IMG/VR virus record: IMGVR_UViG_3300006854_000027
Span: 1-49,458 of that record
Length of the DNA stretch: 49,458 nt
Reading direction: 5' to 3' (one strand)
From: a virus
Shown here: piece after piece, positions 1-49,458 of the stretch
How the letters are laid out: every line of letters starts with the position of its first letter
Position numbering within the stretch: position 1 is the first letter of the stretch
Position numbers and translations under genes: made by a program
Notes under the pieces: model-generated
Databases searched by the model: none
What the model was told of the DNA's origin: nothing
What the model saw: the letters and a program-made list of their open reading frames with translations, nothing else

Positions 1-120
1 GGTTTCGCGCTACGCTGCCTCGGAGGCTCTTGGCTGCGGCCCCTACGGCAGCGATCCGAACTACTGGACTGAAATCGTAACCTGAACCAGCGCCGCGTAG
101 TGCGCGGCATTTAGGACTAG
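1..120. repeat. Terminal direct repeat, left copy
   Basis: These 120 bases are identical to the last 120 bases of the window (49339-49458). The repeat covers the 3' end of a small gene and the short spacer after it, and has no inverted ends or transposase. Two readings fit: a circular or circularly permuted genome whose contig overlaps itself, or a true terminal redundancy. Gene order runs smoothly across the junction, which favours circularity or permutation. Confidence 0.95.
2..85 (+). CDS. 3' fragment of the 78-residue gene that crosses the junction
   Basis: This is the last 27 codons and stop (TGA 83-85) of the small gene given in full at 49187-49423. It looks truncated only because the linear window starts inside it. 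On the circle there is a single gene here. Its function is not recognised. Confidence 0.85.
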   Translation, partial: VSRYAASEALGCGPYGSDPNYWTEIVT

Positions 121-128
121 TTAGCAAC

Positions 129-299
129 GTGGACGAAATCGAACGCATGCTCCGAGAGTGCAAAGACCTCCGCGCCTTCCACATTGCACGGCGCAATTCG
201 GGCGTTCGCGGTGCGGGGATCGAGGCGCTTGCTGTAGCGATACGGGAACGCGCGTTGCGGGATGCCCTTGCGGCCATAACGCCCGAGAAGAAGGACTAG
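129..299 (+). CDS. Small hypothetical protein, 56 residues, GTG start
   Basis: An open frame from GTG (129) to TAG (297-299) encodes a charged, probably helical protein rich in Arg, Glu and Ala that ends PEKKD. It lies in the gap between two other small plus-strand genes and in the same direction, so it is a plausible member of the rightward accessory operon. The start is uncertain because the upstream sequence has only a weak purine stretch. No family is recognised. Its last codons form part of a 23-bp repeat that recurs at 386-408. Confidence 0.5.
   Translation: MDEIERMLRECKDLRAFHIARRNSGVRGAGIEALAVAIRERALRDALAAITPEKKD
277..299 (+). repeat. 23-bp direct repeat, copy 1
   Basis: A perfect 23-bp repeat (starts TAACGCCCGAG, ends AAGGACTAG) is found here and at 386-408. 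This copy encodes the C-terminus of the 56-residue gene and supplies the AAGGA sequence ahead of the small membrane peptide. The spacing of 109 bases suggests a small local duplication. Confidence 0.9.
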
Positions 300-307
300 A
301 TAACGCC

Positions 308-388
308 GTGCATCCCATCGACCAGATTCTTGCGCTTTGTCTTTTGGTTTTCATTACAGGGTTTGTAGTCGGATGGAAATGCAAGTAA
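308..388 (+). CDS. 26-residue single-membrane-span peptide, GTG start
   Basis: GTG at 308 follows an AAGGA motif in the upstream repeat copy, and the frame ends with TAA at 386-388. The peptide has a short polar head, about 17 hydrophobic residues (LALCLLVFITGFVVGW) and a KCK tail, as in a small bitopic membrane peptide. Very short genes are hard to prove, but the correct strand, the Shine-Dalgarno and the strongly hydrophobic core support it. It could be a holin-like or regulatory peptide; no function is assigned. Confidence 0.45.
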   Translation: MHPIDQILALCLLVFITGFVVGWKCK

Positions 389-408
389 CGCCCGAGAAGA
401 AGGACTAG
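386..408 (+). repeat. 23-bp direct repeat, copy 2
   Basis: This is the second perfect copy of the 277-299 repeat. Here it begins with the stop codon of the membrane peptide and provides the AAGGA ribosome-binding sequence a few bases before the ATG at 412. Confidence 0.9.
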
Positions 409-411
409 TAA

Positions 412-600
412 ATGAGCAAATGCGAACACGGAGTAATCGGGTGCTGCATCACCTGTTCCAATGAAATTGAGCGCCTGCGGGCGGCGCTGCAAGCAATGGT
501 CGATTATACGTTTGAGCATCCGGCTATGCCCGATGGATTGCGTGTGGCTCTTTATGACGCACGCCAAGCCTTAACGCCCGATAAACGCCGGGAGGAATGA
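412..600 (+). CDS. Small Cys-containing protein, 62 residues
   Basis: ATG at 412 follows an AAGGA in the repeat copy just upstream. The N-terminus carries C-E-H-G and C-C-x-x-C motifs, a possible small metal-binding knuckle, followed by a helix (EIERLRAALQAMVDY). It ends directly before the next ATG (TGA then ATG), so the two genes are probably translated together. No named family is recognised. It belongs to the string of small accessory genes at the end of the rightward operon. Confidence 0.65.
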   Translation: MSKCEHGVIGCCITCSNEIERLRAALQAMVDYTFEHPAMPDGLRVALYDARQALTPDKRREE

Positions 601-822
601 ATGAGCGAATGGAAACCAATAGACACAGTGCCAAAGGATGGAACGTGGATATTGGTATGTGGCGTTGACGCTTGGCCGCCAATGCCAGTTAAGTGGCATG
701 GCGATACAATCATACGCAACGGTCCTGATGACTACTGGGTTGGGTTCGACTTTGATCCATTTGACATGAGCGACATTGATTACTGGATGCCGCTGCCGCC
801 ACAGCCAATCGTTAATGATTGA
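601..822 (+). CDS. DUF551-like small protein, 73 residues
   Basis: The sequence opens W-K-P-I-D-T-V-P-K-D-G-T and closes Y-W-M-P-L-P-P-Q-P. That arrangement is typical of the short phage proteins placed in the DUF551 group, whose function is unknown. A GGGAGGA Shine-Dalgarno sits just before the start, inside the end of the preceding gene. It is the last rightward gene before the convergent terminator. Confidence 0.7.
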   Translation: MSEWKPIDTVPKDGTWILVCGVDAWPPMPVKWHGDTIIRNGPDDYWVGFDFDPFDMSDIDYWMPLPPQPIVND

Positions 823-825
823 TTA

Positions 826-855
826 AGAAAAAGGCCGCGCTGTTGAGGCGCGGCC
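826..855 (-). terminator. Rho-independent terminator of the leftward late operon
   Basis: A perfect 8-bp stem (GGCCGCGC at 833-840 paired with GCGCGGCC at 848-855) with a 7-base loop is followed, on the minus strand, by a T-rich run (TTTTTCTT, about 825-832). It lies between the ends of the convergent plus and minus operons. On the plus strand no T tract follows the stem, so it is mainly a minus-strand terminator. Confidence 0.8.
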
Positions 856-930
856 CTGAGATGGGGGTTTGGAAACTGTTTTTATAGCACAGATTTCGCC
901 TTTGTTCTTTTCGTTTTGATCTAGATCAAA

Positions 931-1239
931 TTACTTTTTCGGTCCCGCGCCGCTTGCACCGGGCACGAAATACCATTGCAAGGCGTCTTTGTTTGCCGCG
1001 AGTCCCCACCCGCCAGTTTCCGGGGCTGGCTTGATGACAACGGCAAGATTCGACGGAGGCGGCTGCGTCGGCGGATCAATCGGCGGGTCCGGTGGATTGT
1101 CGGGAATGATCGGGCCGCCGCCGACTTCCAAACCGGCGATGGTTGCATAGCCGCAGAAAACGGCTGGCACCGGCTTGTCGCCTGCCGCGCGGTTCTTCGG
1201 CATCATGACGCCGTTGATGATCACTGGAACTGCTGCCAT
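931..1239 (-). CDS. Proline-rich small protein, 102 residues
   Basis: The start at 1239 is chosen because AAAGGAGA precedes it on the minus strand; longer open frames upstream overlap the neighbouring membrane gene. The protein has an N-terminal part with VPVIINGVMMP, a middle of about 20 residues dominated by Pro and Asp (DNPPDPPIDPP), and a C-terminus with WYFVPGA. It is the last late gene before the terminator and follows the lysis genes. Its function is unknown; a short structural or accessory virion protein is possible. Confidence 0.7.
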   Translation of the reverse strand: MAAVPVIINGVMMPKNRAAGDKPVPAVFCGYATIAGLEVGGGPIIPDNPPDPPIDPPTQPPPSNLAVVIKPAPETGGWGLAANKDALQWYFVPGASGAGPKK

Positions 1240-1264
1240 TTCATTTCTCCTTTGGTTACGTTGC

Positions 1265-1432
1265 TTAGCTTTGAATCGGTGATCCAAAGACTTTCCACCC
1301 CAATAGCACAAACAGGATGAACAGCAGGACATTTCCGCCGACAAGGAAATGATTGCCGAGCCCCCATGTCACGTATAGCCCCATGACGAACCACAACAGC
1401 ATGATGATCCAATACGCTAAACCCATTGCCAT
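1265..1432 (-). CDS. Two-span membrane protein, holin candidate, 55 residues
   Basis: ATG at 1432 follows GGGAGAAA on the minus strand, and the stop TAA is at 1265-1267. There are two hydrophobic stretches: about residues 5-24 (LAYWIIMLLWFVMGLY) and about 33-49 (NVLLFILFVLLGW), joined by a short Gly/His turn. Holins are often small and have one to three membrane spans. The gene starts 12 bases after the endolysin ends, the usual setting for a holin or antiholin. Holin function is inferred from position and topology only. Confidence 0.7.
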   Translation of the reverse strand: MAMGLAYWIIMLLWFVMGLYVTWGLGNHFLVGGNVLLFILFVLLGWKVFGSPIQS

Positions 1433-1444
1433 GGCGTTTTCTCC

Positions 1445-2392
1445 CTATGCTTTGCGCGGATCGTGCGGGAAGCTGACCTCGATGACGTCGTCGGTCGTGA
1501 TGCCGAGCTTTTCCATGAGTCCCGGCGAGATGTCTGCCACTCTGCCCGTGTCGATATGCGGTCCCCAATCCCCGGGGCGCGCATAGAAACTCTTCCCTGT
1601 CAGCGGTGCGCGCACGAGCGCCCATTTGTCGAGCAGCTGCTCGCGCGGGGTCTTGTTATAGTCCCAGCGCAGCGCGATGTAGTCGGCGTCCGGGTCAAGT
1701 CGGCGTGCGAGGCCCGTCGTCCCGGGCGGCTGTTGATCGAGAAACAAATCCGGCTGATCGGCGACCTCATAGATGAAGGCTAGGCCTTCATCAGAATCAA
1801 CGCCGGTATCGTTCGGTCCGCCGAACCACGACACGAGACCTTGCCACTCGTAATGATCCGGCCGCCCTTTGTTGCCGACGCGCGCGATGGCCAGACAGAT
1901 CTGATCAAAATATTTTCGGTAGAGATCGGCGTCGCATTTCGAGTCGACGAAGCACGTCTCGATCAGGATCGCCGGTTCGCTGGTGCTGTTGAGAAAATAC
2001 AGATCGGTGCGTTTCTTCGGCCCGCGGTTGATCAGTCCCGAGGCGGTCGAGATCGCGTCGACGACCCGCTGCGCGAGGTCTTGCTGCGTGAGATAGAGGA
2101 CTTCCGTCCCACGCCCAACATCCGTCGGCACATAGGCGTTAAAATGAACGCTGACATCCAGATCATGCGCGCCTTGCGCGTTATGAAAATCCACAATGCG
2201 ATGCAAATTCTCATTCTGCGAAGTGGAAACTTCGTCCGTGTATGTCGTGACGTCATGACCCAATATGCGTAGGTTGTCGCAAACGGCATTCATCACGCGG
2301 ATGGCTTCATCCACTTCATCGAGTCCCCACGGCTCGTTGCAGGATGCACCACGAATCTTCAGACCATGACCGGATGACACGACAATCTTCAT
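1445..2392 (-). CDS. Endolysin: N-acetylmuramoyl-L-alanine amidase with C-terminal domain
   Basis: Residues 1 to about 170 look like a zinc-dependent Amidase_3 domain: an opening strand IVVSSGHG (His9), SVHFNA (His83) and ILIETCF (Glu145) match the expected metal ligands and catalytic Glu. Such enzymes cut the bond between muramic acid and the peptide stem. Residues from about 250 onward (ARPGDWGPH, TGRVADISPG) resemble a double-psi beta-barrel module of RlpA type, perhaps for wall binding. The start at 2392 is supported by AGGAAG and by an ATGA overlap with the gene before it. No signal peptide is seen, so export would need a holin. Confidence 0.85.
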   Translation of the reverse strand: MKIVVSSGHGLKIRGASCNEPWGLDEVDEAIRVMNAVCDNLRILGHDVTTYTDEVSTSQNENLHRIVDFHNAQGAHDLDVSVHFNAYVPTDVGRGTEVLYLTQQDLAQRVVDAISTASGLINRGPKKRTDLYFLNSTSEPAILIETCFVDSKCDADLYRKYFDQICLAIARVGNKGRPDHYEWQGLVSWFGGPNDTGVDSDEGLAFIYEVADQPDLFLDQQPPGTTGLARRLDPDADYIALRWDYNKTPREQLLDKWALVRAPLTGKSFYARPGDWGPHIDTGRVADISPGLMEKLGITTDDVIEVSFPHDPRKA

Positions 2393-2706
2393 TTTGCTTC
2401 CTGACACAAAGGCGGGTTCCATTTCGTCGCATACTGCATCGAGTGTTGATATGCCATTAGGCTTTTGCGAAAACCTTTTTCCGCGCGGACCGGTTGTTCC
2501 TTGTCGTCTCTCATCCACGCCTCGAACAGATTTTGGATATGCTCATTGAACGCTTTTTCGAAGGCCGCTCGCGCGACATCGCGTACATGCTCGCGTTCTT
2601 CAACATTCGCGACGCAGAAGGGATGAAGGCTGTCGGCGGTGGCGGAAACAAAAATGCCAATCGCGACGATAGCGACGGCGAGCGCAATCGGAACGATCGG
2701 GTTCAT
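2389..2706 (-). CDS. Membrane-anchored lysis accessory protein, possible inner spanin, 105 residues
   Basis: The start at 2706 gives a single N-terminal hydrophobic segment (VPIALAVAIVAIGIFVSA, about residues 4-21), then a mostly helical, charged periplasmic-type region. This shape fits an inner-membrane spanin or similar lysis helper. It overlaps by ATGA with both the preceding 29-residue peptide and the following endolysin, so the three are translationally coupled. The spanin label is inference; no outer partner with a lipobox was found. Confidence 0.65.
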   Translation of the reverse strand: MNPIVPIALAVAIVAIGIFVSATADSLHPFCVANVEEREHVRDVARAAFEKAFNEHIQNLFEAWMRDDKEQPVRAEKGFRKSLMAYQHSMQYATKWNPPLCQEAK

Positions 2707-2792
2707 TGAGTCTTGTTCGCCTCGATCACATAAAGCAACGCGCCGATATAGGCGGCGAGTAGCACGAAGCCGAGGAACATCAGCAGCCACAT
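2703..2792 (-). CDS. 29-residue single-span membrane peptide in the lysis cassette
   Basis: ATG at 2792 follows GAGG on the minus strand. The peptide is almost all hydrophobic (MWLLMFLGFVLLAAYIGALL) with a short polar tail, and its TGA overlaps the ATG of the next gene. Tight coupling to a lysis gene makes it credible despite its size. It could be a pinholin-like or regulatory peptide. No family is recognised. Confidence 0.55.
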   Translation of the reverse strand: MWLLMFLGFVLLAAYIGALLYVIEANKTQ

Positions 2793-2803
2793 TGTTTTGA
2801 TCC

Positions 2804-3520
2804 TCAAGCGGAGACGGCCTCGAAGCGGCCGATCAGATCCCACTCGTTGGTGCCGACTTTTTTCATACTGAAAGTCGACCCTTGCCCCGGCGTGAAATTA
2901 TCGCAGCCGAATTGCGGATTAACCGTCACGCCGGTATCGCCGACAATCGTCACCGCTCCTGCACCGGCCTGACGGCCATGGATTTCCGCGCCGATAGTAA
3001 AAGGAACGTCGGCATTCGTCGGCAAGGTAATGGTGCAACCCGCCGTGTCGTTGGTGGTGAAACGATTATAAGTGTTGATATCGGCCTCGGTCGGGTCCCA
3101 CGTATTGCCGCTTTGCGTCTGCACCGATGCCGATGTCGCGCCACTGATCCATAGTCCGTAGACCTCGGTGGCCGTATCGATGACTTCGCCGGGATCGAAA
3201 GATGTTGCGCTCGTATGCTGCGCCAGCACCTGATAGACGGCATTCTGGTGGGTGATGATGTCGTTGACGTTGTAGAGCGTCGAGGCTTGCCACTCGCCGC
3301 GAAAGTTCATCTCCGCGACCGGGATTGTAAATGGTCCTTGGATCGAACTGTCGGTCAGCGTGATGGTCATCTGATTGCCGATGACCGTGATGCTGGCAAT
3401 ACCGACCCCCATCGGCAGGCCTTCCAGCGTGGTGATGCGTCCGTCGAGATAGCTAAAATTGCCGTCAGCCTCGGCCGGCGTCAGGTTCGAGCCTTTCACG
3501 GCGCGCAGGACTAGCGGCAT
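2804..3520 (-). CDS. Tail fibre or receptor-binding protein, 238 residues
   Basis: The N-terminus (SNLTPAEADGNFSYLDGRI) resembles segments common in phage tail-fibre proteins. Around residues 74-107 a Trp- and Tyr-containing stretch (FRGEWQASTLYNVNDIITH) looks like a small carbohydrate-binding module of the type found in chitinases and fibres. The C-terminus is beta-rich. GGAG lies about 12 bases before the ATG. It follows the other fibre-like genes in the operon, so a distal virion role is likely; the exact receptor is unknown. Confidence 0.65.
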   Translation of the reverse strand: MPLVLRAVKGSNLTPAEADGNFSYLDGRITTLEGLPMGVGIASITVIGNQMTITLTDSSIQGPFTIPVAEMNFRGEWQASTLYNVNDIITHQNAVYQVLAQHTSATSFDPGEVIDTATEVYGLWISGATSASVQTQSGNTWDPTEADINTYNRFTTNDTAGCTITLPTNADVPFTIGAEIHGRQAGAGAVTIVGDTGVTVNPQFGCDNFTPGQGSTFSMKKVGTNEWDLIGRFEAVSA

Positions 3521-3534
3521 GACTTCAATGTCTC

Positions 3535-4230
3535 CTAGGCACTCAAAATCGGAAGCTGGATGTCGGCTTGCGGACTGTAAACAGCCAATGACCGGATATT
3601 TAAAGCACGCCCTGTCCCGTTAAAATAACCGCCGAGATAGACGCGATCCATCGGATACGTCAGATTGGGCAATGTCAGCGCAGTTGCATCATTGGTAACG
3701 GAATAACCATCGACCGATGCGGCAAGTTTCCCGTTAGTTCGCGTCACCGCATAGCGATGAACGCCGGTCGTGTCAGCCGTGCCGCCGGTATCGTTGTCCG
3801 TGAGATCATCCGTGTATCGCGTCACCGAAATGGAATTATCATGGTCGGTAATGAACCAATTCTGCTGCGAGGATACGTCCAATCCCATTTCAAAAAGGTC
3901 GGTCGGCGCATTATACACGCTCAACAAATTGGATGGCGGCGATAGGTTACTGGAAACGAGAATTTCTGCCTCGATGACCACGGTCCATTGGCATGTCAGC
4001 AAAGCCGTGGCGAATTGATTGAGCACATGTGCTGCTGCCCCGGCAGCGCTTGGAATGGCCAAACCACTGCCGCCGATCCAGCCGGTCTGATTGGTGACCT
4101 GCGATGCGGTGAGCGTTGTTGCGCCCCAATTATAGGCACCGGCAACGAAATCAGCGACGCCCAAGGCCGCACCAAGCGGAGGAGTTGGAGCCGTGGCTTC
4201 GCCGCCCTCTGCCACGATGCCGAGGATCAT
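3535..4230 (-). CDS. Lectin-like (concanavalin fold) virion protein, 231 residues
   Basis: ATG at 4230 overlaps the stop of the preceding gene (ATGA), which decides the start over an upstream TTG. The middle and C-terminus show alternating beta strands with phrases such as QWTVVIEAEI, HRYAVTRTNGKLAASVDG and RVYLGGYFNG. These are typical of LamG or concanavalin A-like jelly-roll domains in phage structural proteins. GC is lower than in the tail genes. It is likely a surface-exposed adhesin; no catalytic motif was seen. Confidence 0.6.
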   Translation of the reverse strand: MILGIVAEGGEATAPTPPLGAALGVADFVAGAYNWGATTLTASQVTNQTGWIGGSGLAIPSAAGAAAHVLNQFATALLTCQWTVVIEAEILVSSNLSPPSNLLSVYNAPTDLFEMGLDVSSQQNWFITDHDNSISVTRYTDDLTDNDTGGTADTTGVHRYAVTRTNGKLAASVDGYSVTNDATALTLPNLTYPMDRVYLGGYFNGTGRALNIRSLAVYSPQADIQLPILSA

Positions 4231-5594
4231 GCCGTCAAATGTCTCCGGCAAAGCACGGTGATTGATTGCCCTCGGGTCGCGAACAGCACAGCCACGGAAT
4301 CATACTCCTCGCCGTTATAGGTAACGACGATGCCGGTAAAATCGAAAGTGCGCGACGCAAAAACGTTGCCATAATGAAAGATATTCTCCTGATGCGTTTC
4401 CGCCCCGGGTGGCCAATTGGTATTCCAATCGATGGCGGTCAATCCAGTCGAAGCCATGAACCCGACCGCGCTCGGACCGCTGCCGGTCTTGTAGTTGATC
4501 CCGTCGCCATCCAAGCCCCATGCCTCGGCGGTGACGGTCAAGGTGTCAAAATAGGCAGGGACGCCATTCAACTTAAAGTCCTGATACATCCCCGGATCAC
4601 CTGTGTTGCCCGATGGCGCATCCTCGGTGACGAATACAAACGCTCCGGGAGTGGTTTGACTTGAAAATTTCGTGTTCGGCGCAGGCGTATCTAAAACTTG
4701 CGAACTGCCACCGCTATAAGACCAAGTGGCACCGATGGCATTATAGGTGGTGCCGTTGCTTCTGATGACCGCCGCCGACGATGTATTGAAACTCAATCCG
4801 CCCGAGCAATCCGTCATGTACTGCGTTGCTTGCAGCAAGAGCGCTGGCGGCGGACCGCCGGTTGCCGATGCGTTGGCCGAATGATCGACCGAAACAACGC
4901 TGAAGCCGATGATGATCCATATGGCGTCCGACCAGTTGACGATGTTTTGAAATGGATCGGTGCGCACCGGAAATGCCTCGGTGCCTTCACCACCATCTGC
5001 CATCGTGATGTCTTCGTCATCATCACTCGCCTGGCCGGATAGATCGCCCTCGCGAAATTCCTCGTTGGTTGGATTATCCAAAATATAATGAGTTTCCTGT
5101 GCGCGCCGCACAGGATCGATCAGGGCAATCTCGTCGATCAATTCCGAATCGATCCAGACGCCGCTGTCGTCAGGATTTTGCGGGTCCTTGAAATAACGAT
5201 AAATATGCGTCTTGGCGTGCGTGACAAAGCGCGGCGGCGCGGTATCAGATCCCGTCCTGTTGTCGATTTCAGCCTGCGTTTCTTGTGCTCTGTTCACCGG
5301 ATCGATGACGATCCATTTATCCACGCGCTCCACCATAAGCGGGTCGCCACTCGTATCCAGTTGCGCGCCGTCCGGTGGATTGCCGTCCGCATCGACATTG
5401 GGTGTCGGCAACAGGCTGTCGACATGCAGTTCGCGCGAACTTGTCTCGTCATTGCGAACGGTGAAAAAAGTTTCCTGTCCGCGGTCGACCGGATCAGCGA
5501 ATCCGATCTCGTTGAGAACCGGGATATATATGGTTTCGCCGGACGGCAGCTTAATCTTTTTGCGCGCCCGTTTGCGGTGATATTCTTCCGCCAT
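4227..5594 (-). CDS. Large virion protein with three DPV-x-R-x-QET repeats, 455 residues
   Basis: The N-terminal part is polar and carries three copies of a short repeat: ADPVDRGQET, IDPVNRAQET and IDPVRRAQET, about 70-80 residues apart. The second half (about residues 220-455) is beta-rich, with Ser/Thr/Gly-rich strands as in a virion surface domain. It is placed between tail-tip and fibre-like genes and is coupled to the next gene by ATGA. The function is inferred as tail-associated adhesion. I do not recognise a named family. Confidence 0.6.
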   Translation of the reverse strand: MAEEYHRKRARKKIKLPSGETIYIPVLNEIGFADPVDRGQETFFTVRNDETSSRELHVDSLLPTPNVDADGNPPDGAQLDTSGDPLMVERVDKWIVIDPVNRAQETQAEIDNRTGSDTAPPRFVTHAKTHIYRYFKDPQNPDDSGVWIDSELIDEIALIDPVRRAQETHYILDNPTNEEFREGDLSGQASDDDEDITMADGGEGTEAFPVRTDPFQNIVNWSDAIWIIIGFSVVSVDHSANASATGGPPPALLLQATQYMTDCSGGLSFNTSSAAVIRSNGTTYNAIGATWSYSGGSSQVLDTPAPNTKFSSQTTPGAFVFVTEDAPSGNTGDPGMYQDFKLNGVPAYFDTLTVTAEAWGLDGDGINYKTGSGPSAVGFMASTGLTAIDWNTNWPPGAETHQENIFHYGNVFASRTFDFTGIVVTYNGEEYDSVAVLFATRGQSITVLCRRHLTA

Positions 5595-5597
5595 TGC

Positions 5598-5822
5598 CTA
5601 TGCTGTTGGTTTCGGTTTTTCTTTCGGCTTGTTCACATGGTAGTAGGTGATCGTGAGATTGAAGGCGCCGGATAGCGTTTTGACGTTCCCGCCCTTGCCG
5701 GGATTGAGCACGAGATTGGGCGGCGCGTTGGCCGTATCGGTGACATTGCCAGAGGCCGGCGTCTTCGGTGGCTGGATGTCGCTCGTCTGAAACGGTCTGA
5801 CAATGCCTTCCAAGGTACTCAT
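5598..5822 (-). CDS. Small tail-region protein, 74 residues
   Basis: The ATG at 5822 overlaps the stop of the large tail protein upstream (ATGA), so translation is coupled. The sequence is rich in Pro, Asn, Thr and Lys, with a beta-prone middle (GAFNLTITYYHVNK) and a Lys/Pro tail. It is conserved in reading-frame position but is not recognised as a family. A small tip or fibre-attachment protein is possible. Confidence 0.6.
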   Translation of the reverse strand: MSTLEGIVRPFQTSDIQPPKTPASGNVTDTANAPPNLVLNPGKGGNVKTLSGAFNLTITYYHVNKPKEKPKPTA

Positions 5823-7792
5823 ATCGAAGTTGCCTCAAGGTCGATCTGCTTGGGGACTTTCAGCACGCTCACATTGGCCGGTTGCGGCGTGGCGAACAGA
5901 TTACCGGTCACGGCTTTCAATTCGAGATAATACGCGGTGATGGGAAACTGCACATATGTGCGGACTTCGCCCGTCGCCGGATAGCGCGCCTTGTCGGTGC
6001 CAACCAGAACAGGATCGGTCAATTCGCTCGTGTCGATATGCTCGTCGACGAGCACCTGATCCTTGGTCAGTGGATAGATCAGCCCGGTCGGCTCGGGGAT
6101 GGGCAATTCATAGGCCACGTCGCCGGAAGCGAGCGCGGTGGTTTGCCCCTCCATCACCTGCCAGCCGGGATCGACCCAGTTGGGCTCGACCCATGTCTCG
6201 GTGCCGGTCACTGCCGCCACCGTGCCGTCATGCCCGATGGCACAGCCGATGGTGCAGCCACCGAACAGCGTGCCGTCATCGCCCGAGCCGGTGAGGAAAT
6301 AGGAAATGATCTTGCCGGTTGCGACACCGCCGGGAATACGGTCGTCGGCAATGCTGGCGTTCTTGCGCAGCGTGAACAGCACGGCATTGTCGAAATTGCA
6401 TTGCCACGAAATATTGACCGCTCTCGCCCGCATGAGGATATGCGAGCGCGCCACCGATATCAGATACTGCAAGCTGAGCTGGCCGCGATCCGTTGAGAAA
6501 TACAGGTTGCGTGCGCTGTCGGCGATGGGTGGCGTGCCGTCGATATTGACGCCGACGTCCGCCCCGCTGAACGGGATTTGCTCCAAGGCTTCGTCGGGGT
6601 CGGGCAAGGTCACGATGGATTGCAGATCGGCTGTCAGCGTGAACAGCACGTTTTCCTTGCGCGTATCGCCTGCCTTGTAGTCGAGCACCAGATTGGTGTT
6701 GACCAGCCAGCCCATGACCATCGTCTGATGGTAAGCCATGTGCAGCGGGATGTTTTGCTGAGCGTCGAACTCGCCGCCACTGTTGTCGATGCCGGAATAA
6801 GGATTAGAGGTTGATCCATCCGCGTTATAGATGAGGACCGCTTCCGATGGAATGACACCGGCCTGCTGCTCCAGTCCGGAAATATACAAATGCCCGCCGC
6901 TGGGAAATTCGGTCCAACTTTGCGAGATCGACATCACGTCGCCGTTTGCGTGTTTCTTTTCCCTGTTCTCGAAATGAAAATTGAGGCTGCGCGCGGCGCT
7001 GTTCTGCACGTTGTAGACATCGACAGCCGTGCCGGTATTGACGCTCCAGCCGCCGGACAATTGCGCGCCGGTCTTCGGCCATGACGACACAATCGAGCCG
7101 CCGTTCCAGCAATCGAACGACCGTTGTCCGAAATCAATGGTGCCGGTCGCCGTCTGACCCCAGCTGACATCGCCGGTCACTTGCACCGAAGTCAAAGGTG
7201 GCTGACCAAGGTCGATGCTCACCGAATCATACGGGATCGCCGTCGGGCTGAAGACCAGCGTGCCGTCTTCACCGCTGATGATGTCGCTTATGGTCACCTG
7301 TCCGGTGAGCCGGTCGACATGCCACAGCGCCGAGTAGCCTTCCAGCACGACGTCGGGATCGCCAGTTGATCCCGCAGAGGAAAAATATGGCCGCTTGTCG
7401 GGGTCGACGAAGATCGGATCGTAATAGGGCAGCTGCTTGAGCGTTTCGGCGAGTTGAAATTTCTGTGTAATGAAGTCGAGCGGCTTGGCAATAAATTGCA
7501 GCGTCACCACTTCGGCCAGCATGTTGGTCGGCACGCCGACCAGACGGCCAAAAAACAACGGCACGATGCCGCCGGTGCCGCTGTCGTAGGAAAACCACAT
7601 CCAGACTTTGCGACCCGGTGCGAGCAGGCCGATCTTCGGGTTGCGCACGTCAAGCTCAAGCGTCGCGCTGTTGCCCTCGGTCTGCTCAAGCCGAAAGCTG
7701 ACAATATTCTCGTCGACGATCTCGTGCTGTGGTCCGAACGTGGTTTCTGTCGCGTCGACCCACGCATTGAAAAACATGACCGGCAAGGGCAT
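5819..7792 (-). CDS. Tail tip / baseplate hub-like protein, 657 residues
   Basis: This large protein begins FFNAWVDATETTF and early on has the strand pattern of tail-hub domains (IVSFRLEQTEGNSATLELDVRNP; VPLFFGRLVGVP), which resembles phage tail proteins of the gp27-like hub type. It then has long beta-rich regions. It lies two genes after the tape measure, where siphophages place the distal tail and tip proteins. No enzymatic motif was seen. The start at 7792 is followed closely by a second possible ATG. Confidence 0.7.
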   Translation of the reverse strand: MPLPVMFFNAWVDATETTFGPQHEIVDENIVSFRLEQTEGNSATLELDVRNPKIGLLAPGRKVWMWFSYDSGTGGIVPLFFGRLVGVPTNMLAEVVTLQFIAKPLDFITQKFQLAETLKQLPYYDPIFVDPDKRPYFSSAGSTGDPDVVLEGYSALWHVDRLTGQVTISDIISGEDGTLVFSPTAIPYDSVSIDLGQPPLTSVQVTGDVSWGQTATGTIDFGQRSFDCWNGGSIVSSWPKTGAQLSGGWSVNTGTAVDVYNVQNSAARSLNFHFENREKKHANGDVMSISQSWTEFPSGGHLYISGLEQQAGVIPSEAVLIYNADGSTSNPYSGIDNSGGEFDAQQNIPLHMAYHQTMVMGWLVNTNLVLDYKAGDTRKENVLFTLTADLQSIVTLPDPDEALEQIPFSGADVGVNIDGTPPIADSARNLYFSTDRGQLSLQYLISVARSHILMRARAVNISWQCNFDNAVLFTLRKNASIADDRIPGGVATGKIISYFLTGSGDDGTLFGGCTIGCAIGHDGTVAAVTGTETWVEPNWVDPGWQVMEGQTTALASGDVAYELPIPEPTGLIYPLTKDQVLVDEHIDTSELTDPVLVGTDKARYPATGEVRTYVQFPITAYYLELKAVTGNLFATPQPANVSVLKVPKQIDLEATSI

Positions 7793-7795
7793 GCA

Positions 7796-8182
7796 TCAAG
7801 CTTCCAAGAGATGAATGGTCCAGTTGGTCAATGCATTCCATTCATCGCGCGAGGTGTCCCACGTATCGACCAGCATGGACAGCGTCAGCGTTGCGCTTGG
7901 ATTGTCGGTGCCGCCCGCCAGCCCCGGCACGCAGACGACCGTGACCGGCATGCCCTGCCAGATGCCGATCAGTTCCGGCGCGTCCTGATCCTCGCAGGAT
8001 ATCGCCGCCGCGTATTTGCGAAACTGCGGCGCGGTCAGATTCAATAATCCGCCATTGATGGTGCGCCGCAGCCCGTTCTGGCTGGCGACCGGCGTCAGCG
8101 TCATGGTCAGGCCACGGCAGGAATAGTCGCCGAGGTCGATGCCGGTGAGCTCCAGCAACGTCGAACCGCTCAAGTGACCCAC
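7796..8182 (-). CDS. Tail protein downstream of the tape measure, 128 residues, GTG start
   Basis: The coding frame is the one with GIDLGDYSCRGLTMTLTPV and GIWQGMPVTVVCVPGL, a compact beta-type domain. The best start is GTG at 8182, which overlaps the last codons of the tape-measure gene; a TTG at 8173 is an alternative. Open frame further upstream is a shadow of the tape measure. From its position it is a distal tail or tail-completion protein. The family is not recognised. Confidence 0.65.
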   Translation of the reverse strand: MGHLSGSTLLELTGIDLGDYSCRGLTMTLTPVASQNGLRRTINGGLLNLTAPQFRKYAAAISCEDQDAPELIGIWQGMPVTVVCVPGLAGGTDNPSATLTLSMLVDTWDTSRDEWNALTNWTIHLLEA

Positions 8183-10428
8183 CCCGGCTTGCGCCCGGTC
8201 GAGGCCATGCGGCTCTTGACCGAGTAGCGCTTGAGCCGCGCCACGGTCTGATCGGTCAGTGTCGCCTCGAACGTCTGCCCGCTTGGCAATATGAACGTAT
8301 GCGAACTGCCCGATCCGTTTTGCGCCTGTCCGCCTTCGGCATAGCCGCGCGGTGCCAGCGCGCGGGAGAAATCGCGCGGCAGCAGCATCGCGTTGAGCGC
8401 GCCGAAAAAGCCAGCGCCATAATGGCTGACCGCGCGCGCGTTGATGACGTATTCGCGATCCGACAGCCACGCGAGAATGGAATCGCTCGTCGACGTGCCG
8501 GGTCCGCGTATCTGCCCGCCGCCCGCGAAGGGCTGGAATCCGCCGACCGTCGACGTGTCCGGCGCTTGAAAGCGGCTTTGAATCAGAATCGGATTGTTGA
8601 AGACGTCTTGAATGTTTTGCCATGCCTGCTGCGCGATGGTTCCGATCTGCGCCGCCCAATCGATGAACGACCCGAGCAAAGCCGACAGATCGGGCGGCTG
8701 CGCAAGACCCGCTTGCACCGCCTGTCGTGCCGACAGGCCCGCCTGATCGCCAATGTCCTTGAACTGATTGACGAGCTCCGCCTGCGCGTCCGCTGGCGGC
8801 GTCAGCGCCGTGCTCAGGCTTTGCGAGACTTGCGGCGCGGCTTGCGTGACCGCCGTCTCCACGGCGCTGACAAATTTGTTGCCGAACTGCTGCCCCTGCT
8901 GCGTGCCCTGATCGCCGCCAGCCTGCCGCTGCGCGATCAATGCTTCCTGAGCCGCGCGCCGCGCCCTGTCTTCCTGCGCCTGCAAGTCCGCGATGTCGAC
9001 GGTGGAAAAGACATCCTGTTTTTGCGTCTGTATTTGCGCGAGGGTCTGCAAGGCCGACTGAAGCCTGCCCGTCGCTTCCTTCAGCGCATTGGCGGCATCG
9101 GTGCCTTTTTGCAAACCCTGCGCGATCTGATTGCCCGCATTGATTCCAGCCGGGCCAAGATTGGCGAGCGACGCCGACACGTCGACGCTCTTGCCGAACG
9201 TGCCCTTGAAGGCGGCGGCGGCCTTTGTGCCAATCTCGGCAAATCCAGCTTCGTCGAATCCCTGCGTGCTTTCTTTGATGCCGCCGCTGACCGCTTCGCG
9301 CAATTTCTGCACGATAGCCCCGATGCTCGGAATTTCCGTGAAGGACTCGATCTGCCTGATGATGGCGAGAAGCTTCGCCGCTTCCTCGGCGCTGTCCTTG
9401 AGTCCCTGCGAGAGGCGCGCAATGTTCTGCACGAGCGCATCGGAAATATTGACCCCGGTCACGTTCTTGAAGCCGGTGCTGATCGTCGCCAGAAGCTTTT
9501 GCACCTCGTCGCCGAATGTCTTGATGGCTTTGCTGTCAAACGCGGCCTGTGCCTGCGGGGCAAACTTCTGCAGCGCGGCGGACAGATTTTGCAGATTGAC
9601 GCCGCCCTGATCGATGCGCGCGAAGAAATCCTGCGTGCTGGCGCCCGCCTGCCCGAGCGCCTCTTTCAGAAGATTGACGGTGCCGATCGGCAAGTCCTTG
9701 AGCGCGCTGCTCGTGATCGCCTGTCCGTCCTTGAAGGTGTTGAAAAATTTCTCGGCCGCTTTCTGCGCATCGTCCTGCGTCAGTCGACCGGCGCGCAGGA
9801 CATTGATGAAGGCGGTATAGGCATCGACCGCAAGCTGCACGTTCTGCTTGCCGCCACCCGGCAAGTCTTCCTCTTTCAGGGCGACAAAGCCCTTGGAAGC
9901 GTTGCTGACGGCGGCGATGCCGGTTTGCAGCGCGGTCAGTCCCGGCTGCAATTCCGAGACTTGCGCGCCGAATTTCTCGCCCGCCACTTGCAGCGCGTTG
10001 AACGCCTGCGCGCCCTTGTCCGCCGACTTGAACAGATCCTCCAGATTGCCCTTGGCGCGATCCGTGTTCTCCTGAAGCTTTGCCAGCCCCAATGTGGCGA
10101 GCGCACCCGCCGCCGCGCCCGCCAGCGCCAGTGACGAGTTGGCCACGCGGGCCAGCCCGCCAATGCCGCCAAGACTGACGCCGAGATCGGCCAGCACCGG
10201 CTTTAGCGCGCGCATCTGCGTCGAGAGTCTGATCGTCTTCTGCTCGGTGTCGGCAACAGCCGTGCCCGCCGCCGCCGCGCCCGCCGTGAAGCCGGTGAAG
10301 CTGTCGCCGGTCGCCCCGCCGAGCGCGTTGAATTGCGCGATGCTCGCTTCGCCCGCGACGTTGATGCGCGCGAGCTGCGCCTCGACCTGCTGCGCGCCAT
10401 CGAGCGTGATCAGTTCCTTGATCGCCAT
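8170..10428 (-). CDS. Tail tape measure protein, 752 residues
   Basis: It is long, Ala/Gln/Lys-rich and helical, with hydrophobic segments near residues 85-115 and a C-terminal motif block (FAGGGQIRGPGTSTSDSILAWLSDREYVINARAV) split over two short conserved stretches. That block is typical of siphophage tape-measure ends. It sits just after the tail-assembly genes. By the usual rule of about 1.5 angstrom per residue the tail would be near 110 nm long. The start TAATG overlaps the preceding gene's stop. No lysozyme domain was seen. Confidence 0.9.
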   Translation of the reverse strand: MAIKELITLDGAQQVEAQLARINVAGEASIAQFNALGGATGDSFTGFTAGAAAAGTAVADTEQKTIRLSTQMRALKPVLADLGVSLGGIGGLARVANSSLALAGAAAGALATLGLAKLQENTDRAKGNLEDLFKSADKGAQAFNALQVAGEKFGAQVSELQPGLTALQTGIAAVSNASKGFVALKEEDLPGGGKQNVQLAVDAYTAFINVLRAGRLTQDDAQKAAEKFFNTFKDGQAITSSALKDLPIGTVNLLKEALGQAGASTQDFFARIDQGGVNLQNLSAALQKFAPQAQAAFDSKAIKTFGDEVQKLLATISTGFKNVTGVNISDALVQNIARLSQGLKDSAEEAAKLLAIIRQIESFTEIPSIGAIVQKLREAVSGGIKESTQGFDEAGFAEIGTKAAAAFKGTFGKSVDVSASLANLGPAGINAGNQIAQGLQKGTDAANALKEATGRLQSALQTLAQIQTQKQDVFSTVDIADLQAQEDRARRAAQEALIAQRQAGGDQGTQQGQQFGNKFVSAVETAVTQAAPQVSQSLSTALTPPADAQAELVNQFKDIGDQAGLSARQAVQAGLAQPPDLSALLGSFIDWAAQIGTIAQQAWQNIQDVFNNPILIQSRFQAPDTSTVGGFQPFAGGGQIRGPGTSTSDSILAWLSDREYVINARAVSHYGAGFFGALNAMLLPRDFSRALAPRGYAEGGQAQNGSGSSHTFILPSGQTFEATLTDQTVARLKRYSVKSRMASTGRKPGWVT

Positions 10429-11078
10429 TACTTGCGCCCCTCATACGGTTCGACAAAGCGCTGATAGTAGCTGGCGAGACTTCGCGACGCTTCCTCGAAA
10501 GCGGCGTGCGTATCGAATTTCTTGGGAATGGCAACCGCTGGCACGCCGACAAACATCGGCACGAGCACCGTCTGCCGCAGCTTCTCGCCAAAGACTCCCT
10601 TGAGAAACGTCTTGCGCAATTGCCCGCGCGTCGCCCTGACGCCGGTCTGCAATGTTCCGCCGAGCATGGGCAGTCCGCCCGGGCGGCGCATGGTCGTCAG
10701 CGGCCCGATGAGGCGGATATATTGTTGCGGTGTCATGTGCTCGCGATCCTTGTAGGGCGGCACATTGTCGGTCGGAATCCAGATCAACGGATTGCCGCTG
10801 ATCGTGCTGCCTTTCTCGAAGATGTCGAGCCAGTTGATGGTCGAGTGGACCCAGACCGAAGGGTTGAGCACATAGCCCGAAGCTGGCTTGTTGAGCGCGC
10901 GCAACGATTTCTGCGTTTTCGGTCCGAAGCCAGCTTGCGCAATGACGGCGCGACCCTTGCTAACGGCATCCTTGCCGACCTGGCGCATCGCCAGAGTCGA
11001 CGCCTTGGCCATGATCTGCTGATAGGTCGTGGTCGCCCGTAGCCATTGCCCTTTTTCCGCGAAGGTTCTGATCTTCAC
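10428..11078 (-). CDS. Neck/tail assembly protein upstream of the tape measure, 216 residues
   Basis: GTG at 11078 overlaps (GTGA) the stop of the frameshifted chaperone frame, so the start is well supported. The protein is Arg/Lys-rich in its N-terminal half, followed by strands such as NPLIWIPTDNVPPY and VPMFVGVPAVAIPKKF. It resembles uncharacterised phage proteins found next to tape measures in alphaproteobacterial phages, but I cannot name the family with certainty. The role is inferred from position. Confidence 0.65.
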   Translation of the reverse strand: MKIRTFAEKGQWLRATTTYQQIMAKASTLAMRQVGKDAVSKGRAVIAQAGFGPKTQKSLRALNKPASGYVLNPSVWVHSTINWLDIFEKGSTISGNPLIWIPTDNVPPYKDREHMTPQQYIRLIGPLTTMRRPGGLPMLGGTLQTGVRATRGQLRKTFLKGVFGEKLRQTVLVPMFVGVPAVAIPKKFDTHAAFEEASRSLASYYQRFVEPYEGRK

Positions 11079-11263
11079 TTGCGATTCAATCGGGCGCTGG
11101 CGAGCTTGAGATAGCCCGCGACCTGTCGCGGCGTCATCAGCCAGACATCGCTTGTGGAGTGGCCACAGACTCCGATGAGGCTTTCGATTCCTTCGGCAAG
11201 ACCTTGAAGCGCAGTTTTCGCGCCGGTGGCGTCTTCGCCAGATGCGTGACGAGTTCGCCCCAC
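11075..11263 (-). CDS. Tail assembly chaperone, second frame (probable -1 frameshift extension)
   Basis: This open frame overlaps the 3' part of the chaperone gene in the -1 frame and runs on to TGA at 11075, which overlaps the GTG of the next gene. Its C-terminus (DVWLMTPRQVAGYL) resembles the W-x-x-TP-R signature of short tail-assembly chaperones in alphaproteobacterial phages and gene transfer agents. There is no good start codon with a Shine-Dalgarno inside the overlap. A candidate slip site is the A-run at 11215-11218 (codons CGA AAA CTG). The coordinates give the open frame; the true fusion point is unknown. Confidence 0.6.
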   Translation of the reverse strand: MGRTRHASGEDATGAKTALQGLAEGIESLIGVCGHSTSDVWLMTPRQVAGYLKLASARLNRK

Positions 11264-11616
11264 TGCTCGACGAAAGGGCCGACACCATCCGGGATCGTCT
11301 TGTCGGCGATCTTCTGCAAAGCGGCAAGCTGCTCCGTTGCCGAGTATTGACCGGCGATCTGCTCGGCCTGCTCGTTGCCGGGATGACCGAACCCGGCGGC
11401 GATGATCGCGGCGACGGCATGTCCGGCGACTTCCATCACCGCCTTGACCGTGATCTGCCCGTCGCGTTCGAAGCGCTCGGTCAGCCGCGTCATCAGATCG
11501 GGATAGGTGGTGATCAGATAGCCGATGCCTTCCATCGAAATTCCCGGCACGTCGATCTTCTTGCCTCTCAATACGACGATATCGGGCGCGTGATTGATGG
11601 ACAGGAAGTCGCTCAT
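11137..11616 (-). CDS. Tail assembly chaperone (gpG-type), 159 residues
   Basis: The gene lies between the tail-tube and tape-measure genes, where siphophages encode their chaperone pair. It starts with ATG at 11616, overlapping the tail-tube stop by ATGA. The protein is helical with an N-terminal strand region (DIVVLRGKKIDVPGI). Chaperones of this type wrap the tape measure during tail assembly, and a small fraction is made as a longer product by frameshifting. Confidence 0.7.
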   Translation of the reverse strand: MSDFLSINHAPDIVVLRGKKIDVPGISMEGIGYLITTYPDLMTRLTERFERDGQITVKAVMEVAGHAVAAIIAAGFGHPGNEQAEQIAGQYSATEQLAALQKIADKTIPDGVGPFVEQWGELVTHLAKTPPARKLRFKVLPKESKASSESVATPQAMSG

Positions 11617-12161
11617 GCGGTCAGACCTTCATGCAGGGCACGCAGCGTGAAATGGCCGAAGCCATGCACGGCGTGAAACTGTATCTTGCCCTGTAGCGGG
11701 ATCGTATTCCAGTCGTCATTATCGCGCACAAGGAAGAACTCGGCGGTGGGCGAGAGGTTGACGTAGCCGATCCAGTCGACCTGCGGGCCTTCGAGGTTGT
11801 CGCCAGCGATGCGCAGCACGCCGTTAAAGTTGGTCTTGGTCAATTGCATGATATCCCATCCGGCGCCGCCGGTATTGTCGGTGACGGTGCCAAGGGCGAA
11901 CATGCTGATGGCAAGCTGTGTGACCTCATCGAGCGTGAATTTCACCTCGCCGGTCGCCAGCGTCACAACGGTCTTGTCGATGCGTCGCGAGCCGCCATAG
12001 GTGCGGATGTGATCCTTGGTGGTGACGTTGTTGGCGATGGAAAAGTTGACCATGTTGCCAAGATCGAACTCGCCGGAGATGGCGTCGTCGGTCCAGTAAA
12101 CCTTGCCGGTGGGGATCTGATAGTTGGTGATCGCGGGTATGGTGCCGGGACTTACGGGCAT
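11613..12161 (-). CDS. Major tail (tube) protein, 182 residues
   Basis: It has the expected size, beta-rich make-up and place (after the tail terminator, before the chaperones). Strands such as ISGEFDLGNMVNFSIANNV and ATGEVKFTLDEV fit tail-tube folds. GGAGAATC precedes the ATG at 12161. Tube proteins form stacked hexamer rings around the tape measure. Confidence 0.75.
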   Translation of the reverse strand: MPVSPGTIPAITNYQIPTGKVYWTDDAISGEFDLGNMVNFSIANNVTTKDHIRTYGGSRRIDKTVVTLATGEVKFTLDEVTQLAISMFALGTVTDNTGGAGWDIMQLTKTNFNGVLRIAGDNLEGPQVDWIGYVNLSPTAEFFLVRDNDDWNTIPLQGKIQFHAVHGFGHFTLRALHEGLTA

Positions 12162-12176
12162 TGATGATTCTCCTTC

Positions 12177-12641
12177 TCAAAGCGTGGTGGGATTGAACGG
12201 GTAGGCGATGGAGAAATGCACGGTGAGATTGACTTCCGCCGAGCGGCCTTCGGCGAGCGACGTGGTGGCGGCGACATAGCGCGCCCCGCCATTGGGGATG
12301 CGCAGCGTCGCCGCGCGTCCGCCCGCCAGCTGCTCGATCTGACTGTCGAACAGAATCGCCTTCTGCACCTTGGCCAGCCATTCGTTGGTCACCGTGCCGA
12401 CATTTTCCGGGACGTCGCCGAGCGACACGACGATGGTGGGCGACATGCTCACGATGTTGATGGCCCCGCCGGTCGCGCGCAGGTTTTCGAAGGCTTCCTC
12501 GTCGCCGTCGAACAGCACGGCGGCGGGCAGCTTGCTGTCGGCGACGCGGTCGACATTGCGCCCCGCCGTCTCGACGCCGGGGATCGTGGCGATCACGTCG
12601 GCAATGCGGGCGAGGATGGCTTCGCGTCTCGACAGGGTCAT
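12177..12641 (-). CDS. Tail terminator / minor tail protein, 154 residues
   Basis: The N-terminal helix (SRREAILARIADVIATIPGV) followed by a beta sandwich that ends in HFSIAYPFNP matches the gpU-like tail-terminator pattern. Such proteins cap the tube and join it to the head. It is placed directly before the tail-tube gene, as usual. Confidence 0.7.
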   Translation of the reverse strand: MTLSRREAILARIADVIATIPGVETAGRNVDRVADSKLPAAVLFDGDEEAFENLRATGGAINIVSMSPTIVVSLGDVPENVGTVTNEWLAKVQKAILFDSQIEQLAGGRAATLRIPNGGARYVAATTSLAEGRSAEVNLTVHFSIAYPFNPTTL

Positions 12642-12642
12642 G

Positions 12643-12981
12643 TCAGGACTCGAACAGCAGGATCAGGCGTATCTCGCCATCGAATTCGCCGCCCGGCGAT
12701 GGCTTGGGCAAATAGGATTTTATCCGCCACGTCTGCCCGTTAACCACGACCGTACCTTGCGGCAAATCCGACACGAGAATGCCGACCGACTGGAGCTCCC
12801 GCGCACGGACGTCCACGACGGGGCGGATCGTATCGATCTGGCTTCGCGGATCGGTGATCGGAAGCCCGGCAGTCTTGTCGATGACGGTGACGGCTGCGGA
12901 TTGTCCACCGGAGGATGCAACGGTGGCCGGGACCCCGAGGGTATTATAGATCGGGTCATAGTGCGCCTGCCAATCGATCAT
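12643..12981 (-). CDS. Head-tail joining protein, 112 residues
   Basis: ATG at 12981 overlaps the preceding stop (ATGA). The beta-rich sequence (YNTLGVPATV; IRPVVDVRARELQSVGILVSDL; WRIKSYLPKP) and its place before the tail terminator fit a small head-tail joining or stopper protein. Open frame upstream of 12981 belongs to the neighbour's shadow. Confidence 0.65.
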   Translation of the reverse strand: MIDWQAHYDPIYNTLGVPATVASSGGQSAAVTVIDKTAGLPITDPRSQIDTIRPVVDVRARELQSVGILVSDLPQGTVVVNGQTWRIKSYLPKPSPGGEFDGEIRLILLFES

Positions 12982-13283
12982 GGATCGGGGTTCGCCGCGT
13001 TGGCGATGATCTGCAATTTCATGTCGTCGGCACCGGAAGGATTGACCGCGCGGATCGAGGCGAAGAACGCGCCGGGTTCGCAGACCTTGGTGTCGAACTG
13101 CGCCGTCCATGTGCCATCGGTCTGTAGGTCCATGGCCAGCGGCGGGTCGACCGACGCAACGCCGTTGGCATGCACGTAATCGAGATAGAGACTCACGCTG
13201 TCGGGCGTGGTGACAACACCCGCGGCGTCGCGCGGCGTCGAGGCGAAGACCAGCAGATTTCCCCGCACGATCTTGTCGGTCAT
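12978..13283 (-). CDS. Small virion protein with immunoglobulin-like strand pattern, 101 residues
   Basis: The start at 13283 overlaps the end of the giant repeat protein (ATGA). Strand phrases (NLLVFASTPRDAAG; SVSLYLDYVHANG; WTAQFDTKVCEPGAFFASIRAV) suggest one beta-sandwich domain, similar to small tail-associated or decoration domains. It lies between the repeat protein and the head-tail joining gene. The function is unknown. Confidence 0.6.
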   Translation of the reverse strand: MTDKIVRGNLLVFASTPRDAAGVVTTPDSVSLYLDYVHANGVASVDPPLAMDLQTDGTWTAQFDTKVCEPGAFFASIRAVNPSGADDMKLQIIANAANPDP

Positions 13284-16200
13284 ATCACTTCGCACCCCAC
13301 TTCGGTTTCGATGCTGCTCGGCGTCATGACAAAACCCATGTCGCTTTGCGCGACGACGGTCGCAAGCCTGGAGGACGTGACGGCGGTGCCGATGTCGCTC
13401 AGCCCGATGCTCGTCTCGATGCGCGATACGGTGATGACCGTCTCGATGTCGCAAATCTTCGGGCGGAAGATTCGCGACACCTTGCGCAGCAGCGTCTTGA
13501 TGTCCGCCCACAGCACCGTGAGAACCTTGGAGCGGGCGACGAAGATCGTTTTTCGGTCGCTGATCTGGAAGGCGAGCGTGAGCGCGCGCACACGGCTGCG
13601 CGTCAGCGTTTTGATGTCTGTTGTGCTGAAAGCGATCAGGCGCAGCTTGGCGGTGCTTCGCGTCAGTGTCTTGACGTCTGGGGTTGCAAACGCGATCCGG
13701 TGCGCGATGCGCTGGCTGAGCGTCTTGGCGTCGGCAATGGCGATCTGGATCGTGCGCGTTGCCGACCGGCGCAGGGTCTTCACGTCGGCGGTGCTGAATA
13801 TAATTGCGGCCAGTCGCGCGCGGATGCGGGTCAGGGTCTTGACGTCCGGCGTAGAGAACGTAACCGAGCGCAGAAACGCCTTGGACAAGGCCAAGGTTTT
13901 CAGATCGGGCGTGGCGAAGCTGATCGTTCGGGTCAGCCGGTTGATCAGCATCTTGGTGTCGCCGATAAAGACCGGGATCGTACGGCGGAACGTCAATCGC
14001 GCCGTGAGCGTCTTGAGATCGGGTGTGGAGATCGCCAGCGTGCGGGCGAGCCGCCGCTGCAGCGTTTTGACGTCGGGACTTTGGATCGTAATCGAGCGCA
14101 GAAACGCCTTGAGCGCCGCGAGCGTCTTCTGATCGGCAATGGCGACCGTGACGGTGCGCCTGATCGCGCGCGCCAGTGTCTTCACGTCGAGCGTCTGCAA
14201 GCTGATGGTGCGGCGCACCGCGCGCGACAATGTTTTCACGTCGGCGGTGGCAAAGCTGATCTGACCGCGCGAGCTTGGCACCGCGAGCAGCGTCTTGATG
14301 TCGCTCAATGCGACTGCAAGCGTCTTCGGCAAGCGCCGCGTGATGGTCTTGATGTCGGCGATCTGGATCGAGATCGTGCGCGCCGCCCCACGCGCCAAAG
14401 TTTTTATGTCCGCCGTGCTGATCGTAATGGCCAGCCGCTTTTGCAGGATGCGCGTGAGCGTTTTGACGTCCGCCGTGGCGACCGTGATCGTGCGCAAGAC
14501 GGCCTTGATGATCGTCAGCGTCTTGACGTCTGGCGTGACGAACGTGATCGCATGCATCGCGCTGCGCGTCAGTGTCTTCACGTCGCTCGTGGAGATCGTG
14601 ATCGTTCGTAGCAGGCGGCGCAGTGCGCTCAGCGTCTTGATATCCGCAAGGCTGATGGTGAACGTCTTGATCGCGCTGCGTGTCAACGTCTTGACGTCGA
14701 CAATTGAAACCGTGACGGCACGGTTGATGGCCTTGATCGTTGCCAGCGTTTTCAGATCGGGAGTCGAGAACGTCAGCGTCAAACGATGCGCGGCGGCCCG
14801 CGTCAGGATCTTGAGATCGAAGATCGAGACATTGATGGTGCGCCCCATCGAGCGGCTCAATGTCTTTACGTCAGGCGAGATAACGGAAATGAGCCGCGGC
14901 TGACGGCGCAGCAAAGTCTTAACGTCGGCGGTGGCAAACGTAATGGTTTGCGGGAAAGTGACTTGGCCCGAGATCAGTTGCGTGGCCAGCGTCTTCACGT
15001 CGGGCGAAGCCAGTAGAACGGCTCGCGGCAATCGGCGTGCCAGCGTCTTGATATCCGCTGTCGTGATCGTGATCGTCATGCGCGCCGACAGCTTTGTCGT
15101 CAGCGTCTTGATATCCGGGGTGGCGACAGTGACGATCCGTCGCATCGCGCGCAGCAACGTCTTCACATCGGCGGTGGAGATGGTGATCGTCTTCGACAGC
15201 GACTTGAGCCGCGTCAGCGTCTTCACGTCGGCAGTCGAGAACGTGATGGCCTTGGACAGCGCCTTGAGCCGCGTCACGCTCTTGATATCGGCGATGCCCA
15301 CGCCTTGCGCACGTAATGCGATGGTGGCCAAGGCCGTGCCGAAGACATTGCTCGGCTGCAACACAGTAATAAGCCTGCTGAAGCTGATCCTCCGGGTCAG
15401 CGTTTTGACGTCGGCGGTTGAAAACGTAATGGCCTTTGCCTGAGCCTTGATGCGCGTCAGCGTCTTGATATCGGCTAGGCCCGGTCCGGTCTGCCGCCGA
15501 TAGAGAATATTGAAGGCCGAGCCTGTGATATTGCTCGGCGAAGACATGATCTTGGTCGTGGCGATCCGATTGACGAGTGACTCGCCCTGCGTCTGTGAAA
15601 GCGTATTTGTTCTGGTGAACTTGAACTGCGTGAAGACGATCACGCCTTGCTGCGCCGCGCCGCCCGAGCCGTTGGACCGTCCGCCGCCGCCCGAACCGCC
15701 GCCCCATTGACCGCCCGCGCCGCCCGTGCTTGGCCCGGCATTGCCACCACCGCCACCGCCGCCCGAGTAGTTGGGTGCTACCGCATTGCCACCGGCACCG
15801 CCCGGTGATCCTGCCACACCGGCTGCACCGCCTGAGCCTGCGTCGCCCGAGCCGCCTGCCGTCGACGTCGTGGTCGAGGTCGGATTGCCCGCACCGTGCG
15901 GGCCGCCCGCGCCGCCGCCACCACCGCCCAATGCGTTGGACGCACCCGCGCTGTTGGAAAAGCCGCCGCGCTGGACGACCGCGCCGGTTGCCGGGTTGGT
16001 GTAGAAAGCCGAAGTGAGTGCCGAGGCAACGCCGGTTGCAGACGTGGCTGAAGCGAGCGCAGGTCCGCCTTTGGTGCCGACCTTGTTCGTCCCGGTCGTG
16101 GGAAACGCCGTGTCGTTGACCCACGTATCGCCGCCCGCCGCGCCATCCGAAGCGCCGCCGATCCCGACTTGGCAGGTCGGCGATGCCGTTCCGGCATAGG

Positions 16201-16642
16201 CGACGATCTTGGCATAACCGCCGCCCGGTCCGCCCGCGCCCGATGTCGAGGTCGAGGCCCCGTGCGCGCCGCGAGCTCCACCGCCGATGACCTCGACCGT
16301 GTTGGTCGTATCGCTGATGAAGTCTGAGCGAAGGTTGACGGTCTGGTTCGAGCCAGGACTTGCGGTGACGACGGTCTGCGCCATCACCAAGGTGCCGACG
16401 ACGTCCTCGCCGCGCCGGAATGCTAGATACCAGTCGTTGTTATGGCCCCACGGCTTTTGCGAGCGGACAAGGACAACGCCGATGTCGTGCGCCGGCTCAA
16501 ACGGTGCCCAATGCACCGGCTCGGCATAGCGCCGCCGTCCTTGCCAGTTCGGATTGCCGCCCCACCAGGGCAGCGGGTTATACGTGGATGCCGCCGAGCG
16601 GATAGTGACTGCCGGCAAAGATCGGGCTGACTGCCACGTCAT
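13280..16642 (-). CDS. Giant adhesin-like protein with glycine-rich domain and about 34 DxKTL repeats, 1120 residues
   Basis: Three regions can be seen. Residues 1-115 are a mixed N-terminal domain. About 118-325 are strongly Gly-rich (runs such as GGGGGGAGG), like the Gly-rich tip domains of phage adhesins. About 380-1070 is a tandem array of about 34 clear units built on a hydrophobic strand plus [AP]-D-[VI]-K-T-L-[TA]-R, 17-28 residues each, then three decayed units at the C-terminus (CDIETV, SDIGTA, SDMGFV). A regular beta structure, such as a solenoid or fibrous stack, is likely. The repeat units differ in DNA sequence, so the array is old and kept by selection. It overlaps the preceding gene by 65 bases. 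Confidence 0.8.
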   Translation of the reverse strand: MTWQSARSLPAVTIRSAASTYNPLPWWGGNPNWQGRRRYAEPVHWAPFEPAHDIGVVLVRSQKPWGHNNDWYLAFRRGEDVVGTLVMAQTVVTASPGSNQTVNLRSDFISDTTNTVEVIGGGARGAHGASTSTSGAGGPGGGYAKIVAYAGTASPTCQVGIGGASDGAAGGDTWVNDTAFPTTGTNKVGTKGGPALASATSATGVASALTSAFYTNPATGAVVQRGGFSNSAGASNALGGGGGGAGGPHGAGNPTSTTTSTAGGSGDAGSGGAAGVAGSPGGAGGNAVAPNYSGGGGGGGNAGPSTGGAGGQWGGGSGGGGRSNGSGGAAQQGVIVFTQFKFTRTNTLSQTQGESLVNRIATTKIMSSPSNITGSAFNILYRRQTGPGLADIKTLTRIKAQAKAITFSTADVKTLTRRISFSRLITVLQPSNVFGTALATIALRAQGVGIADIKSVTRLKALSKAITFSTADVKTLTRLKSLSKTITISTADVKTLLRAMRRIVTVATPDIKTLTTKLSARMTITITTADIKTLARRLPRAVLLASPDVKTLATQLISGQVTFPQTITFATADVKTLLRRQPRLISVISPDVKTLSRSMGRTINVSIFDLKILTRAAAHRLTLTFSTPDLKTLATIKAINRAVTVSIVDVKTLTRSAIKTFTISLADIKTLSALRRLLRTITISTSDVKTLTRSAMHAITFVTPDVKTLTIIKAVLRTITVATADVKTLTRILQKRLAITISTADIKTLARGAARTISIQIADIKTITRRLPKTLAVALSDIKTLLAVPSSRGQISFATADVKTLSRAVRRTISLQTLDVKTLARAIRRTVTVAIADQKTLAALKAFLRSITIQSPDVKTLQRRLARTLAISTPDLKTLTARLTFRRTIPVFIGDTKMLINRLTRTISFATPDLKTLALSKAFLRSVTFSTPDVKTLTRIRARLAAIIFSTADVKTLRRSATRTIQIAIADAKTLSQRIAHRIAFATPDVKTLTRSTAKLRLIAFSTTDIKTLTRSRVRALTLAFQISDRKTIFVARSKVLTVLWADIKTLLRKVSRIFRPKICDIETVITVSRIETSIGLSDIGTAVTSSRLATVVAQSDMGFVMTPSSIETEVGCEVI
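13430..15500 (-). repeat. In-frame tandem repeat array coding for DxKTL units
   Basis: The plus strand shows periodic GTCTTGAC, GTCTTCAC or GTTTTGAC words, the complement of the D-V-K-T-L codons, every 51-84 bases. Phase is kept in codons and unit length varies. It is a protein-level repeat and not a CRISPR or satellite array. Confidence 0.85.
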
Positions 16643-16979
16643 TGATGATCCCGCCGATGTTGTTTTTGATCACATAGGCCACGCCCGCGCCGCCGTCCCG
16701 GTTGAGACAAAATGCCAGCGAGTTGTCATTGAGAATAACGTTCTCGATATGGTCGAGCGCGAGGATGCCGAACCAACCGGCGAGGTAAGTATGCGTCACC
16801 GTGCCGTCGGTATTGATCACATCCTGCGATGGCCGCCAAACCTGCACGTTGGGCAGGAATTGATGCAGATACCAATCCTTGACGACCGTGCCGCCATCCG
16901 ATCCGAAATATTGCCGCAGACGATAGGCATCTTGTTTGGCCTCGGCCTCATTGGCCCATTTGGCAAAGTAGTCGATCAT
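16578..16979 (-). CDS. Virion-module protein, 133 residues
   Basis: The start at 16979 (MIDYFAKWANEAEAKQDAY) overlaps the previous gene by ATGA. An N-terminal helix is followed by aromatic- and beta-rich sequence (VWRPSQDVI; TYLAGWFGILALD). It is not recognised as a family. It sits between a lectin-like protein and the repeat adhesin, and ends inside the first codons of the latter, so the two may be made together and work as a pair. Confidence 0.6.
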   Translation of the reverse strand: MIDYFAKWANEAEAKQDAYRLRQYFGSDGGTVVKDWYLHQFLPNVQVWRPSQDVINTDGTVTHTYLAGWFGILALDHIENVILNDNSLAFCLNRDGGAGVAYVIKNNIGGIINDVAVSPIFAGSHYPLGGIHV

Positions 16980-17971
16980 GGCGCGGTCAATGCCTGCAGC
17001 GTGGCGTCGGCGAGTTTGCTGTTCCAAAGCGTCAACCGCCTAACATATCCAAAATTAGTGACAGAGCTGGCTCCTGATTGGGTCAGCAAGACAACATTCG
17101 GCATTATGCCAGGAGCACTGCCGGTTATAACGGTCCCGCCGGTTAGCACTGCCGAACCATTGCTCGCATCCTGCGCAATGCCTAATTTTGCTCCGGTATA
17201 TACCGTACCGGACCCAGCAACAGCCTTGGCTAAAGGATTCCAGACAATCGCATGATCAAAATCAGTATCCGCGTTATTGATTGCGTAACTGCTGCCGGAA
17301 CCGGGCCAAAAAACTCTAAAACCTAATCCAGATCCGCCAGAAATGTCTTTGAAGTCTATGATTGCAGACATGGGCTGCGCGTTAAATATCGTATTAGCAT
17401 TGCCTATACACAGAACAACGTCCTGCGCCCTTGTCGCCGATGTGCTTGTGGTGACTATAGGCGAACTTGAAAAACTGCCGGCCTCGACATTGACATTTTG
17501 AAAAGCACCACCCGCACCGGAGACAGTGCAGGTCAAACTCGTTGTTGATGCAGTAAAAGTAACATCGGTCCCTTGCGTAGCGGTACCAGTACCTGCACCT
17601 GACAGAACTACAGAGGCAGTCCCATAGACACTAACGGTATATGCTGTTCCGTTAGCAACGGTGATAATCTGTGTTACTGGGGCCTGAGAGTTAAGAAATA
17701 GATTCGTGCGCGCATCTTCGACCAAAATGCCCAGATCGGTAATGCGCAAGATGTTCGAACCAAAAGAAATCCAATTTCCACTACTATCCTTCGCATAGCC
17801 GGTCGAGGCACGGGTGCAGGACAGGAAATCCGTCGCCGCCCTCGGGTTGGCGGTCGATGAGTCGTAATAGCGCCCGCTGTCGAAATCGAGATCGACCGAT
17901 GCGCCGGGCAGCCACCACCCCGGCATGGGAATTTCAAGCGCGACTTGCCGACCGGTGACGAAGACGCCCAT
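16976..17971 (-). CDS. Lectin-like virion protein with low-GC middle, 331 residues
   Basis: The N-terminal part contains LSCTRASTGYAKDSSGNW and GILVEDARTNLFL, a pattern seen in many phage structural proteins that go on to a concanavalin-like domain. The rest is Ser/Thr/Gly-rich and beta-type. The DNA from about 17040 to 17780 is clearly richer in A/T than the flanks, which suggests a module acquired from another source. Start and stop overlap both neighbours (TGATG, ATGA). It probably acts in surface binding. Confidence 0.65.
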   Translation of the reverse strand: MGVFVTGRQVALEIPMPGWWLPGASVDLDFDSGRYYDSSTANPRAATDFLSCTRASTGYAKDSSGNWISFGSNILRITDLGILVEDARTNLFLNSQAPVTQIITVANGTAYTVSVYGTASVVLSGAGTGTATQGTDVTFTASTTSLTCTVSGAGGAFQNVNVEAGSFSSSPIVTTSTSATRAQDVVLCIGNANTIFNAQPMSAIIDFKDISGGSGLGFRVFWPGSGSSYAINNADTDFDHAIVWNPLAKAVAGSGTVYTGAKLGIAQDASNGSAVLTGGTVITGSAPGIMPNVVLLTQSGASSVTNFGYVRRLTLWNSKLADATLQALTAP

Positions 17972-18627
17972 CAGTTTTTACGATACGCCGCCCAGAACGT
18001 GCTGTCGCGCAGCGTGCCGGGAGCGATGTCGTCGCCTTCCAGTTCGCCGCGCTCGATCAAGATGAAGCCGCTGTCGAGAATGAGCCTATGGATGTCGATG
18101 GCATCATCGGTCCATTGCCCGTCGTCGACCGGCACCACGCGGCGCACGTTGTTGACGATGAAAAGCGGAGCATCGCCATCAAGCGCCCGGTAAATGTTGG
18201 TGATATCATCGGACGGCTTGAGACAATGCTGCAGCGTCCAGATCGCAATGGCGGCGGTGGCATAGCCCGACGGAAGCACGCTCAACATGGCGGGGTGCAA
18301 GGCGAAGAACCTGTCGCTGTCGACGCACGAGGCCGCCAGCGCGCGCATGTTCGGGCTGATGTCGACGCCGATGACGTTGCAGCCATGCTTCTCGATCAGC
18401 GGCTTTGACAACCGGCCGATGCCGCAGCCGTAATCCAGCACCGTGCCGTTTTTGGCAATGTGCTTCTCGATCAGTCTCATGAGATACGGCGCTTCGGTTT
18501 TCCAGCGATGCACCGAGGTCATGCCCGCTTCGGGCGTGAGGATGATGCGCACCGCTTCGTCGACCGTCTCCACCGAAGTGAAGACGGACGGATTGTAGTG
18601 CACCTGCTTGAGCGCCGTGACTTTCAT
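17971..18627 (-). CDS. SAM-dependent methyltransferase, 218 residues
   Basis: Motif I is clear (VLDYGCGIGRLS, residues 63-74), followed by NVIGVDISPNM for the acidic loop, then a fold typical of class I methyltransferases of the Methyltransf_11/25 type. The substrate is not evident. Its position among glycosyltransferase-like genes suggests a sugar or surface-polymer target rather than DNA. Its stop overlaps the next gene's start (TGATG). Confidence 0.8.
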   Translation of the reverse strand: MKVTALKQVHYNPSVFTSVETVDEAVRIILTPEAGMTSVHRWKTEAPYLMRLIEKHIAKNGTVLDYGCGIGRLSKPLIEKHGCNVIGVDISPNMRALAASCVDSDRFFALHPAMLSVLPSGYATAAIAIWTLQHCLKPSDDITNIYRALDGDAPLFIVNNVRRVVPVDDGQWTDDAIDIHRLILDSGFILIERGELEGDDIAPGTLRDSTFWAAYRKN

Positions 18628-18631
18628 GGAC

Positions 18632-19312
18632 TCAGGTCAGAGTATCTTTCCATGTGAACAAAATCGAGTCGTTGTTGCTTAACGCAATGCCCGCGAAATC
18701 GGCATGCGCAAACAACGATCCGCCTTTTGCCGTGGTGTTGGCATAGGTCGCGGTCTGTCCACCCAGCGAGGCATTGGTATTGGCGAGGCCATCCGCGCCT
18801 GATGTTGCCGTGGCACCCACCGCATGCGCGGTCGATGTCGAGCCGAGCTGCCCGCGCACCACCGTCAATGTCGCGGTGCCTTGGCCGCCGGTCACGAGCT
18901 CCACCTCGTTTTCCACCTGAATGTAGAAGTTGCCGGATGCCGGTCCGATGGTAGCCGACAACGTGATCGTCGTGGCCGCCGCCGCCTGTGATGATGTGGC
19001 AATGACCGACGTCGATGCCGCCGTCGTGGTGTCGAACAGGCCCGCCTCTGTGATGGTTTTAGCGTTGGTCGCGGTGATCGTGCCGGTCACCTGATAGGTG
19101 TCGGCGAGTTGCGTGGTCAGCACGAGCGATGATGTCCCCGCCACGCGCGCCTCGGTCTGCGGCCCGAACAGGGCCACGTCGGGGTTGGCCGATCCGGTCG
19201 TCGCGCCGGAACCCCAGCCGATATTCTTCGGTTCGGTTGGTGATCCTGCGGCTTTCACGAACGCCCATATTAATGAGCGCCCGGCATAGGTGGCCGTTGC
19301 AGCGTTAGCCAT
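18632..19312 (-). CDS. Phage tail-fibre-like structural protein, 226 residues
   Basis: It is Ala/Thr/Gly-rich and beta-type (TYQVTGTITATNAKTITEAGLFD; NFYIQVENEVEL). The segment TITEAGLFDTTT resembles a motif in phage tail-fibre and tail-collar-like proteins. It is set between two modifying enzymes, so it may be one of their targets; that is inference. It overlaps the glycosyltransferase gene by 8 bases. Confidence 0.6.
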   Translation of the reverse strand: MANAATATYAGRSLIWAFVKAAGSPTEPKNIGWGSGATTGSANPDVALFGPQTEARVAGTSSLVLTTQLADTYQVTGTITATNAKTITEAGLFDTTTAASTSVIATSSQAAAATTITLSATIGPASGNFYIQVENEVELVTGGQGTATLTVVRGQLGSTSTAHAVGATATSGADGLANTNASLGGQTATYANTTAKGGSLFAHADFAGIALSNNDSILFTWKDTLT

Positions 19313-20681
19313 GGGCAGACTCCGTTTGTGAGGGTTTAAGCCGCGCGTCGACGCGGTCGATCAGATCGTCACGCACCCGCGAGAGGACCGAAGTCCAATC
19401 GTCGGTCTTGTCTTGTCGATAGAGTTTGAGCGATGGATGCCACGGGCTGTCGACGCGCTCTTTCATCCACAGCCAATACGGATTTTCGCACAGCACCACC
19501 CATGCCTCGACGCCGAGCGCGCCCGCCAGATGCGCCATCGATGTGCAGCACGTCACCAGCAAATCCATTTGCAGGATGGCGGTGGCGGCGACCGTCAGCC
19601 CGCGCTCCTGCAATTGCGGGCCAAGATCGCAGACGAGATCTTGCGCGCAGAGTCGTTCGATATCGGCTTGCGCCGGTCCGACTTGCAATGAGTAAAGCCA
19701 CACGTTCGGGTGCTCGGCCAAAGTGAGCAGCTTTTCCAAGGGCAGCATGCGCTCGGCGTTGCGCTCCTGCTTGGGGTTGCCCGACCAGACGAGGCCGACT
19801 TTGTGACCGTTCGGCCCGAGCGGCGCGGGGATGTCCGCCTTGCCGATGCGCAGCTGCACGTCGACGCGCTTGCGGATCAGCCCGGGATCGGGCGGGATCG
19901 TGTCCAGTTTCACCTTGGCGAAATGCGGCAGACTGCCGGTGACGATGCTGAAGTCGCAGCGCGGGATCGGCGTGCCTTCGGGAACGAACTCGATCAGACC
20001 GGCGAGCTTGAACTCCCACAACAGCACCATGACCTCGTGCGCGCAGCACAGATGCACGGTGCCCGCGCCAACTTGCTCCTTGAGCCACGGCAGGAAGCGC
20101 GAGAACAGGATGGTGTCGCCGATGCCCTGCTCGATGCAGCAGAACACGTCCTTGCCTTCCAGTGATGTGCGTCCATCCCAATAGGGCGCCGGGAAAATCG
20201 GATAATTGTTCTTGCCTTCATTGCGCGAAAACTGGATGCGCGATTCGTATTCGGCAAATCCGCGCTCGTAATCGCCCAACCCCAGCCGCATCATCGAGCG
20301 GCACCAGCGCACGTTATGATATTCGCTGTCGGCGGTCAGCGCCTTTTCAAACCACGTCTCGGCCCCGGCATGATCGCCGGTGCTGTCGAGGATCAGCGCC
20401 TTGTTGTGGAAGGCTTTGGTAAAGTCGGGATCGATGTCGAGCGCGCGATCCACGCACGCCATGGCCTCATCGTAGTGCCGCGCGTTCCATAAAAACGTCG
20501 CGAGGTTCGACCAGAGCTCCTTGGATTGCGGCTCGACGGCGATGGCGCGCTTCGCTTCGATGATCGCCGTGACAAGATGGCGTTGCTTGCCGCGTGCCAG
20601 TGCGATGTCGTTCAGTTCGTTGACCGCCGCATGCACCGGTCGCACGTTGCGGCGCTTGGTGGGCAGCTTGACGACGCTCAT
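19305..20681 (-). CDS. TPR-glycosyltransferase fusion, 458 residues
   Basis: Residues about 30-160 form tetratricopeptide-type helical repeats (LWSNLATFLWNARHYDEAM; AFHNKALILDSTGDHAGAE). Residues about 175-450 look like a GT-B glycosyltransferase of the GT9/GT41-like kind: CIEQGIGDTILFSRF, KVGLVWSGNPKQERN and CTSMAHLAGALGVEAWVVL match the nucleotide-sugar and acceptor regions. TPR-GT fusions act on proteins or surface glycans. No signal peptide, so it is cytosolic. The donor sugar is unknown. Confidence 0.8.
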   Translation of the reverse strand: MSVVKLPTKRRNVRPVHAAVNELNDIALARGKQRHLVTAIIEAKRAIAVEPQSKELWSNLATFLWNARHYDEAMACVDRALDIDPDFTKAFHNKALILDSTGDHAGAETWFEKALTADSEYHNVRWCRSMMRLGLGDYERGFAEYESRIQFSRNEGKNNYPIFPAPYWDGRTSLEGKDVFCCIEQGIGDTILFSRFLPWLKEQVGAGTVHLCCAHEVMVLLWEFKLAGLIEFVPEGTPIPRCDFSIVTGSLPHFAKVKLDTIPPDPGLIRKRVDVQLRIGKADIPAPLGPNGHKVGLVWSGNPKQERNAERMLPLEKLLTLAEHPNVWLYSLQVGPAQADIERLCAQDLVCDLGPQLQERGLTVAATAILQMDLLVTCCTSMAHLAGALGVEAWVVLCENPYWLWMKERVDSPWHPSLKLYRQDKTDDWTSVLSRVRDDLIDRVDARLKPSQTESAHG

Positions 20682-20926
20682 GCGCGCGGCTTTTCCTGAT
20701 AGCCAGCCAAGGTCGCGGTGACGATGGCATCATTCTGAAACATATTTTTCGCGCCTTCGACTTCGTCGCCGATGAAGCGCAATTTGAGCCCGCCGTTCAT
20801 CGGGCTTTCGGAAACAAGATCGACCTCGAACGCCTCGACCGAGACAGTCATCTCCTTGCCGTTGACCGTGGCGCGCGTCGCCGACGGCGTCATGTGCGGG
20901 TTTTGCACCCTGAACTTCAATTCCAT
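20678..20926 (-). CDS. Hypothetical protein, 82 residues
   Basis: A compact beta-type protein (MELKFRVQNPHMTPS; VSVEAFEVDLVSESPMNGGLKLRF) coupled by ATGA to the TPR-glycosyltransferase. No family is recognised. It could be a small capsid or tail decoration protein, or an accessory to the enzyme cluster. Confidence 0.6.
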   Translation of the reverse strand: MELKFRVQNPHMTPSATRATVNGKEMTVSVEAFEVDLVSESPMNGGLKLRFIGDEVEGAKNMFQNDAIVTATLAGYQEKPRA

Positions 20927-20936
20927 TTTGCGGCTC

Positions 20937-21245
20937 CTATGTTTTGAGCGAGAGAACTTTCACAACGCACCATTTCAGGCCGAGAATGCCATTCCACAGC
21001 CACAGCGGCATCGAAGCCGACAATTCACCGAGGGCAAGATCACGTCTACGGTGTTTGCCGCAGTTGGGGCAGATATCGCCGACCGGTTGGTCCCTGCGTT
21101 TTTCGTCGAAGCATCCCGGCCAATGATCGCGCGTGCGCGGATCGTTCTTGAAAACTCCCGGCGCTTCGCAATGCGGGCAGGCACGTAGAACCGTGGCCTC
21201 CAGTGACTTGCGCGTGACGCCGAAGACAAGATTTTGCGCGTCCAA
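20937..21245 (-). CDS. Zinc-ribbon protein, 102 residues, TTG start
   Basis: Two Cys pairs (CPHC near residue 23 and CPNC near residue 60) suggest a zinc ribbon with an intervening His/Trp/Cys-bearing loop. The only suitable start in this frame is a TTG just after the stop of the methyltransferase. The C-terminus is hydrophobic (MPLWLWNGILGLKWCVV) and could contact a membrane or a partner. Function unknown. Confidence 0.55.
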   Translation of the reverse strand: MDAQNLVFGVTRKSLEATVLRACPHCEAPGVFKNDPRTRDHWPGCFDEKRRDQPVGDICPNCGKHRRRDLALGELSASMPLWLWNGILGLKWCVVKVLSLKT

Positions 21246-21248
21246 AAT

Positions 21249-21956
21249 TCAGACCCTCTTGAAGGCGAACGCGCCGATATCCTCGCGCCCCGCTTTGATT
21301 TCCATGTCGCTTTCGATGATCAGTTCGAAGCCCAAGTCCGCCATGACGTTGATCAGACCCCGCCTTGTGAAATACCAGAAATGCTCGTCCTTGCGATAGT
21401 GCTTGGAGCGCAGCACATGATCGGCGTCGCGGAAGATCGGCAGCGATAGAAAGAGCCAGTCGGAGACCTTGTCGAGCACGGCGGGAAAATCGTCGATGTG
21501 CTCAAGCACGTCCCACAGACTCATCGCGCGGATCGGCTCGTTGTGTATCGGGACATTGAGCCACAACATGCGCGCCTTGAGCCACGCAATGCCCGCGGCG
21601 TTGATGTCATACCCGTAGGTACGCCGCCCGAATTGATTGCGCCGCTCGATAAACGCGCCCGAGCCGATGCCGTAGTCGAGCAGATCGAGACCCCACACTT
21701 TGTCGACGAAAGCAACGCGCGCCGCCATGAGGCGTTTGCCGATAGGCTCGTCCGCCTGTCGCGCAAAGCGGTCGAAATAGGCTTGATCGTAGGGCGACCG
21801 GCTTACGCTGACGGGGAAATAGCCGATGCCAATTTCGGGATACCAGCGTAGGCATTCGTCCTCGATGCCGAGTCGCCACGGGCGGCCAGGAAGGCGGCGA
21901 AAGAGTCCATTAAGTTTGGAATCTCCTTGTTGCAATCGTGGCGCATGCTCGTGCAT
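21249..21956 (-). CDS. SAM-dependent methyltransferase (start uncertain)
   Basis: The core is clear: LLDYGIGSGAF as motif I, then YGYDINAAGI and a later MSLWDVLEHIDD, as in class I methyltransferases related to the Methyltransf_23 group. The family signature RWYPEIGIGYFPVS begins near 21865. The frame stays open upstream across the end of the glycosyltransferase gene, so the true start is unclear: ATG at 21956 is one option. A good Shine-Dalgarno (AAGGAG, about 21924-21929) precedes an ATG in the other frame, hinting at a frameshift or an assembly indel near 21870. Confidence 0.65.
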   Translation of the reverse strand: MHEHAPRLQQGDSKLNGLFRRLPGRPWRLGIEDECLRWYPEIGIGYFPVSVSRSPYDQAYFDRFARQADEPIGKRLMAARVAFVDKVWGLDLLDYGIGSGAFIERRNQFGRRTYGYDINAAGIAWLKARMLWLNVPIHNEPIRAMSLWDVLEHIDDFPAVLDKVSDWLFLSLPIFRDADHVLRSKHYRKDEHFWYFTRRGLINVMADLGFELIIESDMEIKAGREDIGAFAFKRV

Positions 21957-22756
21957 CCGCAAAACTCCCTCGGCGTGGCAAACGTGATGCGCGAGCAATC
22001 GAGACGCTTGTCCAGTATGCGCTCGGGCGAATTATGCCCGCCCTGCCCGCCGAGGATCACGAAGCAATCGCGCTTGAGCGCGGTCGAGGCGGGTACGATG
22101 AAACCGACCGGGCCGATGACGAGATCGGACGCGCCCAGCAATGCGAGCATGTCCATGACGCGCAGTTCGCCCCGGAGAAATTCGCTGTCGCCGCGCGGCG
22201 GCCGGCTGACAAACCATTCCGCGCCGTCGAGCACGTCGGCAACGATCACGATGTGATGCGTCGGGCGTAGCTGTTCGACGATCTGCGCGATGTATTCCGG
22301 GCGCGGGTTGCGCGCGCTGTTGAGCCATTCCCGACGCTCGGTGACCGGTCTGACAAAGGCGATGGGCTTGTCGGTGACAACCGGGGGCGGCGGCAGTGGC
22401 GGCAGATCGAAGTCCGCCGGGTCCAGTTGCAGCTGAAAGCTCTGCTCCATGCCCCAGATGATCGATTTGTGATTCTGGAACGCGACGACATAGGTGTTGC
22501 GGATCGTGCGCGCGGGCCGGGGCGGACGTTGCTCCCATTTGACTTTCGCGCGCGCGACGTTCTTGGTTTGCGTTCGCAATTTGCCGTTGACCGCGGGCAC
22601 GACGAAATGCAGGCTGGGGATGTCCGCGTACAGTTCAGGCCACGACGTCTCCAGCCATATGTCCGCCGTGCGCGCGAGCTGCTTCACAAACGCCCGCTGA
22701 TAGATGTTGTCCCCCAAGCCCTGCATCCCCAAGACACTGATCGGCGGCTTCGACAT
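21803..22756 (-). CDS. Glycosyltransferase-like protein (GT9-like), 317 residues
   Basis: ATG at 22756 begins MSKPPISVLGMQGLGDNIYQRAF, the G-x-G-D-x-x-x motif seen at the start of heptosyltransferase-like GT-B folds. Later phrases (HHIVIVADVLDGAEWF; LVIGPVGFIVPASTALKRDCFVILGG split over two strands) fit the C-terminal nucleotide-sugar domain. A Cys/His cluster (CGCTSMRHDC) lies near the end. It overlaps its neighbours by 122 and more than 150 bases, which is unusual in this tightly but neatly packed operon. Confidence 0.65.
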   Translation of the reverse strand: MSKPPISVLGMQGLGDNIYQRAFVKQLARTADIWLETSWPELYADIPSLHFVVPAVNGKLRTQTKNVARAKVKWEQRPPRPARTIRNTYVVAFQNHKSIIWGMEQSFQLQLDPADFDLPPLPPPPVVTDKPIAFVRPVTERREWLNSARNPRPEYIAQIVEQLRPTHHIVIVADVLDGAEWFVSRPPRGDSEFLRGELRVMDMLALLGASDLVIGPVGFIVPASTALKRDCFVILGGQGGHNSPERILDKRLDCSRITFATPREFCGCTSMRHDCNKEIPNLMDSFAAFLAARGDSASRTNAYAGIPKLASAISPSA

Positions 22757-23348
22757 GATCGCGCAATTCGACGATGGGCCAGAGGGCAAGCGCTGAACCG
22801 GGGGAGGCATTAACGCACGCGATTCCCTTCGCGCGCAAGCCCTCCGCGATGGGCGGCAGATCCGATTGCTGGCGGCGATAGGCGTCCGCCATGACGACCC
22901 ACGGATGCGGCCGATGATGGTGCGTGCGCCCGTCGTCGGCTTTTTTCTGATCAATGCCGAGCAGCACGATTTTGGCGACGGCAAAATGATACGCCAGATT
23001 GATCGCCGCCGTCAGCGTGGTGTTTTTCACCATCAGCGTTTCGCGATCTTCGCTCAGCCCGCGCAGCGTCGAGCGTCGCATCGTGACGAGATTGGGTGCG
23101 CCGCTCGCCGACTGTGACGTTGCGATAATCGTGCCTTTGAACTTCAGCGCGCCAATGCGGATGTGCTCGCACCACCAGCGCATGTCGGAGAAAACGCAGA
23201 ACTGCGCCTCGGGAAAGGCGATGTAGCTGGAATTGATGACGATGATCTTCTTGCCCTTGAGCAAGTGGGTTGGTTGGTTTAGCACCGATGGCCCGCCGCC
23301 GATGATGTAGCACGTCTCGCCTTTCCAGATCGGCTCGGCGCGAAACAT
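22635..23348 (-). CDS. DUF115 / MptE-like Rossmann protein, 237 residues
   Basis: The N-terminal CYIIGGGPSVL with KKIIVINSSYIAFP and FCVFSDMRWW resembles the Rossmann region of 6-hydroxymethylpterin pyrophosphokinase MptE-like and motility-glycosylation (DUF115) proteins. It is coupled to the connector gene by TGATG. The last 40 residues run over the start of the next gene and do not look like a natural domain end, so the biological C-terminus may be different. It may act in sugar transfer along with its neighbours. Confidence 0.6.
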   Translation of the reverse strand: MFRAEPIWKGETCYIIGGGPSVLNQPTHLLKGKKIIVINSSYIAFPEAQFCVFSDMRWWCEHIRIGALKFKGTIIATSQSASGAPNLVTMRRSTLRGLSEDRETLMVKNTTLTAAINLAYHFAVAKIVLLGIDQKKADDGRTHHHRPHPWVVMADAYRRQQSDLPPIAEGLRAKGIACVNASPGSALALWPIVELRDHVEAADQCLGDAGLGGQHLSAGVCEAARAHGGHMAGDVVA

Positions 23349-23971
23349 CAGACCCACTTCGCCTTGTACCCGTCGAGCATGTCATTGACGTTGGGCGGCA
23401 ACGCGGTGGCACCCGCCCCTGTCGCGGTGCCGAAGCGATAATCGTTGAAGCTGACCGTCGTGCCCTCGTGCGTGGTCGAGCGGATGGTCGGGTCGCGGTT
23501 CCCGGCAAATCGGGAAAAGCGGATCGTCTCGACGCAGGCTTGCGTCAGGAGCGGCGGCGCATCGTCGGGCAAGTTATAACCGCCCAGATAATCGACGACG
23601 ATCTCGCCGCGCCAGCGCCAGCATTTCATCCACAACAGCCCGCTGTCGTAGTCCAGTTCGAAAAGCTCCGGCTCCGCTGGCGCGCCGCAGACGGTGATCG
23701 AGAACAGTTGCTGCACCGGAAAATGCCGCAGATAGAGCGCCTCGACCGGCTGTCCGGCATGCACGCGAAAATTCTCGGTGACCTCCAGCGCGGCGAAATC
23801 CCGGTTGCAGAAATCGGCAATGAGCTTCGACGTGAACGTGATGCGCTGCGCCATGATGGCGTCGTCGGCGGTATTGCCGGTAATGCCCAGCATGAGATTG
23901 ACGTCCTGCACGGTCGCGAGATCGTAGACGGGAGCGGTCGGCCCATTCACCGTGTAGAGCGACTTACGCAT
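23348..23971 (-). CDS. Head-tail connector protein, 207 residues
   Basis: The N-terminal helices (YDLATVQDVNLMLGIT; DDAIMAQRITFTSKLIADFCN) and the later ILPP-like segment (APPLLTQACVETIRF) match the gp6-like phage connector pattern. These adaptors form a ring under the portal. Placement near the portal supports the call. It overlaps the collagen-like gene by 8 bases. Confidence 0.7.
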   Translation of the reverse strand: MRKSLYTVNGPTAPVYDLATVQDVNLMLGITGNTADDAIMAQRITFTSKLIADFCNRDFAALEVTENFRVHAGQPVEALYLRHFPVQQLFSITVCGAPAEPELFELDYDSGLLWMKCWRWRGEIVVDYLGGYNLPDDAPPLLTQACVETIRFSRFAGNRDPTIRSTTHEGTTVSFNDYRFGTATGAGATALPPNVNDMLDGYKAKWV

Positions 23972-24638
23972 ACGCCGAGTCCTTGCCGGGAAGTCCCTGC
24001 GGCCCGCGCACGCCGTCCTTGCCGTCTTTGCCGTCGCGCCCTTTCATCACGAACAATTGCCAGTCTTTCGATTCACCGGGGCGGCCCTGCGGGTTGTCGA
24101 CGATGGCATACCAGCCGCTGCCGCCCGACGTCACGCTGTCGTCGAGCGCATATGTCTCGTTGTGCTTCCACGGCCCGCGATGTCGCCCGCGCGAGGGGCC
24201 CGCGCCGTCCTTGCCGTTTTCGCCGCGTTCGCCCTTCTCGCCCTGCGGCCCCATTGCGCCAGGGTGGCCGTCGACGCCGTCCTTGCCGTTGATGCCGTCT
24301 TTGCCGTCCTTGCCGGGGATGCCGGTTTCGCCGCGCAGGCCCGTTTCGCCGCGCTCGCCCTTCTCGCCGCGCTCGCCGGTCAGCCCCTGAGGCCCCGGAT
24401 CGCCTTTCGCACCCACAGCGCCAGCATCGCCGGGATCGCCCTTGTCGCCTTTTTCTCCCTTTTCGCCGCGCGCCCCGGCGAGGCCGGGATCGCCCTTGTC
24501 GCCTTTTTGCGGTTGGCGGCTTTCCAGTAAAAGCAGGCGCGTTTCGAGAAACTCGATTCGCCCGAATAATTTGCCCTGCTGCTCATGAAAAATATCCGCC
24601 AATTCCTTGGCGATCGCCTGCTCAAGCTGCTGCTGCAC
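23964..24638 (-). CDS. Collagen-like virion protein, 224 residues
   Basis: GTG at 24638 follows AAGGAG. Residues 1-40 form an amphipathic helix or coiled coil. From about residue 44 to 150, and again near the C-terminus, the sequence is made of Gly-x-y triplets with many GEKGDKG, GERGE and GKDGKDG units, which form collagen-type triple helices. Between the two blocks lies a small Trp/Tyr-bearing module (WKHNETYALDDSV; WYAIVDN) like a carbohydrate-binding module. A trimeric fibre is likely. Its place between portal and connector suggests a head or neck fibre. Confidence 0.8.
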   Translation of the reverse strand: MQQQLEQAIAKELADIFHEQQGKLFGRIEFLETRLLLLESRQPQKGDKGDPGLAGARGEKGEKGDKGDPGDAGAVGAKGDPGPQGLTGERGEKGERGETGLRGETGIPGKDGKDGINGKDGVDGHPGAMGPQGEKGERGENGKDGAGPSRGRHRGPWKHNETYALDDSVTSGGSGWYAIVDNPQGRPGESKDWQLFVMKGRDGKDGKDGVRGPQGLPGKDSAYA

Positions 24639-26019
24639 GACCGAACTCCTTGCGTAGAGCGTCGAGCAATGCTCGCTGATTTAGGGGTGGCTGCGCGCTC
24701 GGCTTGGCCGTTGGCGCGGGCGTCGGGATCGGGGCTGGAGCCGCATCGCGCGCGGTGAGCGCCTCCAGCGTGAACATCTGCTGCTGCGCCATCAGCTTGT
24801 CGCCGCCGGGTTGCGGCCCGTAGCCCATGAGCAGTCGCGCCTCGTTGTGCGTCAGGATGCCTTTGTCGACCGCCACGGCGAGCGTGTTGATCTGCGTCTG
24901 GCTGTCCATGCGGAACAGCCCGGTCAGATCGAACTCGGCGCGATAGCCCGCGTCGATCAGATAAAGCCCTTCCGACAGGATCAGTTCGAGGTGCTCGATC
25001 GGGCTTTGCAGAACCTGCTTGTAGTATTGCAGGTCGAGCAGCTCGGCATTGTTGTAGTTGGGCGGGTCTTTCACGCCGACCATGTAGCCGGGAATGCCGA
25101 ACGCGGCGGCAATCGATTCGTCGGTGTGCTTCAGCTGCTCGATCAACTGGCTGTCGACGGCGTTCTGCTGCATCGGCTCGAATTTCAGCCCGTTGCCCAT
25201 CACCGCCGTCTTGCCGCGATTTTCTTCCGAGTAGCCCTGATCCATCATCTTCTTGAGCCGCTCGATGTCCTCGGGCGGAATTTCGCCGGGGGCCGAGAGA
25301 AGCCCGCCCGGGCGCGCCGCGTTGTTGAAGAACTGCGCGGAAAATTCCTGCATCCCCAGCGATGCGATGGCGGGGGCGGAGGCGCAGAACAGCGGCGGCA
25401 TGCCCACCAGCGGGTCGAACAGGCAATTCATCCGGTCATGCATGAGATCGTCGGGCGTGACGATCACGCGGTCGGTCGGGATGCCCGCGAGATAATCGGT
25501 GTTCAGTTCGTAGAAGATCGAGCCGTCCGATGCGCGCAGCGGCTTCACGCGGTCCGGGTTCAGCACGTACATCGCCGTGACGACGGGCCGCTGGTCGTAT
25601 TCCTTCAGGATATAGGCGTTGCCCCGGCGCAGTTTCGAGATCATCCACGATTCAAAAAACTGGATGCGCGTCTGGTAGGCGTTGGGCTTGCTCATGACCG
25701 GCGTGAACGCCGATGACGTCGTCTCGCTCCAGACTTGCGCGCCCGCTCGACCGCTCGGCTGCATCAGCTTCAGCCGCATCTTGGCGATGTCGGCGGCGAT
25801 CATCGTAACGCAGCGATAGAGCGTGCCGTTTTGCAGCGGGTTGGACATGATCAGCGGCTTGTTGCGCTGCCATGCCCCGGCGAACGGCTCCTGCACTATC
25901 GGGAACCAGCCGCGCTCATAGAGATACGAACTGTTTTGCCCGTTGTTGATGATGGTCGACGGCGGCCCGATGGCGTCGAGCTGCTTGCGCACCGTGATTT
26001 CCATGCCGAAGATTTTCAC
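24622..26019 (-). CDS. Portal protein (HK97 family), 465 residues
   Basis: The start is GTG at 26019, overlapping the previous stop (GTGA). Conserved stretches such as NGTLYRCVTMIAADIAKM, QFFESWMISKLRRGNAY, VGMPPLFCASAPAI and EELL-like segments (LQYYKQVLQSPIEHLELIL) are typical of HK97-type portals. The C-terminal 60 residues are Pro/Ala-rich and probably disordered. The portal is the dodecameric DNA entry ring and the docking site for the terminase. Confidence 0.9.
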   Translation of the reverse strand: MKIFGMEITVRKQLDAIGPPSTIINNGQNSSYLYERGWFPIVQEPFAGAWQRNKPLIMSNPLQNGTLYRCVTMIAADIAKMRLKLMQPSGRAGAQVWSETTSSAFTPVMSKPNAYQTRIQFFESWMISKLRRGNAYILKEYDQRPVVTAMYVLNPDRVKPLRASDGSIFYELNTDYLAGIPTDRVIVTPDDLMHDRMNCLFDPLVGMPPLFCASAPAIASLGMQEFSAQFFNNAARPGGLLSAPGEIPPEDIERLKKMMDQGYSEENRGKTAVMGNGLKFEPMQQNAVDSQLIEQLKHTDESIAAAFGIPGYMVGVKDPPNYNNAELLDLQYYKQVLQSPIEHLELILSEGLYLIDAGYRAEFDLTGLFRMDSQTQINTLAVAVDKGILTHNEARLLMGYGPQPGGDKLMAQQQMFTLEALTARDAAPAPIPTPAPTAKPSAQPPLNQRALLDALRKEFGRAAAA

Positions 26020-26228
26020 TCGGCGTCCTCGGCGCGCATGACGCTGGTCTTGTAGGCGTGCTTGTCCTTCTTCGGCTTGCGCGGGGATGGAGTGTCCGGC
26101 TCCACCTCCGCGGCAAGCTGCGCGACGCCCAAGACATGGCGATCCGCGTCCGAACACGGCTCCAGCAGATCGCCGGGCCGGTAGTTGCGGTCGACATAGC
26201 GAAACGACTTGAGCGCGCGCATCGTCAT
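26016..26228 (-). CDS. Small protein between capsid and portal genes, 70 residues
   Basis: The start ATG at 26228 overlaps the capsid gene's stop (TGATG), and the end overlaps the portal start. The N-terminal half looks folded (ALKSFRYVDRNYRPGDLLE) and the C-terminal half is basic and Pro/Lys-rich. It may be a head-assembly or head-completion accessory protein; no family is recognised. Confidence 0.6.
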   Translation of the reverse strand: MTMRALKSFRYVDRNYRPGDLLEPCSDADRHVLGVAQLAAEVEPDTPSPRKPKKDKHAYKTSVMRAEDAE

Positions 26229-28204
26229 CAGGTCACCGCCCCGCCATACGCGGCATTGGTGATATAGAACACGCCCTTGGCGCGCAGCCGTGCCCACGTG
26301 CAGTAGCGCTCGGCCCGCACGAACAGCAGGTTGTTCTGGAAGGCGCTGATCAGGTGATAATCGCCCGAGGTCGGGTTGTCGTCCATTTCGATGGACGCCT
26401 CGGTCGATGCCACGATGTCGACGCCGCCGTCATCCGCCACGGCAATCGACGGCGGGTGCAGCGAGATCAGATAGCCCGCCGGGACGTTGGACGAGGTGAT
26501 GACCTGCATGCCGCCGATTGTGCCGCCCGCGCCGGTGACGCCCGGGAACTGCAACACGCCGAGCGTCGTGTAGATCATGCCGATGGCCGTCCCCAGTTGC
26601 GGCGTCGTGAGCAGGACGATCTCGTCGGTCGGGATGAAGTTGTCCTGCGCGTGCTTGATGATCTGCCGCAGATCGTGCACCAGATCGGTCGATGCCGTGC
26701 CCGAGGCCGCGTCCGAATCGGCACCGTTGGTGATCGAGGCCGGTCGCACGCCGGTGATCGCCGTCACCGCCGGATCGACGAATTGCTGATCCATGAAGCG
26801 GGCAATCGAGGCCGCCAGCTTGTCGCGCGCCCATGTCTCGACGGCGGGATTGCTGAAGCGCGCGAGCTCCTGCGTCACGCCGATGATGAGCGCGATCTTG
26901 TTGAAGGTGAGGCTGACCGAATCGAACGCGCCGGCTGCGGCGGGCTTGGCGCGGCCCTCCCCGACCCAGTTCGACGTGATCGCCGCCGTGTCGCGCGGGA
27001 TGCGCACGTTGAACGGCACGCGCGTCAGGTTCGGGATCTTGCCGAAAAAGGTCTGCGGCAAAAGAAACTGCACGAACTCGGAAGCAAGATTTTGTGCATA
27101 GACCAGCGGGCTGGCCCATGTCGTGCCCGTTGTCGTGCCGGTGGCGACCGCCGCCTTGCGTGTCAGCATCTCCTCGATCTGCGGCCACTGGCCGCAATGC
27201 TCGCGCGCGACCTGCACCACGTCGCGATTGTATTCGCGCGCGTGCAGCTGGCAGGCGAGCACCTTCATCAACCCGATGCCCGGCTCAAGCTTCGGCGCGG
27301 TCACCTTGAACACCGGCCGTTCGCCGCTGTATTCGATGGCGCGCCCGTCGTCGGTAGCGACCACCACCGGCTTGGCCTTGGCGATCAGTTCGGTCTGGAT
27401 CATCCGGCAATCGCTCAGTTCGCGATCAATCGACTTGATCGTCGCCGCGCGATTGTCGAAGTCTTCCTGCTCGGCCTGATCCTTGGTGCGGTTTTCGTCG
27501 GTGACTTTCGTCTGGATGGCCTCAAGCGCCGCCATTTCTGCGGCGCGCTTTTCCTCGAGCCCTTTCATGCGCTCTTGGTTTGTCATCGGCATTTGCGTCC
27601 TGCGCTCCAATGAAAATGATGTCTTGCGGGCCGCGACTGCGGCGGGGTTCGGGCCAGACCTGGCCGGGGCGATCTTGTCTTGCGCATCGCTGGCGGACTC
27701 GCCGCGCAAGGCCTGATCGATGGATCGAATATTGACGATGGTCGCTTCCTCGTTGGCGGGGATGGTGACGGCGGAAAGCTCCAGCCATTCCCACACCTTG
27801 TAGCGCACCGGGTCGAACCAGCCCGTCGACTTCGGATCGACCGGCTCTTCCTCGATGCCCTTGAAGCCAATCGAGACGGCGCGCACCAGCCCGCTCTTGA
27901 GACTTTGCCATGCCTCGTCGAGACGATCTTTCAGCTTGCCGGTTTCCTCGATCTTGACCAATTGCGCACGGAACGGAATGCCGTTCTCGGTCGGCTGCGC
28001 CCATGTGACGTGCCCGATGGGTTCACTCGATCTGTGCTGCCACAGGAGCGGCATCGGCAATTTGAATTTCGCGCCCATCGGCTCGACGATGTCGCCGACT
28101 CGGTCCGGTGTCGGCGTCGATGCCATGCCCTCGATGATGCGCTGCTGCTCGTCGACGCTTTTGATGGCGAGCGTCGAATAGGCAAAGCCGTTATGCATTG
28201 GCAT
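26228..28204 (-). CDS. Prohead protease fused to HK97-type major capsid protein, 658 residues
   Basis: Residues 1-165 match a U35-type prohead protease, with likely catalytic His57 (WQHRSSEP), Ser111 (RAVSIGF) and Glu142 (LELSAVTIP). Residues about 205-290 are a charged helical scaffold-like (delta) region beginning at an internal Met run. From about 300 to the end is an HK97 capsid fold (SNWVGEGRAKP; FVDPAVTAI; IVLLTTPQLG). Fusion of protease and capsid in one chain is known in some phages; the protease would cut itself free. AGGAAGGG precedes the ATG. Confidence 0.9.
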   Translation of the reverse strand: MPMHNGFAYSTLAIKSVDEQQRIIEGMASTPTPDRVGDIVEPMGAKFKLPMPLLWQHRSSEPIGHVTWAQPTENGIPFRAQLVKIEETGKLKDRLDEAWQSLKSGLVRAVSIGFKGIEEEPVDPKSTGWFDPVRYKVWEWLELSAVTIPANEEATIVNIRSIDQALRGESASDAQDKIAPARSGPNPAAVAARKTSFSLERRTQMPMTNQERMKGLEEKRAAEMAALEAIQTKVTDENRTKDQAEQEDFDNRAATIKSIDRELSDCRMIQTELIAKAKPVVVATDDGRAIEYSGERPVFKVTAPKLEPGIGLMKVLACQLHAREYNRDVVQVAREHCGQWPQIEEMLTRKAAVATGTTTGTTWASPLVYAQNLASEFVQFLLPQTFFGKIPNLTRVPFNVRIPRDTAAITSNWVGEGRAKPAAAGAFDSVSLTFNKIALIIGVTQELARFSNPAVETWARDKLAASIARFMDQQFVDPAVTAITGVRPASITNGADSDAASGTASTDLVHDLRQIIKHAQDNFIPTDEIVLLTTPQLGTAIGMIYTTLGVLQFPGVTGAGGTIGGMQVITSSNVPAGYLISLHPPSIAVADDGGVDIVASTEASIEMDDNPTSGDYHLISAFQNNLLFVRAERYCTWARLRAKGVFYITNAAYGGAVT

Positions 28205-28217
28205 TGGGTATCCCTTC

Positions 28218-29882
28218 CTAGATGAAGGCGATCTGATACGTGGGAGCCTTGGCCGGGTTGCCGCTCATGACGACGGCGGCGTCGAACAGCGCCATTACCG
28301 GGTCGATCTTGGCATCGCCTGCGTTCTGTTTCGTCGCGCGGATCGCCGTCGCCGTCGGCTCGATCTTGATGTTGCCGACCGCCCAGCGCATCAGCCCCGA
28401 GCCGGAATGCCACAGCGTGCCCGCCGCCAGCCGCCGCTCGGTGCCCTTGATGACGTTCATCAGCCCGTAGCCCTGCGGCGCGCCGATGAGGTTTTTCTTC
28501 TCCACCGTGACGCCTATCGCCGCGAGCTTCTCGACCATTTCGCCGATGCCCGCCGGGTCGACCGCCACGGCGGCGAGCTTGTTTCGCTTCTTGATCAGGC
28601 TGATGATCTCGACGATGGAGCCGACGTCGTCCAGCTCGTCCTGCACAATCGTCAATTCCCCGGCTTGCTGGAAATCCAGCAGCGTTGCCGCGATGGTATG
28701 CCTTCGCTGCAGGACGCCCTCGTGACACCAAGCATGCGACCAAGCGAGCCAATGCTTGGTTTCGCGGCAGCGTCCGAGGATACACAGGCCGAACAGATCA
28801 TCCAGCCCGCCGCCATCCAGCCCCGCCACCACGATCTCGCTTCGCTCCAGCACGCTGTCGAGCGTCAGACTTGGATCTGCCTGCCGCTGCCAGAACTCCG
28901 AACCGGCCCAACGGTCGCCGCGCAAAGTCTGCCCGATCTCGACGTTGAAATGCTGGCTGGCGAACAGCGCAAGCTCGCCGCTGCCGCGCCGCTTCGCCTC
29001 GATCAAGTTGGTTCGCAGAAAATCAGGATCGACCGATGTGCCCAGCGAGGGATTGAGCAGCGGCCACACCTGTTCGTCTTCCCAGCGCTCGACCATGTCG
29101 CGCGGCAATTCGTAGAGGATCGGCAATAATGGTTTGGGCAATACAAGTCGCCCGTCGCGCACGTCGCGCGCGCGCGCGAGTTCCGCCTTGAACACCCCGG
29201 CGGGCGGCGCTTTGCTTTGCGTGGTGATCTGAATGAGAAAGCCGTCCGGCCGCGACGCCAGCGCGCCGCGCATTTCGACGAAGATGTCGGCGGCATGCGC
29301 CTTGCTGGCGAAAATGTGCGTCTCGTCGATCAGCGTCCCCAGCGCCTTGCCGCCCGTTACCACGTCGGTATCCGCCGCCTTGATCTGCAAGAAGCTTCCC
29401 GAATTGCGGTGCGTGATGCGCCGGATATTGTCCTGAATGTGGAACAGCTCGTTGAGCTTCTCGTCGAGCTTGATCATGCCGCGCGCCTGCCGGAAGGAAA
29501 TTCCGGCGATCTCGATGGTCGGGGCGAGGAAGTTGAACTCGGCGCCGGGGCGGCGCTTGACGTTGCAGATGATCGCCGTGAGCATGATCGCAGCGCTGAT
29601 CGTGCTCTTGCCGTTTTTCTTCGGCACCAGCAGAAAATATTCCTGAATGCGCCGCACGTCCTCGACCGGGTCATACGACCCGAACAGCGCCTCCACGATG
29701 GGGAACACCCATGGCGCGCATTTGTCGCCGAACGTCGGCGTGCCATTGACGTCGGGTAGACGTAGTCGCTTGAAGCAGCGCAAGCCCTTCGCCGCCTCGG
29801 CCTTGTAGAGCGGCAAGTCGGGCACGAGCGTTTTGCCAGCCAGCAGGCGCTCGCGCCAGTCAACGCAGCTTGTATCCCACAT
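28218..29882 (-). CDS. terL: Terminase large subunit, 554 residues
   Basis: The N-terminal ATPase shows a Walker A (LLVPKKNGKST, about 84-94) and a Walker B with catalytic acid (TLIDETH, 183-189). The C-terminal nuclease shows GLDGGGLDD (Asp356, Asp361-362) and a late Asp (ALFDAAV). This is a TerL of the HK97-like lineage, which pumps DNA into the prohead and cuts the concatemer. It starts 3 bases after the small subunit. Confidence 0.93.
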   Translation of the reverse strand: MWDTSCVDWRERLLAGKTLVPDLPLYKAEAAKGLRCFKRLRLPDVNGTPTFGDKCAPWVFPIVEALFGSYDPVEDVRRIQEYFLLVPKKNGKSTISAAIMLTAIICNVKRRPGAEFNFLAPTIEIAGISFRQARGMIKLDEKLNELFHIQDNIRRITHRNSGSFLQIKAADTDVVTGGKALGTLIDETHIFASKAHAADIFVEMRGALASRPDGFLIQITTQSKAPPAGVFKAELARARDVRDGRLVLPKPLLPILYELPRDMVERWEDEQVWPLLNPSLGTSVDPDFLRTNLIEAKRRGSGELALFASQHFNVEIGQTLRGDRWAGSEFWQRQADPSLTLDSVLERSEIVVAGLDGGGLDDLFGLCILGRCRETKHWLAWSHAWCHEGVLQRRHTIAATLLDFQQAGELTIVQDELDDVGSIVEIISLIKKRNKLAAVAVDPAGIGEMVEKLAAIGVTVEKKNLIGAPQGYGLMNVIKGTERRLAAGTLWHSGSGLMRWAVGNIKIEPTATAIRATKQNAGDAKIDPVMALFDAAVVMSGNPAKAPTYQIAFI

Positions 29883-29885
29883 CAG

Positions 29886-30272
29886 CTAGTTGAGCGCGTC
29901 GCTTGGCGTCGTCACCAGATCGGTGCCCCACTCGGAGCCAAGCCCCGCGCGTTTCGCCGCCCAGCTTTGCTCTTCCTTCTTGGAAATAACCTCGACCACG
30001 GCGTTGGGGTCTTTCCAGCCGAGCCGCGTCTTGCACCAGAATATCGCGGCCGTCACCGACTGCGGACCATTGCCTATCGCTTTCTCGAACAGCGATTGAG
30101 CGACAAGCGTATCCGTTTTCACCTTGCCCAGATCAAGTTCTCGCCTAAAATACTTGCGCAGCGTCTCGTCGGACATGTCCATGACCAGCGCAATGCCGTC
30201 ATGCCGAATACCAAGCCCGGCCATCTTCTCGACTTTCTGCCGGTCTTTCGCGGTGATCTTGAATTTTGCCAT
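29886..30272 (-). CDS. terS: Terminase small subunit-like protein, 128 residues
   Basis: The N-terminal region (KDRQKVEKMAGLGIRHDGIALVMDMSDETLRKYF) is a helix-turn-helix of the sort used by small terminases to hold the packaging site; it is quoted here in parts as residues 9-42. The protein has a helical middle and a basic/acidic tail. AAGGAA precedes the ATG, and TerL follows directly. The family call rests on this context and the HTH. Confidence 0.8.
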   Translation of the reverse strand: MAKFKITAKDRQKVEKMAGLGIRHDGIALVMDMSDETLRKYFRRELDLGKVKTDTLVAQSLFEKAIGNGPQSVTAAIFWCKTRLGWKDPNAVVEVISKKEEQSWAAKRAGLGSEWGTDLVTTPSDALN

Positions 30273-30339
30273 TGATTATTTTCCTTTTGATAGCGCCAAG
30301 CCGCGACCCTAAAACCCAATAAAAAAAGCGGCAATGGGC

Positions 30340-30430
30340 ACATGCGCGGTCATAGCGCCCGCGGATAATTTTCCGCCGATATCCCCCCTAGGGTCAGGTC
30401 ATTACTTTGAGCCATTTCTTTTGCGCGATT
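30340..30430. other. Candidate packaging (cos-type) region upstream of the small terminase
   Basis: Between HNH and terS the sequence carries a palindrome GCGGATAATTTTCCGC (30361-30376, outer arms match) and a CCCTAGGG palindrome inside a C-run (30383-30393), followed by GGTCAGGTCA. HNH genes beside the terminase are a feature of many cos-packaging HK97-like phages. The site assignment is inference. Confidence 0.3.
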
Positions 30431-30448
30431 CTTTTTGCCCGCTTGCGC

Positions 30449-30757
30449 TCAGACGGTATTGAATAACCGTTTTGTTTTTTCAATTACGGTCTTGGTGGTG
30501 TGACATGAGCCGCAGAGGCATTGCCCGTTATCCAGTGTCCATGTGCCGCCGTCTTTCAGCTCGACGATATGATCAGCAAACATCCGTTGCTCTTGTCTGC
30601 CGCACCGTTGACAGGCGAAGCCTGCACGTCGCTTCACTTGCAAGGCCCAGCCGACATGATGTGATGTGCGATAGGCGGGATTGGTCTCACGCGGCAGGGG
30701 TGGCACCGTCTGAGTGTTCACGGTCGGGATGCTTGCCTTCAATGTTCTGATGCGCAT
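30449..30757 (-). CDS. HNH endonuclease, packaging-associated type, 102 residues
   Basis: Zinc-knuckle pair CQRC (49-52) and CGSCH (82-86) frame the HNH core ADHIVELKDGG (Asp62, His63) and DNGQC (Asn77). Phage HNH proteins in this exact place, next to terminase subunits, are known to help TerL cut the packaging site. It is on the same strand as the terminase genes. Confidence 0.88.
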   Translation of the reverse strand: MRIRTLKASIPTVNTQTVPPLPRETNPAYRTSHHVGWALQVKRRAGFACQRCGRQEQRMFADHIVELKDGGTWTLDNGQCLCGSCHTTKTVIEKTKRLFNTV

Positions 30758-30795
30758 GCTTCATTCCCGGTCTGTTCTGCCGCCGTTGATCCAGA

Positions 30796-30897
30796 TCAAA
30801 TTGTTTCGCAGCGGAAGATCATGCCGTATCCGCAGTGCGGACAGGTCTTCGCGCTCGACAGCATGCCTTTGCCACAGTTGGGGCAATTGATCACCAT
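30796..30897 (-). CDS. 33-residue double-CxxC zinc ribbon
   Basis: ATG at 30897 follows a full GGAGG on the minus strand with good spacing, and TGA is at 30796-30798. The peptide is MVINCPNCGKGM..TCPHCGYGMIF, two CPxCG knuckles 16 residues apart, which makes a minimal zinc ribbon. It lies between HNH and a gene on the other strand. It could regulate transcription or bind nucleic acid or protein; the function is unknown. Confidence 0.65.
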   Translation of the reverse strand: MVINCPNCGKGMLSSAKTCPHCGYGMIFRCETI

Positions 30898-30910
30898 TGG
30901 TGGGGCCTCC

Positions 30911-31306
30911 ATGGTTGCTTACAATTTCAAGCCGCGCTTTGCGCAGGCGATATTATCCGGCGAGAAGACGCAGACCATCCGCGCATTTCGCACGGCACGT
31001 CATGCCGCCGCTGGCGACACCATGCAGCTTTATTGCGGGATGCGCACCAAGCACGCGCGTCAATTGCTGGAGGTGATCTGCACGCGCAACGTCTCGTGCA
31101 ACATGGCAAGAAACCGCGTCAGCGTGGATGGGGTGCTGGTCGAGGACCTCGACGACTTCGCGCGCAAGGACGGTTTCCGCAATTGGCGCGAACTGATCGA
31201 TTTCTTTCTCGATATATACGAATTGCCGTTCAGTGGCCGGCTGATCTGCTGGAAACTTCCCGACGCCGCGTGTCATGCCGCGACGCCGGGAAGTCGGTCA
31301 CCATGA
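30911..31306 (+). CDS. ASCH-domain protein, 131 residues
   Basis: The N-terminus (YNFKPRFAQAILSGEKTQTIRAF, given here to residue 25 in two parts) is the typical ASCH opening with K-P and a G-x-K-x-x-x-R motif. ASCH domains have a PUA-like fold and bind RNA or modified nucleotides. I prefer ATG 30911; an earlier ATG at 30821 would translate the opposite strand of the zinc-ribbon gene. It is a lone plus-strand gene among leftward genes. Confidence 0.7.
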   Translation: MVAYNFKPRFAQAILSGEKTQTIRAFRTARHAAAGDTMQLYCGMRTKHARQLLEVICTRNVSCNMARNRVSVDGVLVEDLDDFARKDGFRNWRELIDFFLDIYELPFSGRLICWKLPDAACHAATPGSRSP

Positions 31307-31481
31307 ACAGCTTCGGGATGCAGACTGACCGAAGCGGGGCGGATGCTTTCTGATTCGCAAGCTTCGCACAACCACCGTGCCAGCTTTCCACGGGAGGCAG
31401 GGCCGAAGAAATGGCCGGGCAATTTGCGAGAAGGTCCTACGGACAGACAGTCAACAGAATCGCCCGCCGATTCCCTACCGT

Positions 31482-31502
31482 ATTTGCCATGGGTCGGCAA
31501 AT
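31482..31502. promoter_or_regulatory. Inverted repeat just downstream of the NusG-like gene
   Basis: ATTTGCC (31482-31488) and GGCAAAT (31496-31502) form a perfect 7-bp inverted repeat with a 7-base loop right after the stop of the NusG-like gene. No T run follows on either strand. It may be a weak terminator, an mRNA stabiliser, or a pause element. The flanking stretch 31307-31502 holds no convincing gene. Confidence 0.4.
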
Positions 31503-32012
31503 TTAGATCGAGGACAGCCGCGCCAGCGAGACGTTGACCGTCAATTCGCGGCCGAGATACGAGATCAGCAGATCGACGCGGTCGGCGGTGCGCGCGCGCA
31601 TGACCTTGCCGACAAATTCGGCAAAAGGCCCGTCATCGTCGAGCATGACATCGGTTCCTGGCGGGAACGGATTCGGCGCTTTGGTCTTGTCGAACAATCC
31701 AAGCGCCTGCATGCGTTGAAGTTTTTCCACAAAGCCGATGGGTATGGCGACCGGCTTCTGCAAATTGCACAGCACGTCGCGCACGCCGTCGCAGTCTCTG
31801 ATCTCGTTCCATTTCGCATCGGCGGAATCGAAGCGCGCAAACAGATAGCAGGGGAAAAGTGGCAATTCGATAAACAGGCGCACGCCGCGCCGAAAGCGTT
31901 TGTGCCGCTCCATTGGCACGTAGACGCCAAAGCCGAGCGCGCGAATCTCTCCACAGGTTTTTTGCTCTGTGCCGCCGTCAGTGAAAGCGACGTGCCAGCG
32001 TTCTGTGCCCAT
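31503..32012 (-). CDS. NusG/RfaH-like transcription factor, probable antiterminator, 169 residues
   Basis: The N-terminal domain follows the NGN pattern: WHVAFTDGGTEQKTCGEIRALGFGVYVP at residues 6-33 (two short blocks), then LPLFPCYLFARFD as the typical P-x-F-P-x-Y-x-F strand. The C-terminus (FAEFVGKVMRARTADRVDLLISYLG) looks like a KOW-type domain. Such proteins bind RNA polymerase and stop pausing or termination. It points the same way as the packaging and structural operon, so it may control late gene expression. An operator-like palindrome lies about 100 bases upstream. Confidence 0.85.
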   Translation of the reverse strand: MGTERWHVAFTDGGTEQKTCGEIRALGFGVYVPMERHKRFRRGVRLFIELPLFPCYLFARFDSADAKWNEIRDCDGVRDVLCNLQKPVAIPIGFVEKLQRMQALGLFDKTKAPNPFPPGTDVMLDDDGPFAEFVGKVMRARTADRVDLLISYLGRELTVNVSLARLSSI

Positions 32013-32107
32013 GATCGAGTGGAAGGCGTTCTAGACGCTGATTCGTCGAAAATCCAGTTTTTGGCACTGACGCTGTCGGATGTGCTTGATTGCCTAGCGC
32101 CTAATTA

Positions 32108-32121
32108 GCGAAAATTGTCGC
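32108..32121. promoter_or_regulatory. Operator-like near-palindrome (site 1)
   Basis: GCGAAAATTGTCGC is a 14-bp near-palindrome with one mismatched pair. Read on the minus strand it is followed directly by TAATTA, just as the related site at 44250-44263 is followed by TAAACG, the -10 of a promoter. It may place the NusG-like gene under the same repressor as the recombination operon. No good -35 is visible here. Confidence 0.5.
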
Positions 32122-32431
32122 TTTTTACCCTTGGCTTTAGCAAGGCGTTTTGCGATATTTGCTTCACGGCGTGTATGTCCGAACGCAAGAAGCCCAACAC
32201 CCTCGGACGCTCCCAGATAGTCGCACCCAAACGGGCATCAACCCTGCAAGTCCGACGCCGAAGGGAAAGTAAAGGTTCAAAGCCGCCACGAGCGCCGAAC
32301 CCGAAGATCGAAGCAAGAGCGAAGCTCGCGCGGGAGGAAGTTTCTGTAGAACACCCGGGCGAACGAAAGCGGAGCAAAAGTCGGGAGACGCGCCCAGACG
32401 AACGACCCGACACTAGAGACTCCACGCTTCG

Positions 32432-32461
32432 ATGACTTTCAAACTTTTCAAAAAATAGATT
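32432..32461 (+). promoter_or_regulatory. Candidate promoter of the rightward operon
   Basis: ATGACT (32432-32437) and TAGATT (32456-32461) are separated by 18 bases of A/T-rich sequence. The match to the sigma70 consensus is moderate (4 of 6 at each box). It points toward the gene at 32513 and lies just before a hairpin. Confidence 0.35.
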
Positions 32462-32479
32462 GCCGCGTGCAAGCGCGGC
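32462..32479 (+). promoter_or_regulatory. Leader hairpin before the rightward operon
   Basis: GCCGCG and CGCGGC form a perfect 6-bp stem with a 6-base loop, flanked by ATTGCC/GGCAAT that can extend the pairing. GTTTGG follows, not a T run. It may protect the 5' end of the mRNA or act as an attenuator. Confidence 0.4.
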
Positions 32480-32512
32480 GTTTGGCAATTTGCCCCACAG
32501 GAGATTTTGAAA

Positions 32513-32740
32513 ATGAAGACGCACAAGATCAACGGACTTTTCGGCAAGAATGAAACGAACACGACGACCGTCATGGATGCCTCGGAGATCGGCTTGAAAC
32601 CCGGTCAATGGCCCGACGAAATTCGCTCGGGCAATCACATTCTGATGCGCCATCTCGAAGACATCAGCAACGGCGAATTGCTCGGCATCATTTACCGCGA
32701 CGAGCGGCAGAATGTCGAACTTCACTTGCTGAACGATTGA
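32513..32740 (+). CDS. First gene of the rightward operon, hypothetical, 75 residues
   Basis: ATG at 32513 lies behind ACAGGAGA, the shared ribosome-binding box of this operon. The protein is mixed alpha/beta (IRSGNHILMRHLEDISNGE; LGIIYRDERQNVELHLL) and acidic. No family is recognised. As the first small gene after the early promoter it may act on the host or as a regulator. Confidence 0.7.
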   Translation: MKTHKINGLFGKNETNTTTVMDASEIGLKPGQWPDEIRSGNHILMRHLEDISNGELLGIIYRDERQNVELHLLND

Positions 32741-32771
32741 AACTCAAAAACCCCGACAGGAGAACTGGAAC

Positions 32772-32990
32772 ATGGCATTTCTTTTCATCGCTGGCGACGA
32801 CATGGTCGACGCCGAATATCAACTGCTGACGCGCGGCAAGGAGACAGGCTTTTCCATTCAAGTGAGCGGCGGCGAATATTGGGTCAACGAGATGGGCACC
32901 AATCGCACCGGACTTTGGATGAAGACGCTCGGGCGCTTTCGCTCGCTCAATCAGGCGAAGCGCTTTTGTCTGCACGTTGCAAAACAGTAA
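32772..32990 (+). CDS. Hypothetical protein, 72 residues
   Basis: The start follows GACAGGAGAACT with good spacing. The sequence has a short beta-type pattern (FLFIAGDDMVDAEYQLL; GFSIQVSGGEYWVNEMG) then a basic helix (FRSLNQAKRFCLHVAKQ). Function unknown. It comes just before the AAA+ ATPase gene. Confidence 0.7.
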   Translation: MAFLFIAGDDMVDAEYQLLTRGKETGFSIQVSGGEYWVNEMGTNRTGLWMKTLGRFRSLNQAKRFCLHVAKQ

Positions 32991-33017
32991 AACCCCAAAA
33001 CGACAGGAGACTGGAAC

Positions 33018-34577
33018 ATGAAGTCGATGAACGAAGCGAACAATCTGCAAGCCCACTTTCGCGCCCGTCAAAAGCTGATCTGGATTGTCAGCAAGGAAGA
33101 GGCGCGGATCGAGCAATACATATTCGAGGCGGCAGCGCCGACGAAATACATCGCGCGTTGTTGGGACTTCGCGCAAGGCGTGACCGATATCAACGGCAAC
33201 GCCGAGCAGATCGGCGATGCCGACCCGATTGCCATGCTCACGACGATCAGCGAGCGCGGCAAAGCCGAAAGCAACAAGGAGCGCGGCGTGTGGATCATGC
33301 GCGATCTGCCGCCGCTGTTGCAGGGGCCGATTGGCATCCCGATTGTGCGGCGGCTGCGCAATTTCTGCCGCACCGTCGAGCCGCGCGATACGGCGCAAGT
33401 GATCGTGATCATATCGCCGGACGGCAACGTGCCGCCCGAGCTTGCCAACTCCGCCACCGTGATCGAGTGGCCCTTGCCGGATCGCGAGGAGATCGCCGAT
33501 CTCGTCGATGCGCTCATTGACGAGTACGAACTGACCGACATCGTGAAGAACGGGCAGCGCGACGCCGCCATCGACGCGGCGATTGGGCTGTCCGGCGAAG
33601 AGGCGCAAGCGTGCTTTGCCCGCTCGCTCGTGCAGCTGAAGACAATTGACGCGCAGACCGTCGCGCAAGAAAAGAAGCGTGTCATCGCCCGCGAACGGAT
33701 TCTTGAGTGGTTCGACCCGTTGCCGAACGGTTTAGACGCTGTCGGCGGGTTAGAGAATCTGAAAAGCTGGCTCAAGGGCCGTGCGGCAGCGTTCACGTCC
33801 GCCGCGCGTGCCTACGGATTGCCGCGACCGAAGGGCGCAATGCTCGTCGGCATTTCCGGGTGCGGCAAGTCGCTGACGGCAAAAGCCATCGCCACGGCGT
33901 GGGGATGCCCGCTGATCCGTGTCGATCTCGGCGCACTCAAGAGCAAATTCGTTGGCGAAAGCGAAGCGAATTTGCGCAAGGCGTTTGCGATCATCGAGGC
34001 GCTCGGCTTCTGCGTCGTGTGGTTCGACGAAGTGGAAAAGGCGTTGCAGGGTGCGACGAGCGGTAGCGCCGATGGCGGCGTGTCTTCCGACGCCATGGGT
34101 GCCGTGCTGACGTGGATGCAAGAGCGAAAGTCGGATGCGTTCGTCATCATGACGGCGAACGATGTGTCCGCACTGCCGCCCGAGTTTCTGCGCAAGGGCC
34201 GTTTCGACGAGCTTTGGTGGATCGATCTGCCCAATCAGACCGAGCGCGTCGAAGTGTTGAAGGCGTCCCTGCGCAAGCACGGACGCGACAAGACCGACAT
34301 CGATCATGTCAACGTCGCTCGCGCCTGTGAAAGCTTCACCGGCTCCGAGATCGACGCCATTGTGCCCGACGCGCTCTATGCCGCGTTCAATGACGGCGCG
34401 CGAGACATCAGCACCGACGACTTGATCGCTGCCGCGAAGACCGTCGTGCCGTTGAGTAAGACGGCAGAAAAGAAGATCGAGGCGATGCGCAAAGAGGCCC
34501 AAGGGCGCTTTCGCTTTGCCTCGAAATTTGAAGAAACGCGCGCCGAGAAAAAGACTCGCGCGCTCGATCTCGCCTGA
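33018..34577 (+). CDS. Ycf46-like AAA+ ATPase, 519 residues
   Basis: The C-terminal half is a full AAA+ module: Walker A GISGCGKS (278-285), Walker B VVWFDEVE (333-340), sensor 1 TAND (379-382) and an arginine finger in RKGRFDE (392-398). The N-terminal 200 residues follow the Ycf46 pattern (LIWIVSKEEARIEQYI; PLLQGPIGIPIVRRLRNF; VIEWPLPDREEI), a degenerate ATPase-like domain. Ycf46 proteins are AAA ATPases known from chloroplasts and bacteria, with poorly known roles. It probably forms a ring machine that remodels a protein partner. The shared GACAGGAGACT box precedes it. Confidence 0.85.
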   Translation: MKSMNEANNLQAHFRARQKLIWIVSKEEARIEQYIFEAAAPTKYIARCWDFAQGVTDINGNAEQIGDADPIAMLTTISERGKAESNKERGVWIMRDLPPLLQGPIGIPIVRRLRNFCRTVEPRDTAQVIVIISPDGNVPPELANSATVIEWPLPDREEIADLVDALIDEYELTDIVKNGQRDAAIDAAIGLSGEEAQACFARSLVQLKTIDAQTVAQEKKRVIARERILEWFDPLPNGLDAVGGLENLKSWLKGRAAAFTSAARAYGLPRPKGAMLVGISGCGKSLTAKAIATAWGCPLIRVDLGALKSKFVGESEANLRKAFAIIEALGFCVVWFDEVEKALQGATSGSADGGVSSDAMGAVLTWMQERKSDAFVIMTANDVSALPPEFLRKGRFDELWWIDLPNQTERVEVLKASLRKHGRDKTDIDHVNVARACESFTGSEIDAIVPDALYAAFNDGARDISTDDLIAAAKTVVPLSKTAEKKIEAMRKEAQGRFRFASKFEETRAEKKTRALDLA

Positions 34578-34610
34578 AACCCGAAACACTCTTTTGACAG
34601 GAGACTGACA

Positions 34611-35339
34611 ATGACAATGCAGACATCCACTTTGCGCCCGGGCCTGCTCGTGTCGCTGAAGACCTCGACGCGCGGCAACGTCTCGTATGAGAAGCTTGAT
34701 CTCGATCTCGAAACCGGTACGTCCGAACTCAAGAAGTGGGAAACCACGCGCACGATAGCCGACGTCGAGGAATTCGAGCGCGCCAAAAAGGCGCGTTCGG
34801 GGGCCGTCTCGATCATTCGCAAAGTCTGCGCGTGGTCGGCGTTCGGCTTGCTGTGCCCGGAGAGCGACAAGGACGACTTGGAAAAGGCGATCACCGAGGC
34901 AAAGCAGCTGATCGAGGACTTCAACAGCACGGCGGAAATGACCCGCGTCCATGTGTACGTCATGGTCGGGCGCATCGCCGCCGATGACGTCGAAGCCGTG
35001 AAAGCGATCAACAGCGAAGTGCGCGACTTGATGGCTGACATGGAACGCGGATTGAAGACGCTCGACGTGCAAGCGGTGCGTCAAGCCGCACAGAAAGCGA
35101 AATCGCTCGGGCAAATGCTGACGCCCGATGCGGAAGGGCGCGTCATGAAAGCGGTCGACCTTGCGCGCAAAGCCGCCAGCGACATCGTCAAGGCGGGCGA
35201 CGATGCGGCGGTCGAGATCGACGCGCGCGCCATCCGCAAGATCGCCGAGCAGCGCATCAGCTTCCTCGACATGGATGACGTCGAGCAGGTGCAGAAGCCC
35301 AAGGCGCGGCAATCCCGCCGCGTCGATATCGACGCATAG
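34611..35339 (+). CDS. Helical partner protein of the AAA+ ATPase, 242 residues
   Basis: It begins 33 bases after the ATPase gene behind GACAGGAGACT. The N-terminal 60 residues are beta-type and basic; the rest is strongly helical, with predicted coiled-coil segments (DDLEKAITEAKQLIEDF; VRDLMADMERGLKTLDVQAV). The C-terminus is basic (KPKARQSRRVDI). No family is recognised. The constant pairing suggests a substrate, adaptor or effector of the ATPase. Confidence 0.65.
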   Translation: MTMQTSTLRPGLLVSLKTSTRGNVSYEKLDLDLETGTSELKKWETTRTIADVEEFERAKKARSGAVSIIRKVCAWSAFGLLCPESDKDDLEKAITEAKQLIEDFNSTAEMTRVHVYVMVGRIAADDVEAVKAINSEVRDLMADMERGLKTLDVQAVRQAAQKAKSLGQMLTPDAEGRVMKAVDLARKAASDIVKAGDDAAVEIDARAIRKIAEQRISFLDMDDVEQVQKPKARQSRRVDIDA

Positions 35340-35348
35340 GGGGCAACG

Positions 35349-35702
35349 ATGGCATGCGACATGCGACTGCGCGAGCGTCAGACGCTCAGCGAGCGAAAAG
35401 AGGAAGTGAAGAAAGCGATCAGCACGCTCGACAAGCTGATCGCTGCGGGCAAGGTCAACGTCCGCATCGGCACCGAAGGCATGAGCAAGGGCGCGATTGC
35501 TTTCAAGGGCTGGGGCGACAATGAGCGCGCGGGCATCACCGATGCCTGCGCGTTTCGTCTGCTGACGTCGAGCGCGTCGACGATGACGAAGCTGAAGCTG
35601 CAACAGGCGCAGCAGATGACGGGCGTAAGCGTCAACCGTCAGACGCTCGCGCACGGCGTTCACTCGCACGATGGAGGCGCGACATGGCACAAGGGCCACT
35701 AG
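35349..35702 (+). CDS. Hypothetical protein, 117 residues
   Basis: A helical N-terminus (RQTLSERKEEVKKAISTLDKLIAAG) is followed by a small beta region (VNVRIGTEGMSKGAIAFKGW) and a helix. It starts 9 bases after the coiled-coil gene and overlaps the next by 19 bases, so it belongs to the same transcript. No named family. Confidence 0.65.
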   Translation: MACDMRLRERQTLSERKEEVKKAISTLDKLIAAGKVNVRIGTEGMSKGAIAFKGWGDNERAGITDACAFRLLTSSASTMTKLKLQQAQQMTGVSVNRQTLAHGVHSHDGGATWHKGH

Positions 35703-36109
35703 TCGCCGTTCCCCGCGAGCTTGCGCAGAGAAAACCAGCGCACGGATCGAAGTGTAACAGCTGCGGTCTGTGCTGCTGGTCGAGCAAGTGCGATGTCGGC
35801 CGTGCCCTGTTCGGCGCGGACGGCGCGCGCTGCCCAGCGTTGCGTTTCGACGCGCAGGGCAATTCGTCGTGCGACGTTCTCGTCAATACCGGGGACTACA
35901 CGACGCACAACATCGACGAGGCGCGCGCGGCGCTCGCGCTTCTTTTGTTCGTTGGCTACGGATGCACCATGCGCATCAACGGCGAAATGAACGCCGCGTT
36001 CAATAATCGTCTCCACGATCACGAGCGATTCAATCGAGCGATGTTCGATCTCGCAATGGCGATCTGGAAACTGCCGCCACGCGAGGACGATCTGCCTCTA
36101 GCATTCTGA
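35684..36109 (+). CDS. Cys-cluster protein (YkgJ/UPF0153-like), 141 residues
   Basis: The motif CNSCGLCCWSSKCDVG with a further CPAL gives the C-x2-C-x2-CC pattern of the YkgJ-type zinc or iron-sulfur cluster family. Distal Cys and His residues (GYGCTM; RLHDHERF) may add ligands. Such proteins are poorly characterised. It sits after the ATPase pair, and may be a metal-dependent accessory of the same process. Confidence 0.6.
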   Translation: MAQGPLVAVPRELAQRKPAHGSKCNSCGLCCWSSKCDVGRALFGADGARCPALRFDAQGNSSCDVLVNTGDYTTHNIDEARAALALLLFVGYGCTMRINGEMNAAFNNRLHDHERFNRAMFDLAMAIWKLPPREDDLPLAF

Positions 36110-36138
36110 AACCCCCGAAAACCCGACAGGAGACAACA

Positions 36139-36279
36139 ATGAACTGGAAACTCACCGAGGAAATTCTCATGCATGTCGTTGCCGTCGCCGCGATTCTATT
36201 TGCGTTCTGGATCGCCGTGACCCCCGTCAAAGCCGAGCCGCGCTGTCACTCGCATCACGGCGTTGTGCATTGCCACTAG
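36139..36279 (+). CDS. 46-residue exported or membrane peptide with Cys/His tail
   Basis: ATG at 36139 follows GACAGGAGAC. A hydrophobic stretch (LMHVVAVAAILFAFWIAV) ends in TPVKAEPR, which could be a signal-peptide cleavage region (VKA) and leaves a short tail RCHSHHGVVHCH with possible metal-binding Cys and His. Small proteins of this look occur in rhizobia and their phages. It may be placed in the periplasm. Confidence 0.6.
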   Translation: MNWKLTEEILMHVVAVAAILFAFWIAVTPVKAEPRCHSHHGVVHCH

Positions 36280-36290
36280 GGAGACGGAAA

Positions 36291-36521
36291 ATGACCGACG
36301 AATTTTCCGTTTACTGGTGGGATCGCGACGGCAACCAGCACGAGGAAATGCGCTTCGTATCTGCCGAGCGGGCGGTCAACGCCGCCCATCGGCTCTGCCA
36401 CGGACCGGCGTCGATCATGAAGATCGTGCGCAAGGTCATGATCACCGACGGCGGCGACTTCTGCAATTTTTTGTGGGAGGACGGCGTCCTGAAATATCCA
36501 ACTCTCTCGACAGGAGACTGA
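36291..36521 (+). CDS. Hypothetical protein, 76 residues
   Basis: ATG 36291 lies after GGGAGACGG. A small beta-alpha-beta protein (FSVYWWDRDGNQHEEMRFVS; SIMKIVRKVMITDGGD) with two Cys. The name of the family is not recognised. It belongs to the row of small genes that share the ribosome-binding box. Confidence 0.65.
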   Translation: MTDEFSVYWWDRDGNQHEEMRFVSAERAVNAAHRLCHGPASIMKIVRKVMITDGGDFCNFLWEDGVLKYPTLSTGD

Positions 36522-36523
36522 CA

Positions 36524-36805
36524 ATGATGACGACATTCTTCAAGCTTATGTTTTGGCTAAGCCAAGTCATGCTTGGCTTTCCGTCCGTGCTGATCGCGAT
36601 CGATCTCATAACCAAGGGAAAAGCCGACGGCATCATCAACGGCATCGGCTTGCTGTTGGCATGGATCGGCGCGACGCTCGTTTGGGGTCTTGCGACTTTG
36701 ATGAGCAACACGTCGCAGCATGCGACGCCGTCTATCGCGACGGCTTCGACCACTCCGCCGCCGCGTGCGACGCCGTCTTACTCGGCTGATTGGGGCAAAC
36801 AATGA
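36524..36805 (+). CDS. Two-span membrane protein, 93 residues
   Basis: The start follows GACAGGAGACT, in part inside the end of the preceding gene. Two hydrophobic segments are seen (about residues 4-27, FFKLMFWLSQVMLGFPSVLI; about 38-58, INGIGLLLAWIGATLVWGLA), followed by a Ser/Thr/Pro-rich tail. It may be an inner-membrane protein that changes the host envelope, for example in superinfection exclusion; that is a guess. Confidence 0.65.
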   Translation: MMTTFFKLMFWLSQVMLGFPSVLIAIDLITKGKADGIINGIGLLLAWIGATLVWGLATLMSNTSQHATPSIATASTTPPPRATPSYSADWGKQ

Positions 36806-37269
36806 AGCCCCGCTATCGCTGGCAGCGCCTTCAGCAAGCGCAGATGCAGCCGATCAGCGAGGCGTTGATCGCCGATCTGATCAAGGTCAAGAAATACAAG
36901 AGCCGCGAGGACGTCATTGCGACTCTTGAGCGTGAAGCCGCCGCGACGACGGTCTGGATCAATGACACGTATCAGGTGCAGCGCCGCGAAATGGCGGGCG
37001 GCCTGATCCACGTCAATATCCGCCGCCGTGATGGACTGCCGATCATGCGCGACTGGCGGCACTTTCAGCAGATCAAGAACGAAATGATCGGCAAGGAATG
37101 CGAGGCGGTCGAACTGTACCCGGCGGAAAGCCGGAAGGTCGACGCTTCGAACAAGTACCACTTGTGGGGTTATGCCGACCCGACGTGGCGCTTCCCTATC
37201 GGCATGAATGACCGGGATGTTGATTATGCGGATGGCAATACTCCCGGCACACGACAACGTCCGCTTTGA
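36802..37269 (+). CDS. DUF7694-like protein, 155 residues
   Basis: It overlaps the membrane gene by ATGA. The C-terminal block (MRDWRHFQQIKNEMIGKE; EAVELYPAESRKVD; YHLWGYADPTWRFPIG) matches a domain found widely in phages (DUF7694), whose function is unknown. The N-terminus is a basic helix. Confidence 0.75.
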   Translation: MKPRYRWQRLQQAQMQPISEALIADLIKVKKYKSREDVIATLEREAAATTVWINDTYQVQRREMAGGLIHVNIRRRDGLPIMRDWRHFQQIKNEMIGKECEAVELYPAESRKVDASNKYHLWGYADPTWRFPIGMNDRDVDYADGNTPGTRQRPL

Positions 37270-37281
37270 CAGGAGACGACA

Positions 37282-38022
37282 ATGACGAAAAAACTTACGT
37301 TCAAACATGTTGACGAAGGCACTGGCGTTGGATCGGACGCGATTCCCGATTTCCTGCGCCGAACTGAAACCGAGGCGCAAGCCGAGGCGCGGCGCAAGAA
37401 GCACGCGCCGAAGGACGACAGCAAAGGCTTGAAGGTGATCACCCCGCCCGATCCGAAGATCAGTGCGGCAATTGCGAAAGACTTTGCCGAGACGAAGAAA
37501 AAGGAAAAGCTCGCTGCCGTCAAAGCCGATGTTGAGCGGCTCAGAGACGGCAAGACTGATCCTTTCAAAAACATCAAAGCGTTCATCGAGAAAGGACAGG
37601 CCGCGCAGAAAGCGGTCGACAAGATCAACGCGGCGCGCGTCAAGGACGGCTTGCGCCCGTACACGCCGAACAAGTCAGCGAAGCCGCCGAAGAAAGCTGG
37701 CTCGCTCGTCGAGAAGGCGATCAAGGCGCGCGATGCGCTCGCCGTCAAGCAAGGCGTCACAGACTCGGCAAAACCGCCGAAGACCGCAAAGAAAGCGGCG
37801 GCAAAATCGGCACCCAAGAAAGGCAGTGCCGAGCGCAAGGCGAAATACGAGAAGCTGCTCGCCGCGCTCGCGCGCAAGAACGGCGTCGACAATGCCGAAC
37901 TGGCGAAGGTGCTGGGGCGGCGGCCAAGCTCGGCGTCAATGAAAACGATCTGCGAAAACCACGGCAAGAAGCTCAAGATCGTGAAGAAGGAAGGCGAGCC
38001 GACCCGCTACATGACAGCGTGA
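37282..38022 (+). CDS. Lys/Ala-rich DNA-binding-like protein, 246 residues
   Basis: Most of the protein is Lys-, Ala- and Pro-rich (AKPPKTAKKAAAKSAPKK), as in histone H1-like or nucleoid-binding tails. The C-terminal 60 residues (KYEKLLAALARKNGVDNAELAKVLG, then MKTICENHGKKL) look like a small winged-helix or HTH domain. It may bind DNA without strong sequence preference. It is the last gene before the terminator and uses the shared ribosome-binding box. Confidence 0.65.
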   Translation: MTKKLTFKHVDEGTGVGSDAIPDFLRRTETEAQAEARRKKHAPKDDSKGLKVITPPDPKISAAIAKDFAETKKKEKLAAVKADVERLRDGKTDPFKNIKAFIEKGQAAQKAVDKINAARVKDGLRPYTPNKSAKPPKKAGSLVEKAIKARDALAVKQGVTDSAKPPKTAKKAAAKSAPKKGSAERKAKYEKLLAALARKNGVDNAELAKVLGRRPSSASMKTICENHGKKLKIVKKEGEPTRYMTA

Positions 38023-39224
38023 TCTAAACTCAGGGGAGCGGCATTGCCGCTCCCCTTTTTTTGTCTTGAGCGCTGATACCCCTCGATCAGCTTGCGCGCA
38101 CCAGCCGCGTCCCCTGACGCTTTGCCGACGTACTCAAACACAGCGCAGGGGCGTCCGCCCATGTTCCAGCGCCCTTTTTCTTTTGTGAAATGCGAAGACT
38201 TCATGCCCGCAAGCGTCGACGTCCGGCCCATGACTGGCGAAAAGACCCCGGGCATTTTCGTCAGCGCCCACTTGTCCGAGCGATCATGCGCGCGGATGAA
38301 CGGCGGGTGCGCGGGGTAGTTTCTGAATCGATAGCCAAGCTGCGTGTAGTGGCTGGCGAGCGTGTCGAGCATGACGAAGGCCAGCCCAAGACCCTGATAA
38401 TCCGGCAGCGTGACGATGCGCGAGACGCCGCGAATGTTTTGCGCCGTTGGGTGCGGGCGATGCAGCACGCCGCAGAATACCGCTGGCTCGCCGTTGGCGA
38501 ACAGCACGTAGCACGCCGCGCCGCGGTGCAGCTCGTGGCTCAGATAGTGAAACGGAGCGAAAAGCTGCCAAGCCGCGTGATCGACCCGCGCGATCTCGAC
38601 AGCGATGTGAGGGCGTCGCCGAGGCGTCACCCATTTGAAGCCCATGGTGGCGGGTTCGAGGATCCAATCCGGCTGTAGCCACGGGATCACGTCGTAGTGG
38701 CACGTCGCGGCGACAAAGCGCCGCTCGTGCTTGCGCACGTATTTGGCCACCGCCAGGGCGGCGATGTGCGCCACTTGCCGATCAACGACCGAGGTGAACT
38801 CGTCGACGACGATGGGATCGGCGCTGCTCAAAATGCGCCGCGCCAGATCGACGCGAAACCTCTCGCCCGTCGACAGCACGGCGTAGGGCTTCATCCAGCT
38901 TGGGATCGTGTTGAAGCCGACCGCGCTGCAGGCGTCCGTGATCTGCTGTATGGACAGCTTGGCGTCGAAGTCGTCGATGACGGATTTGCGTTTCCACGCC
39001 GGTATTTTTTCCTTGCCGAACAGCGCGCGCGCGATACTCGACTTGCCGACACCGGACGGGCCGACGATCAGACCGACGTGCCATGGTTTTTCCTCGAGCG
39101 GTAGCTGGCCCTGCCATGACAGCGTGAGCTTGTCGCGCGCGGGCACGTCGAACATGCCGCACAGTTGCTTGACGCGCGGCGTCTCGTCGATGTCGGTTGC
39201 GACTACGAGATCAACGCTCGGCAT
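38007..39224 (-). CDS. ABC-type ATPase fused to a GNAT domain, Mom-like modification candidate, 405 residues
   Basis: Residues 1-200 form an ABC ATPase: Walker A GPSGVGKS (55-62), signature LSTGERFR (117-124), Walker B PIVVDEFTS (137-145) and an H-loop His (CHYD, 176). Residues 205-360 form a GNAT fold with the CoA-binding motif TLPDYQGLGLA (272-282) and conserved AWQLFAPFHYLSH. No membrane spans, so it is not a transporter. GNAT proteins of the Mom group modify adenine in phage DNA, and are reported beside ParB-like and ATPase domains. It overlaps ParB by 22 bases. Its last codons run through the terminator of the opposite operon. Confidence 0.8.
   Translation of the reverse strand: MPSVDLVVATDIDETPRVKQLCGMFDVPARDKLTLSWQGQLPLEEKPWHVGLIVGPSGVGKSSIARALFGKEKIPAWKRKSVIDDFDAKLSIQQITDACSAVGFNTIPSWMKPYAVLSTGERFRVDLARRILSSADPIVVDEFTSVVDRQVAHIAALAVAKYVRKHERRFVAATCHYDVIPWLQPDWILEPATMGFKWVTPRRRPHIAVEIARVDHAAWQLFAPFHYLSHELHRGAACYVLFANGEPAVFCGVLHRPHPTAQNIRGVSRIVTLPDYQGLGLAFVMLDTLASHYTQLGYRFRNYPAHPPFIRAHDRSDKWALTKMPGVFSPVMGRTSTLAGMKSSHFTKEKGRWNMGGRPCAVFEYVGKASGDAAGARKLIEGYQRSRQKKGSGNAAPLSLDHAVM
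38033..38062 (+). terminator. Strong Rho-independent terminator of the rightward operon
   Basis: A perfect 10-bp stem (GGGGAGCGGC at 38033-38042 and its complement at 38046-38055) with a 3-base loop is followed by seven T. It ends the 32.5-38.0 kb operon. On the minus strand it lies within the last codons of the ABC-GNAT gene and has no T run. Confidence 0.93.
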
Positions 39225-39730
39225 TTCAGGCCCTTTTTCTCGAACTGCGCGAGCAGATCGGCTTGCTGCTTTTCGCTGTCGCAGTCCACGATCACCGAAA
39301 ATTTCAGGCCGTCAAGCTGCGATTGCGCCGACATGTTGTCGAACAGCACGTCGAATTTCGCCTCGGAGAAACCGATCATGGCGAGATCGAAGCCGAGACT
39401 CTTGAGCTCCTTGATCTCGATCTTCAGCAGATTGTCGTCCCAGCCCGCGAGCAAGGCGACCTGATTATCGGCAATGCGGATCGCCTGCTTGTCTTCGGCT
39501 TTCAAGCCGCGCTGCACGACCACCGGATAGTCCTTGAACCCGGCTTGCAGCGCCGCCAGTCGCCGCCCGTGCCCCTTCAGGATCACGAATTTTTCGTCGA
39601 CGACAATGGGCTGATCGACGCCATATTTTTTCATGAGGCTGGCGAGCAGCGTAATCTGCTTTTCCGGATGCTTGCGCGCGTTGCGAATGTACGGCTTGAT
39701 CTTGCTGAGCGGCACCAGCGTCGTTTTCAT
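39203..39730 (-). CDS. ParB/Sulfiredoxin-like domain protein, 175 residues
   Basis: The N-terminal 90 residues show the ParB N-domain pattern: LVPLSKIKPYIRNARKH, GVDQPIVVDEKFVILKGHGRRLAA (GHGRR at 53-57) and DNQVALLAGWDD. This fold binds CTP or ATP and may act as a nuclease in some families. It is not in a ParA pair, so genome partition is unlikely. It overlaps the ABC-GNAT gene downstream and the small HTH gene upstream, so these three are made as one unit. Confidence 0.8.
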   Translation of the reverse strand: MKTTLVPLSKIKPYIRNARKHPEKQITLLASLMKKYGVDQPIVVDEKFVILKGHGRRLAALQAGFKDYPVVVQRGLKAEDKQAIRIADNQVALLAGWDDNLLKIEIKELKSLGFDLAMIGFSEAKFDVLFDNMSAQSQLDGLKFSVIVDCDSEKQQADLLAQFEKKGLKCRALIS

Positions 39731-39921
39731 GTCAGACCGCTATCCTCTGAAACGTAGGTCGTCCGCTCGCGCGCGCGTCTGCGGCTATTCAGCCCCTCGT
39801 GCAGAAAACGCTCGGCGTCGTGCTGCGGGATCTCCAGCACCTTCGCCATGCGCTCGGTGTCGACGCCGATATCCCACAGACGCATGACGGCTTCGACTAC
39901 TTTTTGCCGATCATAACTCAC
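39727..39921 (-). CDS. Small helical HTH-like protein, 64 residues, GTG start
   Basis: The sequence (AVMRLWDIGVDTERMAKVLEIPQHDAERFL, split as residues 11-25 and 26-40) looks like a helix-turn-helix. ATGA overlap with ParB links translation. The likely start is GTG at 39921. It may direct the downstream enzymes to DNA or be a regulator of the three-gene unit. Confidence 0.6.
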   Translation of the reverse strand: MSYDRQKVVEAVMRLWDIGVDTERMAKVLEIPQHDAERFLHEGLNSRRRARERTTYVSEDSGLT

Positions 39922-39926
39922 AACGT

Positions 39927-39958
39927 AAAAGGCCCGAGCGCTGGAACACGCCCGGGCC
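39927..39958 (-). terminator. Possible weak terminator or attenuator before the ParB unit
   Basis: GGCCCG (39931-39936) pairs with CGGGCC (39953-39958) and is followed on the minus strand by TTTT. The stem is only 6 bp and the loop is long. It would separate the replication-type gene from the ParB unit. The stretch 39959-40060 has no confident gene; a 44-residue minus frame there has no Shine-Dalgarno. Confidence 0.4.
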
Positions 39959-39961
39959 TCC

Positions 39962-39972
39962 GACAGGAGACT
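39962..39972 (+). promoter_or_regulatory. Orphan copy of the GACAGGAGACT ribosome-binding box
   Basis: This 11-mer matches the ribosome-binding box of the rightward operon exactly, and is on the plus strand where no gene follows: an ATC stands where the ATG should be, and the frame closes within ten codons. It may be a relic of a lost gene. Confidence 0.5.
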
Positions 39973-40060
39973 AAGCGATCAGAGAATGCCGCGATCACCG
40001 TTGGTAAGACAGGCGTCACGAAATGTCCCTGCGCACGTCTCGATTCGCTCATAGCACAGA

Positions 40061-40699
40061 TCACGCTTCCCCGTCGAGCGCGCGCGTGTTGTCGCGCTCG
40101 CTCATGAGCGCGAGCGTCTCGAACGACAGCGTCATGCCGCTGCAAAGCAATGCGCCCGCCTGACGCGCGCTGGCGATCAGCGTCTCGCGATCATTCTCCG
40201 TGAGCGCTTTCGGCTTCAGCCCCAGATCGTGCGCCTGCGGCGACGTGCGCTCAAGCCAGTCTTGCGCGAGCGTCATGCGGCGCTCGATCTCGTCGGGCGA
40301 TCTGTCGACGCCCCGCCATGCGTCGCGCGCGCGCAGCTGCGCCTCGACGCGGCGCTCCCGCTCGGCTTCCTCGGCCATGGGGCGCGTCCTGTTTTCGCAC
40401 CAGCGGATCACGTCGACGGGTGTCGGCATGTAGCTGCTTTTCATGTCGCTGACGACGCCGTGCGGCTCGACGCACGCGAGCGCAACCTGTCGCGGATACG
40501 TCGTCAGCAGCGCCGCCATGTAGCCGAGATAGGTTTTCGGCGGCGCGTGCGCATAGCCCGCGATCATGCGCCCCGCCGCTTCAATGGCTTCGGAGGGCGT
40601 CAGACGGTCTGACAATGCCCGCCTGATCTTCGAGTCGTCGCGCCTCGTCGACAAGCTCCCGCACGGTGTCGGCAAGCTGAGGTTTTTGAAAGCGTCCAT
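40061..40699 (-). CDS. Replication-associated hypothetical protein, 212 residues
   Basis: The gene follows and overlaps (119 bases) a replication initiator-like gene, as helper genes such as those for helicase loaders do. Conserved-looking stretches are AHAPPKTYLGYMAALLTTYPRQV and MPTPVDVIRWCENRTRP; the C-terminus is helical. No Walker motif is seen. I do not recognise a named family, and call it replication-associated only from position. Confidence 0.6.
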   Translation of the reverse strand: MDAFKNLSLPTPCGSLSTRRDDSKIRRALSDRLTPSEAIEAAGRMIAGYAHAPPKTYLGYMAALLTTYPRQVALACVEPHGVVSDMKSSYMPTPVDVIRWCENRTRPMAEEAERERRVEAQLRARDAWRGVDRSPDEIERRMTLAQDWLERTSPQAHDLGLKPKALTENDRETLIASARQAGALLCSGMTLSFETLALMSERDNTRALDGEA

Positions 40700-41339
40700 G
40701 ACCGTTTCCTCGCTGTTGAAATTTCAATTCGTTGTCGCACCAATTGCGCCACGTCGCCGACAGCCCCACCGCGCCAGCGATCAGATCGCCGCGCCGCAAA
40801 TAATAATTGCGGCACGCGCGCACCATTTGGCGAATCTTTTCGTCCAGAAAGCCGCTGTCGAGCGCGTATTGAATCCCGCGCTCGTCCGGTTCCCAATTTT
40901 CTGGCATGGGGTGTCGCGGCGCTCTGCGCCGCTCTTGCTTCTTACTTACTTTCTTTCTTTCTTCTTCTACTTCTATATCTAGGGCAAGCGTTCGTTGATT
41001 TTCCTGCGTTATTTCCTCTGATCGCACGCGGGAGCTTTGCTGTTTTGAGTCCCGCTCGGTGATCTCGTTTTCGGCAAACGGGTTCATCAGACCGGCGTCG
41101 GTGCGGAATAATTTCCCTTCCTTGACGAGCTCCGCTATCGCGCGCTTGACGTGACAGGTGCGATCATAGCCGCAACGCTTGGCGATAGCGCTCACGGGAT
41201 CGGAGATCGCCCCGCGCTTTTCGTAAATGCGCAGACACACGATCAGATAGACGTGCTGCTTGATCGCGCTCATGCCCGCCAGCGCGGTGAGAAATTTTTC
41301 CGGATAGCAGTGAAACCATTGCAGCCGTTTTTTTGTCAT
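40581..41339 (-). CDS. DUF1376-like replication initiator (O-type), 252 residues
   Basis: The N-terminus (QWFHCYPEKFLTALAGMSAIKQHVYLIVC split at residue 22) follows the DUF1376 pattern found in phage replication proteins with a winged helix. The middle is charged and variable. The C-terminal part (YALDSGFLDEKIRQMV; FRNWCDNEL-like ATWRNWCDNELKF) resembles DnaT/O-type primosome-loading ends. It likely binds the origin and recruits host helicase. ATGA overlap ties it to the nuclease gene upstream. Confidence 0.7.
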   Translation of the reverse strand: MTKKRLQWFHCYPEKFLTALAGMSAIKQHVYLIVCLRIYEKRGAISDPVSAIAKRCGYDRTCHVKRAIAELVKEGKLFRTDAGLMNPFAENEITERDSKQQSSRVRSEEITQENQRTLALDIEVEEERKKVSKKQERRRAPRHPMPENWEPDERGIQYALDSGFLDEKIRQMVRACRNYYLRRGDLIAGAVGLSATWRNWCDNELKFQQRGNGHGRFQKPQLADTVRELVDEARRLEDQAGIVRPSDALRSH

Positions 41340-41920
41340 ACCGTTGCCCTCGTTGAAAGCAGACTATCGATTGACAAAAGTTCGCGCTTGTTCATGTACC
41401 AAGTGCCCGGCGTCAGACCGGTGCCGTCAGATTTGCTGGCGATCTTTTTTTGCTCGTAAAAATTTTGTTTTGATATCCAGCCTTCGAGCCAGCAATTTTG
41501 AAATTTGTAATCTTCATAGCTGACAGAAATCAAAACATCGAAACGTTTGCTTTGAAAAAGATGATTGACTGCCATCGACCAATAAAATTCTTTGCGTTGC
41601 GCGACGTTTGTTTTGACGTCGACGAGATATCGCGGCAATTTGATATCCGAATTGCCATCCCCACCAGTACCAGCAGACCAAAAGATCGCCGTCTCTGGGT
41701 CGAGATTAAAAAATATTGCAACCGCGACCTCGCCGATCTTGCCGGTTGATTGTCTAATCGGGTCGCGCTCAGCCCCCCACGGCCCAGAAACAGATCGCGA
41801 AAGCGAGCGCTGCCCTTCTTCACTCGCATACCAAGCGACAATTTCTTCGGCCCGATCAAATGCCCGTTTGACGTATCGCTGCGGGACGATGACGAGACGC
41901 CTATCGTCGTTGGTTCTCAT
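41336..41920 (-). CDS. PD-(D/E)XK nuclease-like protein, restriction candidate, 194 residues
   Basis: GKIGEVAVAIFF (Glu64), GNSDIKLPRYL (Asp92) and VDVKTN (Asp101, Lys103) fit the E...D...(D/E)xK order of type II restriction-like nucleases. The rest is mixed alpha/beta. The gene is A/T-richer than its neighbours and overlaps the MT-A70 methyltransferase gene by ATGA. A nuclease and a methyltransferase made together suggest a restriction-modification-like pair or a nuclease that senses the modification. Confidence 0.6.
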   Translation of the reverse strand: MRTNDDRRLVIVPQRYVKRAFDRAEEIVAWYASEEGQRSLSRSVSGPWGAERDPIRQSTGKIGEVAVAIFFNLDPETAIFWSAGTGGDGNSDIKLPRYLVDVKTNVAQRKEFYWSMAVNHLFQSKRFDVLISVSYEDYKFQNCWLEGWISKQNFYEQKKIASKSDGTGLTPGTWYMNKRELLSIDSLLSTRATV

Positions 41921-42966
41921 TCCGCTACCTCTAAGTCAGCTTCCGCGCCCCACGCATCCCATCCCGGTCGCGGCGGCCCACGCCGATTCAACTCGATCTT
42001 GGGCAGTGTCGGAAAATAGCGCTCGATGATCTCAGCAAATTTTTCCGGCTTGGCGGAATGCCGACCGCGTCTGACTCTTATGATTGATGAAAATTGTGTC
42101 CCCGGCGCTGGCGCTGGTACGCTGCCATGCGTGCCGACTAGCAAAAGCTCGTGCTGATTTATAAACCAGTATCCGGTGCCGGTGATCTCTTTGTCCCAAA
42201 TGCAATGCGAAACGTATTTGAAATCCCATGCCTTCATGACCTCTAATGCGTGCGGAAGCATCGGCACAATCGCCCATAGAAAAAGCACGCAATCTTTGGC
42301 GCTGATCGACGGCACGTCGCGCGCCTTGATTTCTTCCAATGTCGAGACGCCGTAATGTTCTGCCCCGGTTGCCAGCCCATCCCACGTCTCAAAAGCCCAT
42401 TCCGGGTCGGCGTAGATCACGCCGTATTTTTTTGTCGGCAACGCCTTTATTTTTTTTGCCGTGGCCCTTTCGATTGCGTTGCGTTTTTTAATTCGCGCCA
42501 GCCGCGAATCCATCCGCGATTGTCTGACCACCGCCTTGTCGCCTTCCGCCGATGCGACCGCCATTTTGATGAGCTTGCGCAAACGCTCATCCCACGCCTC
42601 GGGATCGTCGCGCCTCATGACCGCGAGCCCCTGCCAGCGGCTCGATTGCAATTTGCTGATCTTTAAGTCTGTGAGCTTTGTTTTTGCCAAAGTATCAACC
42701 CCATACTTTGGCACTTTGTATTGATTGCCTCTGTTACCACCTCTGCCTTCACGCTCCCCATTTTTTCGCATTTCGTACAGCAGCTCGCCCGCGCGCGTCT
42801 CTGCTTCAACGCGGATCGTCGTCGCTGGTGCGATCAACCGGGTATCTTTTGCCTGCTTGGCGTAAGCCTCGACCGCGACCGCCTTGTCGCGGATCGCCTT
42901 CACGTCGGGCATTTTGGTGGCAAGCGCTAAAGCGCGGATCGTCTGCTCATATTGCATGAGCTTCAT
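41917..42966 (-). CDS. MT-A70 adenine methyltransferase with N-terminal helical domain, 349 residues
   Basis: The C-terminal half is a clear MT-A70 domain: YGVIYADPEWAFETW with the catalytic DPEW (187-190, a variant of DPPW seen in phage members), VLFLWAIVPMLPHALEVM, ELLLVGTHGSVPAPAPGTQ and KIELNRRGPPRPGWDAWG. The N-terminal 140 residues are helical and charged, as in related phage genes. It should place a methyl group on N6 of adenine. GACAGGAGACT stands before the ATG. Low GC over this gene and the nuclease suggests a shared origin. Confidence 0.9.
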   Translation of the reverse strand: MKLMQYEQTIRALALATKMPDVKAIRDKAVAVEAYAKQAKDTRLIAPATTIRVEAETRAGELLYEMRKNGEREGRGGNRGNQYKVPKYGVDTLAKTKLTDLKISKLQSSRWQGLAVMRRDDPEAWDERLRKLIKMAVASAEGDKAVVRQSRMDSRLARIKKRNAIERATAKKIKALPTKKYGVIYADPEWAFETWDGLATGAEHYGVSTLEEIKARDVPSISAKDCVLFLWAIVPMLPHALEVMKAWDFKYVSHCIWDKEITGTGYWFINQHELLLVGTHGSVPAPAPGTQFSSIIRVRRGRHSAKPEKFAEIIERYFPTLPKIELNRRGPPRPGWDAWGAEADLEVAE

Positions 42967-43055
42967 CGAGAGTCTCCTGTCATGAAGCTGATTCGAAAAC
43001 GCAGACGCTAGTCGCGTTTTCGCGCCGGGACAAATTATTTTCGCTTGCTTGTGAA

Positions 43056-43184
43056 TTACTGTGAATCGTCTTTTTCGAGCGTGTGATTATAAGCCTGCTC
43101 GTTTTTGTACTCGCCCATTGCCGCCTCGATCTCGGCGTGCGTGACGCATGAATGGCAGCCAATGAGTGGGATTATGATATTCAT
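43056..43184 (-). CDS. 42-residue Cys-containing protein
   Basis: ATG at 43184 overlaps the preceding stop (ATGA) with AAAGGA upstream; TAA is at 43056-43058. It has an N-terminal hydrophobic stretch (MNIIIPLIGCHSC, with a C-x-x-C pair) and a helix (HAEIEAAMGEYKNEQ). Small redox or zinc function is possible. The gap 42967-43055 holds only the leader of the methyltransferase gene. Confidence 0.6.
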   Translation of the reverse strand: MNIIIPLIGCHSCVTHAEIEAAMGEYKNEQAYNHTLEKDDSQ

Positions 43185-43504
43185 GGCTTGTCCTTTAGGG
43201 CGCGGATGGTGGCGGCGATTCTTTTTCCTACGTCCGACATATCCTCGTCGCCCAAAGTCTCGTCTATCGCCACCTGTGCGCAGCGGTCGATGGTGTCTGC
43301 TTTTGCTATGTCTTTTGCCGCATCAATAAAGATATTCAAGTCCCCCTCCAGCTCGGCAATGCGGGCGCGGGCTTTCTGAAGTTGTCCGTATTTGTAACCC
43401 GCGTCCCCCTCTAACTCGGCAATTCGTGCGCGGCATATTTCGCTTTCCCGCAGCAGATTTTGTATCTGTCCGTCCAAGTGCTCCACCATCATTTCCGGTG
43501 TCAT
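43181..43504 (-). CDS. Coiled-coil protein, 107 residues
   Basis: The first two thirds form a long helix with heptad pattern and two copies of ARIAELEGD (near residues 26-34 and 46-54), an obvious short duplication. The C-terminus has a second helix with Cys. The function is not known. It is coupled to the 42-residue gene. Confidence 0.65.
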   Translation of the reverse strand: MTPEMMVEHLDGQIQNLLRESEICRARIAELEGDAGYKYGQLQKARARIAELEGDLNIFIDAAKDIAKADTIDRCAQVAIDETLGDEDMSDVGKRIAATIRALKDKP

Positions 43505-43534
43505 GGGGCTATTAAAGGTGGCTCTAGCGGGGTA

Positions 43535-43684
43535 TCAACGCCACCCGTGGCTGGGAAATTCGCTACTAAATGGACCCATGCCCAAGAGGCCGCGTCGCCC
43601 TTTTTTGTCATAAAGCCAGCGGACAACGTCGCGCCAACGCTCGCGCTCGGCCTGCTCTAACTGCCAGTATTTTGTGACGCCCAT
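43535..43684 (-). CDS. 49-residue basic helical protein
   Basis: ATG at 43684 overlaps the preceding stop (TAATG) and TGA is at 43535-43537. The sequence is a basic Trp-rich helix (YWQLEQAERERWRDVVRWLYDKKG) with a Gly/Ser tail. Coupling to an RHH-like gene makes it credible. It may be a small DNA- or protein-binding factor. Confidence 0.6.
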   Translation of the reverse strand: MGVTKYWQLEQAERERWRDVVRWLYDKKGRRGLLGMGPFSSEFPSHGWR

Positions 43685-43878
43685 TATTGCACCGTGATCG
43701 GCGCAAACTGCCCGTCATGCGCGCGCGCATCGTCTTCCAGCACGTCTTTGATAATTGCGCTGATCACCTGAGTCGGATCGCACTGGCAGATATCCGCAAG
43801 CTCCAGCAGACGCGCGACGGTGATATCGTCGAGACGCACGCGAAACGCATGTCGCAGCTGATCGTCTAGCGTGATCAT
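43684..43878 (-). CDS. Ribbon-helix-helix-like protein, 64 residues
   Basis: The start at 43878 follows AGGGG. The sequence AFRVRLDDITVARLLELADICQCDPTQVISAII (quoted as residues 9-20 and onward) has the strand plus two helices of an RHH DNA-binding protein, similar to CopG/Arc-like repressors. It may be an antitoxin-like or transcription regulator in the leftward operon. Confidence 0.65.
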   Translation of the reverse strand: MITLDDQLRHAFRVRLDDITVARLLELADICQCDPTQVISAIIKDVLEDDARAHDGQFAPITVQ

Positions 43879-43944
43879 GCAGAAGCCCCTATCGTGATTC
43901 GCCCGCGCGCGTCTCGTTCCCGTTGTCACTTATCGACAAAAATT

Positions 43945-44184
43945 TCAGCCGGCGGTTGCCTTCTCGCGCCGTTTGCCGCGTTTCAGGAAGTCGATCATCT
44001 CGTCGTATTTCGCCAGCGTGACGGTGATTTCGCCCGTCTCGAATCGGCGCAGAAAGCTGTCCGCGCCGTGCGCTTCGCGCGACACCGTCTGCAATGAAAG
44101 CTCGTGCTTGCTGGCGAATTTCTTCGCCAGCTGCAAAAGGTTGTCGCGGCATTTCTGTTCGATCAGATCGGGAAAGTTTTTCAT
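43945..44184 (-). CDS. Repressor-like HTH protein
   Basis: The C-terminal part (LAKKFASKHELSLQTVSREAHG; SFLRRFETGEITVTL; YDEMIDFL) fits a Cro/CI-like or phage repressor HTH. Three starts are possible: 44253, 44235 (ATG) and 44184 (ATG). I prefer 44184 because the upstream part holds the -35 of the opposite promoter and an operator-like palindrome. It likely binds the palindromes on either side of the switch. No peptidase or RecA-dependent domain is present. Confidence 0.65.
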   Translation of the reverse strand: MKNFPDLIEQKCRDNLLQLAKKFASKHELSLQTVSREAHGADSFLRRFETGEITVTLAKYDEMIDFLKRGKRREKATAG

Positions 44185-44203
44185 CTGTGGGGAAATATCA
44201 CTG

Positions 44204-44217
44204 GCGACAATTTTCGT
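44204..44217. promoter_or_regulatory. Operator-like near-palindrome (site 2)
   Basis: GCGACAATTTTCGT is the reverse complement of ACGAAAATTGTCGC, and differs by one base from the site at 32108-32121. It lies 20 bases before the preferred start of the repressor gene, which fits autoregulation. Confidence 0.6.
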
Positions 44218-44240
44218 CAAATGAGTTATCAACATGGTCT

Positions 44241-44269
44241 TTGACACTTGCAAAAATTTTCGCTAAACG
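44241..44269 (+). promoter_or_regulatory. Sigma70-type promoter of the recombination operon
   Basis: A perfect -35 TTGACA (44241-44246) is separated by exactly 17 bases from TAAACG (44264-44269), a moderate -10. It points to the exonuclease gene starting at 44297. An operator-like palindrome fills the spacer, so repressor binding there would block polymerase. Confidence 0.75.
44250..44263. promoter_or_regulatory. Operator-like near-palindrome in the promoter spacer (site 3)
   Basis: GCAAAAATTTTCGC reads GCGAAAATTTTTGC on the other strand, matching 12 of 14 positions of the site at 32108-32121. Its centre is 46 bases from site 2, and it occupies the spacer of the promoter at 44241-44269. Confidence 0.6.
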
Positions 44270-44296
44270 AATCCCCTTTTGGGCAGAGAATCAAAA

Positions 44297-45244
44297 ATGA
44301 AAACCATCCAGTGGAAGGGCAAGACGATCACCAAGCCGGGAATTTATGCCGGTATCCCGCTGGCAAAATATCACAGCGCCGACATCTGCGACGGCCCGAG
44401 CGTGTCCTCGAGCGATCTGCGCAAGCTGTTTTTGCAGAGTCCGGCGCACATGTACGCCGAATGGCCGGGCAACCCCGACGCCAGCGAGCGCGAGGAAACC
44501 GCGGCCATGATCGTGGGCCGCGCCGCGCATCATCTGTTCCTGCGCGACATCAAGCTCGGTTCGTTCCGCGATCTGTTCTGCGTCAAGCCGGAGCAATATC
44601 CCGACCGCGATACCGGCGTTTTGAAAAAATGGACGCGGTCGTCGATCTATTGCAAGCGCTGGGAAGACCGCATGCAGCGCAACGGTCTGTCGATCCTCAC
44701 GCAGGAAGACTTCAACAACCTGCGTGGCATGGCCGACTCGCTCGCGAATCATCCGATCATCAATGCGGGCGCGCTCAACGGTCAGATCGAGTCGTCGCTG
44801 TTCTGGAAAGACAAGGCGACCGGACTGTGGCTGAAATCGCGGCCGGACGCGATCCCGACGACGAGCGTGGACTTCGTCGATCTCAAGACGACGATCAGCG
44901 TGCAGTGGCCCGACATTCAGCGCACCATTGCCGAGTATGGCTATCACCAGCAGGGCGCGTTGATCTGCGAAGGCGCGAAGCAGGTTCTCGGCATTGATCG
45001 CCCGACGTTCACCTTGGTTTTTATCGAAAAGAAAAAGCCGTGGTGCGTGCGCGTCGTCACGCTGAAAGACAACGAGCTTGATCGCGGTCACAGGGCCAAC
45101 CGCTATGCGCTCGACGCGGTCGCGCGCTGTCTGAAAGCGAAGCGCTGGCCCGGTCCCGGCGGCGAGCGCGAGGACGCCGAACACATCGAGCTTCCGGCAT
45201 GGGCGCAGACTCAGATCGATACGAAACTGGAATTTGGCGTGTGA
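44297..45244 (+). CDS. RecE-like exonuclease (PD-(D/E)XK), 315 residues
   Basis: Typical parts of the RecB/YqaJ/DUF3799-type phage exonucleases are present: SSSDLRKLFLQSPAHMY at the front, IVGRAAHHLFL (G-x-A-x-H) near residue 79, Glu165, LKSRPDAI (Asp184) and VDFVDLKTT (Asp195, Lys197). It would chew one strand of a double-strand break to make ends for annealing. The RecT-like gene follows directly. No signal peptide. Confidence 0.88.
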   Translation: MKTIQWKGKTITKPGIYAGIPLAKYHSADICDGPSVSSSDLRKLFLQSPAHMYAEWPGNPDASEREETAAMIVGRAAHHLFLRDIKLGSFRDLFCVKPEQYPDRDTGVLKKWTRSSIYCKRWEDRMQRNGLSILTQEDFNNLRGMADSLANHPIINAGALNGQIESSLFWKDKATGLWLKSRPDAIPTTSVDFVDLKTTISVQWPDIQRTIAEYGYHQQGALICEGAKQVLGIDRPTFTLVFIEKKKPWCVRVVTLKDNELDRGHRANRYALDAVARCLKAKRWPGPGGEREDAEHIELPAWAQTQIDTKLEFGV

Positions 45245-45270
45245 TTCTTTTTCACCATGGAGAAGCGACA

Positions 45271-46398
45271 ATGACCGACAGAGACAGCGAACTGAAACCG
45301 AGAGTGACCGGCACCGATCTGGCGCAGCGCGGTCTGGAAGCGCTCGACGTGACCGACTACGAAAAAATTCCGGTCGAAATGACGCCGGTCAAGGGCGAGA
45401 TCAACGCCGTCGACTGGATGAAGATCATGGAGTTGGGCAAGGCGCTGGCCGGGATGAAAGACGGCATGCCCGAGCATGTGCGGGGCAAGTGGGGCATTGG
45501 CTGTCGCATCGCGGCGCACGCCGCCATGTGGCACATGGACCCCTTCAGTATTGCCGATCAGACCTACGTGGTGGGCAACCGGCTCGGCTACATGAGCCAG
45601 TTGATTCACGCGCGCGTCAATCAGGGCGCGCCGCTGATGCATCGTCTGTCCTGCGAATACACGGGCGAAGGCGACGAGCTTGTCTGCATCGTGCGCGGGC
45701 AGTTCATTTCCGGCGACGAACGCGAATACGAGACGCCCAAGCTCGGCGAGATCAAGATCAAGAACAGCCCGCTATGGAAGGCCGATCCCAAGCAGCAGCT
45801 TTGGTATTTCGCCGTGCGAGCGTGGGCCAGAAAATGGGTGCCCGAGGTGATCTTCGGGCTTTACACGCGCGAGGAACTGGAGACGGACAAGTCGCTCGGC
45901 TACGAGGACACGGCCCCCGGGCTGCACGCGCGTCTGAAAGGCTCGGCCCCCGGCGACGAGGGGCACAAAGTAGGGCACGCCGTCGAGCAGCTCGATCAGA
46001 TCGAGAACGGGGGCAAGAGCGACGAAACCGTGCCTGCCGCGCACGCACGCGAACGCGGTGAGCGCGTGAAAGCGCGTGTCGCTAAGCACGACAGCCCCAA
46101 GACGACAGGACGCACCAGCGGGGCTCCCAAGGGCAAGGCGAAGCATAAGCAAGACGATACCGTCGAGAAGGTTTCCCGTGAAACAAAGGACAGCGGTACT
46201 GCCGTAACTGCCGTCACGTACCCCTCCAACGTCGCGGAATATCTCGCCTATGCGCGGCGCTGGATCAAAGCCGAGCCGAGCAAGGTGATCTTGGGCGAGC
46301 GTTGGGCGGGCGAGCGGAAGATGCGCAACAGCCTCGGCGTCACCGCCGAGGATCGCGCGCCGCTGGAAGACCTCATGCAGAAGGTGTTGGCGCAATGA
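45271..46398 (+). CDS. RecT-like single-strand annealing protein, 375 residues
   Basis: The N-terminal 240 residues carry KIMELGKALAGMKDGMPEHV, GIGCRIAAHAAMWHMDPFSIADQTYVVGNRLGYMSQLI (quoted in part) and KQQLWYFAVRAWARKWVPEVIFGLYTREEL, in the order expected of RecT proteins. The C-terminal third is charged and variable (KVKARVAKHDSPKTT). It anneals complementary strands after resection by the exonuclease. The start at 45271 follows GGAGAA. Confidence 0.85.
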   Translation: MTDRDSELKPRVTGTDLAQRGLEALDVTDYEKIPVEMTPVKGEINAVDWMKIMELGKALAGMKDGMPEHVRGKWGIGCRIAAHAAMWHMDPFSIADQTYVVGNRLGYMSQLIHARVNQGAPLMHRLSCEYTGEGDELVCIVRGQFISGDEREYETPKLGEIKIKNSPLWKADPKQQLWYFAVRAWARKWVPEVIFGLYTREELETDKSLGYEDTAPGLHARLKGSAPGDEGHKVGHAVEQLDQIENGGKSDETVPAAHARERGERVKARVAKHDSPKTTGRTSGAPKGKAKHKQDDTVEKVSRETKDSGTAVTAVTYPSNVAEYLAYARRWIKAEPSKVILGERWAGERKMRNSLGVTAEDRAPLEDLMQKVLAQ

Positions 46399-46589
46399 AA
46401 CCTGTCGTCGGAAATATCACGTCATTGACGCACGTCGATAACAAAACGATCCAGCGCATCGTCAAGCTCGAAAGCGCCCTGCGCATTATCGTCTCGCTGT
46501 GCGCGTTCTCGCTCAACGAGAACAACGACACGCGCGGCAGAATTATTGCGGCGATTCGTAAAGAAGCGAAAGAGGCGCTCGACAAGTGA
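46395..46589 (+). CDS. Hypothetical helical protein, 64 residues
   Basis: ATGA overlap with the RecT-like gene. A mostly helical protein (RIVKLESALRIIVSLCAFSL; RIIAAIRKEAKEALDK) with one hydrophobic helix. It may be a small accessory of recombination or a membrane-related peptide; the family is not recognised. Confidence 0.65.
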   Translation: MKPVVGNITSLTHVDNKTIQRIVKLESALRIIVSLCAFSLNENNDTRGRIIAAIRKEAKEALDK

Positions 46590-47011
46590 AGCTGCCGCGC
46601 CCGCACATCCCGATCCTGACGCGCATCAAGGTCGCGCAACGGCAGTTGCGCGGCTTTGGCGCGAGCGATGCACTGATGCAAAAAGCTTATGGCGAAACGC
46701 CAGATATTTATCTCGACCGGCTGCTGAACGGACTCTCGCTCTATTTGGGAGGAACGCTGTTCCAGCCGCTGCAACTCGATCACGATCCGGCGCTGTGCAA
46801 CCGGAAATTTTTCCAACTCACCGGCCGATACGCGCCTGATGCAAACGACCCGCGCTATCTGATCTATCGCACGCAAGCCGATCACGACATCAAGACGCGC
46901 GTGCGCGGCGACGGCGCGCAACTCAGTGATCTTGCCAAATTGCGCAAGACGAAGCGAATCGCCAAGCGCATCAAGGACGGCAAACGGCCCAAGTATGGAG
47001 TAGCCCGATGA
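46586..47011 (+). CDS. HNH-like nuclease protein, 141 residues, GTG start
   Basis: The GTG start overlaps the previous TGA (GTGA). Around residues 65-110 the motifs LQLDHDPAL, YLIYRTQADHDIKTR and RGDGAQLSDLAKLR match an HNH-type family common in phage early regions. It may process recombination intermediates. N-terminal basic helix. Confidence 0.7.
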   Translation: MKLPRPHIPILTRIKVAQRQLRGFGASDALMQKAYGETPDIYLDRLLNGLSLYLGGTLFQPLQLDHDPALCNRKFFQLTGRYAPDANDPRYLIYRTQADHDIKTRVRGDGAQLSDLAKLRKTKRIAKRIKDGKRPKYGVAR

Positions 47012-47466
47012 GTCTTTATCCCTCAAACGACTGCATCGCCGACGATCTGTCGGCGGCGCAAAAGGAATATCTCGTTGATCATCTCGACGGTCAGCGAGCG
47101 CTCGCCAACCGCGACGCACACGAAGTCAGGACGCGCGGCTCGCTGATCGCGCGCGGGTTTATTCATCACAAGGAAACGATCACGTCGCGCCCCACCGCGA
47201 CGATCCTGACCGACAAGGGTCGCGATGCGCTGTGCGCGATTCTCGCCGGATACGCCGAGCAGCTGCTCCGCGCGGAGCAAGAATTTCTCAAGCGACCGGT
47301 GCAGCCGAAAGCCGCGACGAGCGTCGAGCGCGAAACGCTGTTGCGGAATCTCATGACGTTGCGGCGATATGACGACAGACAGGAGACGAAATATGCCTAC
47401 GGATCTACGCCCAATGCAGCGTGCGATGTGCAGCACGCTGCTCGATCATTCGATCAACCCGTATGA
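47008..47466 (+). CDS. Winged-helix-like protein, 152 residues
   Basis: The N-terminal 75 residues (AQKEYLVDHLDGQRALANRD; RGSLIARGFIHHKE; TILTDKGRDALCAIL) look like a wHTH with a wing. The last 25 residues overlap the next gene in another frame and include its ribosome-binding box, so the C-terminus is less sure. Possible DNA-binding regulator. Confidence 0.6.
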   Translation: MSLYPSNDCIADDLSAAQKEYLVDHLDGQRALANRDAHEVRTRGSLIARGFIHHKETITSRPTATILTDKGRDALCAILAGYAEQLLRAEQEFLKRPVQPKAATSVERETLLRNLMTLRRYDDRQETKYAYGSTPNAACDVQHAARSFDQPV

Positions 47467-47599
47467 CGATGAGGCATGCATCCGGCAACTGTTGCTGTCG
47501 GGGTTTGACGCGGCGAATATCAATCTTTGTCTGAGCGACGCGCAGCTGATGGCGGCGATGCGTCTGGCGCAGGAGGGCAGACGTCATGAGCGAGCTTGA
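47393..47599 (+). CDS. Hypothetical protein, 68 residues
   Basis: The ATG at 47393 stands behind GACAGGAGAC, the same box as in the other rightward operon. It is helical with several Cys (MCSTLLDHSINPYDDEAC; NLCLSDAQLMAAMRLA). The function is unknown. Confidence 0.65.
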   Translation: MPTDLRPMQRAMCSTLLDHSINPYDDEACIRQLLLSGFDAANINLCLSDAQLMAAMRLAQEGRRHERA

Positions 47600-47843
47600 T
47601 GATCAGCGCATGAAAACGGCCAGCGATCTCGTCGAGGCGATCCGACCGATGCTCGCGTTCAAAGACGCTGCCGCTGTCGCTGCCGCGTTGGCCCAGCTTG
47701 AAGCGACATTGTGGGCGGGGATGCATCCCGCGCTACGGGCCGAGCTTATACAGAAGCACCGCAACTGCGTGCGCGATCTCATCCCCGAGATCGAACGCGA
47801 TCTGTTTTCCAAGCGGGAACGACCGAAGGATTGGCCGCAATGA
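47586..47843 (+). CDS. Hypothetical helical protein, 85 residues
   Basis: It overlaps the previous gene by 14 bases and the next by ATGA. Almost fully helical (ASDLVEAIRPMLAFKDAAAVAAALAQ; RNCVRDLIPEIERDLF). No family is recognised. Confidence 0.6.
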   Translation: MSELDDQRMKTASDLVEAIRPMLAFKDAAAVAAALAQLEATLWAGMHPALRAELIQKHRNCVRDLIPEIERDLFSKRERPKDWPQ

Positions 47844-48769
47844 ACAACGACACCACACAATCATTGCTTGTGATGTTGCTTGCCGCGTTCGGTATCTGTG
47901 CGCTGATCCTGTTGTTCGTGACACCGGCTGGCAGCGCGACGTGCATGAGCTTGCGCGAGGCGCGGGCCGAATACCCCAAGGCGCATCTGTGGAAAACACG
48001 CGGCTGTTGGGGCTTGCGCGGGGGCAATCATTTCCGCCCGCACAGAAAACCGCAGCGCGACGATCAGCCCGACACGCGACACGTCGCAGCGACCAGCGGC
48101 GGCGCGATCAACGCACATGCCGAAGCCCCGCAAGCCGTGATCGAGACAGAGCCGCCGCCGTTCAGCGGTCAGCCGATGCGCATGCTCATGGTCCCTGAAT
48201 ACGCGATGAAAAAGTCTGATCGTTTACCCAACGAGCCGATGGCAGACGCGGGCGAAAGTCCGGCTGCAAGCGGCGGCAGTGGCGCGGGCGAAGATGAAAC
48301 GCCGCCAGAATCGCGCCCGTCTGCCATCGGCTCGCGTCACAATGAAGCGTGGCTATGGCTCGTTTCATTTCTCATGGCAATCGCCGCCGTGGGCGGCGTT
48401 GCTCTCGTCGCTTTGCTTTTGAAAATCTATCAACCATGGAGACGACAACATGACACAGCCAGAAACACTCTTGCGCGATCTGATCACGTCGCTACGCCGT
48501 CAGGAAAACGAGAAGCTGCTGGAAGCGATGGCGCGCGAGATCAACAACCACATTTTCATTCGTGGCACCTTCACGGTTGGCGCTGGCGAACTGACCAGCG
48601 ACGACATGCAGGTGATCCTCCACCGCTTGCAGATCGTCGAGACGACTTTAGCGCTCTCGGCGCGTGGGCAAGGTCCCGAGGCCTTCGCCCCGAAATCGAG
48701 AGTGTCGCCGATCAATCAGACGGTGATCGACAACATCGAAAAAGATTTGCGTTCTTCGGCTCGCGCTAG
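47840..48769 (+). CDS. Membrane protein with long overlapping C-terminus, up to 309 residues
   Basis: There is an N-terminal hydrophobic segment (LLVMLLAAFGICALILLFV) and a second near residues 172-195 (WLWLVSFLMAIAAVGGVALVALLL), with an exported-looking part containing TCMSLREARAEYPKAHLW and CWGLRGGNHF that resembles small rhizobial periplasmic proteins. The middle is low-complexity (ASGGSGAGED). From 48450 on, the frame is a shadow of the next gene, so the natural end is probably near residue 205; no stop is there, which is odd. Confidence 0.5.
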   Translation: MNNDTTQSLLVMLLAAFGICALILLFVTPAGSATCMSLREARAEYPKAHLWKTRGCWGLRGGNHFRPHRKPQRDDQPDTRHVAATSGGAINAHAEAPQAVIETEPPPFSGQPMRMLMVPEYAMKKSDRLPNEPMADAGESPAASGGSGAGEDETPPESRPSAIGSRHNEAWLWLVSFLMAIAAVGGVALVALLLKIYQPWRRQHDTARNTLARSDHVATPSGKREAAGSDGARDQQPHFHSWHLHGWRWRTDQRRHAGDPPPLADRRDDFSALGAWARSRGLRPEIESVADQSDGDRQHRKRFAFFGSR

Positions 48770-48782
48770 GGTGTCGTCATGA
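48450..48782 (+). CDS. Hypothetical protein, 110 residues
   Basis: The start follows ATGGAGAC. A helical protein (TLLRDLITSLRRQENEKLLEAMAREIN) with beta strands in the middle (HIFIRGTFTVGAGELTSDDM). It is a credible gene although the frame of the previous one runs over it. No family is recognised. Confidence 0.65.
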   Translation: MTQPETLLRDLITSLRRQENEKLLEAMAREINNHIFIRGTFTVGAGELTSDDMQVILHRLQIVETTLALSARGQGPEAFAPKSRVSPINQTVIDNIEKDLRSSARARVSS

Positions 48783-48961
48783 CCGATCAGATTTTCATTT
48801 TGGTTCTCGTCGTCACGCTTGCATTTGCCTTTGGCGTTTGGATCGGCAACGACCACGCGCGGCGACGAACAAAACGCAAGCGACGACAAGAGCAGTTCGA
48901 CGAGTGGGTCGGCGAGCCGCCGCCGTTCCCGCTGGGATCATCGGCGGGAGAAAAACCATGA
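48779..48961 (+). CDS. Single-span membrane protein, 60 residues
   Basis: ATGA overlap with the previous gene. An N-terminal span (IFILVLVVTLAFAFGVWIG) is followed by a very basic stretch (HARRRTKRKRRQ) and an acidic-Pro tail. The positive-inside rule puts the tail in the cytosol. Confidence 0.65.
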   Translation: MTDQIFILVLVVTLAFAFGVWIGNDHARRRTKRKRRQEQFDEWVGEPPPFPLGSSAGEKP

Positions 48962-49179
48962 AAAGACGGACCCCAATCAAGTCACGTAGCCCTGTGATCG
49001 CGGGGCGCGTGCCTAAATCATTGCATCAAAAAATCAAGGCGGCGGCAAAGAAATCCGGTCGTACCATGTCGGACGAATTGGCCTACAGGGCCGAAATGTC
49101 GTTTGGATGGGAAAAGGTCTTTGCTGACTTTGAGCAGGCCAAAAAGATGCTGAAACGTCAAACCTTATCCACGGGTTAA
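48958..49179 (+). CDS. Arc-like ribbon-helix-helix protein, 73 residues
   Basis: ATG at 48958 overlaps the previous stop (ATGA). GRVPKSLHQKIKAAAKKSGRTMSDELAYRAEMSF (read as residues 16-30 and 31-49) has the shape of Arc/MetJ RHH repressors. It may regulate its own operon or late genes. Confidence 0.7.
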   Translation: MKRRTPIKSRSPVIAGRVPKSLHQKIKAAAKKSGRTMSDELAYRAEMSFGWEKVFADFEQAKKMLKRQTLSTG

Positions 49180-49186
49180 GAACGCG

Positions 49187-49423
49187 ATGACAGAAAAACT
49201 CAGAACTAGATTGCGCTGTGTGATCGTCAATCCAGACGAAACGAACTCGGTCCTCTGCAGCGGCATATCAATCAATCTGCCGCGTGGCCTGACACGAAAG
49301 CAGGCGATTGATTATGTCTCGGGTGTCATAGCTGGTGAGGTTTCGCGCTACGCTGCCTCGGAGGCTCTTGGCTGCGGCCCCTACGGCAGCGATCCGAACT
49401 ACTGGACTGAAATCGTAACCTGA
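49187..49423 (+). CDS. Hypothetical protein crossing the circle junction, 78 residues
   Basis: This is the full copy of the gene whose 3' end is seen again at 2-85. It is a mixed alpha/beta protein (LRCVIVNPDETNSVLCSG; RKQAIDYVSGVIAGEV) with Cys and a Gly/Pro C-terminus. No family is recognised. Confidence 0.7.
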   Translation: MTEKLRTRLRCVIVNPDETNSVLCSGISINLPRGLTRKQAIDYVSGVIAGEVSRYAASEALGCGPYGSDPNYWTEIVT

Positions 49424-49458
49424 ACCAGCGCCGCGTAGTGCGCGGCATTTAGGACTAG
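49339..49458. repeat. Terminal direct repeat, right copy
   Basis: Exact copy of 1-120. The sequence contains the 3' end of the 78-residue gene and the spacer GCGCCGCGTAGTGCGCGGC, which itself holds a small inverted repeat (GCCGCG/CGCGGC). Removal of one copy gives a continuous circle. Confidence 0.95.

Follow-up and report, generated by a model that had tools for sequence, protein, structure and literature searches.

A long array of 18- and 20-residue repeats, a putative fibre shaft, encoded among the head and neck genes of an uncultured phage

The window analysed here, 49,458 nucleotides (positions 1 to 49,458 of IMG/VR record IMGVR_UViG_3300006854_000027), encodes a repeat protein, P0001, whose central ~60% would form a long beta-structured shaft of about 35 tandem 18/20-residue units. 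The shaft would be carried together with a glycine-rich domain and short C-terminal repeats. On balance, P0001 is probably the shaft of a virion fibre on the head/neck or the tail, and we infer its presence in the virion, its receptor and its placement on the particle. A virion fibre is favoured because of the gene context and a gene fusion found in a related locus, L052. The adhesin role is likewise putative.

The gene is an intact open reading frame with exactly the boundaries of the initial annotation, and its parts and neighbours are listed in Table 1. Its start is ambiguous, as the first 64 bases are shared with the upstream gene; the homologue in L003 apparently starts at the equivalent of P0001 residue 24. 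These two proteins are 81% identical across the N-terminal 343 residues. P0001 did not match the Pfam family Gly_rich_2 (PF21722) at an E value of 5, and the L020 homologue scored 20.5 bits, below the cut-off of 24.3. The array that follows the glycine-rich domain is 661 residues long, in keeping with the nearly 700 residues and about 34 DxKTL repeats initially reported.

Table 1. Positions in the window of P0001, its parts and the surrounding cassette
Feature	Position	Strand	Remarks
Head-tail stopper (head closure Hc1), lower cassette border	12643..12981	(-)	PF05354 above cut-off
Small 101-aa gene immediately downstream of P0001	12978..13283	(-)	
Repeat-protein gene P0001	13280..16642	(-)	1120 codons; start codon uncertain, by at most 23 codons
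P0001 C-terminal tail, residues 1052-1120	13283..13489	(-)	Diverged shorter repeats, read by eye
P0001 repeat array, residues 391-1051	13490..15472	(-)	35 units, 34 with D-x-K
P0001 25-residue landmark unit, residues 553-577	14912..14986	(-)	Motif ISGxxx[YF]xxTI or near variant in relatives
P0001 glycine-rich domain, residues 88-342	15617..16381	(-)	
P0001 N-terminal region, residues 1-87	16382..16642	(-)	
133-aa gene upstream of P0001	16578..16979	(-)	Homologue in L022, 54%
Tail/spike-like gene	16976..17971	(-)	PHROG 5939 'tail protein', E 3e-15
Cassette methyltransferase	17971..18627	(-)	
Conserved 226-aa cassette protein	18632..19312	(-)	77-93% identity in seven relatives
TPR protein	19305..20681	(-)	Known families/structures match TPR part only
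Head-tail adaptor, upper cassette border	23348..23971	(-)	PHROG 442, E 1.4e-17

A regular expression, D-x-K-[TSI]-[LVIM], found 33 cores in P0001 (residues 391-1047); as a control, 2000 shuffles of the protein gave a maximum of 2 cores and a mean of 0.1. The 34th D-x-K unit, D-T-K-M-L, was picked up by the unit chain and not by the regular expression. Core spacings were 18 (14 times), 20 (15 times) and 25, 38 and 41 (once each), the last two being two-unit pairs. Unit length was originally given as 17-28 residues; it is in fact almost only 18 or 20, plus 25 once. When a held-out profile without a spacing rule was used, 215 of 227 unit steps were 18 or 20 and none was 19, and all seven proteins contained one or two 25-residue landmark units.

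The unit pattern is I-x-[VI]-[SA]-x-[AGP]-[QED]-[LV]-[V/K]-T-L-x-R, followed by a connecting stretch of two lengths. The small-residue position between two hydrophobic pairs is occupied by A, G, P or S in 91-92% of units. Across the broader family the repeat is [E/Q]-x-V-T-L, and the DxKTL repeat of the initial annotation, while real in P0001, is a local variant and not a family signature. D and K co-occur in 48 of 282 units, and neither was found without the other. Judging by the sequences, charge-paired D-x-K units seem to have taken the place of [QED]-x-V units in the window. The protein motif is kept over diverged DNA, as had been claimed: the 24 exact D[VI]KTL cores of P0001 are encoded by 17 different 15-mers, and like-length unit pairs have a mean identity of 52% at the nucleotide and 42% at the amino acid level. 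Recent tandem duplication as the source of most units was rejected on this divergence. Apparently recent copies are limited to the units near residues 395, 456 and 476, where two pairs share 80-83% nucleotide identity.

Profile searches of Pfam, PHROGs, NCBIfam and the PDB found no family describing the repeat, which upholds its proposed absence from described families. The best PHROG matches to P0001 were weak (33982 at E 0.0018, 20855 and 18738) and all of unknown function. One Pfam family, PlyCB (PF20821), scored 32.8 bits against a cut-off of 30.5 at residues 655-696 and was judged a chance match in low-complexity sequence; it covered a single spot in the 35-unit array, matched none of six relatives and was not among the 25 families shown for 41 repeat segments. 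Leucine-rich repeats were also rejected. Their hydrophobic spacing is alike, yet the sole PDB profile match at E 10 or below, a protein aligning through Leu-rich repeats, had an E value of 0.91. No account of this repeat was found in the open-licence literature, which was judged mostly by titles and abstract openings.

The same repeat occurs in related uncultured phages with 31-62 units per protein. Unit number varies among relatives, and this fits the proposed gain and loss of units, although the length variation first noted is mostly an alternation of 18 and 20. In a sensitivity check, a repeat profile, A9, picked up the repeat in 8 of the 11 records where its presence was known or expected. 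By profile, repeats were present in 10 of the 14 contigs with the 226-aa neighbour gene, all at E 2.6e-14 or better, and the largest contig with profile-found repeats measured 113.8 kb. A9 matched none of 398 Pseudomonadota genomes and none of 397 genomes from the order of genome G343. With tblastn, isolated phages gave no match for the P0001, L003, L017, L051 and L052 proteins, and plasmids gave one match for P0001, L003 and L052 (42 bits, E 0.6; judged chance); both are weak negatives, as the low-complexity filter was on. Patterns from the 226-aa neighbour led to zero tblastn-confirmed loci in genome contigs. The DNA pattern of the landmark unit matched five loci there (L031-L035), and the genomes of the two that were followed up, L033 and L035, were without the repeat. 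A pattern for the D-x-K core matched seven viral stretches, none of which encodes a repeat protein.

For a segment of L017 made up entirely of 20-residue units, AF2 predicted a confident beta-solenoid (pLDDT 83.8, pTM 0.80) with one 10-17-residue strand per unit in units 2-8. Among solved folds, right-handed parallel beta-helices came closest to this model, with 3t9g superposing at Z 13.0 and an rmsd of 3.4 across 158 of its 160 residues. Left-handed beta-helices superpose on it at about 11 A, and many appear lower in the VIA-align listing, a comparison that does not thereby exclude families outside the list. Foldseek returned zero solved structures at E 0.001 or better. A five-unit window segment was predicted poorly (pLDDT 47.8, pTM 0.32), and a Foldseek search with this low-confidence model gave one meaningless match. 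The suggested beta-solenoid is predicted with confidence for the L017 segment and not for that of the window. According to Pratt et al. (2025, PMC11795689), AF2 over-predicts solenoids for near-perfect repeats. Since the units are 28-42% alike, this worry is lessened but still present. In 18-residue units, the amphipathic moment of the -4 to +6 segment is 0.51 at 100 degrees, which also fits a helical turn, compared to 0.14 for 20-residue units; the AF2 models of the window and L017 units contained no helix.

The window protein most likely folds as a parallel beta-solenoid or else as a different fibrous beta shaft. Another possible explanation, which we consider rather unlikely, is a beta fibre in which several chains combine, such as the trimeric beta-spiral or triple-stranded beta-helix of other viral fibre shafts, instead of a single-chain solenoid. 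The small residue at the turn between two hydrophobic pairs in our units is reminiscent of such shafts. The failure of monomer AF2 on the window units also points to several chains, but the confident single-chain solenoid obtained for L017 units argues against them.

P0001 lies within the structural operon, in a 10-kb cassette bounded by the head-tail adaptor and stopper genes. By terminase, the nearest isolated phages are Labrenzia phage V1 and Agrobacterium phage Rivra, and in both of them the two border genes adjoin directly. P0001 probably belongs to an exchangeable appendage cassette inserted amid head and neck genes. Loci L015, L017, L018, L020 and L022 have a 112-128-aa gene in the position of the small downstream gene, a likeness of place and size. 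The PHROG 5939 gene, two genes upstream of P0001, gave a weak partial match (17.2 bits, below the cut-off of 36) to the head spike fiber domain NF048003. In L052, a single 1318-aa protein joins a Gly-rich part, NF048003 (77.7 bits, cut-off 36) and the PHROG 5939 tail protein, followed by the repeats. The individual NCBIfam scan covered P0001 and the L052 protein, and P0001 matched no family at E 0.01 and hence not NF048003. In whole-record searches, NF048003 was above cut-off in 2 of 18 records; it matched 5 of 14 control genomes, in 3 of them above cut-off. This breadth means that the domain name is no proof of a head spike.

The same kind of protein could instead be a tail (tip or side) fibre, with gene position uninformative about the site on the particle. 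This is possible but the less probable placement. PHROG 5939 is labelled 'tail' and a distant homologue of the 226-aa protein carries the annotation 'tail collar fiber protein', but the cassette sits between head-tail adaptor and stopper, and the window seems to have a separate tail-tip module of its own (5819-7792 and below) after the tape-measure gene. The cassette's enzyme-like genes raise two further explanations. The Thr/Ser-rich array could be a glycosylation scaffold modified by the TPR protein and the sugar-transfer-like genes, with the glycans doing the work. Thr and Ser make up 180 of the 739 residues (24%) of the array plus tail, each of the nine loci with a 226-aa gene, among 10 contig loci compared, has the TPR gene upstream of it, and the TPR part resembles that of O-GlcNAc transferase. 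Read by eye, the C-terminal part of the TPR protein looks glycosyltransferase-like, but no transferase domain was detected in Pfam, NCBIfam or PDB searches, and the cassette enzymes could have any other target, so we regard a glycan scaffold as very unlikely. It is highly improbable that P0001 is a late product displayed on the infected cell or shed from it. Methyltransferase and transferase-like genes nearby would suit such a product, but no signal peptide was seen by eye in its N-terminus, and the structural-operon location and the L052 fusion with a spike-fibre domain both speak against it.

As a virion fibre, P0001 would hold binding domains, be it the Gly-rich domain of P0001 itself or the spike-like protein encoded nearby, off the particle for a first, multivalent attachment to a cell-surface polysaccharide or other host structure. 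Gain or loss of exactly two residues in the connector would preserve the in/out alternation of the beta-strand. If the shaft stands on the head or neck, it would join a short list of attachment devices known to be borne on the head. It is also conceivable, though we think it unlikely, that P0001 represents an undescribed class of fibre shaft, built as a solenoid-like rod of great length with quantised 18/20-residue rungs, one 25-residue landmark rung and a paired switch between neutral [E/Q]-x-V and ion-paired D-x-K, which has its own sugar-/methyl-transfer-like genes and sits in a swappable cassette that makes the neck region of one lineage an attachment organ. Annotation often misses long phage fibres, as no model covers their repeats. 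Here the spacing rule is simple enough for a profile, and such a profile detects the family in a variety of uncultured phages. The 18/20 spacing, the 25-residue landmark and the coupled change of D and K also provide constraints for judging an AF2 beta-solenoid in a natural family.

Phage tailspikes are right-handed parallel beta-helix proteins. The predicted fold of the L017 units resembles such proteins, including the pectate lyase 3t9g, but the repeats have no detected sequence kinship with them and no detected enzyme domain, and their units are short and strict. A second comparison is with phiCbK gp76, a candidate head filament described as very long and Gly-rich, with a lectin-like domain and tandem duplications and a gene near head genes (PMC3556154). 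The P0001 cassette likewise has Gly-rich, spike-like and repeat parts. However, gp76 is a single protein of ~2,799 aa with 21% Gly (593 of 2,800 letters including the stop), and the phiCbK genome (JX100813, 215,710 bases) had no A9 match, suggesting a different repeat family. The head spike fibre Rcc01080 of RcGTA, which NF048003 models judging by its name, is similar in that one L052 protein combines this domain and the repeats with PHROG 5939, which a gene upstream of P0001 also matches, and in that the terminases closest to the window's include those of Alphaproteobacteria phages. RcGTA head spikes are described as a pentameric base with one flexible fibre that binds capsule (PMC7296036, PMC10218006). 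In contrast to the 325-aa Rcc01080, P0001 has no NF048003 match and, by eye, no repeated Leu-Gly N-terminal anchor.

The gene for the repeat protein, P0001, was found on the minus strand of the 49,458-base virus record (16642 to 13280, 1120 codons). Its first 64 bases are shared with the upstream gene and the homologue in the related contig L003 appears to start at residue 24 of P0001, so the position of the start codon is uncertain. The coordinates of its regions and of the surrounding genes are shown in the table.

Regions of P0001 and of the L052 fusion protein, and genes of the window
Feature	Position	Description
P0001, N-terminal region	residues 1-87	
P0001, Gly-rich domain	residues 88-342	
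P0001, linker		between Gly-rich domain and repeat array
P0001, repeat array	residues 391-1051	
P0001, C-terminal tail		69 residues after the array
L052 protein, NF048003	residues 385-591	
L052 protein, PHROG 5939	residues 353-743	
L052 protein, repeats	residues 742-1254	
First block (minus-strand order)		terminase, capsid fused with its protease, portal, collagen-like gene, adaptor
Protease-capsid fusion	26228-28204	one 658-aa gene, matches Peptidase_S78 (prohead protease) and major capsid profiles
Collagen-like GxxGxx protein	23964-24638	224 aa, between portal and adaptor genes; L014 homologue 46%
Second block, after adaptor		MptE-like gene (weak match, below cut-off)
Second block, next	21249-22801	two genes, transferase- and methyltransferase-like by eye only
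Second block, then		TPR gene, 226-aa gene, methyltransferase, PHROG 5939 gene
226-aa gene	18632-19312	minus strand
Second block, end		133-aa gene, repeat gene, 101-aa gene
Third block		stopper, tail-completion-like gene, major tail protein, tape measure
Endolysin	1445-2518	amidase-type, PHROG 435

A plain search found 33 D-x-K cores in P0001, compared to at most two in 2000 shuffles, and the steps between them were 18 (14 times), 20 (15 times), and 25, 38 and 41 residues (once each). The chain over all units gave 35, of which 34 carry both D and K, in agreement with the "about 34" of the initial annotation. Unit number varies among relatives, from 31 to 62 in six proteins (L003, 33; L015, 49; L022, 31; L017, 62; L018, 40; L020, 32). 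Since the chain favours steps of 18 and 20, each of the seven proteins was also scored without the spacing rule against a core profile from the other six, whose units were themselves picked by the chain. Among the 227 steps of 30 residues or fewer, longer ones being excluded, 145 were 20, 70 were 18, 8 were 25, and the remaining four were 21, 21, 22 and 24; a step of 19 never occurred. Shuffled proteins gave a mean of less than one peak each. The 25-residue unit is found once per protein, twice in L017, and contains I-[STP]-G in six of the seven proteins, L020's unit departing from it. We infer that a two-residue step would be tolerable for a beta strand without turning it inside out.

Counting from the core, at least 93% of units have a hydrophobic residue at each of positions -10, -8 and 0, 91-92% have A, G, P or S at -5, and 83-84% have Q, E, D or N at -4. 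D and K occur jointly in 48 of 282 units and singly in none. A Fisher value for this pairing is not a probability, as the units share descent; in addition, D-x-K units served as the seed of the chain. D-x-K may be read as an ion pair in place of a neutral pair. In L003, 14 of 33 units have D and K, and these tend to adjoin (21 like neighbours versus a random mean of 15.9, P 0.045), while five relatives mostly have E or Q and V at -4 and -2. Therefore, the window array represents a wider repeat in purified form and not the type of the family. There are 17 different encodings among the 24 exact D[VI]KTL cores, and like-length unit pairs share a mean of 52% nucleotide identity, bearing out the earlier claim of DNA divergence with motif retention. 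This suggests that the core was kept by selection and not by recent copying, except at about residues 395-495.

A search with the repeat protein returned two contigs: one identical over residues 1-287, where it stops, and L003, with 81% identity in the N-terminal part and 48% overall by pairwise alignment. The 226-aa neighbour returned 14 loci (11 in an earlier search). Of these 14 contigs, 10 matched A9, a repeat profile made here, with E of at most 2.6e-14; they are not all independent, as the L016 and L017 proteins are nearly the same. L028, obtained separately, is nearly the same as L015. The absence from relatives that would have counted against the initial annotation is therefore not what was found. 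A further contig, L055, matched weakly (E 3.6e-4), and those of L049 and L053, which stop 1.7 kb past or within the neighbour gene, did not match. The last, identical to the window, stops within the repeat gene and was left out of the scan. In the repeat gene's place, L055 has an 800-aa protein (11167-13566) with Laminin_G_3 and a Gp77 fibre-tail adaptor domain. In the 113,838-base contig of a large phage, L056, diverged repeats are carried by two open frames, of 1306 and 1582 aa. Within limited sampling, BLAST with the low-complexity filter on found no repeat proteins in isolated phages and no convincing match in plasmids, and A9 matched no genome in two bacterial sets, one of 398 and one of 397.

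Structure prediction gave a mixed picture for the proposed beta-solenoid. AF2 failed on five window units (41 alignment rows, pLDDT 47.8), but eight 20-residue L017 units (23 rows) gave pLDDT 83.8 and pTM 0.80, in an all-beta model with one long strand per unit. Right-handed beta-helices were the top VIA-align matches (3-4 Å, versus about 11 Å for left-handed ones), where Z up to about 13 may reflect a mere common arrangement for repeats. Foldseek found no solved structure at 0.001; the best viral model (E 1.4e-3, TM 0.78) was labelled as an iridovirus protein and is uncharacterised. According to Pratt et al. (PMC11795689), AF2 builds confident false solenoids out of perfect repeats, and four diverged natural families were consistent across methods. 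Our units are nearer the diverged case because they are only 28-42% alike. A solenoid is a plausible fold for the array.

Labrenzia phage V1 and Agrobacterium phage Rivra are the isolated phages with the nearest terminases (52.6% and 47.4%). Their adaptor and stopper genes touch, whereas in the window these genes lie 10.4 kb apart; the stretch between them is therefore an appendage cassette among head-neck genes. L014 and L022 are arranged like the window, and neck-gene order may differ in L015, L017 and L018. The 226-aa protein is 77-93% identical in seven other contigs, compared to 40-51% for the stopper Hc1 where found (L022, L014), and its gene is a marker of the cassette that may pass between phages. 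Transferase-, methyltransferase- and TPR-type genes (21249-23357 and 17971-20681) also lie within the structural operon, which suggests modification of the virion or host surface.

In L052, one 1318-aa open frame joins a Gly-rich start, NF048003 (the NCBIfam head spike fiber domain), PHROG 5939 (tail protein) and the repeats. In L022, NF048003 scored 124 bits in a gene separate from the repeats, whose N-terminus is 61% identical to that of window gene 16976-17971, itself at 17.2 bits against a cut-off of 36. Eight other proteins scanned alongside L052 and L022 did not match NF048003. This domain is not specific, matching 5 of 14 control genomes, above cut-off in three. The L052 fusion links the repeats with a spike or fibre protein of the virion; alone, it gives no head placement. 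Of the adhesin or fibre first proposed, a fibre shaft is likely for the P0001 array, given this fusion and the cassette context, and adhesion itself stays putative. Judged by sequence, the repeat family, which had not been recognised initially and is still undescribed, is real and belongs to virion-type fibre proteins of uncultured phages.

RcGTA head spikes are built from a pentameric base and a single flexible fibre and bind the capsule (PMC7296036, PMC10218006), and phiCbK gp76, a candidate head filament, is long, Gly-rich and lectin-bearing, and lies near head genes (PMC3556154). P0001 has no NF048003 match and a profile search of the phiCbK genome did not find the repeat, so membership of either type fails where tested. 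In their action, the RcGTA spikes and gp76 resemble the role proposed for P0001.

Follow-up and report, generated by a model that had tools for sequence, protein, structure and literature searches.

TmcA acetylates N4 of cytidine, an exocyclic base amine, and the ATPase of TmcA and of NAT10 belongs to a non-ABC class. In phage Mu the com-mom genes close the late region, and the Mom protein matches the Pfam family PF25680. PMC7824862 relates that a GNAT joined to an ABC ATPase had already been predicted (Iyer et al. 2013) to acylate a nucleobase, in a modification that is uncharacterised; in the parts of PMC7824862 that concern this family, the prediction comes with no partner, accessory enzymes or chemistry, and there is no mention of a ParB mini-domain, the mom position, PanD, a formyltransferase or ASCH. 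The literature searched yielded neither biochemical nor sequencing evidence of base modification for this family.

Here we describe a phage locus in which an ABC ATPase-GNAT fusion (ABC-GNAT) is encoded directly beside a ParB-like protein, and we consider it probable that the two form a cassette for the acylation of phage DNA bases. An acyl-type base modification by ParB, ABC ATPase and GNAT had been suggested for this locus in an earlier note, and it is still the best-supported reading; the accompanying link to Mom and the choice of adenine are not supported, and the helix-turn-helix (HTH) gene is not part of the conserved unit.

The locus and its products

The window, by which we mean the whole stretch of DNA analysed, is a single 49,458-base IMG/VR virus record that carries terminase large subunit, portal, major head, tape measure and endolysin genes. 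Three overlapping minus-strand genes had been reported in it within 38007-39921, and we find the corresponding open reading frames at 39727-39921, 39203-39730 and 38007-39224, with an overlap of 4 nt between the first and second and of 22 nt between the second and third. The features of the locus, together with one more distant gene, are as follows.

39727..39921, minus strand: 64-aa ORF with a GTG start, upstream of parB with a 4-nt overlap; outside the conserved unit
39203..39730, minus strand: ParB-like protein, 175 aa (ORF; phrog_620, 1.9e-42; ParB_N, 5.4e-5)
39554..39574, minus strand: GHGRRLA (GxxRxxA), residues 53-59 of ParB (sequence)
39203..39307, minus strand: C-terminal mini-domain of ParB, residues 142-175, proposed ABC-GNAT adaptor (locus counts; co-variation)
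39203..39224, minus strand: 22-nt overlap of the ParB and ABC-GNAT genes (identical overlap in 39 of 80 independent viral loci)
38007..39224, minus strand: ABC ATPase-GNAT acyltransferase fusion, 405 aa, phrog_11143 family (ORF; phrog_11143 match; AF2 model)
30821..31306, plus strand, domain at 30923-31219: ASCH-domain protein of the same phage, a possible companion (PF04266, E 7.1e-5, 18.9 bits)

The 64-aa frame had been taken for a small HTH protein, a designation that finds no convincing family match: a Pfam search gave only GP68 (E 0.1), PHROG and NCBIfam gave zero matches, and the ORFs encoded at 185 ABC-GNAT loci included no homologue. It was accordingly rejected as a component of the cassette, and the conserved unit is one of two genes, not three.

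The description of the second product as a ParB-domain protein with a GHGRR motif is confirmed, with GHGRR at residues 53-57 and the strong phrog_620 match listed above; the match to Pfam ParB_N (PF02195) falls slightly under the curated cut-off. We take GHGRRLA to be a CTP-binding-type motif of the GxxRxxA class. Among 105 loci of mixed origin, 90 have a ParB-like ORF upstream of ABC-GNAT, as do 76 of 80 additional viral loci, and in one Gemmataceae contig (L084) ParB, mini-domain and ABC-GNAT are fused in a single ORF, for which an AF2 run made to view the docking gave a pTM of 0.37, too low for use. For Orf24/25 of Lactococcus P335 a -1 frameshift is proposed. ABC-GNAT is also found with no recognised ParB upstream, in PX29, Vibrio phage vB_VmeM-32, Nonlabens phage P12024S and pT24. 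The cassette often adjoins terminase genes. Relatives of ABC-GNAT were recovered from 490 genome stretches in a scan of 84,980 GTDB species genomes and from at least 597 stretches in IMG/VR, a spread across genomes that is far beyond chance.

The 405-aa protein matches phrog_11143 (1.4e-93, residues 8-370) across its ABC and GNAT parts, and both ABC_tran and Acetyltransf_1 score above the Pfam cut-offs. Its principal motifs, with their occurrence among 63 relatives where counted, are given below (all on the minus strand).

39039..39062: Walker A GPSGVGKS, residues 55-62 (G55, S57, G58, G60 and K61 in 63/63)
38862..38876: ABC signature LSTGE, residues 117-121 (L117, S118 and G120 in 63/63)
38799..38813: Walker B IVVDE, residues 138-142 (D141 and E142 in 63/63)
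38778..38792: D-loop SVVDR, residues 145-149 (S145, D148 and R149 in 63/63)
38697..38699: H-loop His176, in CHYD (63/63)
38127..38615: GNAT domain, residues 204-366 (Acetyltransf_1 in 18/18 relatives; secondary structure)
38538..38549: HYLS motif, residues 226-229, candidate acceptor or active-site segment (Y227 in 63/63, H226 in 60/63)
38379..38396: acyl-CoA pyrophosphate loop QGLGLA (QxxGxG/A), residues 277-282 (Q277 60/63, G278 63/63, G280 60/63, G or A at 282 61/63)

The full set of ABC motifs claimed earlier is thus present and invariant. In the GNAT half F222, Y227, R269, P274, G278 and W319 are invariant in the same relatives, and the GNAT fold and the QxxGxG/A loop, which together are a feature of GNAT acyl-CoA transferases, are both present. 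An AlphaFold model (pLDDT 85.8, pTM 0.77) consists of an ABC ATPase followed by a GNAT and shows no membrane-type domain, in agreement with the earlier view of a soluble protein, and no permease was found by Pfam and PHROG among the neighbour genes scanned. Membership of the ABC transporters was rejected on both grounds.

A Foldseek search of the PDB gave ABC ATPase domains as the top matches. TmcA is the sole enzyme among the best 50 fold matches that is neither ABC nor transporter (3.9e-6), with a weak overall superposition (TM 0.24). When solved structures were searched with a profile of the GNAT alone, scattered generic GNATs were returned (best E 8e-4), mostly acetylators of small molecules or proteins, along with a weak match to the RNA cytidine acetyltransferase NAT10 (E 0.11); phmmer against the PDB with the single GNAT sequence gave zero matches. 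With its best solved relatives generic and at E 8e-4 or weaker, the domain did not group with ribosomal or antibiotic acetyltransferases; such a grouping would have spoken against the earlier proposal.

The C-terminal mini-domain of ParB

The last ~35 residues of the ParB-like protein form a mini-domain with the consensus ViVeC.dE..Q.eLLeRL..EGlkCRaLi. An HMM of it detects the mini-domain at 156 of 160 ABC-GNAT loci (78/80 viral, 78/80 genome), which is so by construction, the model having been trained on ABC-GNAT loci. The informative half of the comparison is therefore its absence from the ParBs of control loci: the HMM had no match in 160 controls (0/80 terminase loci, 0/80 Mom loci), although ParB-like proteins are present in 7 of the terminase control loci, and several control ParBs continue instead into a methyltransferase. 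The mini-domain is also encoded alone, by an ORF of ~40-50 aa directly upstream of ABC-GNAT, in the Komp, Porphyromonas, Phocaeicola and faecal-phage loci.

Across 135 pairs, distances of the mini-domain correlate with those of ABC-GNAT at r=0.61 and with those of its own ParB body at r=0.17, and the ParB body correlates with ABC-GNAT at 0.32; as the mini-domain is encoded directly beside ABC-GNAT, physical linkage may add to the first of these values. Since the mini-domain is specific to ABC-GNAT loci, co-varies with ABC-GNAT and is free-standing in some phages, the simplest reading is that it looks like a docking adaptor, travelling with ABC-GNAT while the ParB bodies are swapped.

Mom, the mom position and companion genes

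The earlier note had drawn a parallel with the Mom group, to which the protein does not belong. PF25680 had zero matches at E<=1 in the whole window, the GNAT region matches the general GNAT profile (Acetyltransf_1), and hhalign comparisons with 14 Mom sequences, made both for the full ABC-GNAT and for its isolated GNAT, gave E values of 0.13-0.32 with probabilities below 1%. Mom membership was rejected on these comparisons. The only stretch that aligned was the segment with HYLS in the window protein and HYS in Mom; the Tyr and Ser of HYLS fall in similar register, and the Mom signatures E-L-x-R and F-A-D were not recovered by the alignment. Nor did we find support for adenine as the target base. 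The cassette may act on DNA bases as Mom does, yet it is not a member of the Mom family. PX29 carries both Mom and ABC-GNAT, which hints at differing targets and is proof of nothing. A Mom-like gene of phage Appa has a ParB gene next to it, and this ParB ends in a zinc ribbon where the ABC-GNAT-linked ParB ends in the mini-domain.

In the Mu-like phages Komp_PAO1_1 and Porphyromonas phage008a, both with transposase and Gam genes, the cassette, here mini-domain and ABC-GNAT together with a formyltransferase-like gene, ends the late region behind the tail genes and thereby takes the position that com-mom occupies in Mu. This statement is based on these two phages, since the DNA examined in three further fragments (L003, L026, L027) contained no Mu transposase genes.

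Formyltransferase or aspartate-decarboxylase genes recur downstream of ABC-GNAT. Of 50,697 phage records, 28 encode a relative of the formyltransferase, and ABC-GNAT is present in 13 of these 28 (hypergeometric 2e-31, a figure that ignores shared ancestry, for example among Gordonia phages). The 12 Gordonia phage records with ABC-GNAT comprise 10 with the formyltransferase, the type to which Sisko belongs, and 2 (Jace) with a PanD-like decarboxylase; PanD-like genes, their Gly-Ser self-cleavage site preserved, are also found close to ABC-GNAT in other loci that are unrelated. Read by eye, the formyltransferase-like protein appears to keep the His and Asp and to lack the asparagine usual in its family, such that its donor or reaction may differ. 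Neither a PanD nor a formyltransferase gene is present in the window.

The Pfam model detected genes for ASCH proteins on 16 of 50 viral contigs with ABC-GNAT and on none of the 50 terminase controls (Fisher 7e-6), an enrichment of uncertain size because the controls are of one terminase lineage. ASCH belongs to the PUA-like superfold, members of which read or process modified bases (PMC12707154). The window has an ASCH match of its own, slightly under the PF04266 cut-off, about 7 kb from the cassette, and its KTQTIR fits the way Lys, Thr and Arg are spaced in the N4-acylcytosine amidohydrolase YqfB. KTQTIR was seen only in this distant protein; nearly all of the ASCH neighbours have KxxExR rather than the YqfB triad KxxTxR, and a YqfB-type deacylase role for them is not supported.

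Function and relation to known systems

From the domains and motifs, the gene coupling, the specificity of the adaptor, the Mu-like position and the accessory genes, we infer that DNA is the substrate of the cassette and a base amine the acceptor. ParB, with its ParB_N domain and GxxRxxA motif, would bind or clamp phage DNA and hold ABC-GNAT through the C-terminal mini-domain. ABC ATPases generally act as dimers, and ABC-GNAT is probably a dimer as well; its ABC domain would work as a soluble ATP-driven dimer or clamp and not as a transporter. Binding of ATP would shut the ABC domains on or around the DNA, which would be opened or distorted so that a base is exposed, and the GNAT could then use acyl-CoA to acylate an exocyclic amine of that base, in the way that TmcA acetylates N4 of cytidine. 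In some phages PanD might provide beta-alanine, or it might decarboxylate an aspartyl group once this is attached. PurN formylates a glycyl amine, and the formyltransferase-like protein of other phages may formylate the attached amine in a similar manner. The mark presumably would shield the phage DNA against host nucleases.

Base acylation is favoured by the near-invariant ABC and GNAT motifs, the intact acyl-CoA loop, the coupling to ParB, the specificity and co-variation of the mini-domain and the fold match to TmcA, and DNA bases in particular by the mom position, the formyltransferase and PanD companions, the ASCH enrichment and the printed prediction. Against these we have counted the failure of the literature search to yield evidence of a modified base, the want of homology to Mom, the window's lack of PanD and formyltransferase, the phages with no recognised ParB upstream, the joint presence of Mom and ABC-GNAT in PX29, the weak superposition on TmcA and the disregard of shared ancestry in the co-occurrence statistics. 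A protein could instead be the target, the GNAT acetylating ParB itself, RNA polymerase or some DNA-bound protein of the host, with ParB and the ABC domain serving only to localise it on DNA. Protein acetylation by phage GNATs has precedents, such as that of RNA polymerase by Rac (as cited in PMC7824862), and the generic GNATs returned by our profile search are mostly of small-molecule or protein-acetylating kinds; this explanation is nevertheless unlikely in our estimation, as it leaves unexplained the PanD and formyltransferase companions, the replacement of mom and the ASCH enrichment.

Modification of tRNA or mRNA in the manner of TmcA would accord with TmcA being the only ATPase-GNAT enzyme among the best PDB matches, with the weak NAT10 match, and with the occurrence of ASCH/PUA-like folds in RNA enzymes too. 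We regard it as quite improbable, given that the partner ParB is of a DNA-binding family, that the cassette is often beside terminase genes, and that the ATPase domain of TmcA differs; TmcA membership was rejected by this module, the window ATPase being of the ABC class. The pairing of ParB with a P-loop ATPase, frequently close to terminase, also recalls the logic of partition, and the ABC ATPase might act mechanically on DNA in a partition, packaging or anti-defence module with the GNAT as a regulator. ParA-type partners are deviant Walker ATPases and not ABC, the near-invariant GNAT motifs, acyl-CoA loop included, suggest catalysis, and the mini-domain that links ParB to ABC-GNAT is missing from the terminase control loci, all of which render such a module very improbable.

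Within the preferred reading of a DNA-base acylation cassette, a more detailed version is offered only tentatively. ParB would be an exchangeable DNA clamp with swappable C-termini (mini-domain, methyltransferase or zinc ribbon), and ABC-GNAT would add acyl, aminoacyl or beta-alanyl groups, which some phages would also formylate, to an exocyclic amine, for instance N4 of cytosine, yielding an undescribed hypermodified base.

The acyl-base function of the ABC-GNAT part is already predicted in print, as PMC7824862 recounts it; the present analysis contributes the proposed adaptor domain and its co-variation, the replacement at the mom position, the companion enzymes and the control-tested ASCH association. 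If acylation of DNA bases is correct, the system would be among the commoner uncharacterised base-modification systems of phages (490 relatives, 84,980 GTDB species genomes), and the mini-domain would explain how enzymes are delivered to DNA by ParBs, which are frequent neighbours of phage modification genes. The companion genes are concrete chemical clues that, together with the adaptor and the context, make the chemistry directly testable, and sequenced, isolated carriers exist in Gordonia phages Jace and Sisko, Lactococcus P335 and Leptospira LE3 and LE4.

Among known systems, the published ABC-GNAT family (phrog_11143) has the same architecture, and its named example in PMC7824862, from Tenacibaculum phage pT24, is homologous to the window protein. 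Mom shares with it the GNAT fold and, in Mu-like phages, a place at the close of the late genes, and its HYS lies in a register similar to that of HYLS; unlike the window protein, Mom has neither the QxxGxG/A acyl-CoA loop nor an ATPase. TmcA and NAT10 likewise join an ATPase and a GNAT in one chain, but they act on RNA (tRNA, rRNA), employ a non-ABC ATPase and have no ParB partner. The ParB-methyltransferase fusions of phages (phrog_498) possess a related ParB body (7.1e-40) joined to a DNA-modifying enzyme; there the methyltransferase is part of the same chain, whereas the ParB of the window ends in a small proposed adaptor and its ABC-GNAT is a separate protein.

Split ABC and GNAT reading frames

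The ATPase and acyltransferase portions of ABC-GNAT are encoded by separate ORFs in six related loci, drawn from phages of Lactococcus, Streptococcus, Oenococcus, Thomasclavelia and Enterococcus and from one IMG/VR contig, with split sites as follows.

L001:4544-4710
L010:6463-6640
L012:4547-4710
L013:4541-4710
L023:4400-4560
L024:4382-4580

As the -1 frame upstream of the ABC stop codon encodes the first GNAT strand, the GNAT frame in most of them has no start codon, and homopolymers or runs that look slippery (such as A AAA AAG) lie close by, the sequences suggest that programmed -1 frameshifting yields the ABC-GNAT fusion in these loci.

Formyltransferase-like neighbours

Formyl_trans_N proteins adjoin ABC-GNAT in several loci, including L016, L026 and L027 and the first three listed here.

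L018:5107-5724, Formyl_trans_N protein
L003:5978-6580, Formyl_trans_N protein
L014:1814-2464, Formyl_trans_N protein
L003:4968-5987, ABC-GNAT reading frame of Delftia plasmid pKV29

These proteins retain the His and Asp, and the site of the formyltransferase catalytic Asn is occupied by Gly or another residue. The pKV29 ABC-GNAT frame, which adjoins an intact formyltransferase gene, lacks the normal N-terminus and is altered in the stretch before Walker A, and is probably a decayed copy.

Other features of the window

38034-38054, perfect hairpin GGGAGCGGCATTGCCGCTCCC, contained in the 3'-terminal part of the ABC-GNAT ORF
30821-31306, gene for an ASCH-domain protein in which the KxxTxR residues are spaced as in YqfB
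41917-42966, adenine methyltransferase of the MT-A70 type (PF05063, 3e-16), encoded on the strand of the ABC-GNAT unit and upstream of it
33018-34577, 519-aa AAA-type ATPase (phrog_8638, 2e-169)

The hairpin, which overlaps the codons for the last ~20 ABC-GNAT residues (these are not conserved), probably serves as a terminator where genes converge. The ASCH-domain protein is possibly an acyl-cytosine amidohydrolase, and given its MT-A70 type gene the phage may also methylate DNA.

Comparison with Mom-like genes

L144:1969-3121, ParB-like and Mom-like genes of Microbacterium phage Appa

In Aeromonas phage PX29 (L017 and L143), a Mom-like gene occurs together with an ABC-GNAT that stands alone, and thus the two may be non-redundant. 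In Appa, the ParB-like gene, whose product ends C-terminally in a zinc ribbon, overlaps the Mom-like gene by 8 nt, a pairing that parallels that of ParB with ABC-GNAT.
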